Part shown: piece by piece, positions 1 to 57,084 of the stretch
How the letters are laid out: the number at the start of each line of letters is the position of its first letter
How positions within the stretch are numbered: the first letter of the stretch is position 1
From: Massilimicrobiota sp. An134
Lineage (GTDB): Bacteria; Bacillota_I; Bacilli_A; Erysipelotrichales; Coprobacillaceae
Reading direction: 5' to 3'
NCBI RefSeq assembly: GCF_002160815.1
Contig: NZ_NFLH01000014.1
Span: forward strand, 1 to 57,084
DNA length: 57,084 nucleotides
Program-made: the position numbers and the translations under genes
Notes under the pieces: generated by a model
Seen by the model: the letters and a program-made list of their open reading frames with translations, nothing else
What the model was told of the DNA's origin: nothing
Database searches by the model: none

Positions 1-1
1 T

Positions 2-124
2 GACAAAACCCCACTCTTTGTCTTCGCTTTGCTGTTTTCCAAAGAAGTTGCAAGCTACTTTGGAATCGAACATATTGACCCAGATAAGATCAATCTGACT
101 CAGTCGCTCTTATCTCAAAAATAA
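2..124 (+). CDS. C-terminal tail of an unidentified protein (5' end outside window)
   Basis: An open frame runs from the window edge to a TAA at 122-124 and encodes about 40 residues (ending INLTQSLLSQK). Its codons are less AT-rich than those of the ribosomal genes that follow. I do not recognise the family; a transposase or other accessory protein is possible but unsupported. The next 320 bases contain no gene. Confidence 0.35.
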   Translation, partial: DKTPLFVFALLFSKEVASYFGIEHIDPDKINLTQSLLSQK

Positions 125-331
125 AGCATAAACAAAACACAGGGATACCCATAATGTACAGATAAATAAGACCATCAGGGGGTGGAATTTTGCTTTGCAA
201 AAAAAACAGAAAATTTGACCCTGGCTTTACTATACTCTCAAAAACAAGTCAAATTGCTTCTTACAAGTTCATTTTAAGACCTGATGTGTCAAAAATCAAT
301 ATCTGAAGGTGATTTTTATAATACAAAAAAT

Positions 332-390
332 CACTTTGCAATTTGAAATTCAACTCTCACAAGAAGAGTTGAATTTAAATATACAAAGTG
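332..390. repeat. Long imperfect hairpin upstream of the rpsF promoter
   Basis: Outer arms CACTTTG (332-338) and CAAAGTG (384-390) enclose a perfect 12-bp stem, AAATTCAACTCT (346-357) with AGAGTTGAATTT (365-376), around a 7-base loop. It may be a terminator for the upstream gene or the end of a small mobile element. There is no long T-run directly after it. Another short inverted repeat (AAAAATCA/TGATTTTT) lies just upstream near 292-318. Confidence 0.4.
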
Positions 391-448
391 GAATTTAGTT
401 TTTCATTTCACCAGTATTGATTTTATGAGGTTTTTATATATGTCTGGA

Positions 449-477
449 TTGACAAAAGGGCGTATATGTGGTATATT
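449..477 (+). promoter_or_regulatory. Sigma-A promoter of the rpsF-ssb-rpsR operon
   Basis: TTGACA at 449-454 and TATATT at 472-477 are separated by exactly 17 bases. This is an almost perfect housekeeping promoter, about 75 bases upstream of rpsF, as expected for a highly expressed ribosomal operon. Confidence 0.85.
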
Positions 478-505
478 ACGTGAGCATGTAATAAATTTAC
501 TGCCT

Positions 506-526
506 GTCTATATTTAAGATATAGAC
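506..526 (+). promoter_or_regulatory. Leader hairpin of the rpsF mRNA (possible S6:S18 autoregulatory element)
   Basis: GTCTATAT (506-513) pairs with ATATAGAC (519-526) around a 5-base loop inside the 5' leader, just before the strong AGGAGGAGG ribosome binding site (about 538-546). In many bacteria the S6:S18 complex binds such a leader to repress this operon. The conserved bulge was not verified here, so the function is inferred from position. Confidence 0.4.
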
Positions 527-553
527 CATTAGACCATAGGAGGAGGTAAAAAG

Positions 554-841
554 ATGAATAAGTACGAAATCATGTTTATTGTAAAACCTGATGTTGAAGA
601 AGAAACAAGAAATGCATTAATCGAAAACTTCAAAAACATTTTAACAAATGGTGAAGGAACTGTAGATAATGTTAATGAATGGGGATTACGTGATTTTGCT
701 TATGAAATTCAGGATTACAAAAAAGGATATTATGTTGTCGTAGATACAACAACTACTCCTGAAAATATTTCTGAATTTGAACGTATTTCACGTATCAATG
801 CAAACGTTATCCGTCATATGACTCTTAGAAGATCTAAATAA
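554..841 (+). CDS. rpsF: 30S ribosomal protein S6
   Basis: 95 residues, the normal S6 length. It begins MNKYEIMFIVKP and carries the expected central tract GLRDFAYEIQDYKKGYY and the C-terminal VIRHMTLRR. S6 binds the central domain of 16S rRNA as a heterodimer with S18, whose gene lies two genes downstream. The start is set by an excellent AGGAGG site 7-8 bases upstream. It is first in the conserved rpsF-ssb-rpsR operon. The identification is secure. Confidence 0.97.
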   Translation: MNKYEIMFIVKPDVEEETRNALIENFKNILTNGEGTVDNVNEWGLRDFAYEIQDYKKGYYVVVDTTTTPENISEFERISRINANVIRHMTLRRSK

Positions 842-855
842 GAAGGTGAATTCTG

Positions 856-1311
856 ATGATTAATCGTGTTGTATTAGTTGGAAGAATGACGAGAGATCCT
901 GAGTTAAGAAGAACAAATAGTGGTGCTGCAGTTACAAGCTTTACTTTAGCATTAAATCGTAACTATAATTCAGCAGATGGACAACAGGCTGATTATATCA
1001 ATTGTGTTGTTTGGAATAAAGTTGCTGAAAATGTAGAAAAATATTGTTCAAAAGGTTCATTGGTAGGTGTCGAAGGAAGACTTCGTTCACGTAGCTATGA
1101 TAATGCTCAGGGACAAAAAGTGTATGTTGTTGAAGTTGTTTGTGATAGTGTACAGTTCTTAGAAACAAGAGCTGCTAGAGAAAGAGCACAGCAACAACAA
1201 CCACAAGTATCACAAGATAACTTCTATGATATGAAAACAGTAGAATTAGAAAAGGATTTTGATAATTCTTTTGATTCATTTGATATCATGGAAGATGATA
1301 TTCAATTTTAA
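856..1311 (+). CDS. ssb: Single-stranded DNA-binding protein
   Basis: 151 residues. The N-terminal OB fold (about 1-105) starts [18 protein letters not shown] and includes [19 protein letters not shown] short Gln-rich linker (about 110-125) leads to an acidic tail ending DIMEDDIQF, the usual docking tip for replication and repair partners. SSB coats single-stranded DNA in replication and recombination. It lies 14 bases after rpsF and 14 before rpsR, within one transcription unit. Confidence 0.96.
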
Positions 1312-1325
1312 GGAGGAAAAGGTTT

Positions 1326-1553
1326 ATGGCATTCAAAAGACAAAGACCAAGAAAAAAAGTTTGCTATTTTACAAAAAACAAGATTGATTACATCGATTAC
1401 AAAGATGTTGAATTATTAAAAAGATTTGTTTCTGCTAACGGTAAAATCATTCCTAGACGTGTAACTGGAACAAGTGCTAAATATCAAAGACAATTAGCAG
1501 TTGCTATTAAACGTGCTAGACAAATGGCTTTATTACCATACGTTGGTGAATAA
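1326..1553 (+). CDS. rpsR: 30S ribosomal protein S18
   Basis: 75 residues with the S18 core ([20 protein letters not shown], then [19 protein letters not shown] and [14 protein letters not shown]). S18 pairs with S6 on 16S rRNA. The final codons and stop (1537-1552) are the attachment site of the 26-kb element downstream. The same 16 bases recur at 27636-27651, so the insertion rebuilds an intact gene and leaves S18 unchanged. An AGGAGG site precedes the start. Confidence 0.97.
1537..1552 (+). repeat. Left attachment site (attL) in the 3' end of rpsR
   Basis: CATACGTTGGTGAATA covers the codons for the last residues of S18 and two bases of its stop. It recurs without mismatch, in the same orientation, at 27636-27651. 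Integration into the 3' end of a conserved gene with a core-site duplication is typical of tyrosine-recombinase elements. The integrase gene at 3585-4670 lies close to this end. Confidence 0.85.
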
Positions 1554-1561
1554 TAATGATT

Positions 1562-1591
1562 AAAAAACCTTGATAAAATCAAGGTTTTTTT
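1562..1591 (+). terminator. Rho-independent terminator of the rpsR operon
   Basis: AAAAAACCTTGAT (1562-1574) pairs perfectly over 13 bp with ATCAAGGTTTTTT (1578-1590) around AAA, and ends in a T-run. It lies inside the element, just past attL, so the element supplies a terminator for its host operon. Confidence 0.9.
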
Positions 1592-1608
1592 ATTTCTTGA
1601 GGAGTTTC

Positions 1609-1629
1609 TGGTACTAATTTGGTACTATT
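1609..1629 (+). repeat. Arm-type direct repeat near attL
   Basis: TGGTACTA occurs twice with an 11-base period (1609 and 1620). The whole 21-base block is repeated identically at 3603-3623, and a close variant sits near attR at 27516-27535. Short direct repeats near both ends of an element are typical of binding sites for the N-terminal arm-binding domain of tyrosine integrases. Confidence 0.6.
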
Positions 1630-1751
1630 AGGAAATAGAACTTAATATTAAATAAATTGAATAATCTAGCAAGAAGCGATAATACTAACGTTAATTAATT
1701 AAAAAATTTTTATAGTTTAAGCAAATATTTTATATTGAGCATCTGTTAAAA

Positions 1752-1789
1752 GCGTTCCGTGGAACGCTTCTGGAACGCCTTTGAAACGC
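1752..1789. promoter_or_regulatory. GCGTTCC repeat cluster upstream of the AlbA_2 gene
   Basis: GCGTTCC at 1752-1758 is followed by GGAACGC at 1761-1767 and 1772-1778 and by GAAACGC at 1783-1789. The three left-pointing copies are exactly 11 bases apart, one helical turn, and the first pair forms a palindrome. The same heptamer flanks the 3' side of the gene at 3539-3565. A cooperative protein-binding site, perhaps autoregulatory, is plausible. Confidence 0.55.
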
Positions 1790-1891
1790 TTTTTAAATAT
1801 TATCTTAAATTATAACTTAAGTAATATATATGATAATGTTTTAACTGACTTCATAGTTTGATATAATAGAATAATCGAGGGAGTGATTATA

Positions 1892-3535
1892 ATGAGAATG
1901 GAAGAATTACAAGATTTAATTAATGGTGGAGAAAATTTAAAAGTTGAGTTTAAATCTTGGATTGAAACTCCTAATTTTAAAAGTCTTATTAAGTTATGTG
2001 TAAAAGAAGTAGTGGCACTCGCTAATTCAGACGGGGGATATTTATTATTAGGAGTAGAGGATGATGGAACTATTACTGGATGTGAAAAATATGATTTACA
2101 GAATATAATAGAAAGTATTTATGATAGAACAGTTCCAAAATTATTTACACGAGTAGAGAGTCAAAAAATCGAAGATAAAGATGTTATTATTATATATGTA
2201 GATAAAAGCAAAAGACTTTGTGGAACTTCTTCAGGTGAATATTATAAACGATTAGGTAAAAATTCTAAACCATACACTCCTGAAAAAATGAAAGCTGTGT
2301 TTGATGAAGATACTGATTATTCATCTCAGATAATTGATTCGACTTCGGAAGATGATATAAATTTGTTGGAAGTATATAAATTAAAAGAGAAATTAAAAAC
2401 TAGAGATAGAGAATCAACTCTGGCAGAATTAGATGACATGTCTTTTTTGAAAAATCTTTCTTTAATCAAGGAAACTGATGAAGGAATTAAGCTTACTGTT
2501 GCAGGATTGCTTTTTGTTGGAAAAGAATTATCTATTCAAAAATTAATGCCTCAAGCTGAATGTATTTATTTACATTATAGTGATAATAATACAGAAGAAT
2601 ATGACAGTAGATTAGATTTAAAGTTGCCTATTATTTCTGTTTTAGATCGTCTAACAGAGAAAATTCAAAATTTTAATCACCTCATTAATATTCAAGTTGG
2701 ATTATTTAGATTAGAAATTTATGATTTTTCTGAAAAAGTTTTTCAAGAAGCATTACTAAATGCATATACACATCGTCGTTATGATAGCCCTGGATCGATT
2801 TATGTTAAACATTATTCAGATAAATTAGTAATTGAAAGTCCTGGTGGTTTTTTGGCTGATATTAATGAAAATAATATTATTACTCACCCTTCTTTACCAA
2901 GAAATAAATTGATTGCAGAAACATTGCAAAGATTAAGGTATGTACAAAGGTCTGGACAAGGTATCGATATTATATTTAAAGAAATGTTGTCAATGGGAAA
3001 ACCATATCCTGAGTATACGGTATATAACGATGCAATACGTTTAACGTTATATAGTGCGACTGAGGATACGGAATTTGTAAAGTTTATTGCTGAAACACAA
3101 GATAAGCGTTTGCAACAATTCAGTTTGTCAGAATTAATGATAATGCGTTATTTATATGAGAATAAAGAAATTTCTTTATCGCAGGCAGCTAAACTAACTC
3201 AATTATCTATAAATGATGTAAGGCATAGTTTAAGAACTTTGGAAAATGAAACTTTGATTGAAGTGTCAGGAAAAGTTTATATGTTAACAGCGCAAACATA
3301 CGATAGGGTAAAATCTGATGTTAAATATGTACAGGATAAAGCTATTACATATTTGAAAGCTAAAAGTTTAATACTAGATTATTTAGAAACACATGAAAGT
3401 ATCAATAATGAAAAGATACGTATGTTATGTCGTTGTTCAAAAAAACAAGCTAGCACATATACAAAAAAAATGCGTGATGAGAATATTCTTGAAATGATTG
3501 GGAAGAGTATAAACACGAAATATGTAAAAAAATAA
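1892..3535 (+). CDS. Schlafen/AlbA_2-domain protein with HATPase-like and winged-helix regions
   Basis: 547 residues from the ATG at 1892, which has GAGGGAG 8 bases upstream; an upstream GTG at 1883 lacks spacing. The N-terminal AlbA_2 domain (about 10-135) has VEFKSW and ANSDGGYLLLGVEDDG. A middle HATPase_c_4-type region (about 285-345) has FQEALLNAYTHR and VIESPGGF. The C-terminal 150 residues look like one or two winged helices. Such proteins are annotated as RecG-like or DNA-binding regulators and often sit in defence islands; the biochemical role is unknown. It is the first gene after attL and is flanked on both sides by GCGTTCC repeats. Confidence 0.75.
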   Translation: MRMEELQDLINGGENLKVEFKSWIETPNFKSLIKLCVKEVVALANSDGGYLLLGVEDDGTITGCEKYDLQNIIESIYDRTVPKLFTRVESQKIEDKDVIIIYVDKSKRLCGTSSGEYYKRLGKNSKPYTPEKMKAVFDEDTDYSSQIIDSTSEDDINLLEVYKLKEKLKTRDRESTLAELDDMSFLKNLSLIKETDEGIKLTVAGLLFVGKELSIQKLMPQAECIYLHYSDNNTEEYDSRLDLKLPIISVLDRLTEKIQNFNHLINIQVGLFRLEIYDFSEKVFQEALLNAYTHRRYDSPGSIYVKHYSDKLVIESPGGFLADINENNIITHPSLPRNKLIAETLQRLRYVQRSGQGIDIIFKEMLSMGKPYPEYTVYNDAIRLTLYSATEDTEFVKFIAETQDKRLQQFSLSELMIMRYLYENKEISLSQAAKLTQLSINDVRHSLRTLENETLIEVSGKVYMLTAQTYDRVKSDVKYVQDKAITYLKAKSLILDYLETHESINNEKIRMLCRCSKKQASTYTKKMRDENILEMIGKSINTKYVKK

Positions 3536-3538
3536 ATT

Positions 3539-3570
3539 GCGTTCCAAAAAGCGTTCCTGGAACGCTTTTA
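3539..3570. terminator. GCGTTCC repeats acting as a likely terminator between convergent genes
   Basis: GCGTTCC at 3539-3545 and 3551-3557 is followed by GGAACGC at 3559-3565. The inner pair with its flanks (AAAAAGCGTTCC / GGAACGCTTTTA) folds into a hairpin with A and T flanks, so it could end transcription from the AlbA_2 gene and from the convergent integrase. The heptamers match those upstream of the AlbA_2 gene. Confidence 0.6.
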
Positions 3571-3584
3571 ATTTTAAGAGTATT

Positions 3585-4670
3585 TTATTTATTATCTATT
3601 AATGGTACTAATTTGGTACTATTGTTTAATTCATCAAGCTTGTTTACAAGCTGAATTTGCTTATCAGGGTATAAATGACTGTAAGTTTTTAATGTTGTTT
3701 CAACGGTATCACCTATACGTTCTGCTATCATGAGTGCACTATAACCCAATTCAATAAGCATAGAAACATGACTATGTCTAAAGGAATGGAGAGTAAACTC
3801 AGGATTAAGATTGGCTCTGCTTTGTGCGTATTTCAATCGCCCTCTTGCTTTTGTGTAATGATTCATAAAAATATAATCATCATCTTTTGGCTTATAGAGA
3901 TTATCGATATATTTCTTAATAATTTCTACAAGGAATTGAGGAATACCAACATCCCTATAGCTATTGTGTGTTTTCGGAGATGTAATGACATCCTTTTTAT
4001 TAATACGTTGATATGATTTTGTAATGTGAATAACTCCTTTATCTAAATCTATATCCTTTTTTTGTAATGCAAATAATTCACCTTTTCTCATACCTGTGTA
4101 AAAAAGAGTAGAGAATATAGTGTAATCATTATAGTCCTGTACGTTTTCTAATAAAGTTTTCATCTCATCAATAGTATAAATTTGCATCTTTTTGCTTTTA
4201 TGGCTACCAATACTTCCGGCTTTAGTACAAGGATTCGTTTTTAGATCATAATATTTTGTAGCGTGATTAAAAATAGCATTTAGTATTCCATTCACCTTTT
4301 TTAAATATGCTTCAGAATAGTTTTGGCTTATAAGCACATTTTGCCATCGTCTTATTATTATGGCAGTAATCTCATTCATTTGATATTGTTTAAAAAAAGG
4401 AAGAATCCTTTTCTCGATAATATTGTTTTTAACAAGTAATGTCTTTGGTTTTAGTCGAGGTGACATATCATCTTGATAAAGTTTAACAAAGTTTTCAAAT
4501 GACATATTAAGATCTGTACTTTGTTGTTCTAGAAAATGTCGTTCAAACTCTTTAGCTTCACGTTGTAATTTGAATCCTCTTTTTTTCTTTTGTTTCTTCT
4601 CACCTTTATAATCAGTATAATAAAACTTACAAAACCAAGTTTTGGTTTTCTTATCATAATATGTTGGCAT
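3585..4670 (-). CDS. int: Tyrosine integrase of the element
   Basis: 361 residues. An N-terminal arm-DNA-binding region (about 1-55, rich in K and aromatic residues) and a SAM-like core-binding domain (about 60-150) precede the catalytic domain. Catalytic residues visible are R in TGMRKGEL (about 193), HSFRHSH (about 295) and the tyrosine in TLKTYSHLY (about 329). It recombines attL/attR and targets the 3' end of rpsR. AAGGAG precedes the ATG. The last codons (STKLVPLI) overlap the TGGTACTA repeat, so the gene end doubles as an arm-type site. The family resembles Tn916/phage-type integrases. Confidence 0.93.
   Translation of the reverse strand: MPTYYDKKTKTWFCKFYYTDYKGEKKQKKKRGFKLQREAKEFERHFLEQQSTDLNMSFENFVKLYQDDMSPRLKPKTLLVKNNIIEKRILPFFKQYQMNEITAIIIRRWQNVLISQNYSEAYLKKVNGILNAIFNHATKYYDLKTNPCTKAGSIGSHKSKKMQIYTIDEMKTLLENVQDYNDYTIFSTLFYTGMRKGELFALQKKDIDLDKGVIHITKSYQRINKKDVITSPKTHNSYRDVGIPQFLVEIIKKYIDNLYKPKDDDYIFMNHYTKARGRLKYAQSRANLNPEFTLHSFRHSHVSMLIELGYSALMIAERIGDTVETTLKTYSHLYPDKQIQLVNKLDELNNSTKLVPLIDNK
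3603..3623 (+). repeat. Arm-type direct repeat overlapping the int 3' end
   Basis: An identical copy of the 21 bases at 1609-1629 (two TGGTACTA units, 11-base period). It lies inside the last codons of int. The stretch between the two copies holds only the AlbA_2 gene and its GCGTTCC repeats. Confidence 0.6.
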
Positions 4671-4692
4671 TGTATTTCGCTCCTTTTCATGT

Positions 4693-4778
4693 TAAAATTG
4701 GAGCATGAAAAATGATTGCTGTGGTAGGTAATTCTTTTTCATGCTGTGCACTCTAGTTGGCGCTGGAGTGCTTTTTTT
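4693..4778. other. Two hairpins in the repressor-integrase gap (possible small RNA or attenuator)
   Basis: GCATGAAAAA near 4694-4703 is inverted as TTTTTCATGC near 4734-4743. GCACTC (4748-4753) pairs with GAGTGC (4766-4771) and is followed by seven Ts, which is terminator-like on the plus strand. No plus-strand gene precedes it closely, so it may end a short antisense transcript or cap a small RNA. On the minus strand the hairpins lie in the int leader. Confidence 0.4.
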
Positions 4779-5463
4779 ATTTATTGTAATATTTTTTTAA
4801 TGCGACACGATACATCGTATCAATTGATTGATCATCTTCAAAATCAAGGTCTAATTCTTTGTTTGTAAAGAGAACTTTGTAAATAATATCTTTCTTATAA
4901 TTTGGATTATTTGCTTTATATTGATTAATTGTTTCTTCATTCATAAATTGAGATTCATATACAACTTTTTGATATTGGTATTGAGCATCTTGTAAACTTC
5001 TATTAATGAGAAGATAAGCATCATTACGCAATTGTTCAAATTGAGACTGATCAACAGAAACAAAGAAAAGTTTACGAAAAGCCTTTAGTAATGTATAGAA
5101 TTCATCGAAAAGTGTATAAATTTTTATTTCATAATTTCCAAACTTTTCATGTTCCTTATCAAAGTTTTCTTTCATATCAAAGAACTTACCAGAATCATAT
5201 AATAAAATATCTTTTAATTCATCGTGTTGTACAGGATAGTAGTTATGATCAAAAAGAAAATCTTCGTTATCTAAGTCAAAAAACACGCTTGGGCAAATAG
5301 AGAGTTCATCAGATATTTGTTTGATGACATCTATTTTAGGTTCACGACCATTTTCGTAATTTTGATAAGTTGTATATGGGATATTGAGCCGTCTGGCTAA
5401 CTCGGCTTTAGATAGACCTTTTTTCTTACGTTCTCTTGCTAATATTTCTGAAAAAGTAGCCAT
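4777..5463 (-). CDS. CI-like transcriptional repressor (XRE family)
   Basis: 228 residues from the ATG at 5463 (MATFSEILARERKKKG), preceded by AGGAGGT. The upstream in-frame extension overlaps the promoter and is unlikely. The N-terminal HTH (about 5-60) has KAELARRLNIPYTTYQNYEN; the remaining 165 residues match no domain I recognise and show no obvious Ser-Lys self-cleavage motif. It lies between int and the divergent replication/mobilization genes, so it most likely keeps the element quiescent. Operator-like AACTCA/TGAGTT repeats fill the divergent promoter region. Confidence 0.8.
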   Translation of the reverse strand: MATFSEILARERKKKGLSKAELARRLNIPYTTYQNYENGREPKIDVIKQISDELSICPSVFFDLDNEDFLFDHNYYPVQHDELKDILLYDSGKFFDMKENFDKEHEKFGNYEIKIYTLFDEFYTLLKAFRKLFFVSVDQSQFEQLRNDAYLLINRSLQDAQYQYQKVVYESQFMNEETINQYKANNPNYKKDIIYKVLFTNKELDLDFEDDQSIDTMYRVALKKYYNK

Positions 5464-5488
5464 ATATATGTATTTAACCTCCTTTCTT

Positions 5489-5637
5489 GAGTTAATTATA
5501 TCAAATTTGTACAACTTGTAAATAAATATAACTCATTTTGAATAAAAATATATGAAAATTATTTAAAATGAGTTATTTATATTGACAACAACCTAATATA
5601 TGCTATTATTTAATTGAAAATAACTCAAATTGAGTAT
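5489..5637. promoter_or_regulatory. Divergent promoter-operator switch of the element
   Basis: Rightward promoter: TTGACA (5582-5587), TATTAT (5604-5609), 16-base spacer. Leftward repressor promoter on the minus strand: -35 at 5517-5522 (TTTACA read on that strand), -10 at 5495-5500 (TATAAT), 16-base spacer. Four AACTCA/TGAGTT-containing repeats lie near 5489, 5529, 5570 and 5622-5637; the inner ones form the inverted pair ATAACTCATTTT / AAAATGAGTTAT. This is the layout of a CI/Cro-type switch. Confidence 0.7.
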
Positions 5638-5652
5638 AAAGGAGGTGGAAAT

Positions 5653-5856
5653 ATGAAGGTTGACTCAACAAAAATTAAAATCTTACTGATAGAACGTCAA
5701 TTATCAGTAAAGGAGTTTTGTAAAATCAACAACTTGTCTTATAGTACAATCTCTGCAATATTAAGAGGTCAAAGGATTGGGCAACTCAAAACTATCGGAC
5801 AAATTGCTGATGCGTTAGATGTAAGTATTGATAGTATATTAAAAGAAGGAGAATAG
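5653..5856 (+). CDS. Small Cro-like HTH regulator
   Basis: 67 residues from the ATG at 5653, preceded by AAAGGAGGTGG. Almost the whole protein is one XRE helix-turn-helix (VKEFCKINNLSYSTISAIL, then IADALDVSIDSIL). It is the first gene rightward of the switch, opposite the CI-like repressor, so a Cro-like or excision-controlling role is likely. It is followed after 5 bases by the Xis-like gene. Confidence 0.8.
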   Translation: MKVDSTKIKILLIERQLSVKEFCKINNLSYSTISAILRGQRIGQLKTIGQIADALDVSIDSILKEGE

Positions 5857-5861
5857 AAATT

Positions 5862-6050
5862 ATGGAAATTGAAAAAAGTTATTATGATGTATACGATGTA
5901 ATTAAATTATTAGGAGTTAGTAAAAGTAAAGCTTATGCAGTGATGAGAGAGATGAATGATTATTTAGAAGAACAAGGATATTTAGTTATTTCTGGTAAAG
6001 TCCCTGCAAGATATTTTAATGAAAAGTGGTATGGTGGAACACATGCCTAG
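5862..6050 (+). CDS. Excisionase-like small HTH protein
   Basis: 62 residues (YYDVYDVIKLLGVSKSKAYA, then VISGKVPARYFNEKWYG). This matches the HTH_17/Xis-like proteins of Firmicutes integrative elements, with a first helix pair resembling MerR. It likely helps bend attachment-site DNA for excision or regulates the following genes. AAGGAG precedes it, and its end overlaps the start of the PrimPol gene by 8 bases. Confidence 0.7.
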   Translation: MEIEKSYYDVYDVIKLLGVSKSKAYAVMREMNDYLEEQGYLVISGKVPARYFNEKWYGGTHA

Positions 6051-7749
6051 TTTAAAAGAAAGTGCACTAGCCTATGCTAAAGAAGGGCTACGAGTCTTTC
6101 CACTGGCACCAAACAGTAAAGGAAAGCAAGTTCTTCATTCATGGATAAAAGAAGCAACCACGAATCCAGATACTATTGAATATTGGTGGGATACAAATCC
6201 ACAATATAATATTGGTATCGTAACGGGCGAAAAACTATTTGTTATAGATGTTGATATAAAAAATCAACATAATGGAATTGAATCTTTAAAACAATATGGA
6301 AAAGAATTACCTACCACAAAAATGGTGAAATCTCCCTCAAGGGGATTTCATCTTTACTATTATGATGATCGCCAAGAAGTTAAAACATGTACAGGATTGT
6401 ATGATGGTATTGATATACGAGGAAAAGGTGGCTACATTGTAGCACCACCTAGTATGATAAATGGCAATAAATATCAGTTTATTAATAAAGAACCGGTTGC
6501 TAAAATAAATGATGCAGTACGAAACTTTTTAAATAGACATAAAGAAAATCGAGAGAGTTCATTTACAAGTCAAGATATCGTTAATGAAGGATATAGGAAC
6601 GATTATCTATTTCGTATGGCGTGTTTCTTGCAACAAAAAGGATTTAGTGATGTGGCTATCAATGAATGTATTAAAAAAGAGAATGAAGAAAAATGCCAGC
6701 CACCATTAGAAATTCAAGAAATTGAACGTATTGTTCAAAGTACACTAAAATATAAAAAAGGTTCAGTTCAATTACGAAACGAAATTGAGTATGAAAGATC
6801 GTTTACTTTAACACAACTTTATGCTTCTAAAGATGATGATGAAGATGATATTGTTGAAAATATGATATCGGTAGGCCTAACTCTTTTAGGTGCACCACAA
6901 AAATCAGGAAAAACTTTTTTTGGATTGCAGCTATGTGATGCTATTGTAGAAGGTAAAAATTTCTTAGGAAGGAAAGTACAAAAAGGAACAGCGGTCTATC
7001 TTGCTTTTGAAGATAAAAAGACAAAAATCAAAAAAAGATTGCAAAGAATGCAAGTAGACCCCAATGATAAATTTGTTATTGATATTCTTAAGCCGAATCA
7101 TTTGTATGATTTAGAATTAAGAATTGAACAAGAGCTTCAAAGAAATGCAGATTTAAAACTTGTAGTGGTTGATACATTCCATAAGATAAGAAAATCAAAA
7201 GATCGAGATTATGATAGTGAGTATGCCGAAGCGACAATGTATCATGAATTAGCTTGTAAATATCATATTGCGATTATCTTAATAACACATGTAAAAAAAG
7301 AGATAGATGTCAATCATCCATTTGATTCAATCTATGGAAGTAGAGGTTTAACAGCTGGGTCTGATTCAATCCTTGTTATGTATAAGAAGAACCATTTATC
7401 CAAGACACGACAGTTAGCAATACAAGGGAAAGATATACCGGATGATGAAATGACACTATTACAAAATGATAGTATGAATTTAGAAATTACTGAAAATGAG
7501 GATGATGGTGATGTTGATGAAAATGTTATGAAAGTTATTAATTTTATCATTCGAAAAAAAGAATTTATTGGTTCTCATGAAGATTTGTCATCCATTCTTT
7601 CACTTTCACTGACAGGAAGACAGCTTCAAGCTTTACTAGCAAAAAACAGTAATATCCTAGAGTCAACATTTATCTCTTACGAGAAGCAACCACGACAAAA
7701 TAAAGCAAGACCTATTTGTTTAATATATCATGGAAATGAGGAAATTTAG
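6043..7749 (+). CDS. Bifunctional primase-polymerase / RepA-like helicase
   Basis: 568 residues from the ATG at 6043 (MPSLKESALAYAKEGLRVFP), with GGTGGA just upstream; in-frame ATGs at 6019 and 6031 are alternatives. The N-terminal PrimPol domain (about 5-170) has the metal-binding VIDVDIKNQ and SRGFHLYYY. The C-terminal RecA-fold ATPase (about 270-470) has Walker A GAPQKSGKT and Walker B LVVVDTFHK. Such fusions prime and unwind DNA for replication of plasmids and integrative elements, so the excised circle may replicate. It is co-directional with the Cro/Xis-like genes and the mobilization genes. Confidence 0.87.
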   Translation: MPSLKESALAYAKEGLRVFPLAPNSKGKQVLHSWIKEATTNPDTIEYWWDTNPQYNIGIVTGEKLFVIDVDIKNQHNGIESLKQYGKELPTTKMVKSPSRGFHLYYYDDRQEVKTCTGLYDGIDIRGKGGYIVAPPSMINGNKYQFINKEPVAKINDAVRNFLNRHKENRESSFTSQDIVNEGYRNDYLFRMACFLQQKGFSDVAINECIKKENEEKCQPPLEIQEIERIVQSTLKYKKGSVQLRNEIEYERSFTLTQLYASKDDDEDDIVENMISVGLTLLGAPQKSGKTFFGLQLCDAIVEGKNFLGRKVQKGTAVYLAFEDKKTKIKKRLQRMQVDPNDKFVIDILKPNHLYDLELRIEQELQRNADLKLVVVDTFHKIRKSKDRDYDSEYAEATMYHELACKYHIAIILITHVKKEIDVNHPFDSIYGSRGLTAGSDSILVMYKKNHLSKTRQLAIQGKDIPDDEMTLLQNDSMNLEITENEDDGDVDENVMKVINFIIRKKEFIGSHEDLSSILSLSLTGRQLQALLAKNSNILESTFISYEKQPRQNKARPICLIYHGNEEI

Positions 7750-7893
7750 TGACAGTGTGACAGTTATAAGGCAATACTTTTTGACCGTCACACCGTCACT
7801 CCTTAAATAAGTTAAATTTAAGATTTTATGTATTAGCAAGCAACGTATTTTGTCCCCAAAATACAAAATCAAAAGCTGGTACGACCAGCAAGA
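7749..7893 (+). other. Candidate origin of transfer (oriT)
   Basis: This 145-base gene-free gap just upstream of mobC has three inverted repeats. GTGACAGTGTGAC (7749-7761) faces GTCACACCGTCAC (7787-7799) with one mismatch. GTATTTTG and CAAAATAC enclose a 4-base loop near 7848-7867. GCTGGT and ACCAGC enclose ACG near 7875-7889. Stacked hairpins beside relaxase genes are typical of oriT. The nick site itself was not identified. Confidence 0.55.
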
Positions 7894-7905
7894 TTGGAGG
7901 TTCAT

Positions 7906-8217
7906 ATGAAAAGAAATCATGAAATTAAGATACGATTTAATGATGATGAATTTAAAATCTTAAACAATAAATTAGAAAGAACGAGCTTAAGTAGAGAAGC
8001 ATTTTCTAGAGCTTGTATATTAGGTAAAGAGATAAAAGTACCACCTGATCTAGATTATTATAAGTTAAAAAATGAGTTCAATCATATTGGTAATAACCTA
8101 AATCAGATAGCAAGAGCATTGAATAATAGACAAGACATATCACTAAAAACCATCATGGAAACCATCAAAGAATTACGACAAATGATTAAAAATCTTGATG
8201 AAAAAGTAAGGGGTTGA
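7906..8217 (+). CDS. mobC: MobC-like relaxosome accessory protein
   Basis: 103 residues from the ATG at 7906, preceded by TTGGAGGTTC. The N terminus (KRNHEIKIRFNDDEFKIL) looks like a ribbon-helix-helix DNA-binding domain, and FNHIGNNLNQIARALN is the hallmark of the bacterial mobilization MobC family. It should bind the adjacent oriT and assist relaxase nicking. The relaxase TTG start overlaps its TGA stop by 4 bases, implying coupled translation. Confidence 0.82.
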   Translation: MKRNHEIKIRFNDDEFKILNNKLERTSLSREAFSRACILGKEIKVPPDLDYYKLKNEFNHIGNNLNQIARALNNRQDISLKTIMETIKELRQMIKNLDEKVRG

Positions 8218-9485
8218 TTAAAGCAGTAACGTCAATTTGGGCTATCCGAGATCGTTTGGATAATGTCATCAAATATGTCGAAGATGAAAAAAAGACGATG
8301 CAAACGGTCTTGGATTACATCAGCCAAGATAATAAAGTCAAACAAAAAAAGTATGTAACTTGTCTTAATTGTGATGCATTTGCCCCATTAAAATCGATGC
8401 AGATGACTAAAAAATTGTTCCATGATCATAAAAAAATCGTAGCATTTCATGGTTATCAGTCATTTAAAATCGGTGAGGTCGATGCAAATATTGCACATGA
8501 AATTGGTGTAAAGTTTGCACAAAAAGTGTTTGGAAATCGTTATGAAGTTGTCGTTAGCACACACCTAGACAAAGATCATATCCATAATCATATCTTGATA
8601 AATTCAACTTCATTCATTGATGGAAAACGATTCTGTAATACAAAAAAAGATTACTGGAACATGAGAAATACGTCTGATGAATTATGCAAAGAATATGGAT
8701 TATCTATCATTGAAGATCCATCATACGATTCAAAAAAGTTGAATTATCATATCATGAAAACCTATATGAATGACATAAAAAAGGATATAGATGCTCTTGT
8801 AAAAGAGAGTAATTGTATTAAAGATTTAAAGGGTAATATGAAAAAGAAAGGGTATGAGTTCGAAAGAATCGATGGAGAAGATGTCGTTTATCATCCATAT
8901 TGTAATGAACCAATCTATCTAAAATTGTTAGGAGAAAAGTATCATCTTGATGAAATTGAAGAAAGATTGACTGACAAATGGATCCTTCCTCAAAACGTTG
9001 AACATACACAAAGTTATTATCGTTGTAAGGAATATTATCAACTTTATAAAAGAAAACAGTTACCTAAGCTAGCAGGAATCCATGTTGCTTATCTTATTTC
9101 AATTAATATCTTACCTACAAGAAAGCAACATATCTCTAAAGAAGCAAGACAAGCACTCAAGAAAATGGATCAATACTCTAGAGAAATCGAACTTCTTGCC
9201 AAGAACAAGATAGAAGATATTGATCAATTAAATAATTATCAACAACAAAAACAAGATGAACTCAATGACTTATTAAAACAAAGACAAGGTTGTTATTATC
9301 AACGACAACGATCAAGAACGATGGGTGAAAAAGAAGAATGGTCAGCAAAAGCAAAGTTATTTACACCAGAAATAAAGAAACTAAGGCTTCAAATCAAAGC
9401 GTGTGAGAACATCAGGAATCGTAGTTTTGATAAAGATATCGAAAGAATAGCACAAAAGAAAATTAAACAAAGAGGTGCAAGATAG
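8214..9485 (+). CDS. mobA: Relaxase / mobilization nuclease (MOBP-like)
   Basis: 423 residues. The start is a TTG at 8214 overlapping the mobC stop. The N-terminal relaxase domain (about 1-250) opens with TSIWAIRDRLDNVIKYVED and has the metal-binding motif THLDKDHIHNHILINS at about 115-130. The C-terminal part is basic and helical (about 300-423). It nicks oriT, attaches covalently to the 5' end and pilots the strand through a helper conjugation channel. With MobC and the upstream oriT it makes the element mobilizable; no transfer apparatus is present. Confidence 0.9.
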   Translation: MIKAVTSIWAIRDRLDNVIKYVEDEKKTMQTVLDYISQDNKVKQKKYVTCLNCDAFAPLKSMQMTKKLFHDHKKIVAFHGYQSFKIGEVDANIAHEIGVKFAQKVFGNRYEVVVSTHLDKDHIHNHILINSTSFIDGKRFCNTKKDYWNMRNTSDELCKEYGLSIIEDPSYDSKKLNYHIMKTYMNDIKKDIDALVKESNCIKDLKGNMKKKGYEFERIDGEDVVYHPYCNEPIYLKLLGEKYHLDEIEERLTDKWILPQNVEHTQSYYRCKEYYQLYKRKQLPKLAGIHVAYLISINILPTRKQHISKEARQALKKMDQYSREIELLAKNKIEDIDQLNNYQQQKQDELNDLLKQRQGCYYQRQRSRTMGEKEEWSAKAKLFTPEIKKLRLQIKACENIRNRSFDKDIERIAQKKIKQRGAR

Positions 9486-9497
9486 GAGGATAAAATC

Positions 9498-9842
9498 ATG
9501 AAAGAAATCAAGTATAACACAGTAGGGGATTATGAATTTCCGTCATTAAAAGAAGAAAGACCTTTACCAAATTTATCTAGATTTGGAAGAGAATATTTAA
9601 GAATATTAAAGGAAAAACATCCAGGGCATTACCTAGCCTTACGAGCAAGAGATGAGCTAAATGAAGAACTGATTCGTATGGATAAAGAGTTAAACCAGCG
9701 ATATGAAACCCTTGTTGAACAATACAAAGTATCAAAAAACATAACTGAAGAATTGAAAGAACAAGACCAAATGAAATGGGTTCAAGAGATGAATAATATC
9801 AAAAATTGTGTGGAAGAAATTATCTGGAATGAAATGGATTGA
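9498..9842 (+). CDS. TnpV-family transposon-encoded protein
   Basis: 114 residues. The conserved features of the TnpV family are visible: LSRFGREYLRILKEKHPG, then a helical region ending ELKEQDQMKWVQEMNNI. TnpV proteins are common passengers of Firmicutes integrative elements; their function is unknown. It sits 12 bases after the relaxase with its own AGGAGG site and is closed by a strong terminator overlapping its stop, so it is probably the last gene of the mobilization operon. Confidence 0.75.
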   Translation: MKEIKYNTVGDYEFPSLKEERPLPNLSRFGREYLRILKEKHPGHYLALRARDELNEELIRMDKELNQRYETLVEQYKVSKNITEELKEQDQMKWVQEMNNIKNCVEEIIWNEMD

Positions 9843-9864
9843 AGTAGGGGAACCTACTTCTTTT
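9841..9864 (+). terminator. Terminator of the mobilization operon
   Basis: GAAGTAGG (9841-9848) and CCTACTTC (9853-9860) form a perfect 8-bp stem with a GGAA loop, followed by TTTT. The stem starts inside the TnpV stop codon. It separates element core genes from the restriction cargo. Confidence 0.85.
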
Positions 9865-10037
9865 AATTTAATCATTTTGGTCTTCAATTTAGTCATTTGT
9901 CTCAGAATTGACTAAATTAAAGTGTAGTAATGGTAATTATATTATCGAAATTGATAAAAAACTTGTAAAAGTGCAAGAAAACTATATAAATGATTGCAAA
10001 TAAAATATATAATTATAAATAGTATGGAGGATAGTCT

Positions 10038-10253
10038 ATGAAAGTATGTTACAACAAATTTTTTAAATTATTGATTGATAGAGGAATTAGAAAAATGGAA
10101 TTTGCTAAGATGGCAGGTATTAGTCAAAATACGATGGCGAGACTTTCTCGAAATCAGAATGTTTCATTAGATGTACTAGGAAAAATATGTTGTACTTTAG
10201 ATTGTAAGATAGATGATATTCTTGAATTTATATCAGAAGATAAGGAGAAATAG
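10038..10253 (+). CDS. Small XRE-type regulator of the restriction operon
   Basis: 71 residues, essentially one Cro/CI-type HTH (MEFAKMAGISQNTMARLS, then LGKICCTLDCKIDDILEF). GGAGG precedes the ATG. The stop overlaps the region of the hsdM start. Small XRE proteins heading RM operons often act as controller proteins timing methylase and nuclease expression. That role is inferred from position. Confidence 0.75.
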   Translation: MKVCYNKFFKLLIDRGIRKMEFAKMAGISQNTMARLSRNQNVSLDVLGKICCTLDCKIDDILEFISEDKEK

Positions 10254-10255
10254 TG

Positions 10256-11761
10256 ATGGCAAAAGACAATACAAAAATAGGATTTGAAAAACAAATATGG
10301 GATGCAGCCTGTGTTCTTTGGGGGCATATTCCAGCAGCAGATTATCGTAAAGTGATTGTTGGCTTGATATTTTTAAGATACATTTCTAGTGCATTTGAAA
10401 AACGATACAATGAACTAGTAGAAGAAGGTTATGGTTTTGAAAATGATAAAGATGCATATATAGAAGAAAATATATTTTATGTACCTGAAAAAGCACGTTG
10501 GAATGTAATTGCTTCTGCAGCACATACGCCTGAAATTGGAACTGTATTAGATGATGCAATGAGAGCAATCGAAGATGAAAATAAGAGCCTTAAAAATGTA
10601 TTACCAAAGATATATGGTAGCCCTGATTTAGATAAACGAGTATTAGGCGAAGTTGTTGATTTATTCACAAACGAAGTTAATATGGAAGATATTGATGGAG
10701 ATCGAGATATATTAGGTCGTACATATGAATATTGCATAGCACAGTTTGCAGCATATGAAGGAACAAAAGGTGGAGAGTTCTATACACCTTCTAGTATTGT
10801 TAAAACAATTGTTGAAATATTGAAACCTTTTGAAGATTGTCGAGTGTATGATCCATGTTGTGGGTCTGGAGGAATGTTTGTACAAAGTGTAAAATTTCTA
10901 CAAGCACATTCTGGCAATAGAAATAGAATATCTGTTTATGGTCAAGAATCAAATGCTGATACATGGAAAATGGCTAAGATGAATATGGCAATTAGAGGCA
11001 TTGATGCAGATTTTGGACCATATCAAGCAGATACATTCTTTAATGATTTACACAAAACATTAAAAGCAGACTTTATCATGGCAAATCCACCATTCAATTT
11101 AAAAAACTGGGGGCAGGATAAATTAAAGGATGATGTTCGTTGGAAATATGGGTTACCACCTGAAGGAAATGCGAACTTTGCATGGATTCAGCACATGATT
11201 CACCATTTGGCACCAAATGGAAAAATAGGTTTAGTATTAGCTAATGGTGCATTATCATCTCAAACATCAGGAGAAGGAGAAATTCGAAAAAATATTATAG
11301 AAGCAGATCTAATCGAAGGAATTGTAGCATTACCAACACAATTATTCTATAGTGTTACAATCCCTGTAACATTATGGTTTATTAGTAAAAATAAAAAACA
11401 AAAAGGAAGAACTCTCTTCATTGATGCACGCAAAATGGGATATATGGTAGATCGTAAACATAGAGACTTTACTACTGAAGATATTAAAAAGCTAGCTGAC
11501 ACGTTTGAATTATTTCAAAGTGGTACCTTAGAAGAGGTAAAAGGATTTTGTGCCATTGCGACCACAGAAGATATAGCAAAACAAGACTATATTTTAACTC
11601 CAGGAAGATATGTAGGTATTGCGGAACAAGAAGATGATGGAGAGCTATTTGATGATAAGATGAAACGTCTAACTTCTGAATTGTCAGACATGTTTAAAAA
11701 GTCTCGTGAGTTAGAGGATGAGATACGCAAAAAATTGAGTGCAATTGGATATGAAATATAA
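10256..11761 (+). CDS. hsdM: Type I restriction-modification methyltransferase subunit
   Basis: 501 residues from the ATG at 10256, with AAGGAG 8 bases upstream; a GTG at 10253 is less well spaced. An N-terminal HsdM helical domain (about 1-140; FLRYISSAFE) precedes the N6-adenine methylase fold, with SAM motif DPCCGSGGMF (about 200) and catalytic NPPF (about 279). The C-terminal helical tail should contact HsdS. It forms M2S1 and, with HsdR, the restriction complex. It reads into two hsdS loci and, beyond, hsdR. Confidence 0.95.
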   Translation: MAKDNTKIGFEKQIWDAACVLWGHIPAADYRKVIVGLIFLRYISSAFEKRYNELVEEGYGFENDKDAYIEENIFYVPEKARWNVIASAAHTPEIGTVLDDAMRAIEDENKSLKNVLPKIYGSPDLDKRVLGEVVDLFTNEVNMEDIDGDRDILGRTYEYCIAQFAAYEGTKGGEFYTPSSIVKTIVEILKPFEDCRVYDPCCGSGGMFVQSVKFLQAHSGNRNRISVYGQESNADTWKMAKMNMAIRGIDADFGPYQADTFFNDLHKTLKADFIMANPPFNLKNWGQDKLKDDVRWKYGLPPEGNANFAWIQHMIHHLAPNGKIGLVLANGALSSQTSGEGEIRKNIIEADLIEGIVALPTQLFYSVTIPVTLWFISKNKKQKGRTLFIDARKMGYMVDRKHRDFTTEDIKKLADTFELFQSGTLEEVKGFCAIATTEDIAKQDYILTPGRYVGIAEQEDDGELFDDKMKRLTSELSDMFKKSRELEDEIRKKLSAIGYEI

Positions 11762-11897
11762 CTTTGCTATATTATTTAAATGTGCTGTGAGTAAATTCAT
11801 TTGTGTGAAATTAAATATTGGTTAAGGATACTAATCGGATATTTTATTAACTTAAGAACATATTTAAAATATTTTAACAGGTATAGAAAAGTTCATC

Positions 11898-12005
11898 GAG
11901 TAGCTTTAGCAACTCTTAGATCATGGGAAAATAGATACAACTTTTCAGTACGCAATGGAAAAACAGAGCAATGTTAAGATTGTTCACTTAAAATACATTA
12001 GATAA
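11898..12005 (+). pseudogene. Relic of the 3' end of a tyrosine recombinase
   Basis: In the frame starting GAG at 11898 the bases read E*L*QLLDHGKIDTTFQYAM followed by KQSNVKIVHLKYIR and a stop. This closely matches the end of the intact recombinase at 13326-14309 (EQLQQLLGHRKIDTTLQYAM). Two stops replace glutamine codons, both C-to-T changes. The identical AGAGGAAAAGATTATGG leader follows in both places. A recombinase-hsdS unit was therefore duplicated and one recombinase decayed. Upstream bases 11762-11897 hold nothing else recognisable. Confidence 0.85.
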
Positions 12006-12018
12006 AGAGGAAAAGATT

Positions 12019-12576
12019 ATGGTTGAATGGATTGAGAAAAGTCTTGGAGAAATTGCAGAAGTAACAAAACTGGCTGGTTTCGAGTTTACTAAGCATATAA
12101 AATACAACAGTGATGGAGAAATTATAGCGTTGAGAGCTCTAAATTTGAGAAACGGAGAACTAGATTTAACTGATATCAAAAGAATATCAAGAGAAGTGTC
12201 AGAAAGATTGACTAGAAGTAAAATTTATAAAGACGACATATTGTTAACTTATACAGGAAATGGGTATGGCGATTGTGCAATAATAGAAGATAATGATAAG
12301 TACCATTTAGCACCCAATATTTGCAAAATTGTACCTAATAATAAAGAAGTTTTCCCATATTATTTATATTGCTATATTCGTTCCAAAGCCTTTTATAATC
12401 AAATGTCTAACAATATGACGGGATCTGGACAACCTACCATTCCAATGAAAACAATAAGGCTGCTAAAAGTACCAGTACCAGAAATGAGTGTGCAAATAAA
12501 TGTTGCTAATATGATATGGTTGCTCAATCAAAAAATACGCAATAACAGAGCGATAAACAATAATTTAGCGGCTTAA
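12019..12576 (+). CDS. hsdS: Truncated HsdS carrying one recognition domain (half-gene a, OFF form)
   Basis: 185 residues: one target-recognition domain (about 1-150, starting MVEWIEKSLGEIAEVTKL) and the start of the central spacer helix (NQKIRNNRAINNNL). The frame then crosses site 1 and stops after two codons (AA*), because the DNA beyond belongs to an inverted second half. A normal type I HsdS has two recognition domains (about 390-410 residues). Flipping the segment between sites 1 and 2 would join this frame in register to half c. A single-domain HsdS can in principle work as a dimer. Good ribosome binding site AGAGGAAAAG. Confidence 0.85.
   Translation: MVEWIEKSLGEIAEVTKLAGFEFTKHIKYNSDGEIIALRALNLRNGELDLTDIKRISREVSERLTRSKIYKDDILLTYTGNGYGDCAIIEDNDKYHLAPNICKIVPNNKEVFPYYLYCYIRSKAFYNQMSNNMTGSGQPTIPMKTIRLLKVPVPEMSVQINVANMIWLLNQKIRNNRAINNNLAA
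12553..12568 (+). repeat. hsdS recombination site 1 (plus orientation)
   Basis: ATAAACAATAATTTAG, encoding INNNL in the HsdS spacer helix. It is identical to sites 2-4 and imperfectly palindromic (TAAA...TTTA), as expected for a tyrosine-recombinase core. It faces site 2 in inverted orientation. Confidence 0.85.
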
Positions 12577-13205
12577 AGCTCAATGCCTGACACATCAATC
12601 TCGCCGGACATTAAACGAGGTAAAAGAGTATCTCGAAGCTTTGCTAAGCGTTTGTTTTCTAAACGGTTATTAACAATCTGTTCTATCATCGGCGCTGTTA
12701 TTTCGTCGAACTTGTTGAGCGTACTCTCATCAGGTAGCAAGATTTCAAAAGAGTCGTAATCTTTTTTGCCTATATGAATTACAGTTGTAGCAACCTGTGT
12801 TTGCTCAATATGATTCAGTAAAGGCTTAATACTGTAAAGAACAAACGCTTTTCTCTTTGGTTGTTTATTTTCAAAAATACATACTCGTTGGTTAAGCCAA
12901 GCTTCTTCATTACCCCAAATGTATGGACGGAATTCTCCATCCATACCAACTACAATGTCACCGGGATGAATTAAATGACCTTTTGGATGTATTTCTGTTG
13001 TAAAGGTTACAAATTCTTGTTCCTTTAGGTCACGAATACGAATGATAGGTTTACCAAATCCTTCCGTATTGAACATTTTTGAAGCAAAAGGAGCACCATA
13101 GATAATGTTTGCAACAGAATATATATCTGTAAGTTTCCAGTTAGCTGGCTTTGTCCCATTAAATGGCTCATAATCAACAAACCAAGATTTGTAGAGCGCT
13201 TGCAT
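12573..13205 (-). CDS. Silent HsdS second half (recognition domain c), inverted cassette
   Basis: 210 codons on the minus strand from MQALYKSWFVDYEPFNG to the C-terminal LMSGEIDVSGIEL, the standard end of an HsdS. Upstream of the apparent ATG the frame continues through site 2 as INNNLDEQ, the same register as the spacer of half-gene a. It therefore lacks its first half and promoter and is a storage cassette. Inversion between sites 1 and 2 would give an a+c HsdS of about 400 residues. It ends 4 bases into the stop region of half-gene a. Confidence 0.85.
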   Translation of the reverse strand: MQALYKSWFVDYEPFNGTKPANWKLTDIYSVANIIYGAPFASKMFNTEGFGKPIIRIRDLKEQEFVTFTTEIHPKGHLIHPGDIVVGMDGEFRPYIWGNEEAWLNQRVCIFENKQPKRKAFVLYSIKPLLNHIEQTQVATTVIHIGKKDYDSFEILLPDESTLNKFDEITAPMIEQIVNNRLENKRLAKLRDTLLPRLMSGEIDVSGIEL

Positions 13206-13213
13206 TTGTTCAT

Positions 13214-13229
13214 CTAAATTATTGTTTAT
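13214..13229 (-). repeat. hsdS recombination site 2 (minus orientation)
   Basis: CTAAATTATTGTTTAT, the exact reverse complement of site 1, just upstream of silent half c. Together with site 1 it brackets a segment of about 680 bp. Confidence 0.85.
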
Positions 13230-13325
13230 AATATATCCGATAACTCCCGTGGGTGGCGGGAGTTAATATCAGGGGACTTCCGCCTCATTGTCGTTCTCTA
13301 AGATTTATTCAAAGGAGAATTGACT

Positions 13326-14309
13326 GTGAAACAAAATTTAATTAAAGACGTTGTTCAGGAAATGTTACCTTTCTTAAACAATGCACAAAGCGAAAAATTG
13401 CAAGAAGTTTTGAAATATGCTCTTGGAAAATACGAGGTAACAGAAAATAAAGAGACAGAGATAATCTTGGAGCAGGACTTTGTTGAACTGTTCTTATCTG
13501 CAAAACGAATAGAGGGCTGCTCTGAGAAATCTCTAAAATATTATAAAGCAACCATTGAAGCTATGATTGCGGAATTACAAAAAAACGTTAAGCATATTGT
13601 AACAGATGATATTCGCAATTATCTTACTCACTATCAAGAGAAAAATGGTTCAAGTAAAGTTACAATAGATAATATTCGCCGTATTTTATCAAGCTTCTTT
13701 TCTTGGTTGGAGGATGAGGATTATATACTGAAAAGCCCCGTCAGACGCATATACAGAGTGAAAACTGGAACAAATATCAAGGAAACATATTCCGATGAGG
13801 CGTTAGAACTTATGAGAGATAATTGTACGGAATTAAGAGATTTGGCGATGATAGATATGCTTGCGTCAACAGGTATGCGTGTCGGCGAAATGGTATTGCT
13901 AAATCGAAATGATATTGATTTCAATGAAAGAGAATGTATTGTGTTCGGTAAAGGAAGCAAAGAGCGTGTGGTCTACTTTGATGCTCGAACTAAGATACAT
14001 TTACAGAATTATTTAGAAAGCAGAACAGATGATAATCCGGCGTTGTTTGTATCGCTTAAGTCACCTCACGAAAGGCTAAAAATCGGCGGTGTTGAAGTCC
14101 GTCTGCGTGAATACGGAAAACGATTAGGTTTGCAAAAAGTACACCCACACAAGTTTAGGCGTACACTTGCAACTATGGCAATAGATAAAGGAATGCCTAC
14201 TGAGCAGCTTCAGCAGCTCTTGGGACATAGGAAGATAGATACAACCTTGCAGTATGCAATGGTAAAACAGAGCAATGTTAAAATTGCTCACCGAAAATAC
14301 ATTGGATAG
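13326..14309 (+). CDS. Tyrosine recombinase of the hsdS shufflon
   Basis: 327 residues from the GTG at 13326 (AAGGAG 8 bases upstream); a TTG at 13320 is too close to that site. An N-terminal SAM-like domain (about 40-130) precedes the catalytic domain with R in STGMRVGEM (about 181), HPHKFRRTLA (about 274) and Y in TTLQYAMV (about 309). It lies between two hsdS loci bearing four copies of a 16-bp site, so it most likely inverts hsdS segments rather than mobilizing an element. Its codons are slightly more GC-rich than its neighbours'. A GC-rich hairpin (TAACTCCCG/CGGGAGTTA, near 13241-13265) precedes it. Confidence 0.9.
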   Translation: MKQNLIKDVVQEMLPFLNNAQSEKLQEVLKYALGKYEVTENKETEIILEQDFVELFLSAKRIEGCSEKSLKYYKATIEAMIAELQKNVKHIVTDDIRNYLTHYQEKNGSSKVTIDNIRRILSSFFSWLEDEDYILKSPVRRIYRVKTGTNIKETYSDEALELMRDNCTELRDLAMIDMLASTGMRVGEMVLLNRNDIDFNERECIVFGKGSKERVVYFDARTKIHLQNYLESRTDDNPALFVSLKSPHERLKIGGVEVRLREYGKRLGLQKVHPHKFRRTLATMAIDKGMPTEQLQQLLGHRKIDTTLQYAMVKQSNVKIAHRKYIG

Positions 14310-14322
14310 AGAGGAAAAGATT

Positions 14323-15498
14323 ATGGCTGAACAAATCACAACGTTAGCTTCACTAACGGTAAACGGAAAAGGTTCATACGGAATTGGTGCAAGTGCCGTT
14401 CCTTTCTCAAGAGATTTATATACCTATTTGAGAATTACAGATATAAAAGATGACGGAACACTCAATCTACAAGATTTGAAATCGGTTGATGATGATAAAG
14501 CTTCGGAATATCTTTTAAAACCGAACGATATTGTATTTGCAAGAACAGGAGCAAGTACTGGAAGAAATTATTTTTACGATGGAACAGACGGGGAGTTTGT
14601 ATATGCAGGATTTCTTATTAAATTCAGTATTGATGAGAAAAAAGTAAATCCTAAATATATAAAGTATTTCTGTCAATCTAAACAGTATAAGGACTGGATT
14701 AACTCCTTTAATACTGGTAGCACACGTGGAAACATAAATGCTCAAACTCTTGGAAAAATGCCGATTCCTCTAATTGAGAGAAAGAAACAAGATGCTTTGG
14801 TAAGTATTCTTTCAAGTATAGACGAAAAAATTAAGAAGAATGAAGCAATAAACAATAATTTAGAGCAGCAAGCACAGACTTTGTTTGAAAATACTTTTTG
14901 TAAACCCGCAGATTTTGCTACAAAACGAATTTCATTGTCGAACTTAATGGACTATGCCGGTGGAAGCCAACCACCTGCTTCCGAATTCATTTTTAGCCCG
15001 CAAGAGGGTTACATTCGTTTTGTTCAAATTAGAGATTACGATACTGACAGTCACATTACATATATACCTGTTTCTTCCAAAAACAAGCTTTGTGAAGAAC
15101 ACGATATAATGATTGCCCGATATGGTGCATCTTTGGGGCGAATCTGCTTCGGAATTAACGGAGCTTATAATGTTGCTCTTGCTAAGGTTTTTCCAAAGAA
15201 AACCTTTTACAGAGAGTTTCTTCGATGCTACTTATCCTCTCGCACATTTTATGAAGGGATAAACAATAAAGGTGGAAGAAGCGCACAATCAGGGTTCAAT
15301 CAAAGTGATATAAACTCTTTTGAGATAGAATTTCCGCTTGATGAGGCCATCGTAAAGAACTTTGAAGATATTATTGCGCCAATGTTTGAGCAACGTTTGC
15401 AACTTAAAAAAGAAAACCAATACCTTTCTTCTTTGCGTGATACCCTTTTACCAAAACTGATGTCTGGTGAGATTGATGTGTCTAACATCGAGCTTTAA
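14323..15498 (+). CDS. hsdS: Full-length HsdS specificity subunit (recognition domains b+d, ON form)
   Basis: 391 residues from the ATG at 14323 (leader GAGGAAAAGATT, the same as for half-gene a). The first recognition domain covers about 1-165, the spacer helix with INNNLEQQAQTLFENTF begins near 175, the second domain is about 200-350, and the tail ends LMSGEIDVSNIEL. It directs the M2S and R2M2S complexes to a bipartite target. Site 3 lies in the spacer codons and site 4 just after the stop, so the second domain is itself an invertible cassette. It follows the recombinase by 13 bases. Confidence 0.93.
   Translation: MAEQITTLASLTVNGKGSYGIGASAVPFSRDLYTYLRITDIKDDGTLNLQDLKSVDDDKASEYLLKPNDIVFARTGASTGRNYFYDGTDGEFVYAGFLIKFSIDEKKVNPKYIKYFCQSKQYKDWINSFNTGSTRGNINAQTLGKMPIPLIERKKQDALVSILSSIDEKIKKNEAINNNLEQQAQTLFENTFCKPADFATKRISLSNLMDYAGGSQPPASEFIFSPQEGYIRFVQIRDYDTDSHITYIPVSSKNKLCEEHDIMIARYGASLGRICFGINGAYNVALAKVFPKKTFYREFLRCYLSSRTFYEGINNKGGRSAQSGFNQSDINSFEIEFPLDEAIVKNFEDIIAPMFEQRLQLKKENQYLSSLRDTLLPKLMSGEIDVSNIEL
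14848..14863 (+). repeat. hsdS recombination site 3 (plus orientation)
   Basis: ATAAACAATAATTTAG within the spacer of the active hsdS, identical to site 1 and in the same reading register (INNNL). Confidence 0.85.
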
Positions 15499-15502
15499 GC
15501 TA

Positions 15503-15518
15503 CTAAATTATTGTTTAT
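15503..15518 (-). repeat. hsdS recombination site 4 (minus orientation)
   Basis: CTAAATTATTGTTTAT, 5 bases after the stop of the active hsdS. Inversion of 14848-15518 would leave the first half ending NNNLVA*, matching the NNNLAA* end of half-gene a. Confidence 0.85.
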
Positions 15519-15538
15519 AAAAACAAAAGGAGTTTATA

Positions 15539-16420
15539 ATGATTGAATGGGTAGATAAATATAGTAATGTAATACAAATTATAATAGGTTTACTTTCTTT
15601 AGGTGCAACATTTTTTGTTTCGTTTAGAATATATCAGTTACAAAAAAGACATGAACAAGAAATAGAAATGATGGAAGAAAATGAACAAAAAAGAAAATTA
15701 GAGGAAGAAGCACATAGGTTTTTAATAGATAATGCAGAAGAGATTGATTATTTGCCTTGGTGTGTTATTGCTAGTAACTTATCTAGACATCAAAAACATA
15801 CTCGTAAAATATACACGAATTTTTGTAAATGTTCTATAGAATTACAAAATGAAATAATGCGTGTTGAACAATACAATATACGTACTATTGATGATATAAA
15901 TTGGATAGATAAAGCCATAGAGTCACTAAGAAACGATATTAAAAAATTTCAATTGGCTCAACGTGATTATTTGTATGATAACGCAAAATATTTTCATAGA
16001 GCTTTTGAACATTATAAGGAAAAGAAATGGGAAAGAACTCCACGAATTTTTGAACCGATCAATAAATTTAAACAATTTTCAAAGATATGTTTTACAGATG
16101 GCAAGTTAAATATTGGAAATTATATTAATGAGTATCTTAATTTGTATATAGATAATTCAGATTTATGTATTGGTAAACCAAAACCACCATTTGATTATGT
16201 ATGGCAAGATCAAAAGTTATCTTCTATAGATACAGATGAAGAAATAGTTTGTTGGTGGATAATGGATTTGGTTTTTTATACTGTAATGAATCTTTATAAC
16301 CATGATATCTATGATTCAAAAATATTAATAAACGATATAACGGATGCACAAGTTAATACATTTGAAGATAAATACTTTCAAACAATGTTTGTATTATATT
16401 GTATATACTGCAATTCATAA
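15539..16420 (+). CDS. Membrane-anchored protein of unknown function in the RM operon
   Basis: 293 residues, family not recognised. One transmembrane segment at about 10-31 (IQIIIGLLSLGATFFVSF) is followed by a charged coiled-coil (about 33-56; EIEMMEENEQKRKLEEEA) and a soluble helical domain rich in aromatic residues. AAAAGGAG precedes the ATG. It lies between hsdS and hsdR, co-directional and closely spaced, so it is probably co-transcribed. An anti-phage accessory or membrane-tethering role is possible but is inference only. Confidence 0.7.
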   Translation: MIEWVDKYSNVIQIIIGLLSLGATFFVSFRIYQLQKRHEQEIEMMEENEQKRKLEEEAHRFLIDNAEEIDYLPWCVIASNLSRHQKHTRKIYTNFCKCSIELQNEIMRVEQYNIRTIDDINWIDKAIESLRNDIKKFQLAQRDYLYDNAKYFHRAFEHYKEKKWERTPRIFEPINKFKQFSKICFTDGKLNIGNYINEYLNLYIDNSDLCIGKPKPPFDYVWQDQKLSSIDTDEEIVCWWIMDLVFYTVMNLYNHDIYDSKILINDITDAQVNTFEDKYFQTMFVLYCIYCNS

Positions 16421-16505
16421 AATATTAATTAGAAAATCAAGAAGAGAAAAAAATAATTTTGAGTATAAAGCAAAACACATCATTGATGTAAAAATGGGGG
16501 AATAT

Positions 16506-17324
16506 ATGAAAAAGAAAATAATTGAATCTATATTTATGATAGTTTTAGTAATAATAATAGGAATAATTATATCATATATTTTTGGCTTTCAAATTACATA
16601 TAATCCTTCTTTAGATAATAATTGGGATGCTCTTTCAGTATGTGCTTCTTGGACTGGAGTTTTTACTTCTTTAATAGCGATTATTGTTGCTATTAAAGTT
16701 CCTGAAAAAATTGCTAAAAATCAAAATGATATTTCCTTATTTGAAAAACGTTGGGAATTGCGTGAAATAGTATCTGAATTGAAAGATTTTGGGAATGCAC
16801 TTTCAAAAATAAAAAAATCAGATATTGACGAATTAAGTATTATAACAAAATCTAGACATTATTTAATTGTTTTTATGTATAGCGGTGATCGTGATGAAGA
16901 AATACAAAAGAAAATTGGATTAAATATAAAGAATATCTATGATGAACATAAACAGTTGATAGGGTATCAGATTATTGATTGTAAAGATAGTGATTTAGAC
17001 GAGTATGAAAGAAATTTTAAAACTTATATTGGTAGACAAAAAAGAATTATCAAACAGTATTCATTATTGCTTGATCGAGATAGTGAATATATATTAACGA
17101 GAATAGCTGATGTGTATTATAAATTGATGATAGAAATATTAATGGGCAGTGATTTGAAAAATAATGATATTTTATCATTTAAAAGTAATCCTGAATTTGA
17201 AAAATATTTTTTTGATGCAGATAGTACTGAAAAAGTAAAAAATGAATTTTTAAATATGATTAAAGAAATGGAAGAGAAGCTCGTCTTTGAAAAAATTGAA
17301 GAATATCTGAGAATAAAGGAGTGA
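16506..17324 (+). CDS. Second membrane protein of unknown function in the RM operon
   Basis: 272 residues from the ATG at 16506, preceded by GGGGG; a longer frame from 16344 overlaps the previous gene and lacks a good ribosome binding site. Two hydrophobic segments are visible: about 6-28 (MIVLVIIIGIIISYIFGF) and about 43-63 (SWTGVFTSLIAIIVAIKV). A soluble helical region of about 200 residues follows. Family not recognised. Its TGA stop is 5 bases before the hsdR ATG. With the preceding gene it forms a pair of small-membrane-domain proteins embedded in the type I locus. Confidence 0.7.
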   Translation: MKKKIIESIFMIVLVIIIGIIISYIFGFQITYNPSLDNNWDALSVCASWTGVFTSLIAIIVAIKVPEKIAKNQNDISLFEKRWELREIVSELKDFGNALSKIKKSDIDELSIITKSRHYLIVFMYSGDRDEEIQKKIGLNIKNIYDEHKQLIGYQIIDCKDSDLDEYERNFKTYIGRQKRIIKQYSLLLDRDSEYILTRIADVYYKLMIEILMGSDLKNNDILSFKSNPEFEKYFFDADSTEKVKNEFLNMIKEMEEKLVFEKIEEYLRIKE

Positions 17325-17329
17325 GAATC

Positions 17330-20300
17330 ATGCATCAAGTATACAATGAAGAAAGTTACGAAAATTCAATAGTAGATTTATTTGAAAATGACTTACAATA
17401 TCAACGTGTTTATGGTCCTGATATTGTAAGAGATTTTTATAACCCTTTATATGAAGATGTTTTACTAGAATCGATTGAACGAATTAATAGAAGATTACCT
17501 CGTAGTGCTATAGATGATGCGCTATATAAATTGAAAAACTTCGAAAATGGTGAATTGGTTCAAAAGAATATGGTTTTTATGGATTATCTTCAAAATGGAG
17601 TACCTGTTCGTTATTTTGATGGTAGTGAAGAAAAGTCTTCGATTGTTTATTTGATTGATTATGATAATGTAAATAATAATTCATTTATTGTGGCTAACCA
17701 ATGGACGTTTATTGAAAGTAGTAATAAAAGACCAGATATCATATTGTTTATTAATGGATTGCCACTAGTATTAATGGAATTAAAATCTCCTTCTAGAGAA
17801 GAAACAGATGCTTCAGAGGCTTATCGTCAATTACGGAATTATATGCATGAGATTCCATCGATGTTTATTTATAATGCCATCTGTGTGATGAGTGATCATC
17901 TTGTATCAAAAGCTGGAACGATTACTTCAGGTGAAGATCGCTTTATGGAATGGAAGAGTAAAGATGGAAATCGAGTAAATGACAAGTTTGCTCAATTCGA
18001 TACTTTTTTTGAAGGAATTTTTGAAAAAGAAAGATTGTTAGATATTATTAAAAATTTTATTTGTTTTTCAAATGAAGGAATTAAAACTTTTAAAATATTA
18101 GCAGGGTATCATCAATATTTCGCAGTAAAAAAAGCCATTGTTTCGACAAAAAATGCAACACAAACAGATGGAAAAGCAGGAGTATTTTGGCATACACAAG
18201 GAAGTGGAAAATCATTATCCATGGTGTTCTATGCTCATTTGTTACAAAAAGCATTAAATAGTCCAACTATTGTTGTTATTACTGATAGAAATGATTTAGA
18301 TGATCAGTTATATGGACAATTTAGTAAATGCAAAGATTTTTTAAGACAGACTCCTATTCAAGCAGAAAGTAGAGATCATTTAAAACAATTATTAGAAGGT
18401 AGACAAGCCAATGGTATCATCTTTACAACAATGCAAAAGTTTGAAGAATATGGTGTTGCATTGTCTGATAGAAGAAATATTGTTGTAATGGCAGATGAAG
18501 CACATCGTGGGCAATATGGATTAACTGAAAAAATAAAAATGACTAAAAATGAACAAGGCGAAGAAATAGCAAAACGTACAGTAGGGATTGCTAGAATTAT
18601 TCGTGATAGTTTACCTAATGCGACTTTTATTGGATTTACTGGAACGCCTATTTCTTCAGCAGACCGTAATACTACGGAAGTTTTTGGTAAATATATAGAT
18701 ATATATGACATGACACAAGCGGTAGAAGATGGGGCAACAAGACCAGTGTATTATGAAAGTCGTGTTGTAAAATTAAATTTGGACGAAGAAACTTTAAAAA
18801 TCATCGATGACGAATATGATTTAATGGCTAGTAATGCTGACGAAGCAGTTATCGAAAAGAGTAAGAAAAAACTAGGACAAATGGAGGCTATTCTGGGTAA
18901 TAATAGCACGATAGATTCTTTGGTAAATGATATCATCTATCATTATGAAGAAAATCGTGAACACTTATTAACAGGTAAAGCCATGATTGTTGCATATTCT
19001 AGACCGATTGCAATGAAGATTTATGAAAAGATACTTGAATTAAGACCTCATTGGAAACAAGAAGAAAAGGTTGCTGTAGTAATGACTTCCGGGAATAAAG
19101 ATCCTGAAGAATGGCATGAAATTATTGGGAATAAAGCGCATAAAGAAGAACTAGCTAAGAAGTTTAAAGATAATAGTAGTTCTTTAAAAATAACAATTGT
19201 TGTGGATATGTGGTTGACAGGATTTGATGTACCATCATTAGCAACAATGTATGTTTATAAACCAATGCGTGGACATAATTTGATGCAGGCCATTGCACGA
19301 GTTAATCGTGTCTTCGGAGATAAAGAAGGTGGACTTGTTGTTGATTATATTGGTATTGCAGGAGCTTTAAAACAAGCGATGAATGATTATACAACAAGAG
19401 ATAAAAAGAATTATGGAGATATGAATATCGTAGATATAGCATATCCTAAATTCTTGGAAAAATTATCAGTTTGCCAAGATTTGTTCTATGGTTATGATTA
19501 TAGTTTATTTAAAACCGGAACAGAATTACAAAGAGCAAAAGTAATTTCTGGTGCAGTAAACTTCATTATTGATCCAGTAAGAGAAGAAGATAAAGATATT
19601 TTTGTGAAGGAAGCATTATTAATGCATCAAGCATTATCATTGTGTTCATCTATTGTGAATGAAGAAAATCGTTTTGAGGCAGCCTTTTTTGAAACAATTC
19701 GTGTCATGGTAAATCGATTAATGAATAATGGTAATGGTCAGAAGCTATCCTTGCCAGATATTAATGAAAGAATAAATGAATTATTAAAGCAAAGCATTAA
19801 AAGTGATGGAGTAATCAATCTTTTCTCATCGATCAAGGAAGAGTTCTCATTGTTTGATCCTAAATTTCTTGAAGATGTCGCAAAAATGAAAGAAAAAAAT
19901 CTAGCTATTGAGTTGTTAAAACGATTAATAGCAGATCAAGTAGCTGTATATAAGAGAACCAATGTTGTAAAATCTGCAAAATTTAGCGAAATTATAAAAG
20001 CGACACTTAATCGTTATATTAACGGAATGATTACAAATGAGGAAGTAATACAAGAACTTTTAACATTAGCAAAACAAATTACTGATGCACAAAATGAAGG
20101 TAATAAGTTAGGTCTTACAGCTGATGAATTAGCTTTTTATGATGCATTAACAAAGCCACAAGCAATTAAAGATTTTTATGAGAATGAAGAGTTAATTGCA
20201 ATAACTAAGGAACTAGCAGATACACTTCGTAAAAACAGTACTATTGATTGGCAGAAGAGAGAATCAGCAAGAGCAAATATGAGGATGAAGATTAAGAGAT

Positions 20301-20392
20301 TATTAAAGATACATAGATATCCACCTGATGGAATGGATGATGCAGTTCAAACTGTCATGATGCAATGTGAGATGTGGGCTGATAACCAATGA
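17330..20392 (+). CDS. hsdR: Type I restriction endonuclease subunit
   Basis: 1020 residues from the ATG at 17330, with AAGGAG 8 bases upstream. The N-terminal PD-(D/E)xK nuclease domain (about 30-230) has the catalytic LVLMELKSP near 150. Two RecA-like motor domains follow: Walker A HTQGSGKS (about 287), DEAH box MADEAH (about 388), GFTGTP (about 440) and motif VI QAIARVNRVF (about 650). The C-terminal helical region binds HsdM. It translocates DNA and cuts far from the recognition site. Expression downstream of hsdM and hsdS suits delayed nuclease production. Confidence 0.96.
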   Translation: MHQVYNEESYENSIVDLFENDLQYQRVYGPDIVRDFYNPLYEDVLLESIERINRRLPRSAIDDALYKLKNFENGELVQKNMVFMDYLQNGVPVRYFDGSEEKSSIVYLIDYDNVNNNSFIVANQWTFIESSNKRPDIILFINGLPLVLMELKSPSREETDASEAYRQLRNYMHEIPSMFIYNAICVMSDHLVSKAGTITSGEDRFMEWKSKDGNRVNDKFAQFDTFFEGIFEKERLLDIIKNFICFSNEGIKTFKILAGYHQYFAVKKAIVSTKNATQTDGKAGVFWHTQGSGKSLSMVFYAHLLQKALNSPTIVVITDRNDLDDQLYGQFSKCKDFLRQTPIQAESRDHLKQLLEGRQANGIIFTTMQKFEEYGVALSDRRNIVVMADEAHRGQYGLTEKIKMTKNEQGEEIAKRTVGIARIIRDSLPNATFIGFTGTPISSADRNTTEVFGKYIDIYDMTQAVEDGATRPVYYESRVVKLNLDEETLKIIDDEYDLMASNADEAVIEKSKKKLGQMEAILGNNSTIDSLVNDIIYHYEENREHLLTGKAMIVAYSRPIAMKIYEKILELRPHWKQEEKVAVVMTSGNKDPEEWHEIIGNKAHKEELAKKFKDNSSSLKITIVVDMWLTGFDVPSLATMYVYKPMRGHNLMQAIARVNRVFGDKEGGLVVDYIGIAGALKQAMNDYTTRDKKNYGDMNIVDIAYPKFLEKLSVCQDLFYGYDYSLFKTGTELQRAKVISGAVNFIIDPVREEDKDIFVKEALLMHQALSLCSSIVNEENRFEAAFFETIRVMVNRLMNNGNGQKLSLPDINERINELLKQSIKSDGVINLFSSIKEEFSLFDPKFLEDVAKMKEKNLAIELLKRLIADQVAVYKRTNVVKSAKFSEIIKATLNRYINGMITNEEVIQELLTLAKQITDAQNEGNKLGLTADELAFYDALTKPQAIKDFYENEELIAITKELADTLRKNSTIDWQKRESARANMRMKIKRLLKIHRYPPDGMDDAVQTVMMQCEMWADNQ

Positions 20393-20411
20393 TTGATAGG
20401 AGTGTAATATT

Positions 20412-21251
20412 ATGGTTCATGGAAAAGCAATAGAGTTATTTTTAGTAAATGGGACCGCAGAGAGTTTAGTAACTGCTGAATTATCAAATTGGAATGGTAA
20501 AGCAATTAAAATCCCTAGAACAGAAGTTCAACAATGTAATCGTGAGGATCTTAGAAATGCGGGAGTATATTTCTTATTTTGTAAGGAAGATTCTGATATA
20601 GATTCTGTTTACATAGGAGAAGCTGAAAATGTGTTGGATAGACTAAATCAACATTTAAGAGATTATAATTCTGATAAAGAAAAATACTATTGGAATTCAG
20701 CTGTTGTTTTTACAGGAAGGGATTTAAATAAAGCTTTGATACGTTATTTAGAAAATAGATTTGTTGAGATAGCAAGAGAATGTGGTCGTTATCAGATATT
20801 AACTAAAAATACATATAAGAATACAGTGATGAAAGAATCTCAGATTGCTTCTATGGAAGAGTTTATTGATAATGTAAAGATAATTATTAATACATTAGGA
20901 TATAAAGTTCTTGAACCAGTTCCACATGCAGACGAAAAAACAGTGTATTTGTATTGTAAAGGAAGTGGAGCAAATGCTAAAGGATTTGTTAGTTCTGGTG
21001 GATTTACAGTTTTAAAAGGATCGAAAGTATCTGATCACATGGTTTCTTCGTTTGAATTAAGAGGAAGATCTTATTTCAATTTAACGAATAAATTAGTGGA
21101 TGATGGAATTATTGTAAATGATATTTTTGAAAAAGATTATGAATTTAATGCACCTTCAGCCGCCTCTGCAGTGATTCTTGGCCGTACAAGTAACGGGAAT
21201 ATCGATTGGAAAAATGACTCTGGTATATCTTTAAAAGATATTAATGAGTGA
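20412..21251 (+). CDS. GIY-YIG nuclease-family protein with DUF4357 C terminus
   Basis: 279 residues. The GIY-YIG fold (about 45-130) shows GVYFLFCKED and DSVYIGEAENVLDRLNQHL, with a later ENRF glutamate. The C-terminal DUF4357-like domain (about 185-279) has KGFVSSGGFTVLKGS. These proteins often accompany type I RM genes, but their activity is not established. It lies 19 bases after hsdR with its own ribosome binding site. After the TGA stop the same frame stays open for 46 more codons (to 21392), so a longer ancestral protein or a tiny coupled ORF is possible. Confidence 0.82.
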   Translation: MVHGKAIELFLVNGTAESLVTAELSNWNGKAIKIPRTEVQQCNREDLRNAGVYFLFCKEDSDIDSVYIGEAENVLDRLNQHLRDYNSDKEKYYWNSAVVFTGRDLNKALIRYLENRFVEIARECGRYQILTKNTYKNTVMKESQIASMEEFIDNVKIIINTLGYKVLEPVPHADEKTVYLYCKGSGANAKGFVSSGGFTVLKGSKVSDHMVSSFELRGRSYFNLTNKLVDDGIIVNDIFEKDYEFNAPSAASAVILGRTSNGNIDWKNDSGISLKDINE

Positions 21252-21433
21252 TTGGATGAACGAACTAACTCTAAGGTATCTTTGTCGATTAAATTACAAA
21301 AAATTACTGAACTTCTCGGCATAGGATTAACAATATATAGAATAGATTTTGATGAGATAAAAAAACATAAATTATTGGATTGGAAATATTAAAAAAGTAA
21401 TTAATGAAATTTGTTAAAATGAGAGTGTTTCTT

Positions 21434-21463
21434 AACAAACGGATTAGATAGCGGTTTGTTTTT
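21434..21463 (+). terminator. Terminator of the type I RM operon
   Basis: AACAAAC (21434-21440) and GTTTGTT (21454-21460) form a stem followed by TTT within TTGTTTTTG. It lies in the 380-base gap after the GIY-YIG gene. The rest of the gap (21252-21629) holds only the 46-codon in-frame extension and no recognised gene. Confidence 0.6.
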
Positions 21464-21629
21464 GTAACAATGATGTACTGTTTTGATAATATAAGAAACA
21501 TTCCATGAAGTTTGTACAATAGATTAATTTATTATTTGAAGGAAATAATACAGAATGGTGATATACCGTTATATTATTAGAAAATGAATTTCATAATTAA
21601 AAATGATAATGTTTTTAAGGGGTGAAAAA

Positions 21630-24074
21630 ATGAAAGGATGGCACAAAATAGATTTACATCAACATACACTACATGAGATTACATATGATGGTAAAGAACC
21701 TAAAAGTTTGTATACTCATGAAAAATTTGAAAATGTTTTGATAGAAGAAGGTGTTGAGTTAAAAGCGGTGACTAATCATAATACTTTGAATATTGTTGAT
21801 CACATTAAACATGCATTAATATGTAAGAAAAACAATGTTAACTATTTACCAGGAGTGGAAATAGATTATTTATTTGATACAAAAGATGTGCATGCAATTA
21901 CAATCTTGAATCCACAAAATGATATAGTATGTTTTTCATATAGACTAAATGAAATTATTACTAATAAATCTAAAAAAAAATTTTTAGATAAAGATGAGTT
22001 TGCGAGATTACATGAAAATATGGAATTTATTTTTATTCCTCATGTAATGAAAAACAAAGGGATTTATCCGTCAAAAGATATAGAACCAGTGGAAGAAGCG
22101 GAAGACTGGGTGATTAATATGATAAAAAATGGAATTTCTGTTCCAGTCATATTTGAGAACACACAGAATTATAATAAATATTCAATTTATGGTAAAATCG
22201 AAGAACTTTTATTAGATGATTATCAGTATCCCGCTTGTTATGTTGGGTCAGATTATAAGTTTGATAATGATGTGCAACGAAGAAAAGTTGCTATTGATAG
22301 AGTTAAACATTATATTTTTTCGGAGCCAACATATAGAGGGTTAGAGATTTCTGTTAGAAATCATAAAACAAGAATGGCGCATGAATCTGAACTAATATCC
22401 AGAGGTAAATATTTAGAATCAATTAAGATACATAATAATAAGAATTTTAGAAACGATATGACATTAGAGTTATCTCCAGCATTAAATGTTATTATTGGTG
22501 GATCAGGATCTGGAAAAACATTATTACTTAATGAAATATTCAGGAGCATTACAGGAAATGATTTAAAAGATGTCAAAAATAACAGCAAGAAAAAGGGAGA
22601 AAGTGCATATTTTTCTAAAGTTGGGAAGGGGGCTCTTTTAGAAATTAAATCAGTTCCCAATAATTATAAAGAATTCAAAGTTGTAGAAATACCAAATATT
22701 TATACTGAAATAATGAAATATGTAAATAATCATGAGAAATTAGGAGATGTGTTCAAAATCTCTAATAGATCTTATGTGAATTCATTGATTAGTGACTTCA
22801 TTTTAGATTGTAATAAATATAGTGAATTAATGTCTGATTTGGAAGATGAGAAAAAATTAGGAAGCGAAAGTTTAAGAAATATTTTCACAAGTATTGAATT
22901 TTTAAATGCTAATCCAGTTAAAAAGAGCATGTTTAAATTAAAACCCAAGAATATGACGAATCCAAATTCATTAAAAACACATTTAATTATAGAAAATGAT
23001 AGAAAAATAATTTTAAAAAAAGATGAAATTTTAAAATATTTTAATGACATTGATAAAACGCTGGATTTTGAATTTAAAGAAATAGTAGAAGAAATTATTA
23101 ATAAATATTTGTTTTTATTAGATAGGATAAATGATAAAATTGATGCTTTTGAAGAAAGAGAGATTAAAGAAAAAGTACTGGAGCAGATACAAAATTTATT
23201 AAATATAGCTATCCGCAACTCTTCAACCAAACTAGGTCAAAAAGAAAAAATCTTCAAAGAGAGAGAAGAATTATTATCTAATAATCAGTCAACTTTGATT
23301 AATTGTATAAAAAATGTTTTGAAAATTAATAAAGAACTTGAAAGTGTTCATTTGAAATATCCTTTTGATAAAATAAAAAATACAATTGAAACAAAGAATG
23401 CAAATGAATTGGCTAGATTTACATTATCTTTTGATAAAGAAAGTTTAAAACATGTTTTAACTGATGATAGTGATTTTATTGAAACAAAAAATGTTTCTAC
23501 AAAGTTACGAAAATTACCAATAAAATATATTGACTTTTTAGATGATCAATCAATTAAATTGTTTATAAATGAACTTAAAAAAGTAAATTTGGATATTAAT
23601 AATATCATCAAAAATGAGTTGCCATTATCTCTTGAATTAAATGTAAATGGGAATTGGAAAGAAGCTACAGCAATTAATCAAGGAACAATAGCAAAAGTAT
23701 CTATGGAACATTATTTTAACGATATTATAAAAACTGAGCAACCAGATATTATTTTCATTGATCAACCTGAAAATGATGTAGATAAAGAATTTTTAACCCA
23801 AACATTAGCTAAATTTTTAATAGATAAGAAAATGGTATCACAGATTTTTATTACTTCACATGATGCAATATTAACAGTGAATGCAGATGCGAATATGATA
23901 ATACAAGCAGATGTTGATGAAGATAATAAAATTAGTTATATGTCATATCCATTAGAATATACAGAATGCAATAAAGTAGGAACTGATGAAGTTGCACGAA
24001 TATTGGATGGAGGAAAACAAAATATTGAGAAGAGATATCAAATTTATGGAGGTATTTTGAAATATGGAGATTAA
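21630..24074 (+). CDS. TrlF-like PHP-domain / ABC-type ATPase
   Basis: 814 residues from the ATG at 21630, preceded by AAGGGGTG. The N-terminal PHP phosphoesterase domain (about 1-250) starts GWHKIDLHQHTLHEITYDG, with further metal-binding candidates in TNHNT and PHVMKN. An SMC/ABC-like ATPase follows: Walker A GGSGSGKT (about 290), a long helical insertion (about 390-620) and Walker B IIFIDQPEND (about 705). A switch histidine is visible in ITSHD. TrlF-like proteins are found in defence-rich regions; a nuclease or phosphoesterase gated by the ATPase is likely but unproven. The next gene overlaps its end by 11 bases. Confidence 0.82.
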   Translation: MKGWHKIDLHQHTLHEITYDGKEPKSLYTHEKFENVLIEEGVELKAVTNHNTLNIVDHIKHALICKKNNVNYLPGVEIDYLFDTKDVHAITILNPQNDIVCFSYRLNEIITNKSKKKFLDKDEFARLHENMEFIFIPHVMKNKGIYPSKDIEPVEEAEDWVINMIKNGISVPVIFENTQNYNKYSIYGKIEELLLDDYQYPACYVGSDYKFDNDVQRRKVAIDRVKHYIFSEPTYRGLEISVRNHKTRMAHESELISRGKYLESIKIHNNKNFRNDMTLELSPALNVIIGGSGSGKTLLLNEIFRSITGNDLKDVKNNSKKKGESAYFSKVGKGALLEIKSVPNNYKEFKVVEIPNIYTEIMKYVNNHEKLGDVFKISNRSYVNSLISDFILDCNKYSELMSDLEDEKKLGSESLRNIFTSIEFLNANPVKKSMFKLKPKNMTNPNSLKTHLIIENDRKIILKKDEILKYFNDIDKTLDFEFKEIVEEIINKYLFLLDRINDKIDAFEEREIKEKVLEQIQNLLNIAIRNSSTKLGQKEKIFKEREELLSNNQSTLINCIKNVLKINKELESVHLKYPFDKIKNTIETKNANELARFTLSFDKESLKHVLTDDSDFIETKNVSTKLRKLPIKYIDFLDDQSIKLFINELKKVNLDINNIIKNELPLSLELNVNGNWKEATAINQGTIAKVSMEHYFNDIIKTEQPDIIFIDQPENDVDKEFLTQTLAKFLIDKKMVSQIFITSHDAILTVNADANMIIQADVDEDNKISYMSYPLEYTECNKVGTDEVARILDGGKQNIEKRYQIYGGILKYGD

Positions 24075-24318
24075 TATTTTAAAAGAAAAAGAGAATGTTT
24101 TCTTTAATGTAGATGGATCAGAAAATCAACTAATGAATTTTGATAATTTAGTTACTTTGTCAGAGAAAATAGTTGATATGAAAGATGATTTTGAATATCA
24201 AATTAATTGTTCTGATAGTTCGTTAGAATTATATAGATCAACATTAGTTGAATTGATAGAAAGCTTGAGAAACGACACTGATTTGCTGGAATTACTCTCT
24301 AAAAAGGATGGAGTATAA
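24064..24318 (+). CDS. Small acidic partner of the PHP-ATPase
   Basis: 84 residues, family not recognised. It begins MEINILKEKENVFFNVDGSE and is acidic and probably helical in its second half. Its ATG lies inside the last codons of the PHP-ATPase (11-base overlap), which implies translational coupling and suggests a stoichiometric partner or regulator. No ribosome binding site independent of the upstream gene is obvious. Confidence 0.6.
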   Translation: MEINILKEKENVFFNVDGSENQLMNFDNLVTLSEKIVDMKDDFEYQINCSDSSLELYRSTLVELIESLRNDTDLLELLSKKDGV

Positions 24319-24891
24319 AAAACCTGATACCGTTATGCTACCAACATAAAGTGTTTATTGTAAAAATTGAAATAATCTGATAGAAAAATGAGATTTTACG
24401 CTTTTAATGTTAACAAATATGTTCATTATAATCATTTTATTTCGGAGTTCGAATAGTATCAGGCAATTAGTAGGTGTCATTCAATGAATTATACTTACAT
24501 CACACATATAAAAAAGTTATATTTTTTGTTAAACAAGACATATGGAGACGGCAGTGTTTTTTTCGCCGAAAACTAGATGGATACAACAATACAAAAGGTG
24601 ATTTTAGAGAATATTAAGATGAAATTTTGTCAGATAAGATTATGAAGAGAGTGGAATGTTACAAGTTAAAAGAGTGACTTATATATGATGATTATGAATT
24701 AAAGAGAAGAAAAATATGATTTTAGGGTACATATACTGCATATATAGAATCAGTAACGAGATAATTTGATTTATCGATGTATGTTGTTTTTAATACGGTA
24801 GAAGAATTGAAACATAGGGAATCAGCGCAGTTAGAAATGATTGTTGATGTTTTGAAATAGTTTGAAAATATATAAATTAAAGGAGATTGTT
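24319..24891. other. Gene-free 570-base gap with decayed coding sequence
   Basis: No intact gene. Inverted copies CCTGATAC (about 24324) and GTATCAGG (about 24457) bracket the first part. Further on, broken frames read as protein-like pieces, for example FDLSMYVVFNTVEELKHRES near 24768-24830, interrupted by stops. These look like the remains of a lost gene of unknown family. The promoter of the PARIS pair should lie near the right end. Confidence 0.4.
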
Positions 24892-26211
24892 ATGTTAGAA
24901 AAACTTTTTGTAAAGAAACTGTTTGGTTTATTTGATAATGAGATAAATTTCAGAGATGGTGGAATTACGGTTGTTGTTGGACAAAATGGTTGTGGGAAAA
25001 CTACAATGTTGAATATTCTAAATGCAATTTTTTCCAAGAATCATAGCCATCTTTTTCAATATCAATTTGATTATATCGAATTAATAATATCAAGTCATGT
25101 ATTAAAAATCGAAGTAATTAATGAATATCTTGAAGATGAAGAAATAACAATAAAAAGTTTGAAATATCATGTGGATTCACAAGTATTAGAAAAATGTTAT
25201 AGAGAAAATAGTAAAATAAATTCCCCTATATTTTGGATAAGAGCCATTCCTTCATTAAGAAGAAGACCAGGAAATATGATTTACGATATGAGAGGGGGAG
25301 AAGTGCTAACTTTATCTGAAGTAATAGATACATATTTTGATGAACTACCAGAAGAAGTAAAGAATGACCTTGTTACAATACCTCATGAAGTGCAAGAATT
25401 AATTTCTGATATACAGATAGAGTTAATAACAACTGAACGATTGAAAAGAATTTATCCATATGATGAAGATAGAAGAAGTGAATTTGTACAGAAATTTGCA
25501 GTAGAGTATTGTTCTGAAGAATTGCGTAATAATATTAAAAACATTTTGTCAGAGTATGCCAATACTTCCCAAAAACTTGACGAACAATTTCCATCCAAGA
25601 TTTTAAAGGCAATAGAGAAACACAAACAATTTTCAGTAGAAGAATTAAAAAATAATATGCAGAAAATAGATGAGTTAAGAAAAAAGCATGTAGAGGCAGG
25701 GGTATTGGAAGAGAGTAATGACAAAATTCTCAATGTTAATGTAAATCCTAAAAGTTTGGATGAAAGTACAGCTGCAATTTTATCAGTATATTATCAAGAT
25801 ACGAAAATAAAACTCGAATCACTTAATAGTATATCGGATAGGATTGTATTATTTAAAAATATGATAACCAATAAATTTGGCATTAATAAGGAGATTTTTA
25901 TTAGTAAAGATAATGGAATTGTCGTATTACAAAAACAGTCAAATAAAAATTTAGAGTTGAGATTGTTATCTTCAGGGGAACAACAGGAATTAGTTCTACT
26001 ATATAATCTTATTTTTAAGGGTGAAAAAGAAAAATTAATTTTAATTGATGAACCAGAAATTTCATTGAATGTTTGTTGGCAAAGAGAATTCTTGGATGAT
26101 ATGAAAAAAATTGTTCAAATGAATGGATTTTCTATTTTAATTGCAACTCATTCTCCACAGATAATCAATGATAATTGGGAGTTAGTGGATACTTTAGGAG
26201 ATTATGAATAA
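24892..26211 (+). CDS. ariA: PARIS defence ATPase AriA
   Basis: 439 residues from the ATG at 24892, with AAAGGAG upstream. This is an OLD/ABC-type AAA ATPase: Walker A VVVGQNGCGKTTMLNIL (about 26-42), a central helical insertion, signature LSSGEQQEL (about 358), Walker B LILIDEPEISL (about 380) and switch histidine ATHSPQII (about 420). In PARIS, AriA assembles into a sensor that holds AriB and releases it when a phage anti-restriction protein is detected. Its size and the immediately following DUF4435 gene fit. Its position in a type I RM island matches the known biology. Confidence 0.85.
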   Translation: MLEKLFVKKLFGLFDNEINFRDGGITVVVGQNGCGKTTMLNILNAIFSKNHSHLFQYQFDYIELIISSHVLKIEVINEYLEDEEITIKSLKYHVDSQVLEKCYRENSKINSPIFWIRAIPSLRRRPGNMIYDMRGGEVLTLSEVIDTYFDELPEEVKNDLVTIPHEVQELISDIQIELITTERLKRIYPYDEDRRSEFVQKFAVEYCSEELRNNIKNILSEYANTSQKLDEQFPSKILKAIEKHKQFSVEELKNNMQKIDELRKKHVEAGVLEESNDKILNVNVNPKSLDESTAAILSVYYQDTKIKLESLNSISDRIVLFKNMITNKFGINKEIFISKDNGIVVLQKQSNKNLELRLLSSGEQQELVLLYNLIFKGEKEKLILIDEPEISLNVCWQREFLDDMKKIVQMNGFSILIATHSPQIINDNWELVDTLGDYE

Positions 26212-27045
26212 ATGAAAGAAAGTACTAAAGAAAAAATGAGTTTGTCTCCTGATGAATTGGCAACCGAGCTTTCTATGATAAGCAAAGAGTATTTAATTGT
26301 TGAAGGACAAAGTGATAAATATTTTTGGGAACATTTACATTGTGGTGGGTTAAAAAAAAGACTGGTTAGAGTAGCAAATAAAAAACAATGTTCAGGAAAT
26401 AAGGAGTATGTAAAGCAAGTTATTTCTATAATGAATGGAAGGCAGAAAAATAATGTAGTTGGTGTGATAGATTTAGATTATGATTTTGTCAGGGATAAAA
26501 TAGAGAGCATTGATAATTTGTACTATTATAAATATATTGATTTAGAAAATGTTTTGATTCAATCCTCTGTATTTTCTGAGGTGAATACGTTAATTTCTTC
26601 TGAAAATAAGAAATTAGAAGATGATGTATTAAAAAATATTTTATATAAAAAAGCGTATATTTTAGGAATTCTAAGATTACTAAATGATATTGAAAAATAT
26701 AATTTTTGTTTTGAAGGCCTCGATTATAAGAAATTGTTAAATAATGATGATGAAAAGTTTTTGGAGTATTTTGTGGCAAGAATGAATCTTAATAAAGAAA
26801 GAGAAGATATTTATTCAAAAGTTAAATTGTTACTTGAAAAAAAATATGCCAGCGAATATATTTGTAATGGTCATGATTTAATAAATATTTTTAGCGAGTT
26901 AACGAGAAAAATAATTTCAACTGACAATCCAATAAAATATACGGAAGAAGTATTGGGTAAAATGTTAATTTTGGGTTATAGAATAACAGATAATTCCTCG
27001 GATGTACAAGACTGTACAGATATTATATTAATCGAAGATGTATGA
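26212..27045 (+). CDS. ariB: PARIS effector nuclease AriB (DUF4435)
   Basis: 277 residues. The TOPRIM-like DUF4435 core is visible: the catalytic-type glutamate in EYLIVEGQSDKYFWEHL (about 24-40), then GVIDLDYDF (about 84-92) and DLENVLIQS. AriB enzymes are toxic nucleases, shown for a characterised PARIS to cut host tRNA, kept inactive by AriA. The ATG starts one base after the ariA stop, with AGGAG about 10 bases upstream. The gene ends in TGA. Other DUF4435 systems exist, but the ATPase pairing favours PARIS. Confidence 0.83.
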   Translation: MKESTKEKMSLSPDELATELSMISKEYLIVEGQSDKYFWEHLHCGGLKKRLVRVANKKQCSGNKEYVKQVISIMNGRQKNNVVGVIDLDYDFVRDKIESIDNLYYYKYIDLENVLIQSSVFSEVNTLISSENKKLEDDVLKNILYKKAYILGILRLLNDIEKYNFCFEGLDYKKLLNNDDEKFLEYFVARMNLNKEREDIYSKVKLLLEKKYASEYICNGHDLINIFSELTRKIISTDNPIKYTEEVLGKMLILGYRITDNSSDVQDCTDIILIEDV

Positions 27046-27635
27046 AAATATAGTTTATGTATATAGTAACACTATATACAACTGTAAGACACATAACTGT
27101 ATTTCCAATTTAAATTTTTCTTTAAAAATAAATGTGAAAAGATAGCGTGTTATTGTAAATCTACTGGAAATTCTTTTCTCAAAAACAGTTGAAAAATTTG
27201 ATTGTACAATTTTTACACATCGTAAGATTTTAGAGTGTTGTTTTAATGTTATCATTATTAACTTTATAATGGATGCTGAATTATATACTCGATCTGAGTA
27301 TATTTTGAGTACATTATGTAATTTAAAAAATCAAAAATGGGTATAATCTGCTAATATTGGATAAAATTAACAAAATGCAATATGATATAAGAAGGAACGA
27401 TTTGCAAAAGTTGAGTTCGGATAAGATAAAAAGTTTTAAAGTTGTATTAGTTATTGGGTAATTTCTGGTCTAAAGAATTAATGATATATCTAGCAACTAA
27501 TACTATATTAATTAATGGTACTATTTTGGTACTAAGATGTTCTGTAAATAAAAATAATCTGCAGAAACTAAGATAAAATTACACTAAATACAGCCATAAA
27601 AATACTTAATAAAACTAAAATATTTTAAAGCTTAT
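27046..27635. other. Right-end gap of the element (no gene)
   Basis: About 590 AT-rich bases with no credible ORF. The perfect 9-bp stem GTATATAGT/ACTATATAC (27059-27079) directly follows ariB and could be a weak terminator. TATACTC (27284-27290) and GAGTATA (27296-27302) form another small hairpin. An arm-type repeat lies at 27516-27535, near attR. Confidence 0.5.
27516..27535 (+). repeat. Arm-type direct repeat near attR
   Basis: TGGTACTATTTTGGTACTA: two TGGTACTA units with an 11-base period, one base different from the copies at 1609 and 3603. Its preceding bases ATTAA also match the int-end copy. It lies about 100 bases inside attR. Confidence 0.6.
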
Positions 27636-27651
27636 CATACGTTGGTGAATA
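27636..27651 (+). repeat. Right attachment site (attR)
   Basis: CATACGTTGGTGAATA, identical to the rpsR 3' end at 1537-1552. It is preceded by unrelated sequence, so only the core is duplicated. Bases beyond 27651 should be the original sequence downstream of rpsR or of an earlier insertion. Confidence 0.85.
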
Positions 27652-27701
27652 GAAAGAAAAAAAGCCCATATAATCAGGGAATTTTGAAGTTAAAATGTAA
27701 G

Positions 27702-27721
27702 CTGGTGGCAAACTGGTGGCA
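27702..27721 (+). repeat. Second, different arm-like repeat just outside attR
   Basis: CTGGTGGCA occurs twice with an 11-base period, the same architecture as the TGGTACTA repeats but a different sequence. It lies 50 bases outside attR and is probably the footprint of a different integrase whose element used the same rpsR site. Confidence 0.45.
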
Positions 27722-27763
27722 CTTTTAAAGTGATTTTTAACTTAATATGATATGTTTTTTTAG

Positions 27764-27796
27764 AAACTACGGAAGCTATTTCGTAGTTTTTTTGTT
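27764..27796 (+). terminator. Intrinsic terminator downstream of attR
   Basis: AAACTACG (27764-27771) pairs with CGTAGTTT (27782-27789) and continues into a T-run. It may have been the original terminator of the rpsR operon or belong to an earlier insertion. Bases 27797-27980 show no gene. Confidence 0.7.
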
Positions 27797-27985
27797 GTTT
27801 CTTACACCATTACCTCAATATGTCGTAGGAAAGGACTTATTTTGTTATCGGAGCGTATAAAGTCAGCTTGAAACTTTATATAACATATGTGATCATAGAT
27901 GGGAATTTATACTATGATAAATGACAATATTATGTCGATATGGATGAATATAAGAAATATCATCAATAAAGAAGATTTTTTCATG

Positions 27986-28019
27986 AAAAAAGGAGTCCAG
28001 ATTGTCTGGCTTCCTTTTT
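27986..28019. terminator. Bidirectional terminator of the YafQ-DinJ operon
   Basis: AAAAAAGGAGTCCAG and CTGGCTTCCTTTTT face each other around ATTGT. Read on the minus strand the hairpin starts in the toxin stop codon and ends in a T-run. One bulged position interrupts the stem. Confidence 0.75.
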
Positions 28020-28290
28020 AGAACAAATCAGAATGTGTACCTGTTCTAACCAATGCAAGTGTCAATTCACCTTTTTCTATTCTATAAATGAGAAGCCAAT
28101 CAGGCTCAATATGGCATTCTCTAAAGTTTCTATAATTGCCTGTCAATTCGTGGTCACGATATTTTTCATCAAGTGGACGCTGATTAGCCAGTTCATTAAC
28201 AACGTATTTCAGCTTTTCCAAATCTTTTCCACGTTTCTTCATCAGCTTATAGTCTTTTTTGAAGGTATGATGATACCTGATTTTAAGCAT
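28018..28290 (-). CDS. yafQ: YafQ-family mRNA interferase toxin
   Basis: 90 residues with the RelE/YafQ fold: HTFKKDYKLMKKRGKDLEKL, then HELTGNYRNFRECHIEPDWL and YRIEKGELTLALVRTGTHSDLF. The conserved histidine, aspartate and C-terminal HSDLF fit YafQ, a ribosome-dependent mRNA endonuclease. The start overlaps the antitoxin end by 8 bases. It probably stabilises this accessory region. Confidence 0.92.
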   Translation of the reverse strand: MLKIRYHHTFKKDYKLMKKRGKDLEKLKYVVNELANQRPLDEKYRDHELTGNYRNFRECHIEPDWLLIYRIEKGELTLALVRTGTHSDLF

Positions 28291-28537
28291 CTAAATCATC
28301 GAATAATTCATCCACAGTATCAAATGATTTGCTGAGATTCTGATTGTTTGCTGTTTCATCAAGAATCTTAAGAGTATCACTGTTATATAGAGAAACATCA
28401 AAAGGTATTCTGCGTTCTCTACACATTTTTTTAATAAAGATTGTCAATGCAGTCGTTGGATTCAAACCTAGTTCTTCACATATCTTTTCGAAATCTTTCT
28501 TGACTGAATCATTGATTCTGAAGCTCATCTGTGCCAT
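28283..28537 (-). CDS. dinJ: RelB/DinJ-family antitoxin
   Basis: 84 residues. The N-terminal ribbon-helix-helix (AQMSFRINDSVKKDFEKI, then LGLNPTTALTIFIKKMCRER) matches RelB/DinJ. The C-terminal tail would wrap the toxin. AGGAGG precedes the ATG. It is first in the operon, with a consensus promoter upstream; autorepression by the TA complex is expected. Confidence 0.92.
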   Translation of the reverse strand: MAQMSFRINDSVKKDFEKICEELGLNPTTALTIFIKKMCRERRIPFDVSLYNSDTLKILDETANNQNLSKSFDTVDELFDDLDA

Positions 28538-28565
28538 GTTTCATTCGCCTCCTTCTCTCACCATC

Positions 28566-28593
28566 ATTATACCAAAATGTAATTCGTTGTCAA
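28566..28593 (-). promoter_or_regulatory. Promoter of the dinJ-yafQ operon
   Basis: On the minus strand TTGACA (complement of 28588-28593) and TATAAT (complement of 28566-28571) are spaced by 16 bases. It sits about 30 bases upstream of dinJ. ACATTGA-type repeats next to the -35 (about 28594-28612) may be operator half-sites. Bases 28620-28940 hold no recognised gene. Confidence 0.8.
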
Positions 28594-28942
28594 TACATTG
28601 AACTACATTGATAGTATACGCAGTTTCAACCATTTTATGCACTATCTCATATCACTATTCATTATGGTAGTATATCTTTAATTGTTTATATACATGATTC
28701 ATTTATTTTTGTTATAGTGTAAATAATTATATTATAAAAAGGTGATGAAAATCAATTAATGATAATCATTGCTTTTTTTGGGTATAATAAAATTATCGAG
28801 CGATTAGATTTACATAATCTCTTTAAAATAATAAATATAACGTATTTCAGTTATCATTGTAGTATAAAATAATCGAATAAATGAATTGTTCAAAGCATAT
28901 GGAAATAAATTGAATATAAGAAATTTGAGTTGTTTAAAGGGA

Positions 28943-29614
28943 ATGATTAAATTGATAATTCATATTGACAATAAAGATTTATCAGAAAAACTTCAATTTG
29001 CAAAAAAGTTAAATGAAATAGTTCCAGACAATGAGATGATTTTTGATTTTACAAAAATGCATAAATTTGATCCTCTTCCTATGTTGTTTATGGGAGCTAT
29101 CATACGTCATTATATAAACAAGTTTCCACAAATATCCTTTGACTTTACTGGTGTTGATAATGGTGGAAAGAATTATGCAGGCACAATGGGTTTCTTTAAA
29201 TATATTTCATCATCATTAGAAATTGGAAAGAAACCTGGTGAAGCAAACGGGAGTCAAAATTATATACCCATAACACCAATAGTTATAGATGAATTACAGA
29301 AAAAAGAATATGCGAAAGGGAACTATATGGTTCTTGGTGAGTTAATTGCAGCTGAAGCGAGTCGATTAGCACGTGTTGTAGATAGAGGAAATAAAGAATT
29401 GCATAGATTACTTACATTTTTAATTCGTGAGATTTTACGAAATACACCAGAACATGCTAAAACAAATACTGTTTGGATATGTGGGCAATATTGGCCAACT
29501 TACGAACTTGCAGAAATAGCAATTTTAGATGAAGGAATTGGCATTTATAACAGTTTGGTACAAAATGCTGCACATAAAGAATATATTACGAATAATCAAG
29601 AAGCATTATATTAG
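28943..29614 (+). CDS. STAS-like / HATPase ATP-binding protein, 3'-truncated
   Basis: About 223 residues from the ATG at 28943; a TTG at 28952 fits the AAAGGGA site better. The N-terminal third (IFDFTKMHKFDPLPMLFM) resembles the STAS-like half of two-part ATP-binding proteins. The second part has the GHKL N-box IREILRNTPEHAKTN and G1 box AILDEGIGIYNSL. The protein stops soon after G1, without a G2 box or lid, exactly where aldo/keto reductase sequence begins in the same frame. It is therefore a deletion-truncated gene. Its original role, possibly regulatory or defence, is unknown. Confidence 0.7.
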   Translation: MIKLIIHIDNKDLSEKLQFAKKLNEIVPDNEMIFDFTKMHKFDPLPMLFMGAIIRHYINKFPQISFDFTGVDNGGKNYAGTMGFFKYISSSLEIGKKPGEANGSQNYIPITPIVIDELQKKEYAKGNYMVLGELIAAEASRLARVVDRGNKELHRLLTFLIREILRNTPEHAKTNTVWICGQYWPTYELAEIAILDEGIGIYNSLVQNAAHKEYITNNQEALY

Positions 29615-30364
29615 GCGTTAAAAGCCGGATATCGTCATATTGATACAGCAGCAGCTTATTTTAATGAGGAGGATGTAGGAAGAGCAGTCAAAGATAGTGG
29701 TATTCCTAGAGAAGACATCTTTATTACAAGCAAACTATGGTTACAGGATTATGGTTATGAACAAGCAAAAATAGGTATTGCAAGATCACTGAGAAAACTT
29801 GATTTAGGATATATTGATTTATATTTGATTCATCAACCCTATGGTGATGTTACAGGAGCTTGGAAAGCTATGGAAGAAGCTAAAGAAGCTGGACAAATCA
29901 AATCAATAGGTGTCAGCAATATGACACCTAAGATTTGGAATCAGTATGTTCCTCAATTCAAAACAAAACCAGCTGTTAATCAGGTTGAATGTAATCCATT
30001 CTGTCAACAAAGAGAACTTCGTCAAATTTTAGATAAAGATGATGTTAAATTAGAATGTTATTATCCATTGGGACATGGTAATACTGATTTATTAGGACAT
30101 CCATTAGTCACTTCATTAGCACAAAAATATAACAAGGATGCAGGACAGATTTTATTACGTTTTGAAACACAGGATGGGCTTATTGTTTTACCTAAGTCTA
30201 CCAATCCCCAAAGAATTCAAGGTAATATACAAATTTTTGATTTTCAATTAACTGAACAAGAAATGGAAGCTATGAGAGCATTGGATACTGGTAAAACCAC
30301 ACATGATCCAGAAGCTGATGGTGTGGAAGATATGTTACGTAATGCTTTTGTGATAGAAGATTAA
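29615..30364 (+). pseudogene. Aldo/keto reductase lacking its N terminus
   Basis: 249 codons in the same frame as, and directly after, the TAG of the ATP-binding gene. Reading starts ALKAGYRHIDTAAAYFNEED and continues through LYLIHQPYGD, GVSNM and VLPKSTNPQRI to a TAA at 30362-30364. The first 30-35 residues of the family (including the LGFGT strand) are missing, and no ribosome binding site precedes the remaining part. An internal ATG at 29825 would leave only the C-terminal half. It is a non-functional remnant created by the junction near 29610. Confidence 0.85.
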
Positions 30365-31000
30365 ATAAAAATATATGATAGCACTTCAGGTTTTAAAGTG
30401 TACCCCATGTCAAGGACAATTAAATAAAAAGGTATATTTTATAAAAAAATTATCTTATATGATTATGTCAAGGAGGAATGACACAGTCTTAAGCCACTGG
30501 TCAAGATCAGTGGCTTTGTGTCTAAGATGATTATGTATATTTTTAATGATTATAAAAAATTTAAACTTGTTTGTGTTAAGTATGACAAATGTATTGAATT
30601 CAAGACCAACAGAAATGGTAATATCATTGAAGGAATCCTTTTCAAAGGAATTTATTATCATTGGATTGCCTTCCCATCTCTTAATGCTTCCTGTCAGCTT
30701 ACTGTTTTTTTTAGATTCTTTTTGGAATGAGGAATAGCTTTTCAATCAGAATTATCAATCCTACACTGATGGCTATAAGTTCATCTCCACTCGAGAATAT
30801 ATTTTCCAGCTTGAAAATCAATGCGAGATTTTATCAGTTGATTGAGAAGCAGACTCGTTTTGAATATGAGCTTGTGTTTATTGGGTATATATCTGCCATT
30901 CTTCTATGTAGATTGGCTTTCCTTAATCTCATACTAACATTAAGTAAAAAAGAAAAGACGGCAACTTGCCGTCAATATATTATATCAATATGATTGTTTA
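30365..31000. other. Scarred gap between the AKR relic and the HEPN gene
   Basis: No credible gene; short open frames on both strands lack family features and good ribosome binding sites. TGTACCCCATGTCAAGGACA at about 30401-30420 resembles the tip of an IS3-type terminal repeat, but no partner was seen. AAGCCACTG (30491-30499) and CAGTGGCTT (30508-30516) form a perfect 9-bp hairpin, a likely terminator. The region looks like IS-scarred debris. Confidence 0.45.
30946..30973 (-). terminator. Terminator of the MNT-HEPN operon
   Basis: GACGGCAA-C-TTGCCGTC (30957-30973) is an almost perfect palindrome followed on the minus strand by TTTTCTTTTTT, 28 bases past the HEPN stop. A degraded copy (GACCGCAACTTGCCATC) occurs near 31798-31814, upstream of the operon. 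Confidence 0.75.
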
Positions 31001-31426
31001 TCATATTTCCAAGCCTTCATCATTGTCGAGATGATGACTTATCATCTTCTCTATAACATCCAAATATGATTTTGTTTCTGTTAATGAACGCTCTATTTTT
31101 CTTTTTTCAAGTCTATAATTCAAAATATAACGTGTTCGAGCTTCCCACAATGAAAACATCTCACTATGATCATCAATATACTCATTAAGATACAATTCAA
31201 CATTATTGATGTTTGCTAATCTTATTAATTGGTCAATATCGTGGGTTTTTGGATAGTTGACTCCATTCATTTCAAGCATATACTTGATGGATAGCTCCAG
31301 TGCCTGCTGGATATGATATCCGACATAATTAAGATAAGCTTCATCATTTATGGCAATGGTTGAGTAAATACTTTCTGCAACCTTTAAATTCTGCTTTGCC
31401 TTGTCAAAAAGAGTTTCATTGTTCAT
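31001..31426 (-). CDS. HEPN-domain protein (toxin-type partner of MNT)
   Basis: 141 residues, all-helical HEPN fold: FDKAKQNLKVAESIY, then VGYHIQQALELSIKYMLEM and KTHDIDQLIRL. In MNT-HEPN pairs the HEPN protein is usually an RNase toxin. The strict RX4HXY motif of HepT is not obvious here, so activity is uncertain and a nucleotidyltransferase-associated helper role is possible. Its ATG overlaps the end of the MNT gene (31416-31426), so the two are coupled. Confidence 0.82.
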   Translation of the reverse strand: MNNETLFDKAKQNLKVAESIYSTIAINDEAYLNYVGYHIQQALELSIKYMLEMNGVNYPKTHDIDQLIRLANINNVELYLNEYIDDHSEMFSLWEARTRYILNYRLEKRKIERSLTETKSYLDVIEKMISHHLDNDEGLEI

Positions 31427-31733
31427 ATATGACCACTCCTTTCTTTTTTATTTCTTTCTTAAGACGTTCATCAGCAGTGAAATTAGTCCATAAGTCAAAT
31501 ACAAAATCAAAATACCTATTGATTACTTTTTTATCCTTCTTCAATTCTACATATAGGTCAATGTCAGAATCATTATGACAATTTGAAGTGATGCTTGAGC
31601 CAAATAATGTTATAGACTTTATGTCGGCATCCTGTTTGAGATAATCAAGCATTTCTTTTACTTTCCTTTGTTGTGTTGGATATACTTTCTCGCAGAATGG
31701 AAATGGATTTTGAATGCAAATTTTATATTTCAA
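31416..31733 (-). CDS. Minimal nucleotidyltransferase (MNT antitoxin-type)
   Basis: 105 residues from a TTG at 31733, preceded by AAGGTGGTGG; longer upstream frames cross the promoter region. The nucleotidyltransferase signature ITLFGSSITSNCHNDSDIDL holds the GS motif and the DxD metal ligands. In characterised pairs MNT neutralises the HEPN toxin by adding nucleotides to it. The gene ends in TGA and overlaps the HEPN start. A TATAAT-like -10 lies on the minus strand at about 31752-31757. Confidence 0.82.
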   Translation of the reverse strand: MKYKICIQNPFPFCEKVYPTQQRKVKEMLDYLKQDADIKSITLFGSSITSNCHNDSDIDLYVELKKDKKVINRYFDFVFDLWTNFTADERLKKEIKKKGVVIYEQ

Positions 31734-31853
31734 CTTAGACCACCACCTTATATTATAAGTATACCATATATAAACAAATATTTTCCAGTAAATTAACGAC
31801 CGCAACTTGCCATCATTATAGTTCCATATCATTTTCTTCTTGTAGCTCATCAT

Positions 31854-32396
31854 TAATCAATTGATTATTGGTAAGCACGGTAGATGTTAAATCGGATTGA
31901 ATTTCATATGATTGAGTTGCTGCGATTTTTCGATAAAGGCGTTCGTTGCACCCAATTCCTGTTCCACAGATTCTTTATTTCTCATCATGATTGACAGATG
32001 GGCTTTTCCTTATCTTAGTGCTCTTTTTTGTTGACGCTTATTGTAGCTATTTTTCTAGCTTCTGATAGGCAATCTTTTCTTCAGGAGACATTTTCCTTGT
32101 CTTGAGGCGACCATCATTGTATTTTCTAGTATCTTCAAATCTTTCCAAGTGCGGTGCTTCCTTTTTTGTTCGTTGGACAATGTTACTTATATGTTTTGGC
32201 CCAAGATTATGTGAATCAATATCAAAGGAAGAAAGTGTGAAAGAAAGGGTATCACTCTTTGAATAGCAAGTCCAGAATTCCATTTTAAACTTTTGAGAAT
32301 TTTGTGAGATATCTTTTTAATATATGGATTATCCCTGAGTATTTTCATTTGTATGTTATAAAAGAAATCTGTTTTATATAGTTTTTTATTAGTAAG
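31854..32396 (-). pseudogene. Decayed coding region of unknown origin
   Basis: The largest open piece (32047-32283, minus, 78 codons) contains HNLGPKHISNIVQRTKKEAP and ends MSPEEKIAYQKLEK. It has no ribosome binding site, and similar protein-like pieces continue downstream in shifted frames (for example NKESVEQELGATNAFIEKSQ near 31930-31990). It looks like a frameshifted remnant, perhaps of a plasmid or mobilization gene, but I cannot name the family. Confidence 0.4.
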
Positions 32397-33314
32397 TTAC
32401 TTATCATAGTGAACATCTTGATATAAATCATTATGATATATTTCAGCATTGTTACCTAGAAAAGCCTGGCTTGCATAAATGTCATCTTGTAATTGCCACA
32501 TTAACCATGCTGTAACATATCCATCTGCTGAATATAACATCTCTCCGTGATCAGCCTCTTTTCTTCGCATCATGACTTTTGGTGAAGGAATTTTATCATA
32601 CATTTGTTGCATGGCTTCTAAAGGAATAACAGCTTTGGTTTCAAAATCACCTTCTGTTCCTGCAATCATGAATAGGGGAATAGAAATTTGAGTGAGATCA
32701 TAGAACCATCCCAAATCATGAGCCATTTTTTCATGAGTGGGTGATAAAGCAATAGCTGTTTTATAAATCTGTTGATGTTTTGTATGAGATATAGCAGTCA
32801 ATACACCAGCACCACCTTGAGAATGACCCGTTAGACCAATGTGTTTCAAATCAATATGATGGTGGAGAATATGATTTTGATTTTCATTAATTTTTATTAA
32901 GTAGTCAATTGTTTCATCAGCTGATAAACCAAATCCTGTGCTTGGATCATCATTGCCAATGACAATAAATCCCCATGAAGCCAAATGCTGAAACAAAGCA
33001 GGATATTTTTTAGGTAAAACACCAGTTCCGTTTCATATAACAACAACAGGATATTGTTTTTGTGTCTTTTTTAATTCTTGAGGATAATAGATATGGAAAT
33101 ACTTTGTGAGTTCTGTTCCATTTTCTTTTTGATATGAGATATCATTTGGACCTAATTGAAGATACTGAACTTCTATTGAGCCACCTGTTTTAATAGTCTT
33201 TGTATAATTGGTTGGAACAGATGGAATTGTAGACATTAATAAAAGTAAACAACCAACAAGCAATATTAAAATCAAAAGAATTATAGCTATTATTTTTATC
33301 ATATTTTTAATCAC
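32397..33314 (-). pseudogene. Lipoprotein alpha/beta hydrolase interrupted by one in-frame TGA
   Basis: Two open stretches in the same frame (33314-33033 and 33032-32397) together encode about 305 residues. The N terminus has a hydrophobic segment ending LLILILLVGC, a plausible lipobox. After the TGA at 33035-33033 the protein continues NGTGVLPKKYPALFQHLASW, conserved in this hydrolase family, and includes the nucleophile GLTGHSQGGAG and a late histidine (ADHGEM). The flanking motif PVVVI*NGTG suggests a simple nonsense change, for example TGG to TGA. It follows the esterase gene with a 4-base overlap. Confidence 0.8.
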
Positions 33315-34306
33315 TTATTTACTGATTCCTCTACAGGTATATATTTATCTAAATAAGCTTCTACTGTTTGCATATATTGATAATAGATTTTATTGTCATT
33401 TTGTAAGCCATGTCCGGAATGTTCAGCTACAAAGTATTGATAATCAACATGATGATCTTGATAGGCTTTTAATAAACGTTGTGAACCTTTAAAAGGTTGT
33501 ACTTTATCATATTTTCCATAAGCAACAATACTTGGTACGGTTTCTTCGTTAATCCACATGAGAGCTGAAATAGGTTTGACTTTTTCAAGATATGTCTGAT
33601 CTTGAATCATTTCAGATGTGATTTGTGTCCCAGACATGACACTGAATAAGCCGGCTGCACCTTGTCTGGCTTCATCTGTATTTTGATCAAATCCATATAT
33701 ATTCCAATCTTCTTTGTAAAAGCTTGATGGACCTACAGCACCAAAGAGCAACTGAATGGGAACAGGGGATGTTTTGGCATCACGATAAGCATAAATCATC
33801 GCAAGAGTATGTCCTGCTGATCCCCCGGCAATTGCCATTTGATCAATGGAATAACCATATTGTTTGGCTTGTTCAATGATATGAGGAATAGCGTCTTTGA
33901 TTTCTAGAGATTGTGTATAGACATTGGCATCAGGATTGTCTTCATTAAAAAGTGTATAATTAATCCCAACAGCAACATATCCTTTGAAACGAAGCCATGA
34001 TAATATATCTTTATCTCCTGATTTGTCTCCATAGGTAAACCCTCCAGCATGGAGATAAACAACCAATCCATAATGTTTTTTTGTCTGATCATGAGGTAAA
34101 TACATATCAAATCGGTTTGATTCTTTTTCGCCATAAGATAAATCAGTATACAATGTTCCAACTTCTGGTGTCATTTTCACTTCATCATTTTTGGCCCATG
34201 AAGGTTTTAACACAACTTTTGAACCTATTCCTAGTAAAAAACAAACGACAAATGTCATTATGCATATAAATATAAACATTTTGCGGTCTCCCTTTTTTAA
34301 ACTCAT
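33311..34306 (-). CDS. Membrane-anchored alpha/beta hydrolase (esterase/lipase family)
   Basis: 331 residues. An N-terminal hydrophobic anchor (about 10-28, MFIFICIMTFVVCFLLGIGS) precedes an esterase domain with the oxyanion motif VVYLHAGGFTYGD (about 85), nucleophile AIAGGSAGHTLAM (about 150), an aspartate in AYGKYDKV and the histidine in AEHSGHG. It resembles extracellular acyl or carbohydrate esterases. GGAGGAAAC precedes the ATG, which overlaps the stop of a 44-residue upstream ORF as ATGA. It is divergent from the TetR gene and probably controlled by it. Confidence 0.87.
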   Translation of the reverse strand: MSLKKGDRKMFIFICIMTFVVCFLLGIGSKVVLKPSWAKNDEVKMTPEVGTLYTDLSYGEKESNRFDMYLPHDQTKKHYGLVVYLHAGGFTYGDKSGDKDILSWLRFKGYVAVGINYTLFNEDNPDANVYTQSLEIKDAIPHIIEQAKQYGYSIDQMAIAGGSAGHTLAMIYAYRDAKTSPVPIQLLFGAVGPSSFYKEDWNIYGFDQNTDEARQGAAGLFSVMSGTQITSEMIQDQTYLEKVKPISALMWINEETVPSIVAYGKYDKVQPFKGSQRLLKAYQDHHVDYQYFVAEHSGHGLQNDNKIYYQYMQTVEAYLDKYIPVEESVNK

Positions 34307-34437
34307 AAAAAGTTTCCTCCAAATAATGTACCACCTAAAAGTAAGTTTAAAATAGTTCTCAATGCTAATCTTCCTAATACAAAAGCCATAATAGCAATAA
34401 TCAAAAGAATCATTATACGTGTTTTTGTTAAAGTCAT
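34303..34437 (-). CDS. 44-residue membrane protein coupled to the esterase
   Basis: A short ORF starting MTLTKTRIMILLIIAIMAFV, one transmembrane helix followed by a Leu/Gly-rich tail ending GGTLFGGNFL. AAAGGAG lies 5-6 bases before the ATG at 34437. Its TGA overlaps the esterase ATG (ATGA), the mark of translational coupling. It is the first gene of the esterase operon behind the tandem operators. Function unknown. Confidence 0.65.
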   Translation of the reverse strand: MTLTKTRIMILLIIAIMAFVLGRLALRTILNLLLGGTLFGGNFL

Positions 34438-34493
34438 ATTTTCTCCTTTCGTTTCTATCTTGACAAGATCGTTTGTATTTTGTTAAAATTCTG

Positions 34494-34532
34494 ATGAAAC
34501 ATATGTATCATCGGATGAAACAAGTGTATCAT
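34494..34532. promoter_or_regulatory. Tandem operators between the esterase operon and the TetR gene
   Basis: ATGAAACATATGTATCAT (34494-34511) and ATGAAACAAGTGTATCAT (34515-34532) are near-palindromes repeated with a 21-base period, two helical turns. They lie in the divergent promoter region, about 60 bases before the TetR start. This is the classic arrangement for an autoregulated TetR repressor controlling its neighbour. Confidence 0.7.
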
Positions 34533-34594
34533 GGTTGGTTGGCTTATTCAAGTTATTTAAAAAAATGATACGAAAAGGAGGATTGTGTTACATC

Positions 34595-35101
34595 ATGGAT
34601 AATGATGAAAGAAATCAATATGTCAAAGTGGCAATGACAAAAGCATTATTAGAACTTTTAAATACAAAAAATTTAAAGGATATAAAGATTAGTGAAATTA
34701 CTGAAAAAGCTCAAGTTGGGAGAGTTTCTTTTTATCGTAACTATAAAGATAAAGAAGATATTTTAAAACAATATCTTGACAAAATTATCAAAGAATGGAA
34801 ACTTCAAGATCAGATGCCCTTTGAATTGATTATGAAAACTTTATTTGAACATTTGGTAGCTTATAAAGATTTTTATATTTTACTTTATCAAAAAGATTTA
34901 TTTTATTTATTTAGAAATACTTTAAAAAAATTAATGATTCAAGATAATCAATTATCTAATCCAGAAGCCTATGCAGTCGCTTATATGACTTATGGCATTT
35001 ATGGCTGGATTAAAGAGTGGATTGCACGAGGCATGCAAGAAAGTCCGGATGATATTTATGCTTTTATGGAAGCACAAAAAACAGATAAATCTCATATATA
35101 A
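34595..35101 (+). CDS. TetR/AcrR-family transcriptional regulator
   Basis: 168 residues from the ATG at 34595 (MDNDERNQYVKVAMTKAL), with AGGAGG about 14 bases upstream. The N-terminal HTH (about 10-60) has ISEITEKAQVGRVSFYRNYK, followed by an all-helical ligand domain. It is divergent from the esterase operon, with two operator repeats between them, so repression of that operon and of itself is likely. Confidence 0.88.
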   Translation: MDNDERNQYVKVAMTKALLELLNTKNLKDIKISEITEKAQVGRVSFYRNYKDKEDILKQYLDKIIKEWKLQDQMPFELIMKTLFEHLVAYKDFYILLYQKDLFYLFRNTLKKLMIQDNQLSNPEAYAVAYMTYGIYGWIKEWIARGMQESPDDIYAFMEAQKTDKSHI

Positions 35102-35143
35102 AAGGAAAGTTCTTATGTTATTTTCAACATTTGAACTTTTCTT

Positions 35144-35473
35144 TTATTCTTGCAAAGTTTCTTTATAATGTGTTCCCCATTGTCCCATAATATCAATAAT
35201 AGGACGAAGCGATTCACCTATTTCACTTAAACTATATTCAACTCTTGGTGGTACTTCAGGATAAGCCGTTCTAATGACGATACCATCTTCTACCATGGAT
35301 TTAAGCGTAGCAGTTAAAACTTTTTGAGAAATTCCATCTAATGATCTCCTTAGTTCATTATAACGTTTTTTTTCAGTCATCAAATCTCTTAAAATGAGTA
35401 GTTTCCACTTACTTCCTATAAGTTGAACAGTTGTCGCAACAGGACATTCAGGTAAATTTTCTTTTTTGATCAT
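35144..35473 (-). CDS. HxlR-family transcriptional regulator
   Basis: 109 residues from the ATG at 35473, with AAGGAGT upstream; a GTG at 35482 is less likely. The winged-helix HxlR/YodB core is clear: CPVATTVQLIGSKWKLLILR, the recognition region RYNELRRSLDGISQKVLTAT and the wing PPRVEYSLSE. The N-terminal cysteine could sense electrophiles or oxidants, as in YodB-type members. It is divergent from the LamG-like gene, with an inverted repeat in the gap. Confidence 0.9.
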   Translation of the reverse strand: MIKKENLPECPVATTVQLIGSKWKLLILRDLMTEKKRYNELRRSLDGISQKVLTATLKSMVEDGIVIRTAYPEVPPRVEYSLSEIGESLRPIIDIMGQWGTHYKETLQE

Positions 35474-35590
35474 TTTAAACACTCCTTATAGTCAATTTTT
35501 ATGATATATGCCAAAAGTTATGTATATAAGAATTATATGATATAAGCATATCATGATGCAAATCATAAAATCAATTTTTTTTATAATTCC

Positions 35591-35620
35591 TACTTTTTGG
35601 TAACTATAGCACAAAAAAGT
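35591..35620. promoter_or_regulatory. Probable HxlR operator
   Basis: ACTTTTT (35592-35598) and AAAAAGT (35614-35620) form an inverted repeat inside TACTTTTTGGTAACTATAGC. This arrangement is common upstream of HxlR targets. It lies between hxlR and the LamG-like gene, just before a likely -10 (TATATTAT near 35650). Confidence 0.55.
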
Positions 35621-35676
35621 GCCTACTTACAAATTTATCAAATTTGGAGTATATTATGATAGAGGAGAGAAGAACA

Positions 35677-36292
35677 ATGGAAAAACAAATGGATTTAAAT
35701 AAAAAAGTCTTTTATACCTGTTCATACAAATATTGAAAATGTAGAACTTGATGGTGAAAAAGTATTAAGAGTTATCAAAGTTGAAAAAATCATGGAATTT
35801 GATGAAAATACTTATGCAAAATTAAAAGATTTTTCATTTCACAATGGAACAATCGAAGTAAAAATGTTAAGTCGTCTATTGCCTGATGCACCAGATTTCG
35901 CAAGAGGATTTATAGGTATTGCTTATCGTATTACAGATGATGACAAGCAATTTGAGTCATTTTATGTACGACCAACAAATGGTAAACAATGTCAAGATCC
36001 TATGAGAAAAACGCATGGATGTCAGTATTTTTCATATCCAAAATATACTTTTGAATATTTTAGAAATCATCAGATTGCACAATATGAAGCACCTGTTGAT
36101 ATTGATTTGAATGAATGGATTCAATTAAAAGCAGTTATCGAAGATGAACATGCTTCATTTTATATCAATGATAAGCTGATTCTTGTTGTAGAAGATATGA
36201 AACATGGAAAAGATTTGAAAGGTTCAGTTGGATTTTTTGTAGATATTGGAACAGAAGCCTTCTTTAAAGATTTAAAAATTGATATCAAATAG
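35677..36292 (+). pseudogene. LamG/concanavalin-like protein with an N-terminal frameshift
   Basis: The ATG at 35677 has GAGGAGAGAAG upstream and encodes MEKQMDLNKK, then hits a stop after VFYTCSYKY. The +1 frame instead continues SFIPVHTNIENVELDGEKVL and runs to 36292 as a beta-sandwich domain (FHNGTIEVKML, GFIGIAYRITDDDKQFESFY, SVGFFVDIGTEAFFKDL). Removing one A from the A6 run at 35701-35706 restores one frame of about 204 residues. The gene is either inactivated, phase-variable by slippage, or carries a sequencing error. An internal ATG at 35792 could make a shorter product. It is likely controlled by the adjacent HxlR. Confidence 0.75.
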
Positions 36293-36303
36293 TTATTTGA
36301 AAT

Positions 36304-36325
36304 GCTAACCCTGGGGTTAGCTTTT
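36304..36325 (+). terminator. Terminator after the LamG-like gene
   Basis: GCTAACCC (36304-36311) pairs with GGGTTAGC (36314-36321) around TG and is followed by TTTT. It lies between two convergent genes. Confidence 0.85.
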
Positions 36326-37154
36326 AAAGTTCATGAAATATAGGTTGCATCTTATCAAAAGTACAATAATGTTGAAATCCTAATTTTTTAAGTTCTTCTT
36401 TGGCTTCTTCAATATAAGCACCGAGATGATCGGGTTGATGTGAATCACTACCAATTGTAATAATTTGACCACCCAGTTCTTTATAAAGCTTTAAAATATT
36501 TCGAGATGGGGTCATATCTTTTAAGCCATAACGATGATATGAAGTATTGATTTCAATGCCTTTACCATCTTTGATAACAATCTCTAAAATGTCTTTGACA
36601 ATATCTTGAATATAAGCAAAATCAATAACACCATTTAAATCATAACGTGTAATCAAATCCATATGTCCTAAAACACTATAATCTTTATATGTTTTTACAA
36701 CTTCAAGCATTTCCTGATAATAGCGCATATTATATTCAAGCTGTGTTTTGCCTTTTTGAAAATCCTGTGTCCAAAATTCTTGATCTTCTACCTGATGAAT
36801 AGAAAGAATAATAAAATCAAAAGGATATTCATGAAATAATTTTTGATATTTTTCAATTGTATGTGTCTGAATACCAAATTCCAGTCCCATTTTTAGTGTC
36901 ATCTGATCTTTATATTTTTCTTTTAACTCATCAATTTCTTTTTCATATTCAGGATAATTGACATTTGCTAAAAGTGTTTCATATCTTTTTTGAAAAGCAC
37001 GTGGATCATCCCAGTCATATTTGATTCCATAATCCACATGATCAGTAAAACAGATTTCTGATAATCCTTTATTAATTCCATCTTTCACAACATCTTCCAT
37101 GAGATATTCACTATCATCACTATAGTGAGTATGTACATGATAATCACAAAGCAT
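36324..37154 (-). CDS. hisJ: PHP-family histidinol-phosphatase-like phosphoesterase
   Basis: 276 residues. Metal-binding motifs of the PHP family are present: DYHVHTHYSDDSEYL at the N terminus, EICFTDHVD, LGLEFGIQTH-type residues near 95, LSIHQVED, LGHMDLITRYD and the late IGSDSHQPDHLGAY. It resembles HisJ/YvcD-type histidinol phosphatases that hydrolyse histidinol phosphate, but no histidine genes are nearby, so another phosphate ester is possible. AGGAGGAA precedes the ATG. Confidence 0.85.
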   Translation of the reverse strand: MLCDYHVHTHYSDDSEYLMEDVVKDGINKGLSEICFTDHVDYGIKYDWDDPRAFQKRYETLLANVNYPEYEKEIDELKEKYKDQMTLKMGLEFGIQTHTIEKYQKLFHEYPFDFIILSIHQVEDQEFWTQDFQKGKTQLEYNMRYYQEMLEVVKTYKDYSVLGHMDLITRYDLNGVIDFAYIQDIVKDILEIVIKDGKGIEINTSYHRYGLKDMTPSRNILKLYKELGGQIITIGSDSHQPDHLGAYIEEAKEELKKLGFQHYCTFDKMQPIFHEL

Positions 37155-37306
37155 AATATTCCTCCTATCTTTATTTCTAGTTTATCAAAAAAACATAAAA
37201 TAGAAAGCTAAAAACATCTTCCTGACAAATATTTTTCAATAAAACAAGATTATTTCTTTATTTTCAGAATATATTTTGTAAATCCTATTTACAAAATATA
37301 AGCTTA

Positions 37307-37318
37307 TACATTTTATTT
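37307..37318. promoter_or_regulatory. Shared palindrome TATAAGCTTATA upstream of the MFS gene
   Basis: A perfect 12-bp palindrome about 87 bases before the MFS-SDR operon. The same 12 bases occur at 42313-42324, upstream of the 6-phospho-beta-glucosidase gene, and I found no other copy. It is a likely operator shared by this catabolic cluster, perhaps for the RpiR regulator encoded between them. Confidence 0.55.
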
Positions 37319-37404
37319 TTTAAAACAGGTTTTGAAACTTTCGTTCAAGTCTTTTATCATGAAATCCTTTTTGTTAAATTAAAAAAGCAGAAAGGAGAAA
37401 AGTT

Positions 37405-38586
37405 ATGGAAAGTATCAGAAATTATAAAAGTGTAAATCTTTGGCAACGTTATCAGAATAGTTATTTAAGTTACTTTTTCATGTATAATTTTTATTATTTA
37501 TCATGGGCATTATTTAGTGCTTTGATTTCAGTTTATTTGATGGGCATGGGATTTAAAGCCAGTGAGGTTTCATTGGTTGTGTCTGCATCATTTTTAACAT
37601 CTTTAATCACACAACCCATCATTGGTAAATGGAATGATCAGTATAATCTCAAAAAAGTGAATACTGTTTTATTTGTCATTGCGATTGTGGGTGGTCTTGT
37701 TTTTATGTTATCACGTCATCTTATCATGATTATGATCAGTTACAGTGTTGTCTTGATGAGCATTAATGGTGTCAATCCTATCATGGAAAAAATTGCGACT
37801 GCATCCCCTTATCAATATGGAAAAATAAGAATTTGGGGAACGATTGGTTATGCGGTTGCATCTAAGATATCAGGTATTGTTTATGATGATGTTTCACCAG
37901 AAGCTATGTATGCATTCTTTACGATAGGATTGATTGTATGTGTCATAGGTATTTATGGCACACAAAATGTAAAACAGGTCAAAACGCAAAAGAAAGAAAA
38001 ATCTACAGGCCTTTTACAAAAAAACTTTATTATCTATTTAGTGATTGTTTGCCTGTTTTATGCTATCACAAATACCAATACAACCTATTTACCAGCTATG
38101 TTTCAAAATCTGGGATTATCAATGAATATAATATCGACAGTGATTTTTATTTTAACTCTTTCAGAACTACCGATTATTTATTTTTCACAGTATTATATGA
38201 ATAGATTAACTAATAAACAGTTACTTGTCGGTATATTTTTATTACTAACGATACAGTTTTTTACTTATTCCTTTATAAAACAGGCAATGATTGTGATCAT
38301 TGTATCAATATGTACAAAAGCAGTTTCCACAATGTTATTTATCATGTTGAATTTAAAAATCGTCGCAACGATTGTGGATATGAAACATCAGATGAGTGCC
38401 TTAGCCCTTGTTCAGACATGTCGTAATTTTGGCTCTATTGTATTTCAGTTTGTTGCTGGATATTTGATTGATTTTTATTCATATGATATATTTTATTTAA
38501 TTCTATGTTTATTATCTATAGTGGGTATGGTGATTTGTATCTTTTATAGAATACCAAGTGGAAATCATCAACATTTATTTGATTAG
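37405..38586 (+). CDS. MFS transporter
   Basis: 393 residues with about 12 transmembrane helices. The first helix pair (FFMYNFYYLSWALFSALISV) and a loop QPIIGKWNDQYNLKKVN matching the MFS motif-A position indicate the MFS_1-like group of sugar or nucleoside symporters. AAAGGAG precedes the ATG. The SDR gene follows after 10 bases, so transporter and oxidoreductase probably act on the same compound, likely a sugar or polyol. The substrate cannot be read from the sequence. Confidence 0.85.
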   Translation: MESIRNYKSVNLWQRYQNSYLSYFFMYNFYYLSWALFSALISVYLMGMGFKASEVSLVVSASFLTSLITQPIIGKWNDQYNLKKVNTVLFVIAIVGGLVFMLSRHLIMIMISYSVVLMSINGVNPIMEKIATASPYQYGKIRIWGTIGYAVASKISGIVYDDVSPEAMYAFFTIGLIVCVIGIYGTQNVKQVKTQKKEKSTGLLQKNFIIYLVIVCLFYAITNTNTTYLPAMFQNLGLSMNIISTVIFILTLSELPIIYFSQYYMNRLTNKQLLVGIFLLLTIQFFTYSFIKQAMIVIIVSICTKAVSTMLFIMLNLKIVATIVDMKHQMSALALVQTCRNFGSIVFQFVAGYLIDFYSYDIFYLILCLLSIVGMVICIFYRIPSGNHQHLFD

Positions 38587-38596
38587 GAGGTTTTTT

Positions 38597-39310
38597 ATGG
38601 AATTTCAAGATAAGGTTGTGGTTGTGACAGGTGGCGCTAAAGGTATTGGGAAATGCATTGCTGAAATGTTTCAAAAAGAAGGGGCACATGTTTGCATTAT
38701 TGATGGTGAAAAGAATGATTATTTTCAGGGTGATGTTGGCAGTCAAGATATTTTAGAACAGTTTCATCAAAAAGTGATTGATGATTATGGGCATATAGAT
38801 TATTTGATTCATAACGCAAAACCACTGTTTAAAGGAATTGAAGAATGTAGTTATGATGAATTTCAATATGCTTTATCTGTTGGTGTCACTGCTCCGTTTT
38901 ATTTGACGAAATTGTTTCAAGATGATTTTCGTAAAGGAGGTTGTATTATCAATATTTCTTCATCAAGAGATGGGATGAGTCAGCCTCAAAGTGAAAGCTA
39001 TAGTGCGGCTAAAGGTGGTATTCATGCCTTAACGCATAGTTTAGCCATGTCCTTAGCTGGAAAAGTGCGTGTGAATTCTATTTCACCTGGATGGATTCAA
39101 ACAGAATCAGACCAGACAGTTTATCAGGGAGCAGATGTTTTACAACATCCTGTTAAACGTATTGGCAAAGTTGAAGATATTGCTCATATGGTTTTATTTT
39201 TATGTAGTGATAAAGCTAGTTTTATCACTGGTGAAAACATTTGTATTGATGGTGGTATGACAAAGCAGATGATTTATCATGGAGAACATGGATGGGAATA
39301 TAAGGGATAG
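38597..39310 (+). CDS. SDR-family NAD(P)-dependent oxidoreductase
   Basis: 237 residues from the ATG at 38597, with AGGAGG upstream. Classical short-chain dehydrogenase: the nucleotide motif VVTGGAKGIGK (about 10-20), NISSS serine, YSAAKGG with catalytic Tyr and Lys (about 135) and the C-terminal FITGENICIDGGMT. It is co-transcribed with the MFS gene and ends at a bidirectional terminator shared with the convergent RpiR gene. It likely oxidises or reduces the imported substrate. Confidence 0.93.
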   Translation: MEFQDKVVVVTGGAKGIGKCIAEMFQKEGAHVCIIDGEKNDYFQGDVGSQDILEQFHQKVIDDYGHIDYLIHNAKPLFKGIEECSYDEFQYALSVGVTAPFYLTKLFQDDFRKGGCIINISSSRDGMSQPQSESYSAAKGGIHALTHSLAMSLAGKVRVNSISPGWIQTESDQTVYQGADVLQHPVKRIGKVEDIAHMVLFLCSDKASFITGENICIDGGMTKQMIYHGEHGWEYKG

Positions 39311-39311
39311 A

Positions 39312-39341
39312 AAAGATATAGCGCAATGGCTATATCTTTTT
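39312..39341. terminator. Terminator between SDR and RpiR genes
   Basis: AAAGATATAGC (39312-39322) pairs with GCTATATCTTT (39329-39339) and has A and T flanks on both sides, so it can serve both convergent genes. Confidence 0.88.
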
Positions 39342-40225
39342 TAAAATTCATCTTCTTTTATAATATCAATGGTTGAAAAACGTCCTTTTTCAATCATTGA
39401 AGAAATCTTTGTTTTTCTTTCTACGTTTTGATCATAGTTTAATGCAAAGATGCAGGAATAAAGTAAATCTAATATATATTCAAAAGAAATATCAGTAGAA
39501 AAAGTCGCAATCTTTGAATAAAGCTTTTCTCTTGTACAAATTCTTAAAACCACATCTGCATGTTTAGAAACAGTGTTTTCACCAATGTTTGTTAAAGCGA
39601 TGATGGGAATGCCATTGGCTTTTAAAGCTTGAATGACCCTTGAAAGAATGGGTGTTTCGCCTGAATAGGAAACAATAATAGCACAAGAATGAGGTTCAGC
39701 ATTCATGGCACTATAAACCAGTTCTCCTTGCAGATGACAGATCGTGACTTTCTTTTGAATTCTAGACATATTATGTGCAAACTCCTGTGAAATTAGACCA
39801 TTATTACTAACTGCAAAAACATAAATAGAAGATGCTTTACGAATGATTTGAACAGCTTTTTGTAAATCATCATGAGTCACAAGTGATAATGTATCATCAA
39901 TGGCTTCTTTCTTTAAAGTCGCAAGTTTGGAAGCAATAGACATAATTGTATCATCATTGGTAAATGGAAAGTTTGCATCTACATCTAAAAAATGTGTTTC
40001 CAGATATTCTTCCTCTTTTAAATAAGCTTCTTTTAATTCATTCCATCCTTTGAATTTCATCTTATGTGCAATTCTGATTAAAGTAGAAGGTGAAGTATAT
40101 GTAGCGTTTGCTATATCCTTGGTTGTCATATCCTTAATTTTCATTTTTTCTTTTAAAATAAAATCAATAATGACTCTTTCGCTATGAGAAAAGTCACATC
40201 TTTCTAATCGTTCTCTAATTAACAT
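39341..40225 (-). CDS. RpiR/MurR-family transcriptional regulator
   Basis: 294 residues from the ATG at 40225 (MLIRERLERCDFSHSERV), with GAGGTGAT upstream; the longer frame is unlikely. The N-terminal HTH_6 (about 1-75) has MTTKDIANATYTSPSTLIR. The C-terminal SIS domain (about 115-260) has the sugar-phosphate-binding type segment AIIVSYSGETPIL. Such proteins sense phosphosugars and control sugar catabolism. It sits between the MFS-SDR operon and the Fe-S reductase / PTS-IIB-like / GH1 genes, so it is the natural candidate regulator of both. Confidence 0.92.
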   Translation of the reverse strand: MLIRERLERCDFSHSERVIIDFILKEKMKIKDMTTKDIANATYTSPSTLIRIAHKMKFKGWNELKEAYLKEEEYLETHFLDVDANFPFTNDDTIMSIASKLATLKKEAIDDTLSLVTHDDLQKAVQIIRKASSIYVFAVSNNGLISQEFAHNMSRIQKKVTICHLQGELVYSAMNAEPHSCAIIVSYSGETPILSRVIQALKANGIPIIALTNIGENTVSKHADVVLRICTREKLYSKIATFSTDISFEYILDLLYSCIFALNYDQNVERKTKISSMIEKGRFSTIDIIKEDEF

Positions 40226-40424
40226 GGATATCACCTCATTTTTATCATAGCATAATTTTTTTAAGGACTCTAGAATCACCCAAAGATTCAAAATGAATTT
40301 ACAGAATTGTATATAAAAAACAACTTATTTGTAAATGGAGTTTTATTTCAATGAAATACCATTGTTTAATGAATCTAAAATCAATATGATAAAAGTGCTT
40401 ATAAAAATGATAAGGAGGAATCGT

Positions 40425-41531
40425 ATGTTATCAAATTCAAAATTAGGTTTTGGGTTAATGAGATTACCAAAAGACAAGCAAGGTCAAATCAAGTTAGATG
40501 AAGTCCAGAGAATGGTTGATTCTTATATGGAAAGAGGATTTAACTATTTTGATACGGCTTATGTGTATGAAGGAAGTGAAGAAGCTATTCGTCAAACTTT
40601 AGTTGAAAAGTATCCTAGAGATGTTTATACATTAGCAGATAAGCTTCCTGCATGGAAATTAACTTGTCAGGAAGATGTTGAAAGGATTTTTCAGGAATCA
40701 TTAAATAGAACGGGTGTTGATTATTTTGATTTCTATCTATTGCATAGTGTTGAAAAGAGTCATTATCCAACATATGAAAAATATCAATGTTTTGATTTTA
40801 TTCAAGAAATGAAAAAGCAGGGAAAAATCAAATATATGGGATTCTCATTTCATGATGATGCTGATTTTTTAGACAAAGTTTTAACAGAACATCCTGAAGT
40901 AGATTTTGTACAGCTACAACTTAATTATTTGGACTGGGAAAATGGCGTGATTCAATCAAGAAAGAATTATGAAGTGGCCAGAAAACACAATAAACCGATT
41001 GTTGTGATGGAACCTATTAAAGGTGGAACACTGGCAAGTTTTTCTGAGGATATTGAAAAAATATATAAAGATTATGCTCCTAACAAATCTATCGCTTCAT
41101 GGGCTTTGCGCTATATTGCCTCATTGGATGGCGTAATGACGATTTTATCAGGAATGTCAAATATCGAACAAATGAATGATAATTTGGATACGATGACTCA
41201 TTTTGAAAAAATCAATAATGAAGAAGCCAAATTGATCAAGCAAGTTACAGATCAAGTCTTATCATATCCAACTATTCCATGTACAAAATGTCGTTACTGT
41301 ACATCAGGCTGTCCAATGCATATTCAAATACCGGATTTATTTACAGCTTATAACAGTGCCAAAATGTATGGCGAAAATAGACGCTATCAGACTTATTATA
41401 AAGATCATAGCACAGGAGATTATCAACCCGCTAAAGCTTGCATTGCATGTGGACAATGTGAAAGTGTCTGTCCACAGCACTTAGAGATTATATCTTTACT
41501 CAAAGAAGTATCAGAAGTTTTTGATTCATAG
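40425..41531 (+). CDS. Aldo/keto reductase with two 4Fe-4S clusters
   Basis: 368 residues from the ATG at 40425 (MLSNSKLGFGLMRLPK), with AAGGAGGAA upstream; the longer upstream frame has no support. The TIM-barrel reductase part (about 1-280) has FNYFDTAYVYEGSEE and YFDFYLLHSVEKSHY. The C-terminal part holds two cysteine clusters, CTKCRYCTSGCP and CIACGQCESVCP, typical of ferredoxin-linked members. It is a redox enzyme of anaerobic carbon metabolism; substrate unknown. It is followed after 16 bases by the PTS-IIB-like gene. Confidence 0.92.
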   Translation: MLSNSKLGFGLMRLPKDKQGQIKLDEVQRMVDSYMERGFNYFDTAYVYEGSEEAIRQTLVEKYPRDVYTLADKLPAWKLTCQEDVERIFQESLNRTGVDYFDFYLLHSVEKSHYPTYEKYQCFDFIQEMKKQGKIKYMGFSFHDDADFLDKVLTEHPEVDFVQLQLNYLDWENGVIQSRKNYEVARKHNKPIVVMEPIKGGTLASFSEDIEKIYKDYAPNKSIASWALRYIASLDGVMTILSGMSNIEQMNDNLDTMTHFEKINNEEAKLIKQVTDQVLSYPTIPCTKCRYCTSGCPMHIQIPDLFTAYNSAKMYGENRRYQTYYKDHSTGDYQPAKACIACGQCESVCPQHLEIISLLKEVSEVFDS

Positions 41532-41547
41532 AAAAGGAGATGGAATC

Positions 41548-42129
41548 ATGAGTCGTGATTATTTATTTCGTTATTTTTATCGCTGGGTGAGCACAATGAA
41601 AAATGCACATGTCTGTCATGACAAGAGTATTGTGTGTTTTTGTAATGATAAGTATCATGCTCATATCATATTTTATAAAGAGTTTAACATGATGGAATTA
41701 TCTATTGAGGATAAATGGACTGAAAAGAATGTGTTTTATTTACATTTTGAAATGATGGATATTTTATCAACCAGAAAAAACATTCTCTCTTTCTTCCAAT
41801 TTCTAAAAGATGAAAATCATCACAATAAAGTAAATTCCTCTTTAAAACTTTCTTCTTTAAAAATATTAATCTGTTGTACATCAGGTTTAACAAGTCATTA
41901 TTATGCTTCTTTAATGCAACAGGCTCAACAAAATATCATTGTGGATGCTTATCCAATAATGAATGTAGAAGGTGTAGCAAATGATTATGATCTCATTTTA
42001 TTAGCACCTCAAGTGGCTTATATGTATCCAAATTTAAAAAGAAAGTTTGGCAAAAAGGTTATGGAAGTAGAAGCCTTAGATTTTGCGACAGGAAATGTTA
42101 ATCATACTTTAGAAAGTATTTTTGTATAG
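41548..42129 (+). CDS. PTS IIB-like protein with an unusual N-terminal extension
   Basis: 193 residues from the ATG at 41548, with AAGGAGAT upstream. The C-terminal half (about 105-193) resembles the lactose/cellobiose-type PTS IIB fold: strand, then the cysteine loop LICCTSGLTSHYYASLM, then LILLAPQVAYMYPNLKRKF. The N-terminal 100 residues match no domain I recognise. Most IIB proteins are about 100 residues, so this fusion may be regulatory rather than a transport phosphocarrier. It lies between the Fe-S reductase and the GH1 gene. Confidence 0.7.
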   Translation: MSRDYLFRYFYRWVSTMKNAHVCHDKSIVCFCNDKYHAHIIFYKEFNMMELSIEDKWTEKNVFYLHFEMMDILSTRKNILSFFQFLKDENHHNKVNSSLKLSSLKILICCTSGLTSHYYASLMQQAQQNIIVDAYPIMNVEGVANDYDLILLAPQVAYMYPNLKRKFGKKVMEVEALDFATGNVNHTLESIFV

Positions 42130-42279
42130 ATGTTTTTAACGATGCGTAATAATCATAATTGAATATATGTTTATATGATTTTCTTCTGTTATTTTGTTAA
42201 AATTATGTGTTCATCTTATCAAATATTTCCATTATAGATGGTTTTGTTGGGTTTAAAAAACTAATAAGATGAAAAGATA

Positions 42280-43787
<1,508 letters not shown>

Positions 43788-43816
43788 TCAAAAAGAGAAT
43801 ACAATATTAAAAAGAG

Positions 43817-43844
43817 GTTCCAAGATTTTCTTGGAGCTTTTTTT
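43817..43844 (+). terminator. Terminator of the GH1 gene
   Basis: GTTCCAAG (43817-43824) pairs with CTTGGAGC (about 43830-43837) and is followed by a run of Ts. Confidence 0.85.
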
Positions 43845-43876
43845 GTAAAAAATCATAGACTTGAAAATATTTATTA

Positions 43877-43905
43877 TTGAGAATATTTAAAAAAATAGAT
43901 AAGAT
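43877..43905 (+). promoter_or_regulatory. Promoter of the binding protein-kinase-regulator operon
   Basis: TTGAGA (43877-43882) and TAAGAT (43900-43905) with a 17-base spacer, 26 bases before the first gene. Confidence 0.65.
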
Positions 43906-43931
43906 AGAATTATGGGAAAAGTGGTGAAATC

Positions 43932-44885
43932 ATGGTTAAAAACAATTTAAAATCATTAATAGTGATATTAGGCATCATTGGAGCATTGATGATAGGCATT
44001 ATTTATTATCATTATCAATATCCTAATACACAAAATCGCATATTTGGTGTGACATACATGACAATGAATAATCCTTTTTATGAAGTTATCAACAATGAGT
44101 TATTGAAAGCAATAGAAGACAATGGCGATCAGCTTCTTGTCAGAGATCCTGCTTTAGATGTGGATAAACAAATAGAACAGATATACTCATTTATTGATTA
44201 TCATGTAGATGGTATTTTTATTAATCCCATTGATTCTGAGAAAATTACACCAGCATTAGAAGCGGCTCATCAAGCTGGAATACCTGTTATTGTTGTGGAT
44301 GCACCTGTTAAAAATGAAGAACTTGTGAATTGTACAATTGTTTCAGATAATTATGATGCAGGGGTACAATGTGCCAATGATATGATGAAAAGATTTGATT
44401 CTGCGCGCATTGTTTTGTTGAAACATACAAATGTCAAATCTGCGAAAGATCGTATAGATGGTTTTTTAGATACAATAGATGGATTATCACAATATCAAGT
44501 TGTAGATGAAGGTGAGTGTGAAGGACAGGTAGAACTGGCGATGCCTTTAATGGAAGATATATTACAGCGTCAATCAAATATTGATGTTGTCATGGCATTG
44601 AATGATCCAAGTGCTTTAGGAGCTTTGGCTGCATTGGAAGCACATCATCAGGAAAATACAGTTGTTTATGGAGTTGATGGAACACCTGATATGAAAACAC
44701 TTATAGGTGGTCATGCAATGATAGCTGGAACAGTCGCTCAATCACCTATTTCTATTGGGCATCTGGCAGCAGAAAAAATGTATGAATACTTAGCAGGAAA
44801 AGATATTGAAAATGAAGTTGTCATACCTGTTCAACTGATTAATGAAGATAATATTGAAATGTATGATGAAACGGGGTGGCAATAA
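43932..44885 (+). CDS. Membrane-anchored sugar-binding protein (periplasmic-binding fold)
   Basis: 317 residues. An uncleaved-looking N-terminal transmembrane anchor (about 7-28, LIVILGIIGALMIGIIYYHY) precedes a Peripla_BP_4/LacI-type binding domain: IFGVTYMTMNNPFYEVINNE, DGIFINPIDSEKITPAL, GIPVIVVDAP, VYGVDGTPDMK. No transporter genes are beside it; instead its stop overlaps the histidine kinase start by one base. It most likely presents a sugar ligand to the kinase, as an extracellular sensing subunit. Confidence 0.85.
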   Translation: MVKNNLKSLIVILGIIGALMIGIIYYHYQYPNTQNRIFGVTYMTMNNPFYEVINNELLKAIEDNGDQLLVRDPALDVDKQIEQIYSFIDYHVDGIFINPIDSEKITPALEAAHQAGIPVIVVDAPVKNEELVNCTIVSDNYDAGVQCANDMMKRFDSARIVLLKHTNVKSAKDRIDGFLDTIDGLSQYQVVDEGECEGQVELAMPLMEDILQRQSNIDVVMALNDPSALGALAALEAHHQENTVVYGVDGTPDMKTLIGGHAMIAGTVAQSPISIGHLAAEKMYEYLAGKDIENEVVIPVQLINEDNIEMYDETGWQ

Positions 44886-46174
44886 TGCAATATTCTTATC
44901 AGCGTTTATTATCATTTTTAAGAAATGCAATGACGATATTGAATATGTTGATTGTTGTTTTTTATGGCAGTGTTATTCTTTTGACAACGCAATATATTGT
45001 TTCCACACGTTTGGCTAGGGATTTTTTAGATCGGATTACGCATCTTCCACATCAGCCCATTGTTGCATTTTTTGGTTCATTGATGTTGTATGGTATATTT
45101 ATCTTTATTATGTATAGTCGTAGTGAAAAAGTAATTGCGCATAAAAGACTCAATTTTATTTATAGTTTTATTGAAATGATTGTTAGTTTTACTTTGATTT
45201 ATTTTTTGTATATGGAATATAATGGTATCTTGTTGCTTGTTTTTTGTGATTGTATATTTCATTTAAGAGATGGAAGATATTCTAAGTGGTTTATTTGGGT
45301 TTTGGTTGTGGCTTATTTAATATCTAGTTATGATGTTTTTTCGGCTATTTTTCCATTGACAAGTATAAATGAATATTTTCAAATCTATGGATCACAAATT
45401 AATGGTATCTTTATGATGAGTAAGTCATGTTTAGAAACGCTCAATATGATATTGTTTATTGCTTTTATGATTGTTTATCTGGTAGATGAAATACAAAAGA
45501 ATCAGCATATTTCTCAAGAATTGGATATGGTGCATCAGGTGAATAAAGAATTAGAAAATTATGCAGCCATTACCGAAAAAATTGGAGAAAACAATGAAAG
45601 AAAACGTCTGGCTAGAGAAATTCATGATACTTTAGGTCATGCCTTGACGGGAATAGCAGCAGGAGTGGATGCTTGTATTGCGATGATTGATCAAAATCCT
45701 AAAGCAACGAAAGCGCAGCTACAAGTTATTTCAAAAGTTGTCAGGCAGGGCATTAAAGATGTTCGTAATTCTTTAAATAAGTTAAGACCAGGAGCTTTAG
45801 AAGAACATAGTTTAAAAGAAGCTATAGAACGTATGATAGGAGAATTTTCCAGTGTAAGTGATCTGACGATTGCATTAGAGTATGAACTAGAAAATATAGA
45901 TCTGGAAAAAACAAAAGAAGAAATTTTATTTAGAATTATACAGGAATCTATTACGAATGCTTTGCGTCATGGACATGCGACAGAAGTTCATATTCATCTT
46001 TATCAGGAAAATCATTTCTTATATCTCAAAATACAGGATAATGGAATTGGTTGTGATCATGTCCATTATGGATTTGGCTTAACACAAATGAGAGAACGTC
46101 TTGCGGTTATTAATGGTCAGGTAGAGTTTGATGGTCATCATGGCTTTTTGACAATCGCTAAAATACCAGTATAA
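44885..46174 (+). CDS. Sensor histidine kinase (HisKA_3, NarL-type)
   Basis: 429 residues from the ATG at 44885, overlapping the previous stop; GGGGTGG is upstream. About six transmembrane helices fill residues 1-205. A short coiled-coil leads to the HisKA_3 motif RKRLAREIHDTLGHALTGI (phospho-acceptor histidine near 250) and the ATPase with N-box SITNALRHGHA and G-boxes DNGIGCDHVHYGFGLTQM. It lacks a large extracellular domain, so the adjacent binding proteins probably supply ligand recognition. It phosphorylates the regulator encoded next. Confidence 0.92.
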   Translation: MQYSYQRLLSFLRNAMTILNMLIVVFYGSVILLTTQYIVSTRLARDFLDRITHLPHQPIVAFFGSLMLYGIFIFIMYSRSEKVIAHKRLNFIYSFIEMIVSFTLIYFLYMEYNGILLLVFCDCIFHLRDGRYSKWFIWVLVVAYLISSYDVFSAIFPLTSINEYFQIYGSQINGIFMMSKSCLETLNMILFIAFMIVYLVDEIQKNQHISQELDMVHQVNKELENYAAITEKIGENNERKRLAREIHDTLGHALTGIAAGVDACIAMIDQNPKATKAQLQVISKVVRQGIKDVRNSLNKLRPGALEEHSLKEAIERMIGEFSSVSDLTIALEYELENIDLEKTKEEILFRIIQESITNALRHGHATEVHIHLYQENHFLYLKIQDNGIGCDHVHYGFGLTQMRERLAVINGQVEFDGHHGFLTIAKIPV

Positions 46175-46194
46175 GTAAGAGGAGAGGACAGATA

Positions 46195-46869
46195 ATGATT
46201 AAAGTGATTATTGCAGATGATCAGGAATTGATTAGAGAATCTTTAAAAATTGTATTAGGGACACATGAAGATATCCAGGTTGTAGATGTTGCATCGGATG
46301 GGTTTGAAGTGATTCATATTCTTGAACAAGAAACAGCTGATGTCATTTTGATGGATATTCGTATGCCAGGAATGGATGGTGTTCACTGTACAAAAATTGT
46401 GAAGGAAAAATATCCTCAAACAAAAATTATTATTTTGACAACATTTGATGATGACGATTTCGTATTTAGTGCGCTTAAATATGGAGCGAGTGGTTATTTA
46501 TTGAAAGGTGTAGGAATGGATGAGCTTTATCAGGCTATTATCACTGTGAATAGTGGTGGAGCTATGATTAATCCCGATATTGCCACGAAAGTTTTCAGCA
46601 TGTTTTCTAAAATGACACAAAATAATTATGCAATTCAGGTTGATGAAGAGGCTATTCAAGATATTAGTCATCCTGAATGGCGAGTGATTCAGCAAGTTGC
46701 ATTTGGATTATCCAATAAAGAAATAGCACAAAAGCTTTTTCTATCAGAAGGAACAGTAAGAAATTATTTAAGTTCGATTTTATCTAAATTAAATTTAAGA
46801 GATCGTACACAACTGGCAATATGGGCGGTACAAACAGGTATTACGACAAAGGATTTTAGCGATGAGTAG
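46195..46869 (+). CDS. NarL/LuxR-type response regulator
   Basis: 224 residues. The receiver domain (about 1-120) has the acidic pair IIADDQELIRESL, the phospho-acceptor in VILMDIRMPGMDG (about 54) and the lysine in SGYLLKG. The C-terminal LuxR HTH (about 155-215) has SNKEIAQKLFLSEGTVRNYL. AGAGGAG precedes the ATG. It pairs with the upstream HisKA_3 kinase. Targets may be the nearby GH1 or PTS genes; that is inference. Confidence 0.94.
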   Translation: MIKVIIADDQELIRESLKIVLGTHEDIQVVDVASDGFEVIHILEQETADVILMDIRMPGMDGVHCTKIVKEKYPQTKIIILTTFDDDDFVFSALKYGASGYLLKGVGMDELYQAIITVNSGGAMINPDIATKVFSMFSKMTQNNYAIQVDEEAIQDISHPEWRVIQQVAFGLSNKEIAQKLFLSEGTVRNYLSSILSKLNLRDRTQLAIWAVQTGITTKDFSDE

Positions 46870-48148
46870 AAAAAAGATAGTCTGTATACTGGTTGTATTG
46901 GGATGTCTTTTATGTGTTGTTTGGCGCCCTCAACGCATAACTTTAAAAGTTGGTATTTTTGCTGGAAGTAACTGGGATGTACCTAATGGTGATTGTTATA
47001 AAATTATTGATCAGGCTATTGAAAGATATGAAGAGGAAAATCCTGATATTCATATTGAATATGAAAGTGGTATTTTAAAAGATGATTATTCAGAATGGTT
47101 ATCTGCTCAATATTTAAAAGGAGAAGAACCAGACATCTTTATGGTCTTAAGTGAAGATTTTAATACTTTAAGTGCGCTAGGTGCATTAAAGAACTTAGAT
47201 GATTTTATGCAAAAAGATAGTCAGTTTCATAGCGATGATTACTATGAAAACGCCTTGCTTGCAGGGCAATATCAGCATCATCAGTATGCTTTGCCTTATG
47301 AAAGTAATCCAACATTAATGTTTGTGAATCAAACATTACTGCAAAAAGAAAATATAGATCTTCCAAGTAATGACTGGACTTTAGATGATTTTTATAATAT
47401 CTGTCAACAAGTAACAAAAGATACGAATAATGATGGACAGATTGACCAATATGGTTGTTATAATTATGATTGGTTAGACTCTGTTTATAGTCATGAAGTG
47501 AGTTTGTTTGATGAAACAGGTCAGACATGTTATTTAAACCAGGAACCTGTAAAAAATGCGATTGCTTTCATTCAGAGATTGAATCAATTGAATAAAGGCT
47601 ATACAGTGACTTCTCAGGATTTTGATACAGGGAAGGTGGCATTTTCTCCGATGCCTTTTGCACAATATCGTACTTATAAGCCTTATCCTTATCGTGTTCA
47701 AAAATATTCTCAGTTTGAATGGGATTGTGTTCCTATGCCTGGGATGACAGAAAGTCGTAGTGAAGTGTCTTCATTATTGATGGGTATTTCTGCTCGTACA
47801 TCTTATGGACAGCAGGCCTGGGATTTTTTAAAACTACTAACATATGATCAAGAAACGCAAGAAAGTCTTTTTCGCTATTCACAGGGAATATCATCTTTAA
47901 AAACTGTTATTCAATCAACTGAAGCATTAAGTCTACTCAACGAAGAATCCTTAGGAGATACGCAAGTTGATTTAAGCTTGTTGAATGATGTTATGGAAAA
48001 TGCTATGAATCAAAATCAATTTCGAAAATATAATGCCACTCTAACAATGATGGATACACAGATACAACAGATGATACAAAATAATGAAGATTTAGATTTA
48101 TCATTAATGTCTTTACAAAATGAAGTTAATGAATATTTAAGAGAATAA
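46862..48148 (+). CDS. Extracellular solute-binding protein (SBP_bac_1 family)
   Basis: 428 residues. The N terminus MSRKKIVCILVVLGCLLCVV is a membrane-targeting segment with a possible lipobox (VLGC). The mature part has typical sugar-binding lipoprotein features: IDQAIERYEEENPDIHIEYE, GEEPDIFMV and YALPYESNPTLMFVN. The ATG overlaps the end of the regulator gene by 8 bases. No permease genes are adjacent, so this second binding protein may also serve sensing. A hairpin terminator ends the four-gene operon. Confidence 0.85.
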   Translation: MSRKKIVCILVVLGCLLCVVWRPQRITLKVGIFAGSNWDVPNGDCYKIIDQAIERYEEENPDIHIEYESGILKDDYSEWLSAQYLKGEEPDIFMVLSEDFNTLSALGALKNLDDFMQKDSQFHSDDYYENALLAGQYQHHQYALPYESNPTLMFVNQTLLQKENIDLPSNDWTLDDFYNICQQVTKDTNNDGQIDQYGCYNYDWLDSVYSHEVSLFDETGQTCYLNQEPVKNAIAFIQRLNQLNKGYTVTSQDFDTGKVAFSPMPFAQYRTYKPYPYRVQKYSQFEWDCVPMPGMTESRSEVSSLLMGISARTSYGQQAWDFLKLLTYDQETQESLFRYSQGISSLKTVIQSTEALSLLNEESLGDTQVDLSLLNDVMENAMNQNQFRKYNATLTMMDTQIQQMIQNNEDLDLSLMSLQNEVNEYLRE

Positions 48149-48209
48149 AGCATCAAAAATTGTATATTTTTCTAACTTGTTTATGATTTATAATGAGTCA
48201 TGAAAAAAT

Positions 48210-48258
48210 AAGAGATTTCAACAATGATTTTACGCTATCATTTAAGAAATCTCTTTTT
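48210..48258 (+). terminator. Terminator of the sensing operon
   Basis: AAGAGATTTC (48210-48219) and GAAATCTCTT (48246-48255) form a 10-bp stem with a long loop, followed by Ts. Confidence 0.8.
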
Positions 48259-48291
48259 ATATTTCATTATTATATTCTTTTGTATCTGTAA

Positions 48292-48777
48292 TTAGAGGCT
48301 TTCTCTTATTTTGTTTCTCACCATCATAAGACTATATCCTAGTCAATTTTTACCCTTCCAATAAGACATATCATATCTTTTTTTATCATTCATTGACAAA
48401 CCAATACCCCAGATTTTATCGCCAACAGCGCATTCAGCCAATATAGTTTCTTGTGTGTTTAATAATTCTATTTTTAATTGTTCATTTTGTGAAAATTTAG
48501 CTAATAAACCTTCATAAATAATAATTTGCCTGATACCATTCCAATAAGATTCATTATAATTGGAAACTTCTCTTCCTAACGCTTTGATAGTGGCAGGATT
48601 ATCAGTAGATAGTATTTTTTCAGCAATTTCATGATCATGAAAATATTTAGCTTTCATATACATCATGTATTGTTCCATAGAAGAAAAGGACATATCATGT
48701 ATAGTAAACTGTGATATGTACCAATTACTTAAATATCCATTTTCTTCATCTGGGTTATGAAAGAAAACAAGATCCAT
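48292..48777 (-). pseudogene. NADAR (YbiA-like) protein ending early at an in-frame TGA
   Basis: The open part (48777-48343, from an ATG with AAGTGGGTG upstream) encodes 144 residues of NADAR: NPDEENGYLSNWYISQF, SSMEQYMMYMKAKYF, VGDKIWGIGLSM and MSYWKGKN. A TGA follows (48345-48343), and the same frame then reads LGYSLMMVRNKIRESL, the usual NADAR C terminus, to 48292. The TGA thus removes the last 16-17 residues and is probably a nonsense change. NADAR proteins act in ADP-ribose/riboflavin chemistry and can remove ADP-ribose from guanine. The neighbour upstream is a DUF3990 relic. Confidence 0.8.
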
Positions 48778-48786
48778 ATTAGTATT

Positions 48787-48927
48787 CACCCACTTTCTTG
48801 ACTGCCAATTCTAAATTATCAGTTAGGTAAAAAATCCTCTACCATAATCATGCTTATCTTCTCCATAGCCATAAGTAGGTTTAATCATTTTATGAGGACT
48901 TCCATGATATAAAATAATTTTCGTCAT
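48787..48927 (-). pseudogene. DUF3990-like relic (ADP-ribosyltransferase-type fold)
   Basis: From an ATG at 48927 (AAAGGAACAG upstream) the frame encodes MTKIILYHGSPHKMIKPTYG, then DKHDYGRGFF, and stops at 48823. This is the well-known opening of DUF3990 proteins (YHGS...DYGRGFY). After a frameshift the next bases read LTDNLELAVKKVGEY, the expected continuation, up to the NADAR start. The rest of the protein (about 100 residues) is missing. It is a frameshifted, truncated gene fused to the NADAR leader. Confidence 0.7.
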
Positions 48928-49337
48928 ATGATCTGTTCCTTTCTTTTCAACTGAGTTAATAATAATAAAACTATACTGAAAACTTATCTATGTGGAAAGT
49001 CATTGATGACAGCAATAACATAGCTCCATCCTGTTGTATAAATATGAGTGTTTTCTCATCTTTCTTGTTAATTACTTTGAATATTTCATGATGAGATTTA
49101 TATTGATAAAATATCCCATTCTATAATAACAATTCATTCTTCTTATGGATAATTTTGCTATATGTTTTTATTGAGTACAAGAGTTAATTGTTAAGAAAAG
49201 AAATTTATTAAAAAAGCATGACAAATGTCATATTTGTTTCTATCATCTGTCATGATAAAAATGTGACAATAGACAGATGGAATGAAAGGGCTTAATTGAT
49301 ACAATAATGGTGTCAAAAAGAGGAGGGGAAAAAAGAA
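48928..49337. promoter_or_regulatory. Gap upstream of the PTS operon with an inverted repeat
   Basis: No gene in 410 bases. CATCTGTC (49244-49251) and GACAGATG (49272-49279) form an inverted repeat, and TGACAAATGTCA near 49219-49230 is a second small palindrome. Both lie within 120 bases of the IIA start and are candidate operators. The -24/-12 sigma-54 pattern expected for LevR-type control was not seen. Confidence 0.4.
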
Positions 49338-49760
49338 ATGAAATACTTAGTCTTGGTAAGTCATGGACAATTTGCTGATGGATTAAAAGATGCACTTTCC
49401 ATGTTAGCAGGAGAACGTGATGATGTTTTATCAGCTGGTTTAAAAAATGGAAAAAGTGCTGATGAATTCGCTGAAGAATTTTCACATGTTATTGAGGGTA
49501 TTCATCAAGATGATGAAATCATTTTATTAGGTGATTTGATTGGTGGATCTCCACTGACAACAGCTATGAATGTAATCGCTGAAAAAGGATTAAGTGAACA
49601 TTGTACAACAATAGGTGGAATGAATTTACCACTTGCTTTAACAACAGTATTGATGAAAGATACAATGGCACGTGATGACCTTGTTGTACAAGTTTTAAAT
49701 GAAGCACAAAGTGCTTTAAAAGAATTTAAAGTTGTTAATGATGATGAAGATGATATTTAA
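49338..49760 (+). CDS. PTS mannose-family IIA component
   Basis: 140 residues. The phospho-acceptor histidine lies in LVLVSHGQFADGL (about 9), followed by LLGDLIGGSPLTTAM and GGMNLPLALT, all typical of EIIA-Man. It receives phosphate from HPr and passes it to IIB. GAGGAGGGG precedes the ATG. It is first in a IIA-IIB-IIC-IID operon. The sugar cannot be read from sequence. Confidence 0.93.
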   Translation: MKYLVLVSHGQFADGLKDALSMLAGERDDVLSAGLKNGKSADEFAEEFSHVIEGIHQDDEIILLGDLIGGSPLTTAMNVIAEKGLSEHCTTIGGMNLPLALTTVLMKDTMARDDLVVQVLNEAQSALKEFKVVNDDEDDI

Positions 49761-49774
49761 AGGAGGAGAATAAT

Positions 49775-50266
49775 ATGTCAGTTTCATTTATTCGTATTGA
49801 TGATCGTATGATTCATGGGCAAACATGTACACGTTGGGCTCGTGAATATCCATGTGATGGATTGATTGCTGTGAATGATAAAGCAGCTAAAAATGATGTG
49901 TTAAAAGCTGCTTATAAAGCTGCCAGTGGAAAGAAAACATTTGTTTGGACATTGGATGACTTTCAAAAAAAGGCACAAAAGGTTTTAGATAGTGATACAA
50001 GATATTTCTTGATTACTAAAAACCCAGTTGATATGTGTAAAATTTTAGTGGATCAAGGGTTCAAATGTGGTATTGATACAGTCATTGTTGGACCATGTAA
50101 TGATCGAGAAGGGGCAGTCAAATTAGGAAATAACCAGTCTATTACACAAGAAGAAGCAGATGCTTTCGAGAAAATTGCTAAAGCTGGTTATAAAATCAAA
50201 TTTGCCTTATTACCAGATGTTTCTATTGGAACATGGGATGATTTTAAAGGAAAATTTGGATATTAA
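49775..50266 (+). CDS. PTS mannose-family IIB component
   Basis: 163 residues of the EIIB-Man/Sor fold, with the phospho-histidine in FIRIDDRMIHGQTCTRWAREY (about 14) and NDKAAKND, VIVGPCNDREGA. It transfers phosphate from IIA to the incoming sugar on IIC/IID. AGGAGGAG precedes the ATG, 14 bases after IIA. Confidence 0.93.
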   Translation: MSVSFIRIDDRMIHGQTCTRWAREYPCDGLIAVNDKAAKNDVLKAAYKAASGKKTFVWTLDDFQKKAQKVLDSDTRYFLITKNPVDMCKILVDQGFKCGIDTVIVGPCNDREGAVKLGNNQSITQEEADAFEKIAKAGYKIKFALLPDVSIGTWDDFKGKFGY

Positions 50267-50291
50267 AAAATAAAGGGGAGGTTTCATTATT

Positions 50292-51134
50292 ATGGAAATT
50301 AGTTGGATTCAAGCTGCCTTACTTGGACTCTTTGCCTGTTTATCAAGTATGCCAGGTTTAGGTGGAACATCAATTGGTAACTACACTTTAGGTAGACCAT
50401 TAATTGGTGGATTGGTATGTGGTATTATTTTAGGAGATATTTATTCAGGTATTTTAGTTGGGGTAGCGATGCAAGTTGTTTATATTGCTTTAGTTACACC
50501 TGGAGGAACTGTTTCAGCTGACGTTCGTGCTGTAAGTTACATTGGAATTCCACTAGCTATGATTGCATTAAAGAGCTATGGTTTAGATGCCGGAAGTGCA
50601 GATGGACAAGCTATGGCAACTTCATTTGGAACAATGGTTGGAACTTTAGGAACTGTTTTGTTTTATGGAACAGCAACAATCAATCTTGTATGGCAACATA
50701 TAGGATGGCGTGCTGTAGAAAAAGGTGATTTCAATAAATTATATGTTGTCAATATGGGATTACCTTGGATTTCACATATTCTTTGTTCATTTATCCCAAC
50801 TTTGATTATGTGTAAGATGGGAGCTCCAATGGTAGAATTAATTAAAAATTATTTACCAATGGATGGTATTGCAATGATGACATTATTTACTGTTGGATCA
50901 TTACTTCCATGTGTTGGAATTGCGATTTTATTGAAACAGATTGCAACAAAAGCAGTTGACTTTATTCCATTCTTCTTTGGATTTACTCTAGCAGCAGCAT
51001 TGGGTATTAACCTTGTATCTGCAACAGTGATTGCCGGAATGTTTGCTTTAATTAACTATCGTATTAAAATGTTAGCAATCAATAAGCCAGCAGCTGCATC
51101 AGAAACTGATGATGATGACGAGGAGGATATTTAA
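50292..51134 (+). CDS. PTS mannose-family IIC membrane component
   Basis: 280 residues, polytopic membrane protein with EIIC-Man features (GLGGTSIGNYTLGRPLIGG, GVAMQVVYIALVTPGGTVSA) and about 7-8 helices. The acidic C terminus ends ETDDDDEEDI. It forms the sugar channel with IID, whose ATG follows one base after its TAA. GGGGAGG precedes the start. Confidence 0.93.
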   Translation: MEISWIQAALLGLFACLSSMPGLGGTSIGNYTLGRPLIGGLVCGIILGDIYSGILVGVAMQVVYIALVTPGGTVSADVRAVSYIGIPLAMIALKSYGLDAGSADGQAMATSFGTMVGTLGTVLFYGTATINLVWQHIGWRAVEKGDFNKLYVVNMGLPWISHILCSFIPTLIMCKMGAPMVELIKNYLPMDGIAMMTLFTVGSLLPCVGIAILLKQIATKAVDFIPFFFGFTLAAALGINLVSATVIAGMFALINYRIKMLAINKPAAASETDDDDEEDI

Positions 51135-51135
51135 G

Positions 51136-51969
51136 ATGGAAAAGAAATTAACAAAAAAGACTCTGACAAAGTCATTTCATAATTGGTATTATGGAAACTT
51201 AACATGTTTCTCTCAGGAACATATGCAAACTTTTGGATATTTATGTTCAATGCTTCCTGTTGTTAATGAATTGTATGACAAACAGGAAGATAAAGCCAAA
51301 GCTATGCAAACTTATACAGCTTTCTTTAATACAGAACCACAAATTGGTTCAGTCATTGTTGGTATGACAGCTGGTTTGGAAGAAGCACGTGCCAATGGTG
51401 ATGATGTAGATGATGAAACAATTAATGGTTTACGTGCTGGGTTAATGGGACCTTTAGCTGGAATTGGAGATTCATTAGTTGTTGGTACAGTCATTCCTAT
51501 TTTATTAGGCGTTGCATTAGGAATGTCTGATGGGGGATCACCTTTAGGAGCTATCTTCTATATCATTGTTTGGAACTTATTTGCTTACTTTGGAATGAAA
51601 TTCTTATATTTCAAAGGATATGAATTAGGTGGGAAAGCCGTTGATTTCTTAGTTGGACCTCAAGGAGAGGCTTTAAGAGAGTCAATTACAATGTTAGGTG
51701 GTATTGTTATTGGGGCTGTCGCAGCAACTTGGGTATCAGTTACAACAAAGTTTACTTTGACAGCTGAAGGGGCCACAGAACCATACTTGAATTTACAAAG
51801 CACTTTGGATAGTGTTTATCCAGGATTTTTAACGGCAGCATTTGTTATGCTTTGCTGGTATTTACTTGCTAAAAGAAAAATGTCACCAATCAAAGTTATG
51901 TTATTACTTGTTGTGATTGCATTTGTTGGTGTATTAGTTGGATTCTTTAATCCAGGTTTACAATATTAA
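51136..51969 (+). CDS. PTS mannose-family IID membrane component
   Basis: 277 residues from the ATG at 51136 (MEKKLTKKTLTKSFHNWYYG), with GAGGAGG upstream inside the IIC end. EIID signatures are CFSQEHMQTFGYLCSM, FFNTEPQIGSVIVGM and LMGPLAGIGDSLVVGTVIPI. It completes the permease with IIC. An alternative upstream start at 51109 would overlap IIC and is unlikely. Confidence 0.94.
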   Translation: MEKKLTKKTLTKSFHNWYYGNLTCFSQEHMQTFGYLCSMLPVVNELYDKQEDKAKAMQTYTAFFNTEPQIGSVIVGMTAGLEEARANGDDVDDETINGLRAGLMGPLAGIGDSLVVGTVIPILLGVALGMSDGGSPLGAIFYIIVWNLFAYFGMKFLYFKGYELGGKAVDFLVGPQGEALRESITMLGGIVIGAVAATWVSVTTKFTLTAEGATEPYLNLQSTLDSVYPGFLTAAFVMLCWYLLAKRKMSPIKVMLLLVVIAFVGVLVGFFNPGLQY

Positions 51970-51986
51970 TCAAAGGAGACGATATC

Positions 51987-52253
51987 ATGGATGCCAAACT
52001 GAAAAAAGCATATATAGCAGAAGTACAATATCAAACAAAAATGTTAAATCATTTAAAAAAATGGTTAAGAAATCTTATTATATTTTCTTCAATTTCTTTC
52101 GTTCTTGTTCTATTTGGTTCATCCATTCATCCATTTATACAAGTTCTAGGAGTTATACTTTTGATTATCAGCATCCTCTCTTGTGCTCTTGTAGGACTTG
52201 GCTATAAAAACGGATATGATAACGTTCAAAAAATCATTAATCAGATCAAATAG
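51987..52253 (+). CDS. Small two-helix membrane protein in the PTS operon
   Basis: 88 residues. A charged N terminus (MDAKLKKAYIAEVQYQTKML) is followed by two transmembrane helices (about 28-47 and 49-72) and a short basic tail. Family not recognised. It lies 17 bases after IID with AAAGGAG and directly before a terminator, so it is part of the PTS operon. It could be a permease accessory or regulator. Confidence 0.7.
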   Translation: MDAKLKKAYIAEVQYQTKMLNHLKKWLRNLIIFSSISFVLVLFGSSIHPFIQVLGVILLIISILSCALVGLGYKNGYDNVQKIINQIK

Positions 52254-52254
52254 T

Positions 52255-52280
52255 GGATTGTTATTAAACAATCCCTTTTT
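52255..52280 (+). terminator. Terminator after the PTS operon
   Basis: GGATTGTT (52255-52262) pairs with AACAATCC (52267-52274) and is followed by CTTTTT. The HAD gene starts 19 bases later, so partial read-through is possible. Confidence 0.85.
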
Positions 52281-52298
52281 GTATAAAGGAGAAATATT

Positions 52299-53105
52299 AT
52301 GTATCAGGCTATTTTTAGTGATGTTGATGGAACACTTTTAAATCAAAATCATCAAGTCACACCATTGACACAAAAAGCACTTCATCAATTGATGGAAAGA
52401 AATATTCCTTTTGTTGTGGTTTCAGCACGTAGTCCATCAGGTATTTTCCCTATACTTAAAGATTATCAATTGAAAGCATCAATTATTGCCTATAATGGAG
52501 CTTTGGTTATGGATCAGCAGCGATATATTTTAGCAGAAAAAGGTATGGTCACGACAACAGCATTACAAGTTTTAAAAGAACTGGAAACATTTGATGTCGC
52601 ATGGTGTGTTTATTCTTTTGATCAATGGTTTGTTAAAAGTCGTCATGATGAGCGTATTTTAAGAGAAGAAAGTATAGTGAAAGCACAATCTTTAGAAGCC
52701 ACTCTAGAAGACTTACAGACATTATCAACAGTTCATAAAATTCTTTGCATTTGTCATTCATCAGATATTTTCACCATCGAACAACATCTCCAACAAGCTT
52801 TTCCTCAATGTACGATTGTTCGATCTTCTGATATTCTGATTGAAATTGTAGATTTAGGAATTAATAAAGCCAAAGCAGTTCAAAAGCTTTGTCAATTATG
52901 GCGTATACCATTAAAAAATGTTGTTGCATTTGGCGACCAGTATAATGATTTAGATATGTTGATGGAAGTTGGCTATGGCTGGGCAATGGGGAATGCTCCT
53001 GTAGATATTCAAAAGAAAGTCGGAAGAGTCACTCAGGATAATAATCATGATGGCATTTATCATGCTTTAAAAAGTTTAGATAAAAAGGAAGAACATGGGA
53101 TGTAA
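52299..53105 (+). CDS. Cof-type HAD-family hydrolase
   Basis: 268 residues. HAD motif I is IFSDVDGTLLN (nucleophile Asp about 8), motif II VVSARSP, and motifs III-IV KAKAVQKLCQ and VVAFGDQYNDLDML. A type IIb (Cof) cap lies in the middle. Such enzymes dephosphorylate sugar phosphates or flavin precursors. Following a PTS operon, a sugar-phosphate substrate is plausible. AAAGGAG precedes the ATG. Confidence 0.9.
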   Translation: MYQAIFSDVDGTLLNQNHQVTPLTQKALHQLMERNIPFVVVSARSPSGIFPILKDYQLKASIIAYNGALVMDQQRYILAEKGMVTTTALQVLKELETFDVAWCVYSFDQWFVKSRHDERILREESIVKAQSLEATLEDLQTLSTVHKILCICHSSDIFTIEQHLQQAFPQCTIVRSSDILIEIVDLGINKAKAVQKLCQLWRIPLKNVVAFGDQYNDLDMLMEVGYGWAMGNAPVDIQKKVGRVTQDNNHDGIYHALKSLDKKEEHGM

Positions 53106-53150
53106 TACATTTCATGTTTTTTTGACGGGAAAAATAATAAAATTATTTTA

Positions 53151-53188
53151 TTGTAACTATTGACGTTACAACAAAGCAGATATATAAT
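53151..53188 (+). promoter_or_regulatory. Promoter with overlapping operator, upstream of the NAD(P)-binding gene
   Basis: TTGACG (53160-53165) and TATAAT (53183-53188) are separated by 17 bases. The -35 lies inside the inverted repeat TTGTAAC (53151-53157) / GTTACAA (53165-53171), and a further GTTACAAC occurs near 53206-53213. Repressor control by an HxlR or MarR-type protein is likely. Confidence 0.75.
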
Positions 53189-53234
53189 AAAGCTGTAATA
53201 ACAAAGGTTACAACAAAACAAAGGAGGAAAACTT

Positions 53235-53864
53235 ATGAAAATTGCAGTTGTTTGTGCCAACGGAAGAGTTGGAAGATTAGTTGTTAAGGAAGCGGTAGAA
53301 AGAGGATTGGATGTAACAGCCGTTGTTAGAGAAGATAATCAAAGTGTTGCCCCTCATGTGATTAAAAAAGATTTATATGATTTAACAAAGGAAGATTTAG
53401 CAAGTTTTGATGTTGTGGTGGATGCATTTGGTGCATGGGCTCCAGAAGAACTTCCAGGACATAGTACGTCATTAAAACATTTATGTGATATTTTATCTGG
53501 AACAGACATCAGATTATGTATTGTTGGTGGCGCAGGAAGTTTATATGTGAATAAAGAGCATACATTACAGGTTATGGATGGTGAAGATTTCCCTGCAGAA
53601 TTCAAACCATTAGCTTCTGCACAAGGAAAAGCTTTAGATGAATTAAGAGAAAGATATGATGTCAAATGGACATTTATCAGTCCAGCAGGAGATTTCCAGG
53701 CTGAAGGAGAAAGAACAGGTCAATATATTTTAGGTGGAGAAGAATTGACATTGAATGAAAAAGGAGAAAGCATTATTTCATATGCTGACTATGCTATTGC
53801 AATGGTAGATGAAATCACAAAAGGAAATCATATCCAACAAAGAATCAGTGTTGTGAGAAAATAA
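53235..53864 (+). CDS. NAD(P)-binding protein (atypical SDR, YwnB/NmrA-like)
   Basis: 209 residues. The dinucleotide fold begins MKIAVVCANGRVGRLVVKEA, with VDAFGAWAPEEL, LCIVGGAGSLYV and TFISPAGDF matching NAD(P)H-binding flavin-reductase or epimerase-like proteins. AGGAGG precedes the ATG. It is a single-gene unit with a consensus promoter, an operator and a terminator. A role in redox stress is common for this group but is inferred. Confidence 0.88.
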   Translation: MKIAVVCANGRVGRLVVKEAVERGLDVTAVVREDNQSVAPHVIKKDLYDLTKEDLASFDVVVDAFGAWAPEELPGHSTSLKHLCDILSGTDIRLCIVGGAGSLYVNKEHTLQVMDGEDFPAEFKPLASAQGKALDELRERYDVKWTFISPAGDFQAEGERTGQYILGGEELTLNEKGESIISYADYAIAMVDEITKGNHIQQRISVVRK

Positions 53865-53889
53865 GTCCGATCATTTCGGACTTTTTTCG
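53865..53889 (+). terminator. Terminator of the NAD(P)-binding gene
   Basis: AGTCCG (53865-53870) pairs with CGGACT (53878-53883), followed by six Ts. Confidence 0.85.
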
Positions 53890-53976
53890 TATCTTGTTTA
53901 TCTTTTTTATGAGTGCTATAATTTGATTAATGGAAATAGAATTTTAAGAATATCCATATTGAGAGGAGGAAAGAAG

Positions 53977-54978
53977 ATGTCAAATCAAAAACCTATTCCA
54001 GGAACAAATGGAAACCATTATGTACCTTATGATGAAAGAAGTGGAAAAGAATCTATCGTTTATTTTACAAGAGATCTTTCAGCAAAAGGATTATTAAAAG
54101 TTTATAATCGTATTCAGGAACATTTAAATGGAAAAGTTGCAGTGAAACTTCATACAGGAGAACAACATGGACCTAATATTATTCCTCGTCCATGGGTAGA
54201 AGAGCTAATCAAAGCACAATTACCAGATGCAACAATTGTGGAAACAAATACGTATTATGAAGGAGATCGTTATACAACAGATCAGCATCTTGAAACATTA
54301 AAAGTGAATGGATGGACATTCTGTCCAGTTGATATTATGGATGCTGATGGAACAGTCGATTTACCGGTGAAAGATGGAAAATGGTTTGATCATATGACAA
54401 TGGGAAAGAACATTGTGAACTATGATTCTATGCTTGTTTTAACGCATTTTAAAGGACATACACAAGGTGGTTTTGGAGGATCCAATAAAAATATTGGTAT
54501 TGGCTGTGCTGATGGACGTATTGGAAAAGCCATGATTCATACCACACCTGGTTCTGATGATATGTGGGATATTGCGAAAGAATAATTTATGGAACGTATG
54601 ACAGAATCAGCAAAAGCTGTTGTTGATCACTTTGGAGATCAGATTGTCTTTATCAATGTGATGCGTAATATGTCTGTTTCTTGCGACTGTGAAGGAACAG
54701 CTGCAGCACCAGTTGTCACACCAAATGTTGGTATCTTAGCTTCATTAGATATCCTTGCGATTGATCAGGCATCAGTAGATTTAGTCTATGCCATGAAAGA
54801 AGAAGACCATCATGATTTGGTTGAAAGAATAGAAACACGTCATGGTTTACGTCAATTATCATATATGAAAGAATTACACATGGGAAATGATAAATATCTT
54901 CTTATTGATGTGGATCATGATGATCAACAAATCTCTTTAGAAGATGCTGTTAAAGATGTTGTTCCTTTTACAAAGTAA
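53977..54978 (+). pseudogene. DUF362-family protein interrupted by an in-frame TAA
   Basis: From the ATG at 53977 (GAGAGGAGGAAAG upstream) the frame encodes 202 residues with DUF362 features (YFTRDLSAKGLLKVYNRI, VKLHTGEQHGPNIIPRPW, LTHFKGHTQGGFGGSNKNIG). It stops at TAA 54583-54585, then resumes in the same frame FMERMTESAKAVVDHFGDQI and runs to 54978, including MRNMSVSCDCEG. The joined protein would be 333 residues. A CAA-to-TAA change fits. Separate translation of the second part is possible but it lacks a clear ribosome binding site. The intact family is linked to iron-sulfur or uroporphyrin chemistry, not firmly known. Confidence 0.82.
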
Positions 54979-54981
54979 TAT

Positions 54982-55013
54982 AAGTTCAGGGAGTTTTTCC
55001 TTGAACTTTTTTT
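54982..55013 (+). terminator. Terminator after the DUF362 gene
   Basis: AAGTTCAGG (54982-54990) pairs with CCTTGAACTT (54999-55008) with one bulge and ends in a T-run. Confidence 0.8.
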
Positions 55014-55305
55014 ATGCACAGGCAATCAATGACAGAACATCATCAAAGGACATATTATTCATATCGTTGACATATCTTTCCATACGTTGAGCATAATCTT
55101 CTTCGCTCATATTATCCGGATTATCCAAGTGTATAGTCTTCTCTATGACAGGACTATATTTTCCTTCATCGGTTCCATATCCTAGATAGTCTGTATAATA
55201 GACAAAGTGCTGTTTATTGTCTTTATCTGTATGTAAATATAATGAAAGTCCTAGATTGATATTATTCTTTTCTACCATAATAGAATTAATAAGTTTAACT
55301 GACAA
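55012..55305 (-). CDS. Hypothetical 97-residue cytoplasmic protein
   Basis: 97 residues, family not recognised. Composition is that of a small soluble alpha/beta protein (KLINSIMVEKNNINLGLSLY, KQHFVYYTDYLGYGTDEGKY, acidic C-terminal helix). GGAGGG lies upstream of the start on the minus strand. It is convergent with DUF362 and divergent from the amidase. A terminator-like hairpin sits in its leader at 55330-55348. Confidence 0.55.
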   Translation of the reverse strand: MSVKLINSIMVEKNNINLGLSLYLHTDKDNKQHFVYYTDYLGYGTDEGKYSPVIEKTIHLDNPDNMSEEDYAQRMERYVNDMNNMSFDDVLSLIACA

Positions 55306-55329
55306 TATTTTCCCTCCGCCAACAACAAA

Positions 55330-55348
55330 AGGAGTCTATGAGACTCCT
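55330..55348 (-). terminator. Hairpin in the leader of the 97-residue gene
   Basis: AGGAGTC (55330-55336) and GACTCCT (55342-55348) form a 7-bp stem. On the minus strand it is followed by TTTTGTTGTTGG, so it looks like an intrinsic terminator placed before the start codon: an attenuator, or the end of an unseen upstream transcript. Confidence 0.5.
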
Positions 55349-55491
55349 GTGGCAAGGAATAGTATATCACATTAAATGCTTGTTGGATGAAATTTATCAA
55401 AAAAATTGTTCATAAAACTTTCATATTTTTTCCATCTATTATCCACATTTTTATAATAATATGAATTTATAAAGTGGAAAGGAGAAAAACA

Positions 55492-56517
55492 ATGAAGAAA
55501 GTATTTACGATGATTTTATCAGGTATCATGGTGTTTTCAATAACAATCGGAAACGTTATGGCTTCAAATGAAAATCCTGCCATACAGTATACAGAAAACA
55601 CCATAAATAATCCATATTTAGAATTGAATGAGATTATTCCTGTAATCAATGAAAAAAGTATTGAATTGAAGGGAACGACGAATCCATTATATTGGGAGTT
55701 TAAGAATTTTGATAACGCTATTGATATCATGAAATCCTATAATCAGGATAAAATCGACTTATCAGAATTAACGATTCATAATTGTGAAAAATATGCAGAG
55801 GAATTCGAAAAGTTATATACAATAGATGAAGTGGCTCAAGATAAACAGCTTAAGATTTTAAGTCAATTTTTTACAGTCTGTAGAAATCATATTATGAACA
55901 AAGAAATATTAAGTCTATATAATCAAAAAGATTATCAATTTGATGAATTAGTGATATTGTTACCATACACGAGTCCAGTCATTGAAAAGGTTATAAATTC
56001 AAATGCAACTTTAAGAATGGCTCCAAGAAGTATAAGTGCAAGAGATAGAAGAATCATGCAGCAAAATAGATACGCAAGGGTATATGGCGATAAACCAAAT
56101 ACAAAAAAGTATAAGTATTATCAAGGAGATAATAGGGGAGATTGTACAAACTTTGTTTCACAGATTTTAGTTGCTGGAGGAATAAAAACAAATAACACAT
56201 GGAAACCTTATACAAGAACCTGGGTAAATGCACATGCTTTTGTTTTATACTGGTATATGAAAACAGGAGCTAAAAATGGATATTCTAACTTTGCTTCAAT
56301 ATCTAAGAGTCTTAAAGCAGGAGATATTATAGGAGCTGATTGGGGTGGAGATGGCCATTATGACCATTGTGCATATGTTGTTGCTGACGGACCTAAAACA
56401 TCAGCCGGATATTATGATGTGACGATTGCACAACATACTCCAAATTATGTTGCAAAAGCTTCTCAGAAAGGTTGGAAGGATTTAAAGAAAGGATTATATG
56501 TAAGATTAAGAATATAG
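55492..56517 (+). CDS. Secreted amidase-domain protein
   Basis: 341 residues from the ATG at 55492, with AAAGGAG upstream. The signal peptide (MKKVFTMILSGIMVFSITIG, cleavage likely after VMAS) precedes a helical region (about 30-185). A C-terminal amidase_6-type domain has the catalytic cysteine in NRGDCTNFVSQILVAGG and the histidine in GDGHYDHCAYVVAD. It probably acts on cell-wall peptides or a peptide substrate outside the cell. The next gene starts one base after its TAG, so they are co-transcribed. Confidence 0.85.
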   Translation: MKKVFTMILSGIMVFSITIGNVMASNENPAIQYTENTINNPYLELNEIIPVINEKSIELKGTTNPLYWEFKNFDNAIDIMKSYNQDKIDLSELTIHNCEKYAEEFEKLYTIDEVAQDKQLKILSQFFTVCRNHIMNKEILSLYNQKDYQFDELVILLPYTSPVIEKVINSNATLRMAPRSISARDRRIMQQNRYARVYGDKPNTKKYKYYQGDNRGDCTNFVSQILVAGGIKTNNTWKPYTRTWVNAHAFVLYWYMKTGAKNGYSNFASISKSLKAGDIIGADWGGDGHYDHCAYVVADGPKTSAGYYDVTIAQHTPNYVAKASQKGWKDLKKGLYVRLRI

Positions 56518-56518
56518 T

Positions 56519-56926
56519 ATGAAAAATAAAACAAAAGGAATCATATTAGGACTGATTGTCGCTATATCACTTGTTGCTATGTTTTTGAATCAACCCATCA
56601 AAACAAAAAAAGAAATTCGTTATAACGAAACACATAAAGAAGAAGATGTCCATATGATTATGGACGACGCCATCAAAAGTTATAAGAACGATAATTCAAA
56701 AGTCTATAGCGTGTATTATGACGAGAATAAAAGCAAAGAAATGGAAGCTGAGTATGTCAAAAAAGGCAGTTATCGAGAAGTGATAATCGTCTATGTGGAA
56801 TTTAAGACTTCGTTTTTCAATGCTCCTGAGCAATTAGGCAATAATCACTATTATTTTGATTATATGTATATAGCCGGAAAGACTGCAGAGGCGACTTGGG
56901 AATGGATTGATGGTGGATATGTTTAA
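56519..56926 (+). CDS. Small membrane-anchored protein paired with the amidase
   Basis: 135 residues. An N-terminal transmembrane or signal-anchor segment (about 6-24, GIILGLIVAISLVAMFL) is followed by an extracellular domain (KEEDVHMIMDDAIKSYKN, YREVIIVYVEFKTSFFNAPE) of unknown family. It is placed directly after the amidase gene and is likely a partner or immunity-like factor. This is inference from position. Confidence 0.7.
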   Translation: MKNKTKGIILGLIVAISLVAMFLNQPIKTKKEIRYNETHKEEDVHMIMDDAIKSYKNDNSKVYSVYYDENKSKEMEAEYVKKGSYREVIIVYVEFKTSFFNAPEQLGNNHYYFDYMYIAGKTAEATWEWIDGGYV

Positions 56927-56945
56927 TAGTTTCAAAAAATCAATT

Positions 56946-56971
56946 GGTAGTTATTTCTAACTACCTTTTTT
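56946..56971 (+). terminator. Terminator of the amidase operon
   Basis: GGTAGTT (56946-56952) pairs with AACTACC (56959-56965), followed by six Ts. Confidence 0.88.
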
Positions 56972-57029
56972 ATATTATAGGAATTTGGTTTCGTTTGGTT
57001 GATAAACGCTTAAAGCAAATATTAACAAT

Positions 57030-57062
57030 GAGCAAAATAAAAAGTAATGCACCAGCATTACT
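57030..57062 (-). terminator. Minus-strand terminator of a gene beyond the window
   Basis: AGTAATGC (57043-57050) and GCATTACT (57055-57062) form an 8-bp stem. On the minus strand it is followed by TTTTTATTTTG, implying a convergent gene to the right of the window. Confidence 0.75.
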
Positions 57063-57084
57063 CTATTTTTCTGCATGCAAAAAC

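Follow-up and report, generated by a model that had tools for sequence, protein, structure and literature searches.

A type I restriction-modification locus of the SsuCC20p type with four recombination sites on a mobilizable element of Massilimicrobiota: a probable specificity selector

Described systems and the present locus

Type I restriction-modification (RM) systems that switch specificity alter resistance to phages and plasmids as well as genome-wide methylation. The closest described system, SsuCC20p of Streptococcus suis, was first described in PMC5198162, and its shuffling is recombinase-dependent and lost without xerD (mBio 2023, PMC10790761). Its repeat is TAAATCATCATTTA; either two concurrent inversions take place or TRDs trade places, no read carries two complete hsdS genes, and the long reads include truncated-only and xerD-inverted forms (PMC10790761). 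The locus was reported as restricted to streptococci (PMC10790761).

In pneumococcal ivr/cod (SpnIII, PsrA/CreX), a tyrosine recombinase likewise acts on an inverted repeat of 15 bp within hsdS, but there the repeats form three dissimilar pairs (15, 85 and ~300 bp) and only the hsdS beside hsdM is functional, the others being donors. The tyrosine recombinase of pneumococcal tvr (SpnIV, TvrR) also shuffles HsdS halves, and a complete hsdS is possible on either side of it. However, tvr has direct repeats, circle excision and toxin-antitoxin control of the recombinase, and arrangements with two complete hsdS genes occur. Here, the sites run +,-,+,- and only a 90-bp gap separates site 2 from the recombinase, whereas TvrAT lies upstream in tvr. 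The hsd locus of Listeria monocytogenes CC8 resembles ours in having two hsdS genes around an integrase and four configurations, but has two unlike pairs of repeats, of 16 and 29 bp, with inversions of 3.3 and 2.3 kb (PMC4783014).

Judged from its layout, the locus in the window (the whole stretch of 57,084 nucleotides analysed, from Massilimicrobiota sp. An134) is a member of the SsuCC20p type and not a new kind, and it very probably works as a specificity selector of that type. Both loci possess hsdM, four TRD halves, hsdR, two hypothetical genes and a recombinase located between the hsdS copies. In both, 14-bp inverted repeats (TAAA-N6-TTTA) in two identical sets surround each second half, and a single hsdS per assembly is complete, here b+d with a truncated. 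Both lie on mobile elements, SsuCC20p on a prophage and the present locus on a mobilizable element integrated at rpsR. The spacer reads TCATCA in SsuCC20p and CAATAA here, and our case differs further by two paralogous loci in the one genome and a recombinase remnant before half a. Far from being unusual, the double-locus layout that the preliminary description considered notable is how a widespread family is normally arranged, with SsuCC20p as its characterised member. Positions in the window are as follows.

1537..27651, no strand: integrative mobilizable element, 26.1 kb, with CATACGTTGGTGAATA as direct repeats on both sides, integrated at the rpsR 3' end
10253..11761, +: hsdM, type I N6-adenine methyltransferase subunit (Pfam N6_Mtase 5.8e-110, HsdM_N 2.5e-24; PADLOC MTase_I)
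11867..12018, +: recombinase 3'-end remnant directly upstream of half a (80% identical to 14171-14331; 85% over 130 bp)
12019..12576, +: half a, first half of HsdS with the N-terminal target recognition domain, truncated and off as assembled (Methylase_S 4e-13; ends INNNL-AA-stop)
12553..12568, +: recombination site 1, exact 16-mer
12573..13205, -: half c, second half of HsdS, lying reversed and silent as assembled (Methylase_S 5.5e-08)
13214..13229, -: recombination site 2, exact 16-mer
13320..14309, +: XerC/D-like tyrosine recombinase (Phage_integrase 3.5e-32; NCBIfam recomb_XerA_Arch above cut-off)
14323..14847, +: half b, HsdS first half, on with d as assembled (reading frame, profile search)
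14848..14863, +: recombination site 3, exact 16-mer, in frame within the intact hsdS
14863..15498, +: half d, second half of HsdS (33% identity with half c)
15503..15518, -: recombination site 4, exact 16-mer
15539..16420, +: uncharacterised ORF in the interval from site 4 to hsdR (without match in Pfam, NCBIfam or PADLOC)
16506..17324, +: uncharacterised ORF in the same interval (no Pfam, NCBIfam or PADLOC match)
17321..20392, +: hsdR, type I restriction subunit (TIGR00348 8.3e-179)

Sites, HsdS halves and predicted joints

Intact frames for HsdM, HsdR and a two-TRD HsdS make up a complete type I RM set (profile searches, PADLOC), in the order hsdM, four HsdS halves with the tyrosine recombinase between both hsdS copies, hsdR. 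All catalytic residues of the recombinase (R-K-H-R-H-Y) were found by inspection. The 16-mer ATAAACAATAATTTAG, first described as four identical sites, was recovered by exact motif search of the window at 12553(+), 13214(-), 14848(+) and 15503(-). With up to two mismatches, five matches were obtained against 0.59 expected from shuffled sequence. Genome-wide there are eight exact copies, all within two loci of identical layout, while chance would provide ~0.03 copies in a genome of 2.56 Mb. Alignment to 1yf2 and 7vru maps the site to the central HsdS helix.

In the assembly, b+d (14323-15498) is a complete HsdS of 391 aa, and half a stops two codons past site 1. Once inverted in silico, half c fuses in frame to either first half: inversion 1-2 (12553-13229) results in a+c of 396 aa and inversion 2-3 in b+c of 393 aa on the minus strand. 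All this agrees with the preliminary description, and the RM genes, sites and in-frame alternatives together support its proposal of a phase-variable type I locus, with the tyrosine recombinase between the hsdS copies as the probable dedicated enzyme. Its claim that inversion 1-4 gives a+d did not hold. The in-silico product is a followed by 'VA*', with b+d merely flipped, which rules out a+d by this inversion alone. At least two inversions (e.g. 3-4 then 1-4) or a 1x3 deletion are required for a+d. The four possible specificities that it suggested are supported. Deletions 1-3 or 2-4, regarded earlier as dead ends, need not be so, as excision and reintegration is a documented route in pneumococcal tvr (PMC6265443). 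In-silico enumeration gave 16 states reachable by inversion, two with both hsdS genes complete and two with none.

In the mechanism that we propose, the XerC/D-like recombinase would pair the four identical sites, with strand exchange within the central bases of TAAA-N6-TTTA, and cassettes c and d, each between a + and a - site, would be inverted in place or moved behind a or behind b. The stable products would be four arrangements with one complete hsdS each (a+c, a+d, b+c and b+d), providing one HsdM and one HsdR with four alternative methylation and restriction specificities; b+d would be the one switched on as assembled. DNA specificity is inferred, as are an active system in this organism and the transcription of b from its position behind the recombinase. 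A promoter scan gave no excess over shuffled sequence.

Relatives with the same layout

Because relaxed first motif scans matched unrelated sequence in long ORFs, they were replaced by a stricter census, which imposed arms AAA...TTT and one common core per locus. The four-site layout (+- followed by +-) was found in about 80 loci, mostly of Bacillota. When inverted repeats were searched for de novo, with no motif supplied, dozens of relatives again showed this site type around their recombinase. A REBASE survey in the literature counted only exact inverted repeats of 20 bp or longer, a criterion by which 34 of the 80 loci, including the present one, would go undetected. The Lactococcus sites are TAAATCATCATTTA, as in SsuCC20p, and the Lactococcus and E. 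faecium recombinases with this exact repeat are 63-64% identical to the recombinase studied here. In the census, this site type was not found in a Methanosphaera plasmid or with most recombinases below ~62% identity. The central bases are identical within each locus and occur in 12 versions between the 80 loci, and the version is inherited on the recombinase tree (22 changes versus 42 when shuffled). By this pattern, they appear to behave like a crossover spacer.

Rearrangement has occurred naturally at these sites. Four Lactococcus plasmids are 100% identical in the a half, the recombinase-b segment and the downstream flank and exhibit three arrangements: a+X is on in pJM2A and pUC073A, a+Z in pUCCL627F and b+X in pJM1A, with breakpoints exactly at the sites. 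Between loci L082 and L084, the left cassette is inverted and the remainder is 99.8-100% identical except for a replaced right cassette. Since the changes from pJM2A to pUCCL627F and from L082 to L084 need cassette inversions, a direct-repeat swap is insufficient as the sole mechanism.

The repeats might instead be a relic in which nothing moves, kept only as the code for INNNL in the HsdS spacer. Sites 1 and 3, which lie within conserved HsdS coding sequence, would fit this very improbable reading. It is contradicted for the family because the non-coding sites 2 and 4, which lie outside intact genes, keep the same bases and relatives have rearranged there; moreover, each locus uses one synonymous spelling of INNNL. 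Upstream of sites 2 and 4, the bases are not conserved among relatives. RecA-dependent homologous recombination between the hsdS copies, rather than the recombinase, is a most improbable cause of the rearrangements. The cassettes do carry conserved ends of 60-100 bp, and the cassette replacement between the close strains of L049 and L050 has breakpoints that fit either route, but the longest exact inverted repeat at our locus is 17 bp and SsuCC20p shuffling stops without xerD (PMC10790761).

Exactly one hsdS was complete in 70 of the 73 comparable loci, 35 with a only and 35 with b only (Fisher p=2.9e-17), and in 63 of 66 after near-duplicates had been thinned (p=5e-15). Along the recombinase tree, the copy that is on varies at random (23 changes versus a shuffled mean of 23.7). 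This one-on rule, together with the Lactococcus plasmid arrangements, makes four alternative specificities, one on at a time, likely.

Routes to a single complete hsdS and the setting of the locus

If single inversions occurred freely, both hsdS genes or neither would be complete in about half of the loci, and the recombinase segment would be flipped half the time. Because both or neither was complete in only 3/73 relatives and the segment was flipped in only 5/80, far from this prediction, the net outcome suggests paired reactions or selection. Pairing would mean a coordinated double exchange (1x2+3x4, 1x4+2x3, or 1x3+2x4 via excision and reintegration). Each of these leaves the recombinase segment in place and one complete hsdS, so that the one-on rule would be mechanistic. 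This explanation deserves attention, though we rather doubt it. In its favour, each of the four linked states has a single complete hsdS, with a different specificity in each, and nearly all comparable loci are in such states; the step from pJM2A to pUCCL627F corresponds exactly to the 1x4+2x3 product, and SsuCC20p shows concurrent inversions or TRD place-switching (PMC10790761). However, such snapshot data are compatible with selection, the truncated-only and xerD-inverted reads of SsuCC20p are single-exchange products (PMC10790761), and the five flipped relatives and three with both or neither hsdS complete do not fit.

Selection, on the other hand, would act against two, no or untranscribed hsdS genes arising by independent single inversions, the model of the preliminary description. 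Tyrosine recombinases invert between any inverted site pair. A few relatives do have both hsdS genes or neither complete, or a flipped segment, and in silico a chain of single inversions via flipped-recombinase states stays inside the one-on set. Against this stand the strong selection against both-on states needed across dozens of taxa and the natural occurrence, in pneumococcal tvr, of 2+2 arrangements in which two hsdS genes are complete (PMC6265443). We consider independent inversion under selection evenly poised between right and wrong. Speculative, and on balance unlikely, is the reading that the four sites and their recombinase amount to a built-in 'one and only one' selector, a closed double-exchange set cycling through four single-HsdS states, never two or none, and that mobile elements of Bacillota use this device generally; cassette exchange between both same-site loci could widen the set. 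New here are the spread of the layout through Bacillota, including many gut or oral bacteria, and the strong one-on rule, by which the remark on coordinated double recombination in the SsuCC20p paper becomes testable (PMC10790761).

The element encodes an integrase, a primase, NikA/MobC and a relaxase, and its empty insertion site is present in a same-genus genome. Integrase, relaxase, terminal direct repeats and empty site support the mobilizable nature assigned to it earlier. No near-identical DNA to the locus was found in plasmids. Elsewhere in the genome (G000:C10, 35840+/36510-/38126+/38802-) lies a further locus, identical in layout and sharing these 16-bp sites; it was absent from the preliminary description. 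Cassettes common to both loci (C6 and C10) were rejected, as DNA matches are limited to the conserved ends and half c shares 29% protein identity with its C10 counterpart. The gap between hsdM and half a measures 258 bp. The recombinase remnant before half a is present in this locus only among 70 relatives, and remnant and gap may reduce expression of half a in this particular locus.

Layout of the locus and its sites

The 16-bp word occurs four times at the locus in the order +, −, +, −, as the preliminary description had stated, and elsewhere in the 2.56-Mb genome only at a same-layout locus on contig C10 (approx. 0.03 occurrences expected). Its copies either code for INNNL within the central helix of HsdS or lie just outside genes. 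The adjoining genes are hsdM, the tyrosine recombinase, hsdR and two uncharacterised ORFs.

11867-12018: remnant of a recombinase 3′ end, preceding half a
12019-12576: HsdS first half a
12553 (+), 13214 (−), 14848 (+), 15503 (−): recombination sites 1 to 4
12573-13205 (−): second half c
13320-14309 (+): XerC/D-like tyrosine recombinase
14323-14847: first half b
14863-15498: second half d
15539-17324: accessory slot, site 4 to hsdR

In the assembled state b+d is intact and a is truncated by the reversed c. In silico inversion confirmed the proposed products a+c (sites 1-2) and b+c (sites 2-3). The claim that inversion 1-4 yields a+d has to be revised: alone, it gives a followed by two codons and a stop, and a+d requires two inversions or one deletion.

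Upstream of half a lie approx. 150 bp with similarity to the 3′ end of the recombinase gene and to the region where b starts, a remnant absent from all other loci (among 70). The simplest reading suggests that half a came from behind the recombinase of another such locus. In the accessory slot, gene content varies among members such as the window locus, L147 and L009 (unknown ORFs, DUF3800, FRG domain).

Related loci and the single complete hsdS

A genome scan by recombinase returned 80 loci, mostly from Bacillota, and plasmid and viral collections added more; as loci were picked by similarity to the window recombinase, only its close family is described. The +−|+− layout of four sites was present in 80 of the 120 loci of the final census. 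The others were mostly cut by a contig end or had a recombinase below approx. 65% identity. In 28 loci the six bases at the centre of the site read CAATAA; the remainder have CAAGAA, CGATAA, TGATAA, CGAGAA, TCATCA, TACTAA or others. Since AAA...TTT arms and a single core for each locus were preset in the census, it alone does not prove identity within a locus; a search for exact inverted repeats near the recombinase, run without a preset motif, shows it, with the same site type in most loci. Sites 2 and 4 are non-coding, and the conserved sequence there ends at the upstream edge of the site. Judged from these sequences, the centre of the site behaves as a crossover spacer should, with a match needed between partners and not between loci. 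A mixed locus, L097 (6031-8526), with CGAGAA at sites 1 and 2 and CAATAA at site 3, offers a natural test of spacer matching. Two expanded relatives, L061 (2894-8113) and L123, have six or five sites, and L061 carries a tandem pair of b/d units equal in length.

Each assembly shows one majority state. Among 73 loci in which half a adjoins hsdM and half b follows the recombinase, hsdS was complete at a only in 35, at b only in 35, at both in one (L064) and at neither in two (L042, L143; Fisher p=2.9e-17); 63 of 66 followed the rule after near-duplicates were thinned. Switching thus appears to end almost always with one complete hsdS. The recombinase segment was flipped in 5 of 80 four-site loci. 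On the recombinase tree, the identity of the complete copy is random (23 changes vs a shuffled mean of 23.7) and the spacer is inherited (22 vs 42.2), indicating that switching is rapid compared with the divergence of the recombinases.

The architecture is that of SsuCC20p, the phase-variable locus of Streptococcus suis, whose repeats, TAAATCATCATTTA, equal those of the Lactococcus and E. faecium loci in our census. By layout, site form and its single complete hsdS, the window locus is classed here as an SsuCC20p-type member. SsuCC20p was described as restricted to streptococci; its shuffling requires xerD, each assembly has one complete hsdS, several alleles coexist in single cultures, and none of the reads had two complete hsdS (PMC10790761).

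According to our inversion state table, a single exchange 1x2 or 3x4, starting from the arrangement in the assembly, leaves both or neither hsdS complete, and 1x4 or 2x3 flips the recombinase segment. The double exchanges 1x2+3x4, 1x4+2x3 and 1x3+2x4 would each keep exactly one hsdS and leave that segment unmoved, together linking four states that present each of four specificities once. The S. suis authors left the mechanism open and suggested coordinated double recombination (PMC10790761). Because single-exchange forms make up a small share of the S. suis reads (PMC10790761), we regard such coupling as a possible but rather doubtful origin of the rule; the alternative is single exchanges combined with selection against the other states.

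Cassette movement among relatives and within the genome

Among four Lactococcus plasmids, half a, the stretch from recombinase to b and the flank downstream show 100% identity, and every breakpoint between the plasmids falls at the sites. In pJM2A and pUC073A cassette X follows a and Z is reversed; in pUCCL627F Z follows a and X is reversed. In pJM1A (L149, 4276-7182), X lies reversed behind a, a second X follows b and Z is lost, a pattern that implies duplication of a cassette or its exchange between molecules. Loci L082 and L084 differ by an inverted left and a different right cassette and are 99.8-100% identical elsewhere. The right-hand second-half cassette is the sole difference between the nearly identical Ruminococcus loci L049 and L050, suggesting replacement between strains. 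From these comparisons, cassettes are also replaced and duplicated.

The second complete locus of the genome (L009, G000:C10 35840-38817) shares layout, identical 16-bp sites and state (b on, a off). Its hsdM and hsdR are approx. 77% identical in DNA to their window counterparts and its recombinase 68% in protein. The cassettes lack DNA similarity except at conserved ends; the sites are nonetheless identical. In principle the two loci could undergo exchange with each other; no common cassette was seen when they were compared. An FRG-domain gene lies between site 4 and hsdR in L009.

The mobile element and its other genes

1537-27651: integrative mobilizable element, 26.1 kb, at the rpsR 3′ end, bounded by direct repeats of CATACGTTGGTGAATA
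1537-1552 and 27636-27651: copies of the bounding 16-bp direct repeat
20412-27045: additional likely defence genes, following hsdR

The element encodes an integrase, a primase, NikA/MobC and a relaxase. No transfer apparatus was noticed in the 26.1 kb, so it is probably mobilizable rather than self-transmissible. A genome of the same genus shows the empty site: there, an rpsR with an identical protein product directly adjoins the same right flank. The likely defence genes within 20412-27045 encode a GIY-YIG/DUF4357 protein (PADLOC PDC-S14), an SMC-like protein of 823 aa, and an AAA_15 ATPase adjoining a DUF3226 protein, a pair with PtuA/AriA-like scores.

Follow-up and report, generated by a model that had tools for sequence, protein, structure and literature searches.

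Two overlapping genes in the window (the whole stretch of DNA analysed here, 57,084 nucleotides) probably make up an anti-phage conflict cassette, in which a large protein joining a PHP phosphoesterase to an ABC ATPase is accompanied by a small acidic protein. The best reading is that the pair represents a new branch of the design PHP-ATPase plus small partner, of which the PADLOC candidate PDC-M49 is a listed example. The features of the pair are:

21630 to 24074, forward strand: big gene, encoding an 814-residue PHP phosphoesterase–ABC ATPase with a helical insertion (open reading frame, NCBIfam, relatives)
21630 to 22379, forward strand: PHP domain, approximately residues 1–250 (alignment columns; the limits are an estimate)
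22497 to 22520, forward strand: Walker A motif GGSGSGKT, residues 290–297 (alignment; Pfam)
23760 to 23771, forward strand: Walker B motif DQPE, residues 711–714 (alignment)
24048 to 24053, forward strand: Shine–Dalgarno sequence GGAGGT of the small gene, within the last codons of the big gene (6-nucleotide match)
24064 to 24074, forward strand: overlap of the big and small genes, 11 bases (reading-frame coordinates)
24064 to 24318, forward strand: small gene, encoding the 84-residue acidic partner (open reading frame; dN/dS; AlphaFold)
21629 to 24308, forward strand: cassette of both genes, its DNA matching at 87% a 12.4-kb locus of Candidatus Stoquefichus massiliensis (blastn)

The reading of an 814-residue protein from the ATG at 21630, with a DLHQHT motif and a P-loop, and of an 84-residue frame overlapping its end by 11 bases, goes back to an initial annotation of this DNA and was confirmed in every part. 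The ATG of the big gene has AAGGGGTGAA just before it. Alignment columns show that the PHP ligands H10, H12, H50, E77, H88, H138 and D208 are kept in the big protein (P0001). In each of the four full-length rows of the window's cluster, lysine (K210) takes the place of the last histidine of motif IV, so catalysis by this branch is not certain; lysine, arginine, asparagine or alanine also occupies the position in loci L013, L097, L102, L090 and L059. Pfam SMC_N/AAA_29 matches residues 261–304, the usual catalytic glutamate of Walker B is glutamine, as in TrlF, and the switch histidine is H744; the roles of these PHP, Walker and switch residues are those that we take them to have from knowledge of the family. 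A classification of ABC ATPases is reportedly due to Krishnan and colleagues, in 2020. The predicted structure of the big protein (pLDDT 35.8) was too poor to use. Its relatives include proteins with 88% identity and with 41–42% identity (the latter from uncultured Bacilli, L023 and L024).

Is the small frame a gene? It runs in the same direction as the big gene, beginning within its last codons, and its ATG is separated by 10 nucleotides from the GGAGGT, a Shine–Dalgarno match of at least 5 nucleotides being found for only three of 62 out-of-frame ATGs within the big gene. Compared with the relative in Candidatus Stoquefichus massiliensis AP9 (G032), its dN/dS is 0.11 (0.10 for the big gene), with differences at the three codon positions of 10/5/24 (80/31/201 for the big gene), and it is therefore a real gene under purifying selection. 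The idea of a dedicated partner, which the initial annotation had been ready to give up if the frame lacked both homologues and coding signal, consequently stands, because homologues of the small frame adjoin other big genes and the coding signal is present.

The small protein (P0002) is modelled by AlphaFold with pLDDT 85.6 and pTM 0.69 as a beta-beta-alpha-beta-alpha-alpha fold. It has no family at a meaningful score in Pfam, NCBIfam, PADLOC or PHROGs, and a Foldseek search with the fold matched nothing in the PDB or a viral library at E ≤ 0.001. Periplasmic domains of ExbD/TolR resemble the model (Z 5.6, rmsd 2.2, 60 residues aligned), a likeness that may merely reflect a common arrangement. 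The acidic excess of P0002 amounts to 13 per 100 residues. Acidic proteins make up all 26 of the partners considered and 36 of 50 window proteins, and an excess of at least 8 per 100 is reached by 10 of the 26 partners and by three of the 50 controls, so that the acidity is only moderately out of the ordinary. A promoter scan gave no excess (23 against 31.7 in shuffled sequence), a terminator scan found none, and Rfam had no match within the window.

Comparison by blastn of window positions 1–33000 with the 12.4-kb Stoquefichus locus gave a single alignment, 21629–24308, and since similarity is confined to this interval, with nothing common on either side, both genes constitute one exchange unit. 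Wherever a close relative of the big gene was found, the small gene adjoins it, homologues lying beside L023, L024 and the contig-edge fragment L017 (identities to P0002 within its cluster are 82, 35 and 31%). A profile of the P0002 cluster made three strong matches in 392 genomes, all adjoining a big gene, and none at a strong score without one; five weak matches (E 5e-4 to 1e-3, in five genomes and within longer frames) were judged to be chance. Family protein searches placed the big and small proteins in the same two of 43 genomes. No relative of the pair was found in the viral contigs scanned, and no phage record matched P0001.

How general is this arrangement? Overlapping samples at the levels of phylum, class and order (392, 395 and 315 genomes) were searched for distinct frames of at least 600 residues that have a PHP motif close to the start and Walker B close to the end, a partner being defined as a same-strand frame of 60–145 residues that starts in the last 80 nucleotides of the big gene and extends more than 120 nucleotides beyond its stop. 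A partner accompanied 21 of the 31 distinct full-length rows, two of the 21 (L005 and L023) being almost identical copies found in two MAGs. The ten rows without one were eight TrlF genes with room downstream, a TrlF gene without room (L011) and L049, also without room; L097, a longer locus of L049, has an overlapping partner. Away from the TrlF side of the tree, every one of the 21 full-length PHP-ATPases has an overlapping frame of 75–136 residues, whereas a direct check found an overlapping frame of 60–145 residues in none of 13 TrlF-side genes (L013, L053–L059, L093 and L106–L109). As controls, 153 other genes of at least 200 residues included 14 that met the partner rule, but seven of these were truncated views of target genes, the removal of which leaves 7 of 146.

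These counts leave out the pMAR2 locus, contig-edge fragments or broken copies (L017/L036; L062/L094, a fragment in which no partner was seen; L074/L095; L075/L096) and the split-gene loci L098 and L099. In the last two (1970–4761 and 1774–4590, from the code 4 genomes G091 and G339) the PHP domain, the ATPase and the small partner stand side by side as three genes, ordered as they are when fused. L093 is a PHP-ATPase below the TrlF cut-off, without a partner and on a long branch on the TrlF side; it was missed by the motif script because its PHP motif differs. A frame of 233–246 residues lies behind the PHP-ATPase gene of L109, and directly after L059 there is one of 310 residues, the start of which looks AlbA_2-like by eye. 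L106 (Microcystis phage Mwe-JY31, 2965–5670) is a PHP-ATPase gene without a small partner.

In a tree of 31 big proteins (22 with a partner and nine without) the partner label changes only once, with support of 98/97, on an unrooted topology that leaves gain or loss undirected, has some long branches and unsure inner joins, and has L106–L109 outside it. A single change was seen in 98% of 200 bootstrap trees, against a mean of 7.9 changes when labels were shuffled. The similarity matrices of big and small proteins also correspond (Mantel Spearman 0.47, with none of 5000 permutations as high, n = 23). Between clusters, the partners have only position, size and acidity in common: hhalign gave probabilities below 2%, cluster HMMs did not clearly rank other partners over decoys, and local alignment scores of remote partner pairs were slightly higher than those of shuffled sequences (39.3 against 35.0, sd 7.4). 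As the clusters share no detectable sequence homology, a single homologous small-protein family across the branch is unproven.

The resemblance of the big protein to TrlF, as a PHP domain with an ABC/SMC-like ATPase, was correctly recognized at the outset. The NCBIfam TrlF model (NF045780, presumably named after Photorhabdus trlF) matches P0001 with 128.7 bits (E 3.3e-37), though below its cut-off of 350, and the best of 14 aligned members (E 7e-59) also falls well below the cut-off. Shared with TrlF are PHP motif I, the P-loop and a DQPE Walker B in one chain, and a mobile and defence-related setting. TrlF proteins are longer (869–1059 residues, against 814), and TrlF rows have no overlapping small gene (eight of eight with room), whereas the window gene has one, this absence being our own criterion for TrlF and not the model's. 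Membership of TrlF was rejected on the sub-cut-off score. The gene trlF belongs to the Photorhabdus temperature-restriction locus, the operon of which has an upstream gene for a 79-residue regulator and an AlbA_2/HATPase gene in place of the small partner (PMC7554251).

Like the window pair, PDC-M49 is a PHP-ATPase followed by an overlapping small gene. PDC-M49A is matched by L097 (627 bits) and L102 (730 bits), and PDC-M49B by the small frames that overlap them (60 and 85 bits; E 7.5e-17 and 1e-24), so the two-gene layout is already catalogued as a candidate. The initial view of the system as undescribed is therefore only partly right, though the window pair itself falls outside these models: P0001 matches PDC-M49A weakly (35.7 bits, residues 5–145 only) and P0002 has no match to PDC-M49B up to E 1. 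The big proteins of L097 and L102 are also of about 670 residues with DEPE, against DQPE in the window protein, and membership of PDC-M49 was rejected on model scores. A relative of L102 with coverage of 80% or more of the query occurs in 53 of 57 matching plasmid records (45 Enterococcus). A pair of similar layout on an Enterococcus plasmid is annotated as a histidinol-phosphatase and a hypothetical protein, and in L105, one of these plasmid records, the pair stands between recombinase genes.

Ppl, an anti-phage exonuclease with PHP and NTPase parts, is a single-gene system (PMC12904381), in contrast to the two-gene window locus. It has in common with the window protein the combination of PHP nuclease and NTPase and some C-terminal similarity (34.6 bits), but the Ppl models have 882–894 positions, and the window protein gives no full-length match (34.1 bits against a cut-off of 1000); membership was rejected on model score. 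Residues 23–303 also match the Spaf_1101 family AAA-like ATPase model (NF045781), rejected in turn at 40.5 bits against a cut-off of 475. No paper on this pair, and none naming 'PDC-M49', emerged from a literature search whose scope stopped short of most subscription papers and preprints. Partner-bearing PHP-ATPases can be told from TrlF and Ppl by a simple, testable genomic rule. In public annotation the big genes carry names (TrlF, histidinol-phosphatase), and the small gene stays a hypothetical protein.

How might the pair work? The big protein, in which an N-terminal PHP metal-dependent phosphoesterase is followed by an ABC ATPase interrupted by a helical (coiled-coil-like) insertion, would by analogy be an ATP-gated nuclease, and the small acidic protein would be its dedicated regulatory subunit. 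Coupling of its translation to the end of the big gene would allow both proteins to be produced and assembled together. The small protein would most likely hold the nuclease off, or set its trigger threshold, until infection, when a change in nucleotide pools or in the ends of DNA or RNA might release the nuclease, or a phage product might do so by removing or binding the small protein; the freed nuclease could then degrade nucleic acid, stopping phage growth or the cell. The physical complex, the inhibitory role, the nuclease substrate and defence itself are all putative, defence being suggested by context and family. That the cassette is an ATP-gated PHP nuclease with a dedicated small regulatory subunit, most likely inhibitory, and directed against phage, seems to us evenly poised. 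Somewhat more tentatively, nearly all non-TrlF PHP-ABC ATPases of Bacilli may form one large, mostly uncatalogued defence group, of which PDC-M49 would be one tip, and the constant feature of which would be a fast-diversifying acidic subunit encoded across the stop codon, which in each lineage would be the specific trigger or brake of a shared ATP-gated nuclease.

A regulatory role is likelier for the small protein than a catalytic one, because TrlF and Ppl do without such a part; since canonical TrlF and Ppl work partnerless, its role cannot be read across from them. Being acidic, strictly linked and fast to diverge, it would suit a brake or trigger part. An inhibitory role is our first choice, and the main rival makes it, within the same two-part complex, something that the nuclease needs: an activator, a phage sensor or an assembly subunit. 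This we regard as possible but appreciably less likely: the partner is always present in the branch, it is translated after the enzyme and not before it, and its clusters are unrecognizable to each other, as expected of a fast-diversifying part that meets phage products, but Ppl and TrlF, of the same design, lack such a part, so that catalysis as such does not depend on it, and the small protein of the window is strongly acidic. Comparison of the big protein alone with the pair offers a handle on how a PHP-ABC nuclease is kept in check.

The mobile, defence-rich setting claimed for the pair was likewise found, with its own flanking gaps of 378 nucleotides upstream (21251 to 21630) and 543 downstream (24318 to 24862). 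The features of this setting are:

3593 to 27534, no strand: host mobile element of about 24 kb, bounded by a direct repeat
3585 to 4670, reverse strand: tyrosine integrase at one end of the element
8214 to 9485: relaxase of the element
10253 to 15498 and 17321 to 20392: type I restriction system, further upstream
20412 to 21251: GIY-YIG/DUF4357 protein, upstream neighbour of the pair (PADLOC candidate PDC-S14, 5.8e-96)
24862 to 27045: AAA_15 ATPase (AriA-like, 1.3e-28), then a DUF3226-like gene (below cut-off), downstream

The direct repeat is of 29 nucleotides, 90% identical (3593–3621 and 27506–27534), and the backbone also has a Prim-Pol replication protein; the pair is thus cargo of a mobilizable element. 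Its immediate neighbours had been called two known defence systems, which overstates the case, as they are one PADLOC candidate family (PDC-S14) and a candidate AriA-like ATPase pair. The AAA_15 and DUF3226-like genes form a second two-gene candidate adjoining the pair. In G032, G354, G002, G464 and G484, five relative loci picked by hand and with some neighbours lacking any match, restriction or candidate defence genes flank the relatives (type II restriction, GmrSD-like, AlwI-like, TIR of ThsB-like type, AbiLi-like and PDC-S06 genes).

Such neighbours speak against the idea that the pair is a module for addiction or plasmid competition, stabilizing its element like a toxin–antitoxin pair and having no part in phage defence. 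Carriage on mobilizable elements, the frequency of the PDC-M49 type on plasmids, the L105 pair between recombinase genes and the compact two-gene layout would agree with this idea, but a large PHP-ABC ATPase is unlike the known toxins controlled by an antitoxin, and we think the idea improbable. Least tenable of all, and already contradicted, is chance stacking of an unrelated small gene behind a canonical TrlF gene, for which the E value of the TrlF match might be quoted, but which is opposed by the sub-cut-off score, the partnerless TrlF side, the keeping of the partner at 31–82% identity beside big relatives, the DNA similarity that stops with the pair and the low overlap rate in other genes.

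Some further observations concern the element and its surroundings. Genome G002 has similar backbone genes (71% DNA identity over window positions 6924–9819) and carries a different PHP-ATPase pair. In the type I system, one inverted hsdS piece (12573–13205, reverse strand), an embedded tyrosine recombinase (13320–14309) and 83-nucleotide inverted repeats (12553–12635 and 15436–15518) give an arrangement that looks like a phase-variable specificity switch. Between hsdS and hsdR are two overlapping frames of 293 and 326 residues (15539–17324), for which Pfam, NCBIfam and PADLOC give no significant family. Just outside the element lie, on one side, a SLFN_AlbA_2 and HATPase_c_4 protein (1883–3535), with the same domains as TrlG of the Photorhabdus operon, and, on the other, a YafQ toxin and RelB antitoxin pair (28018–28537, reverse strand).
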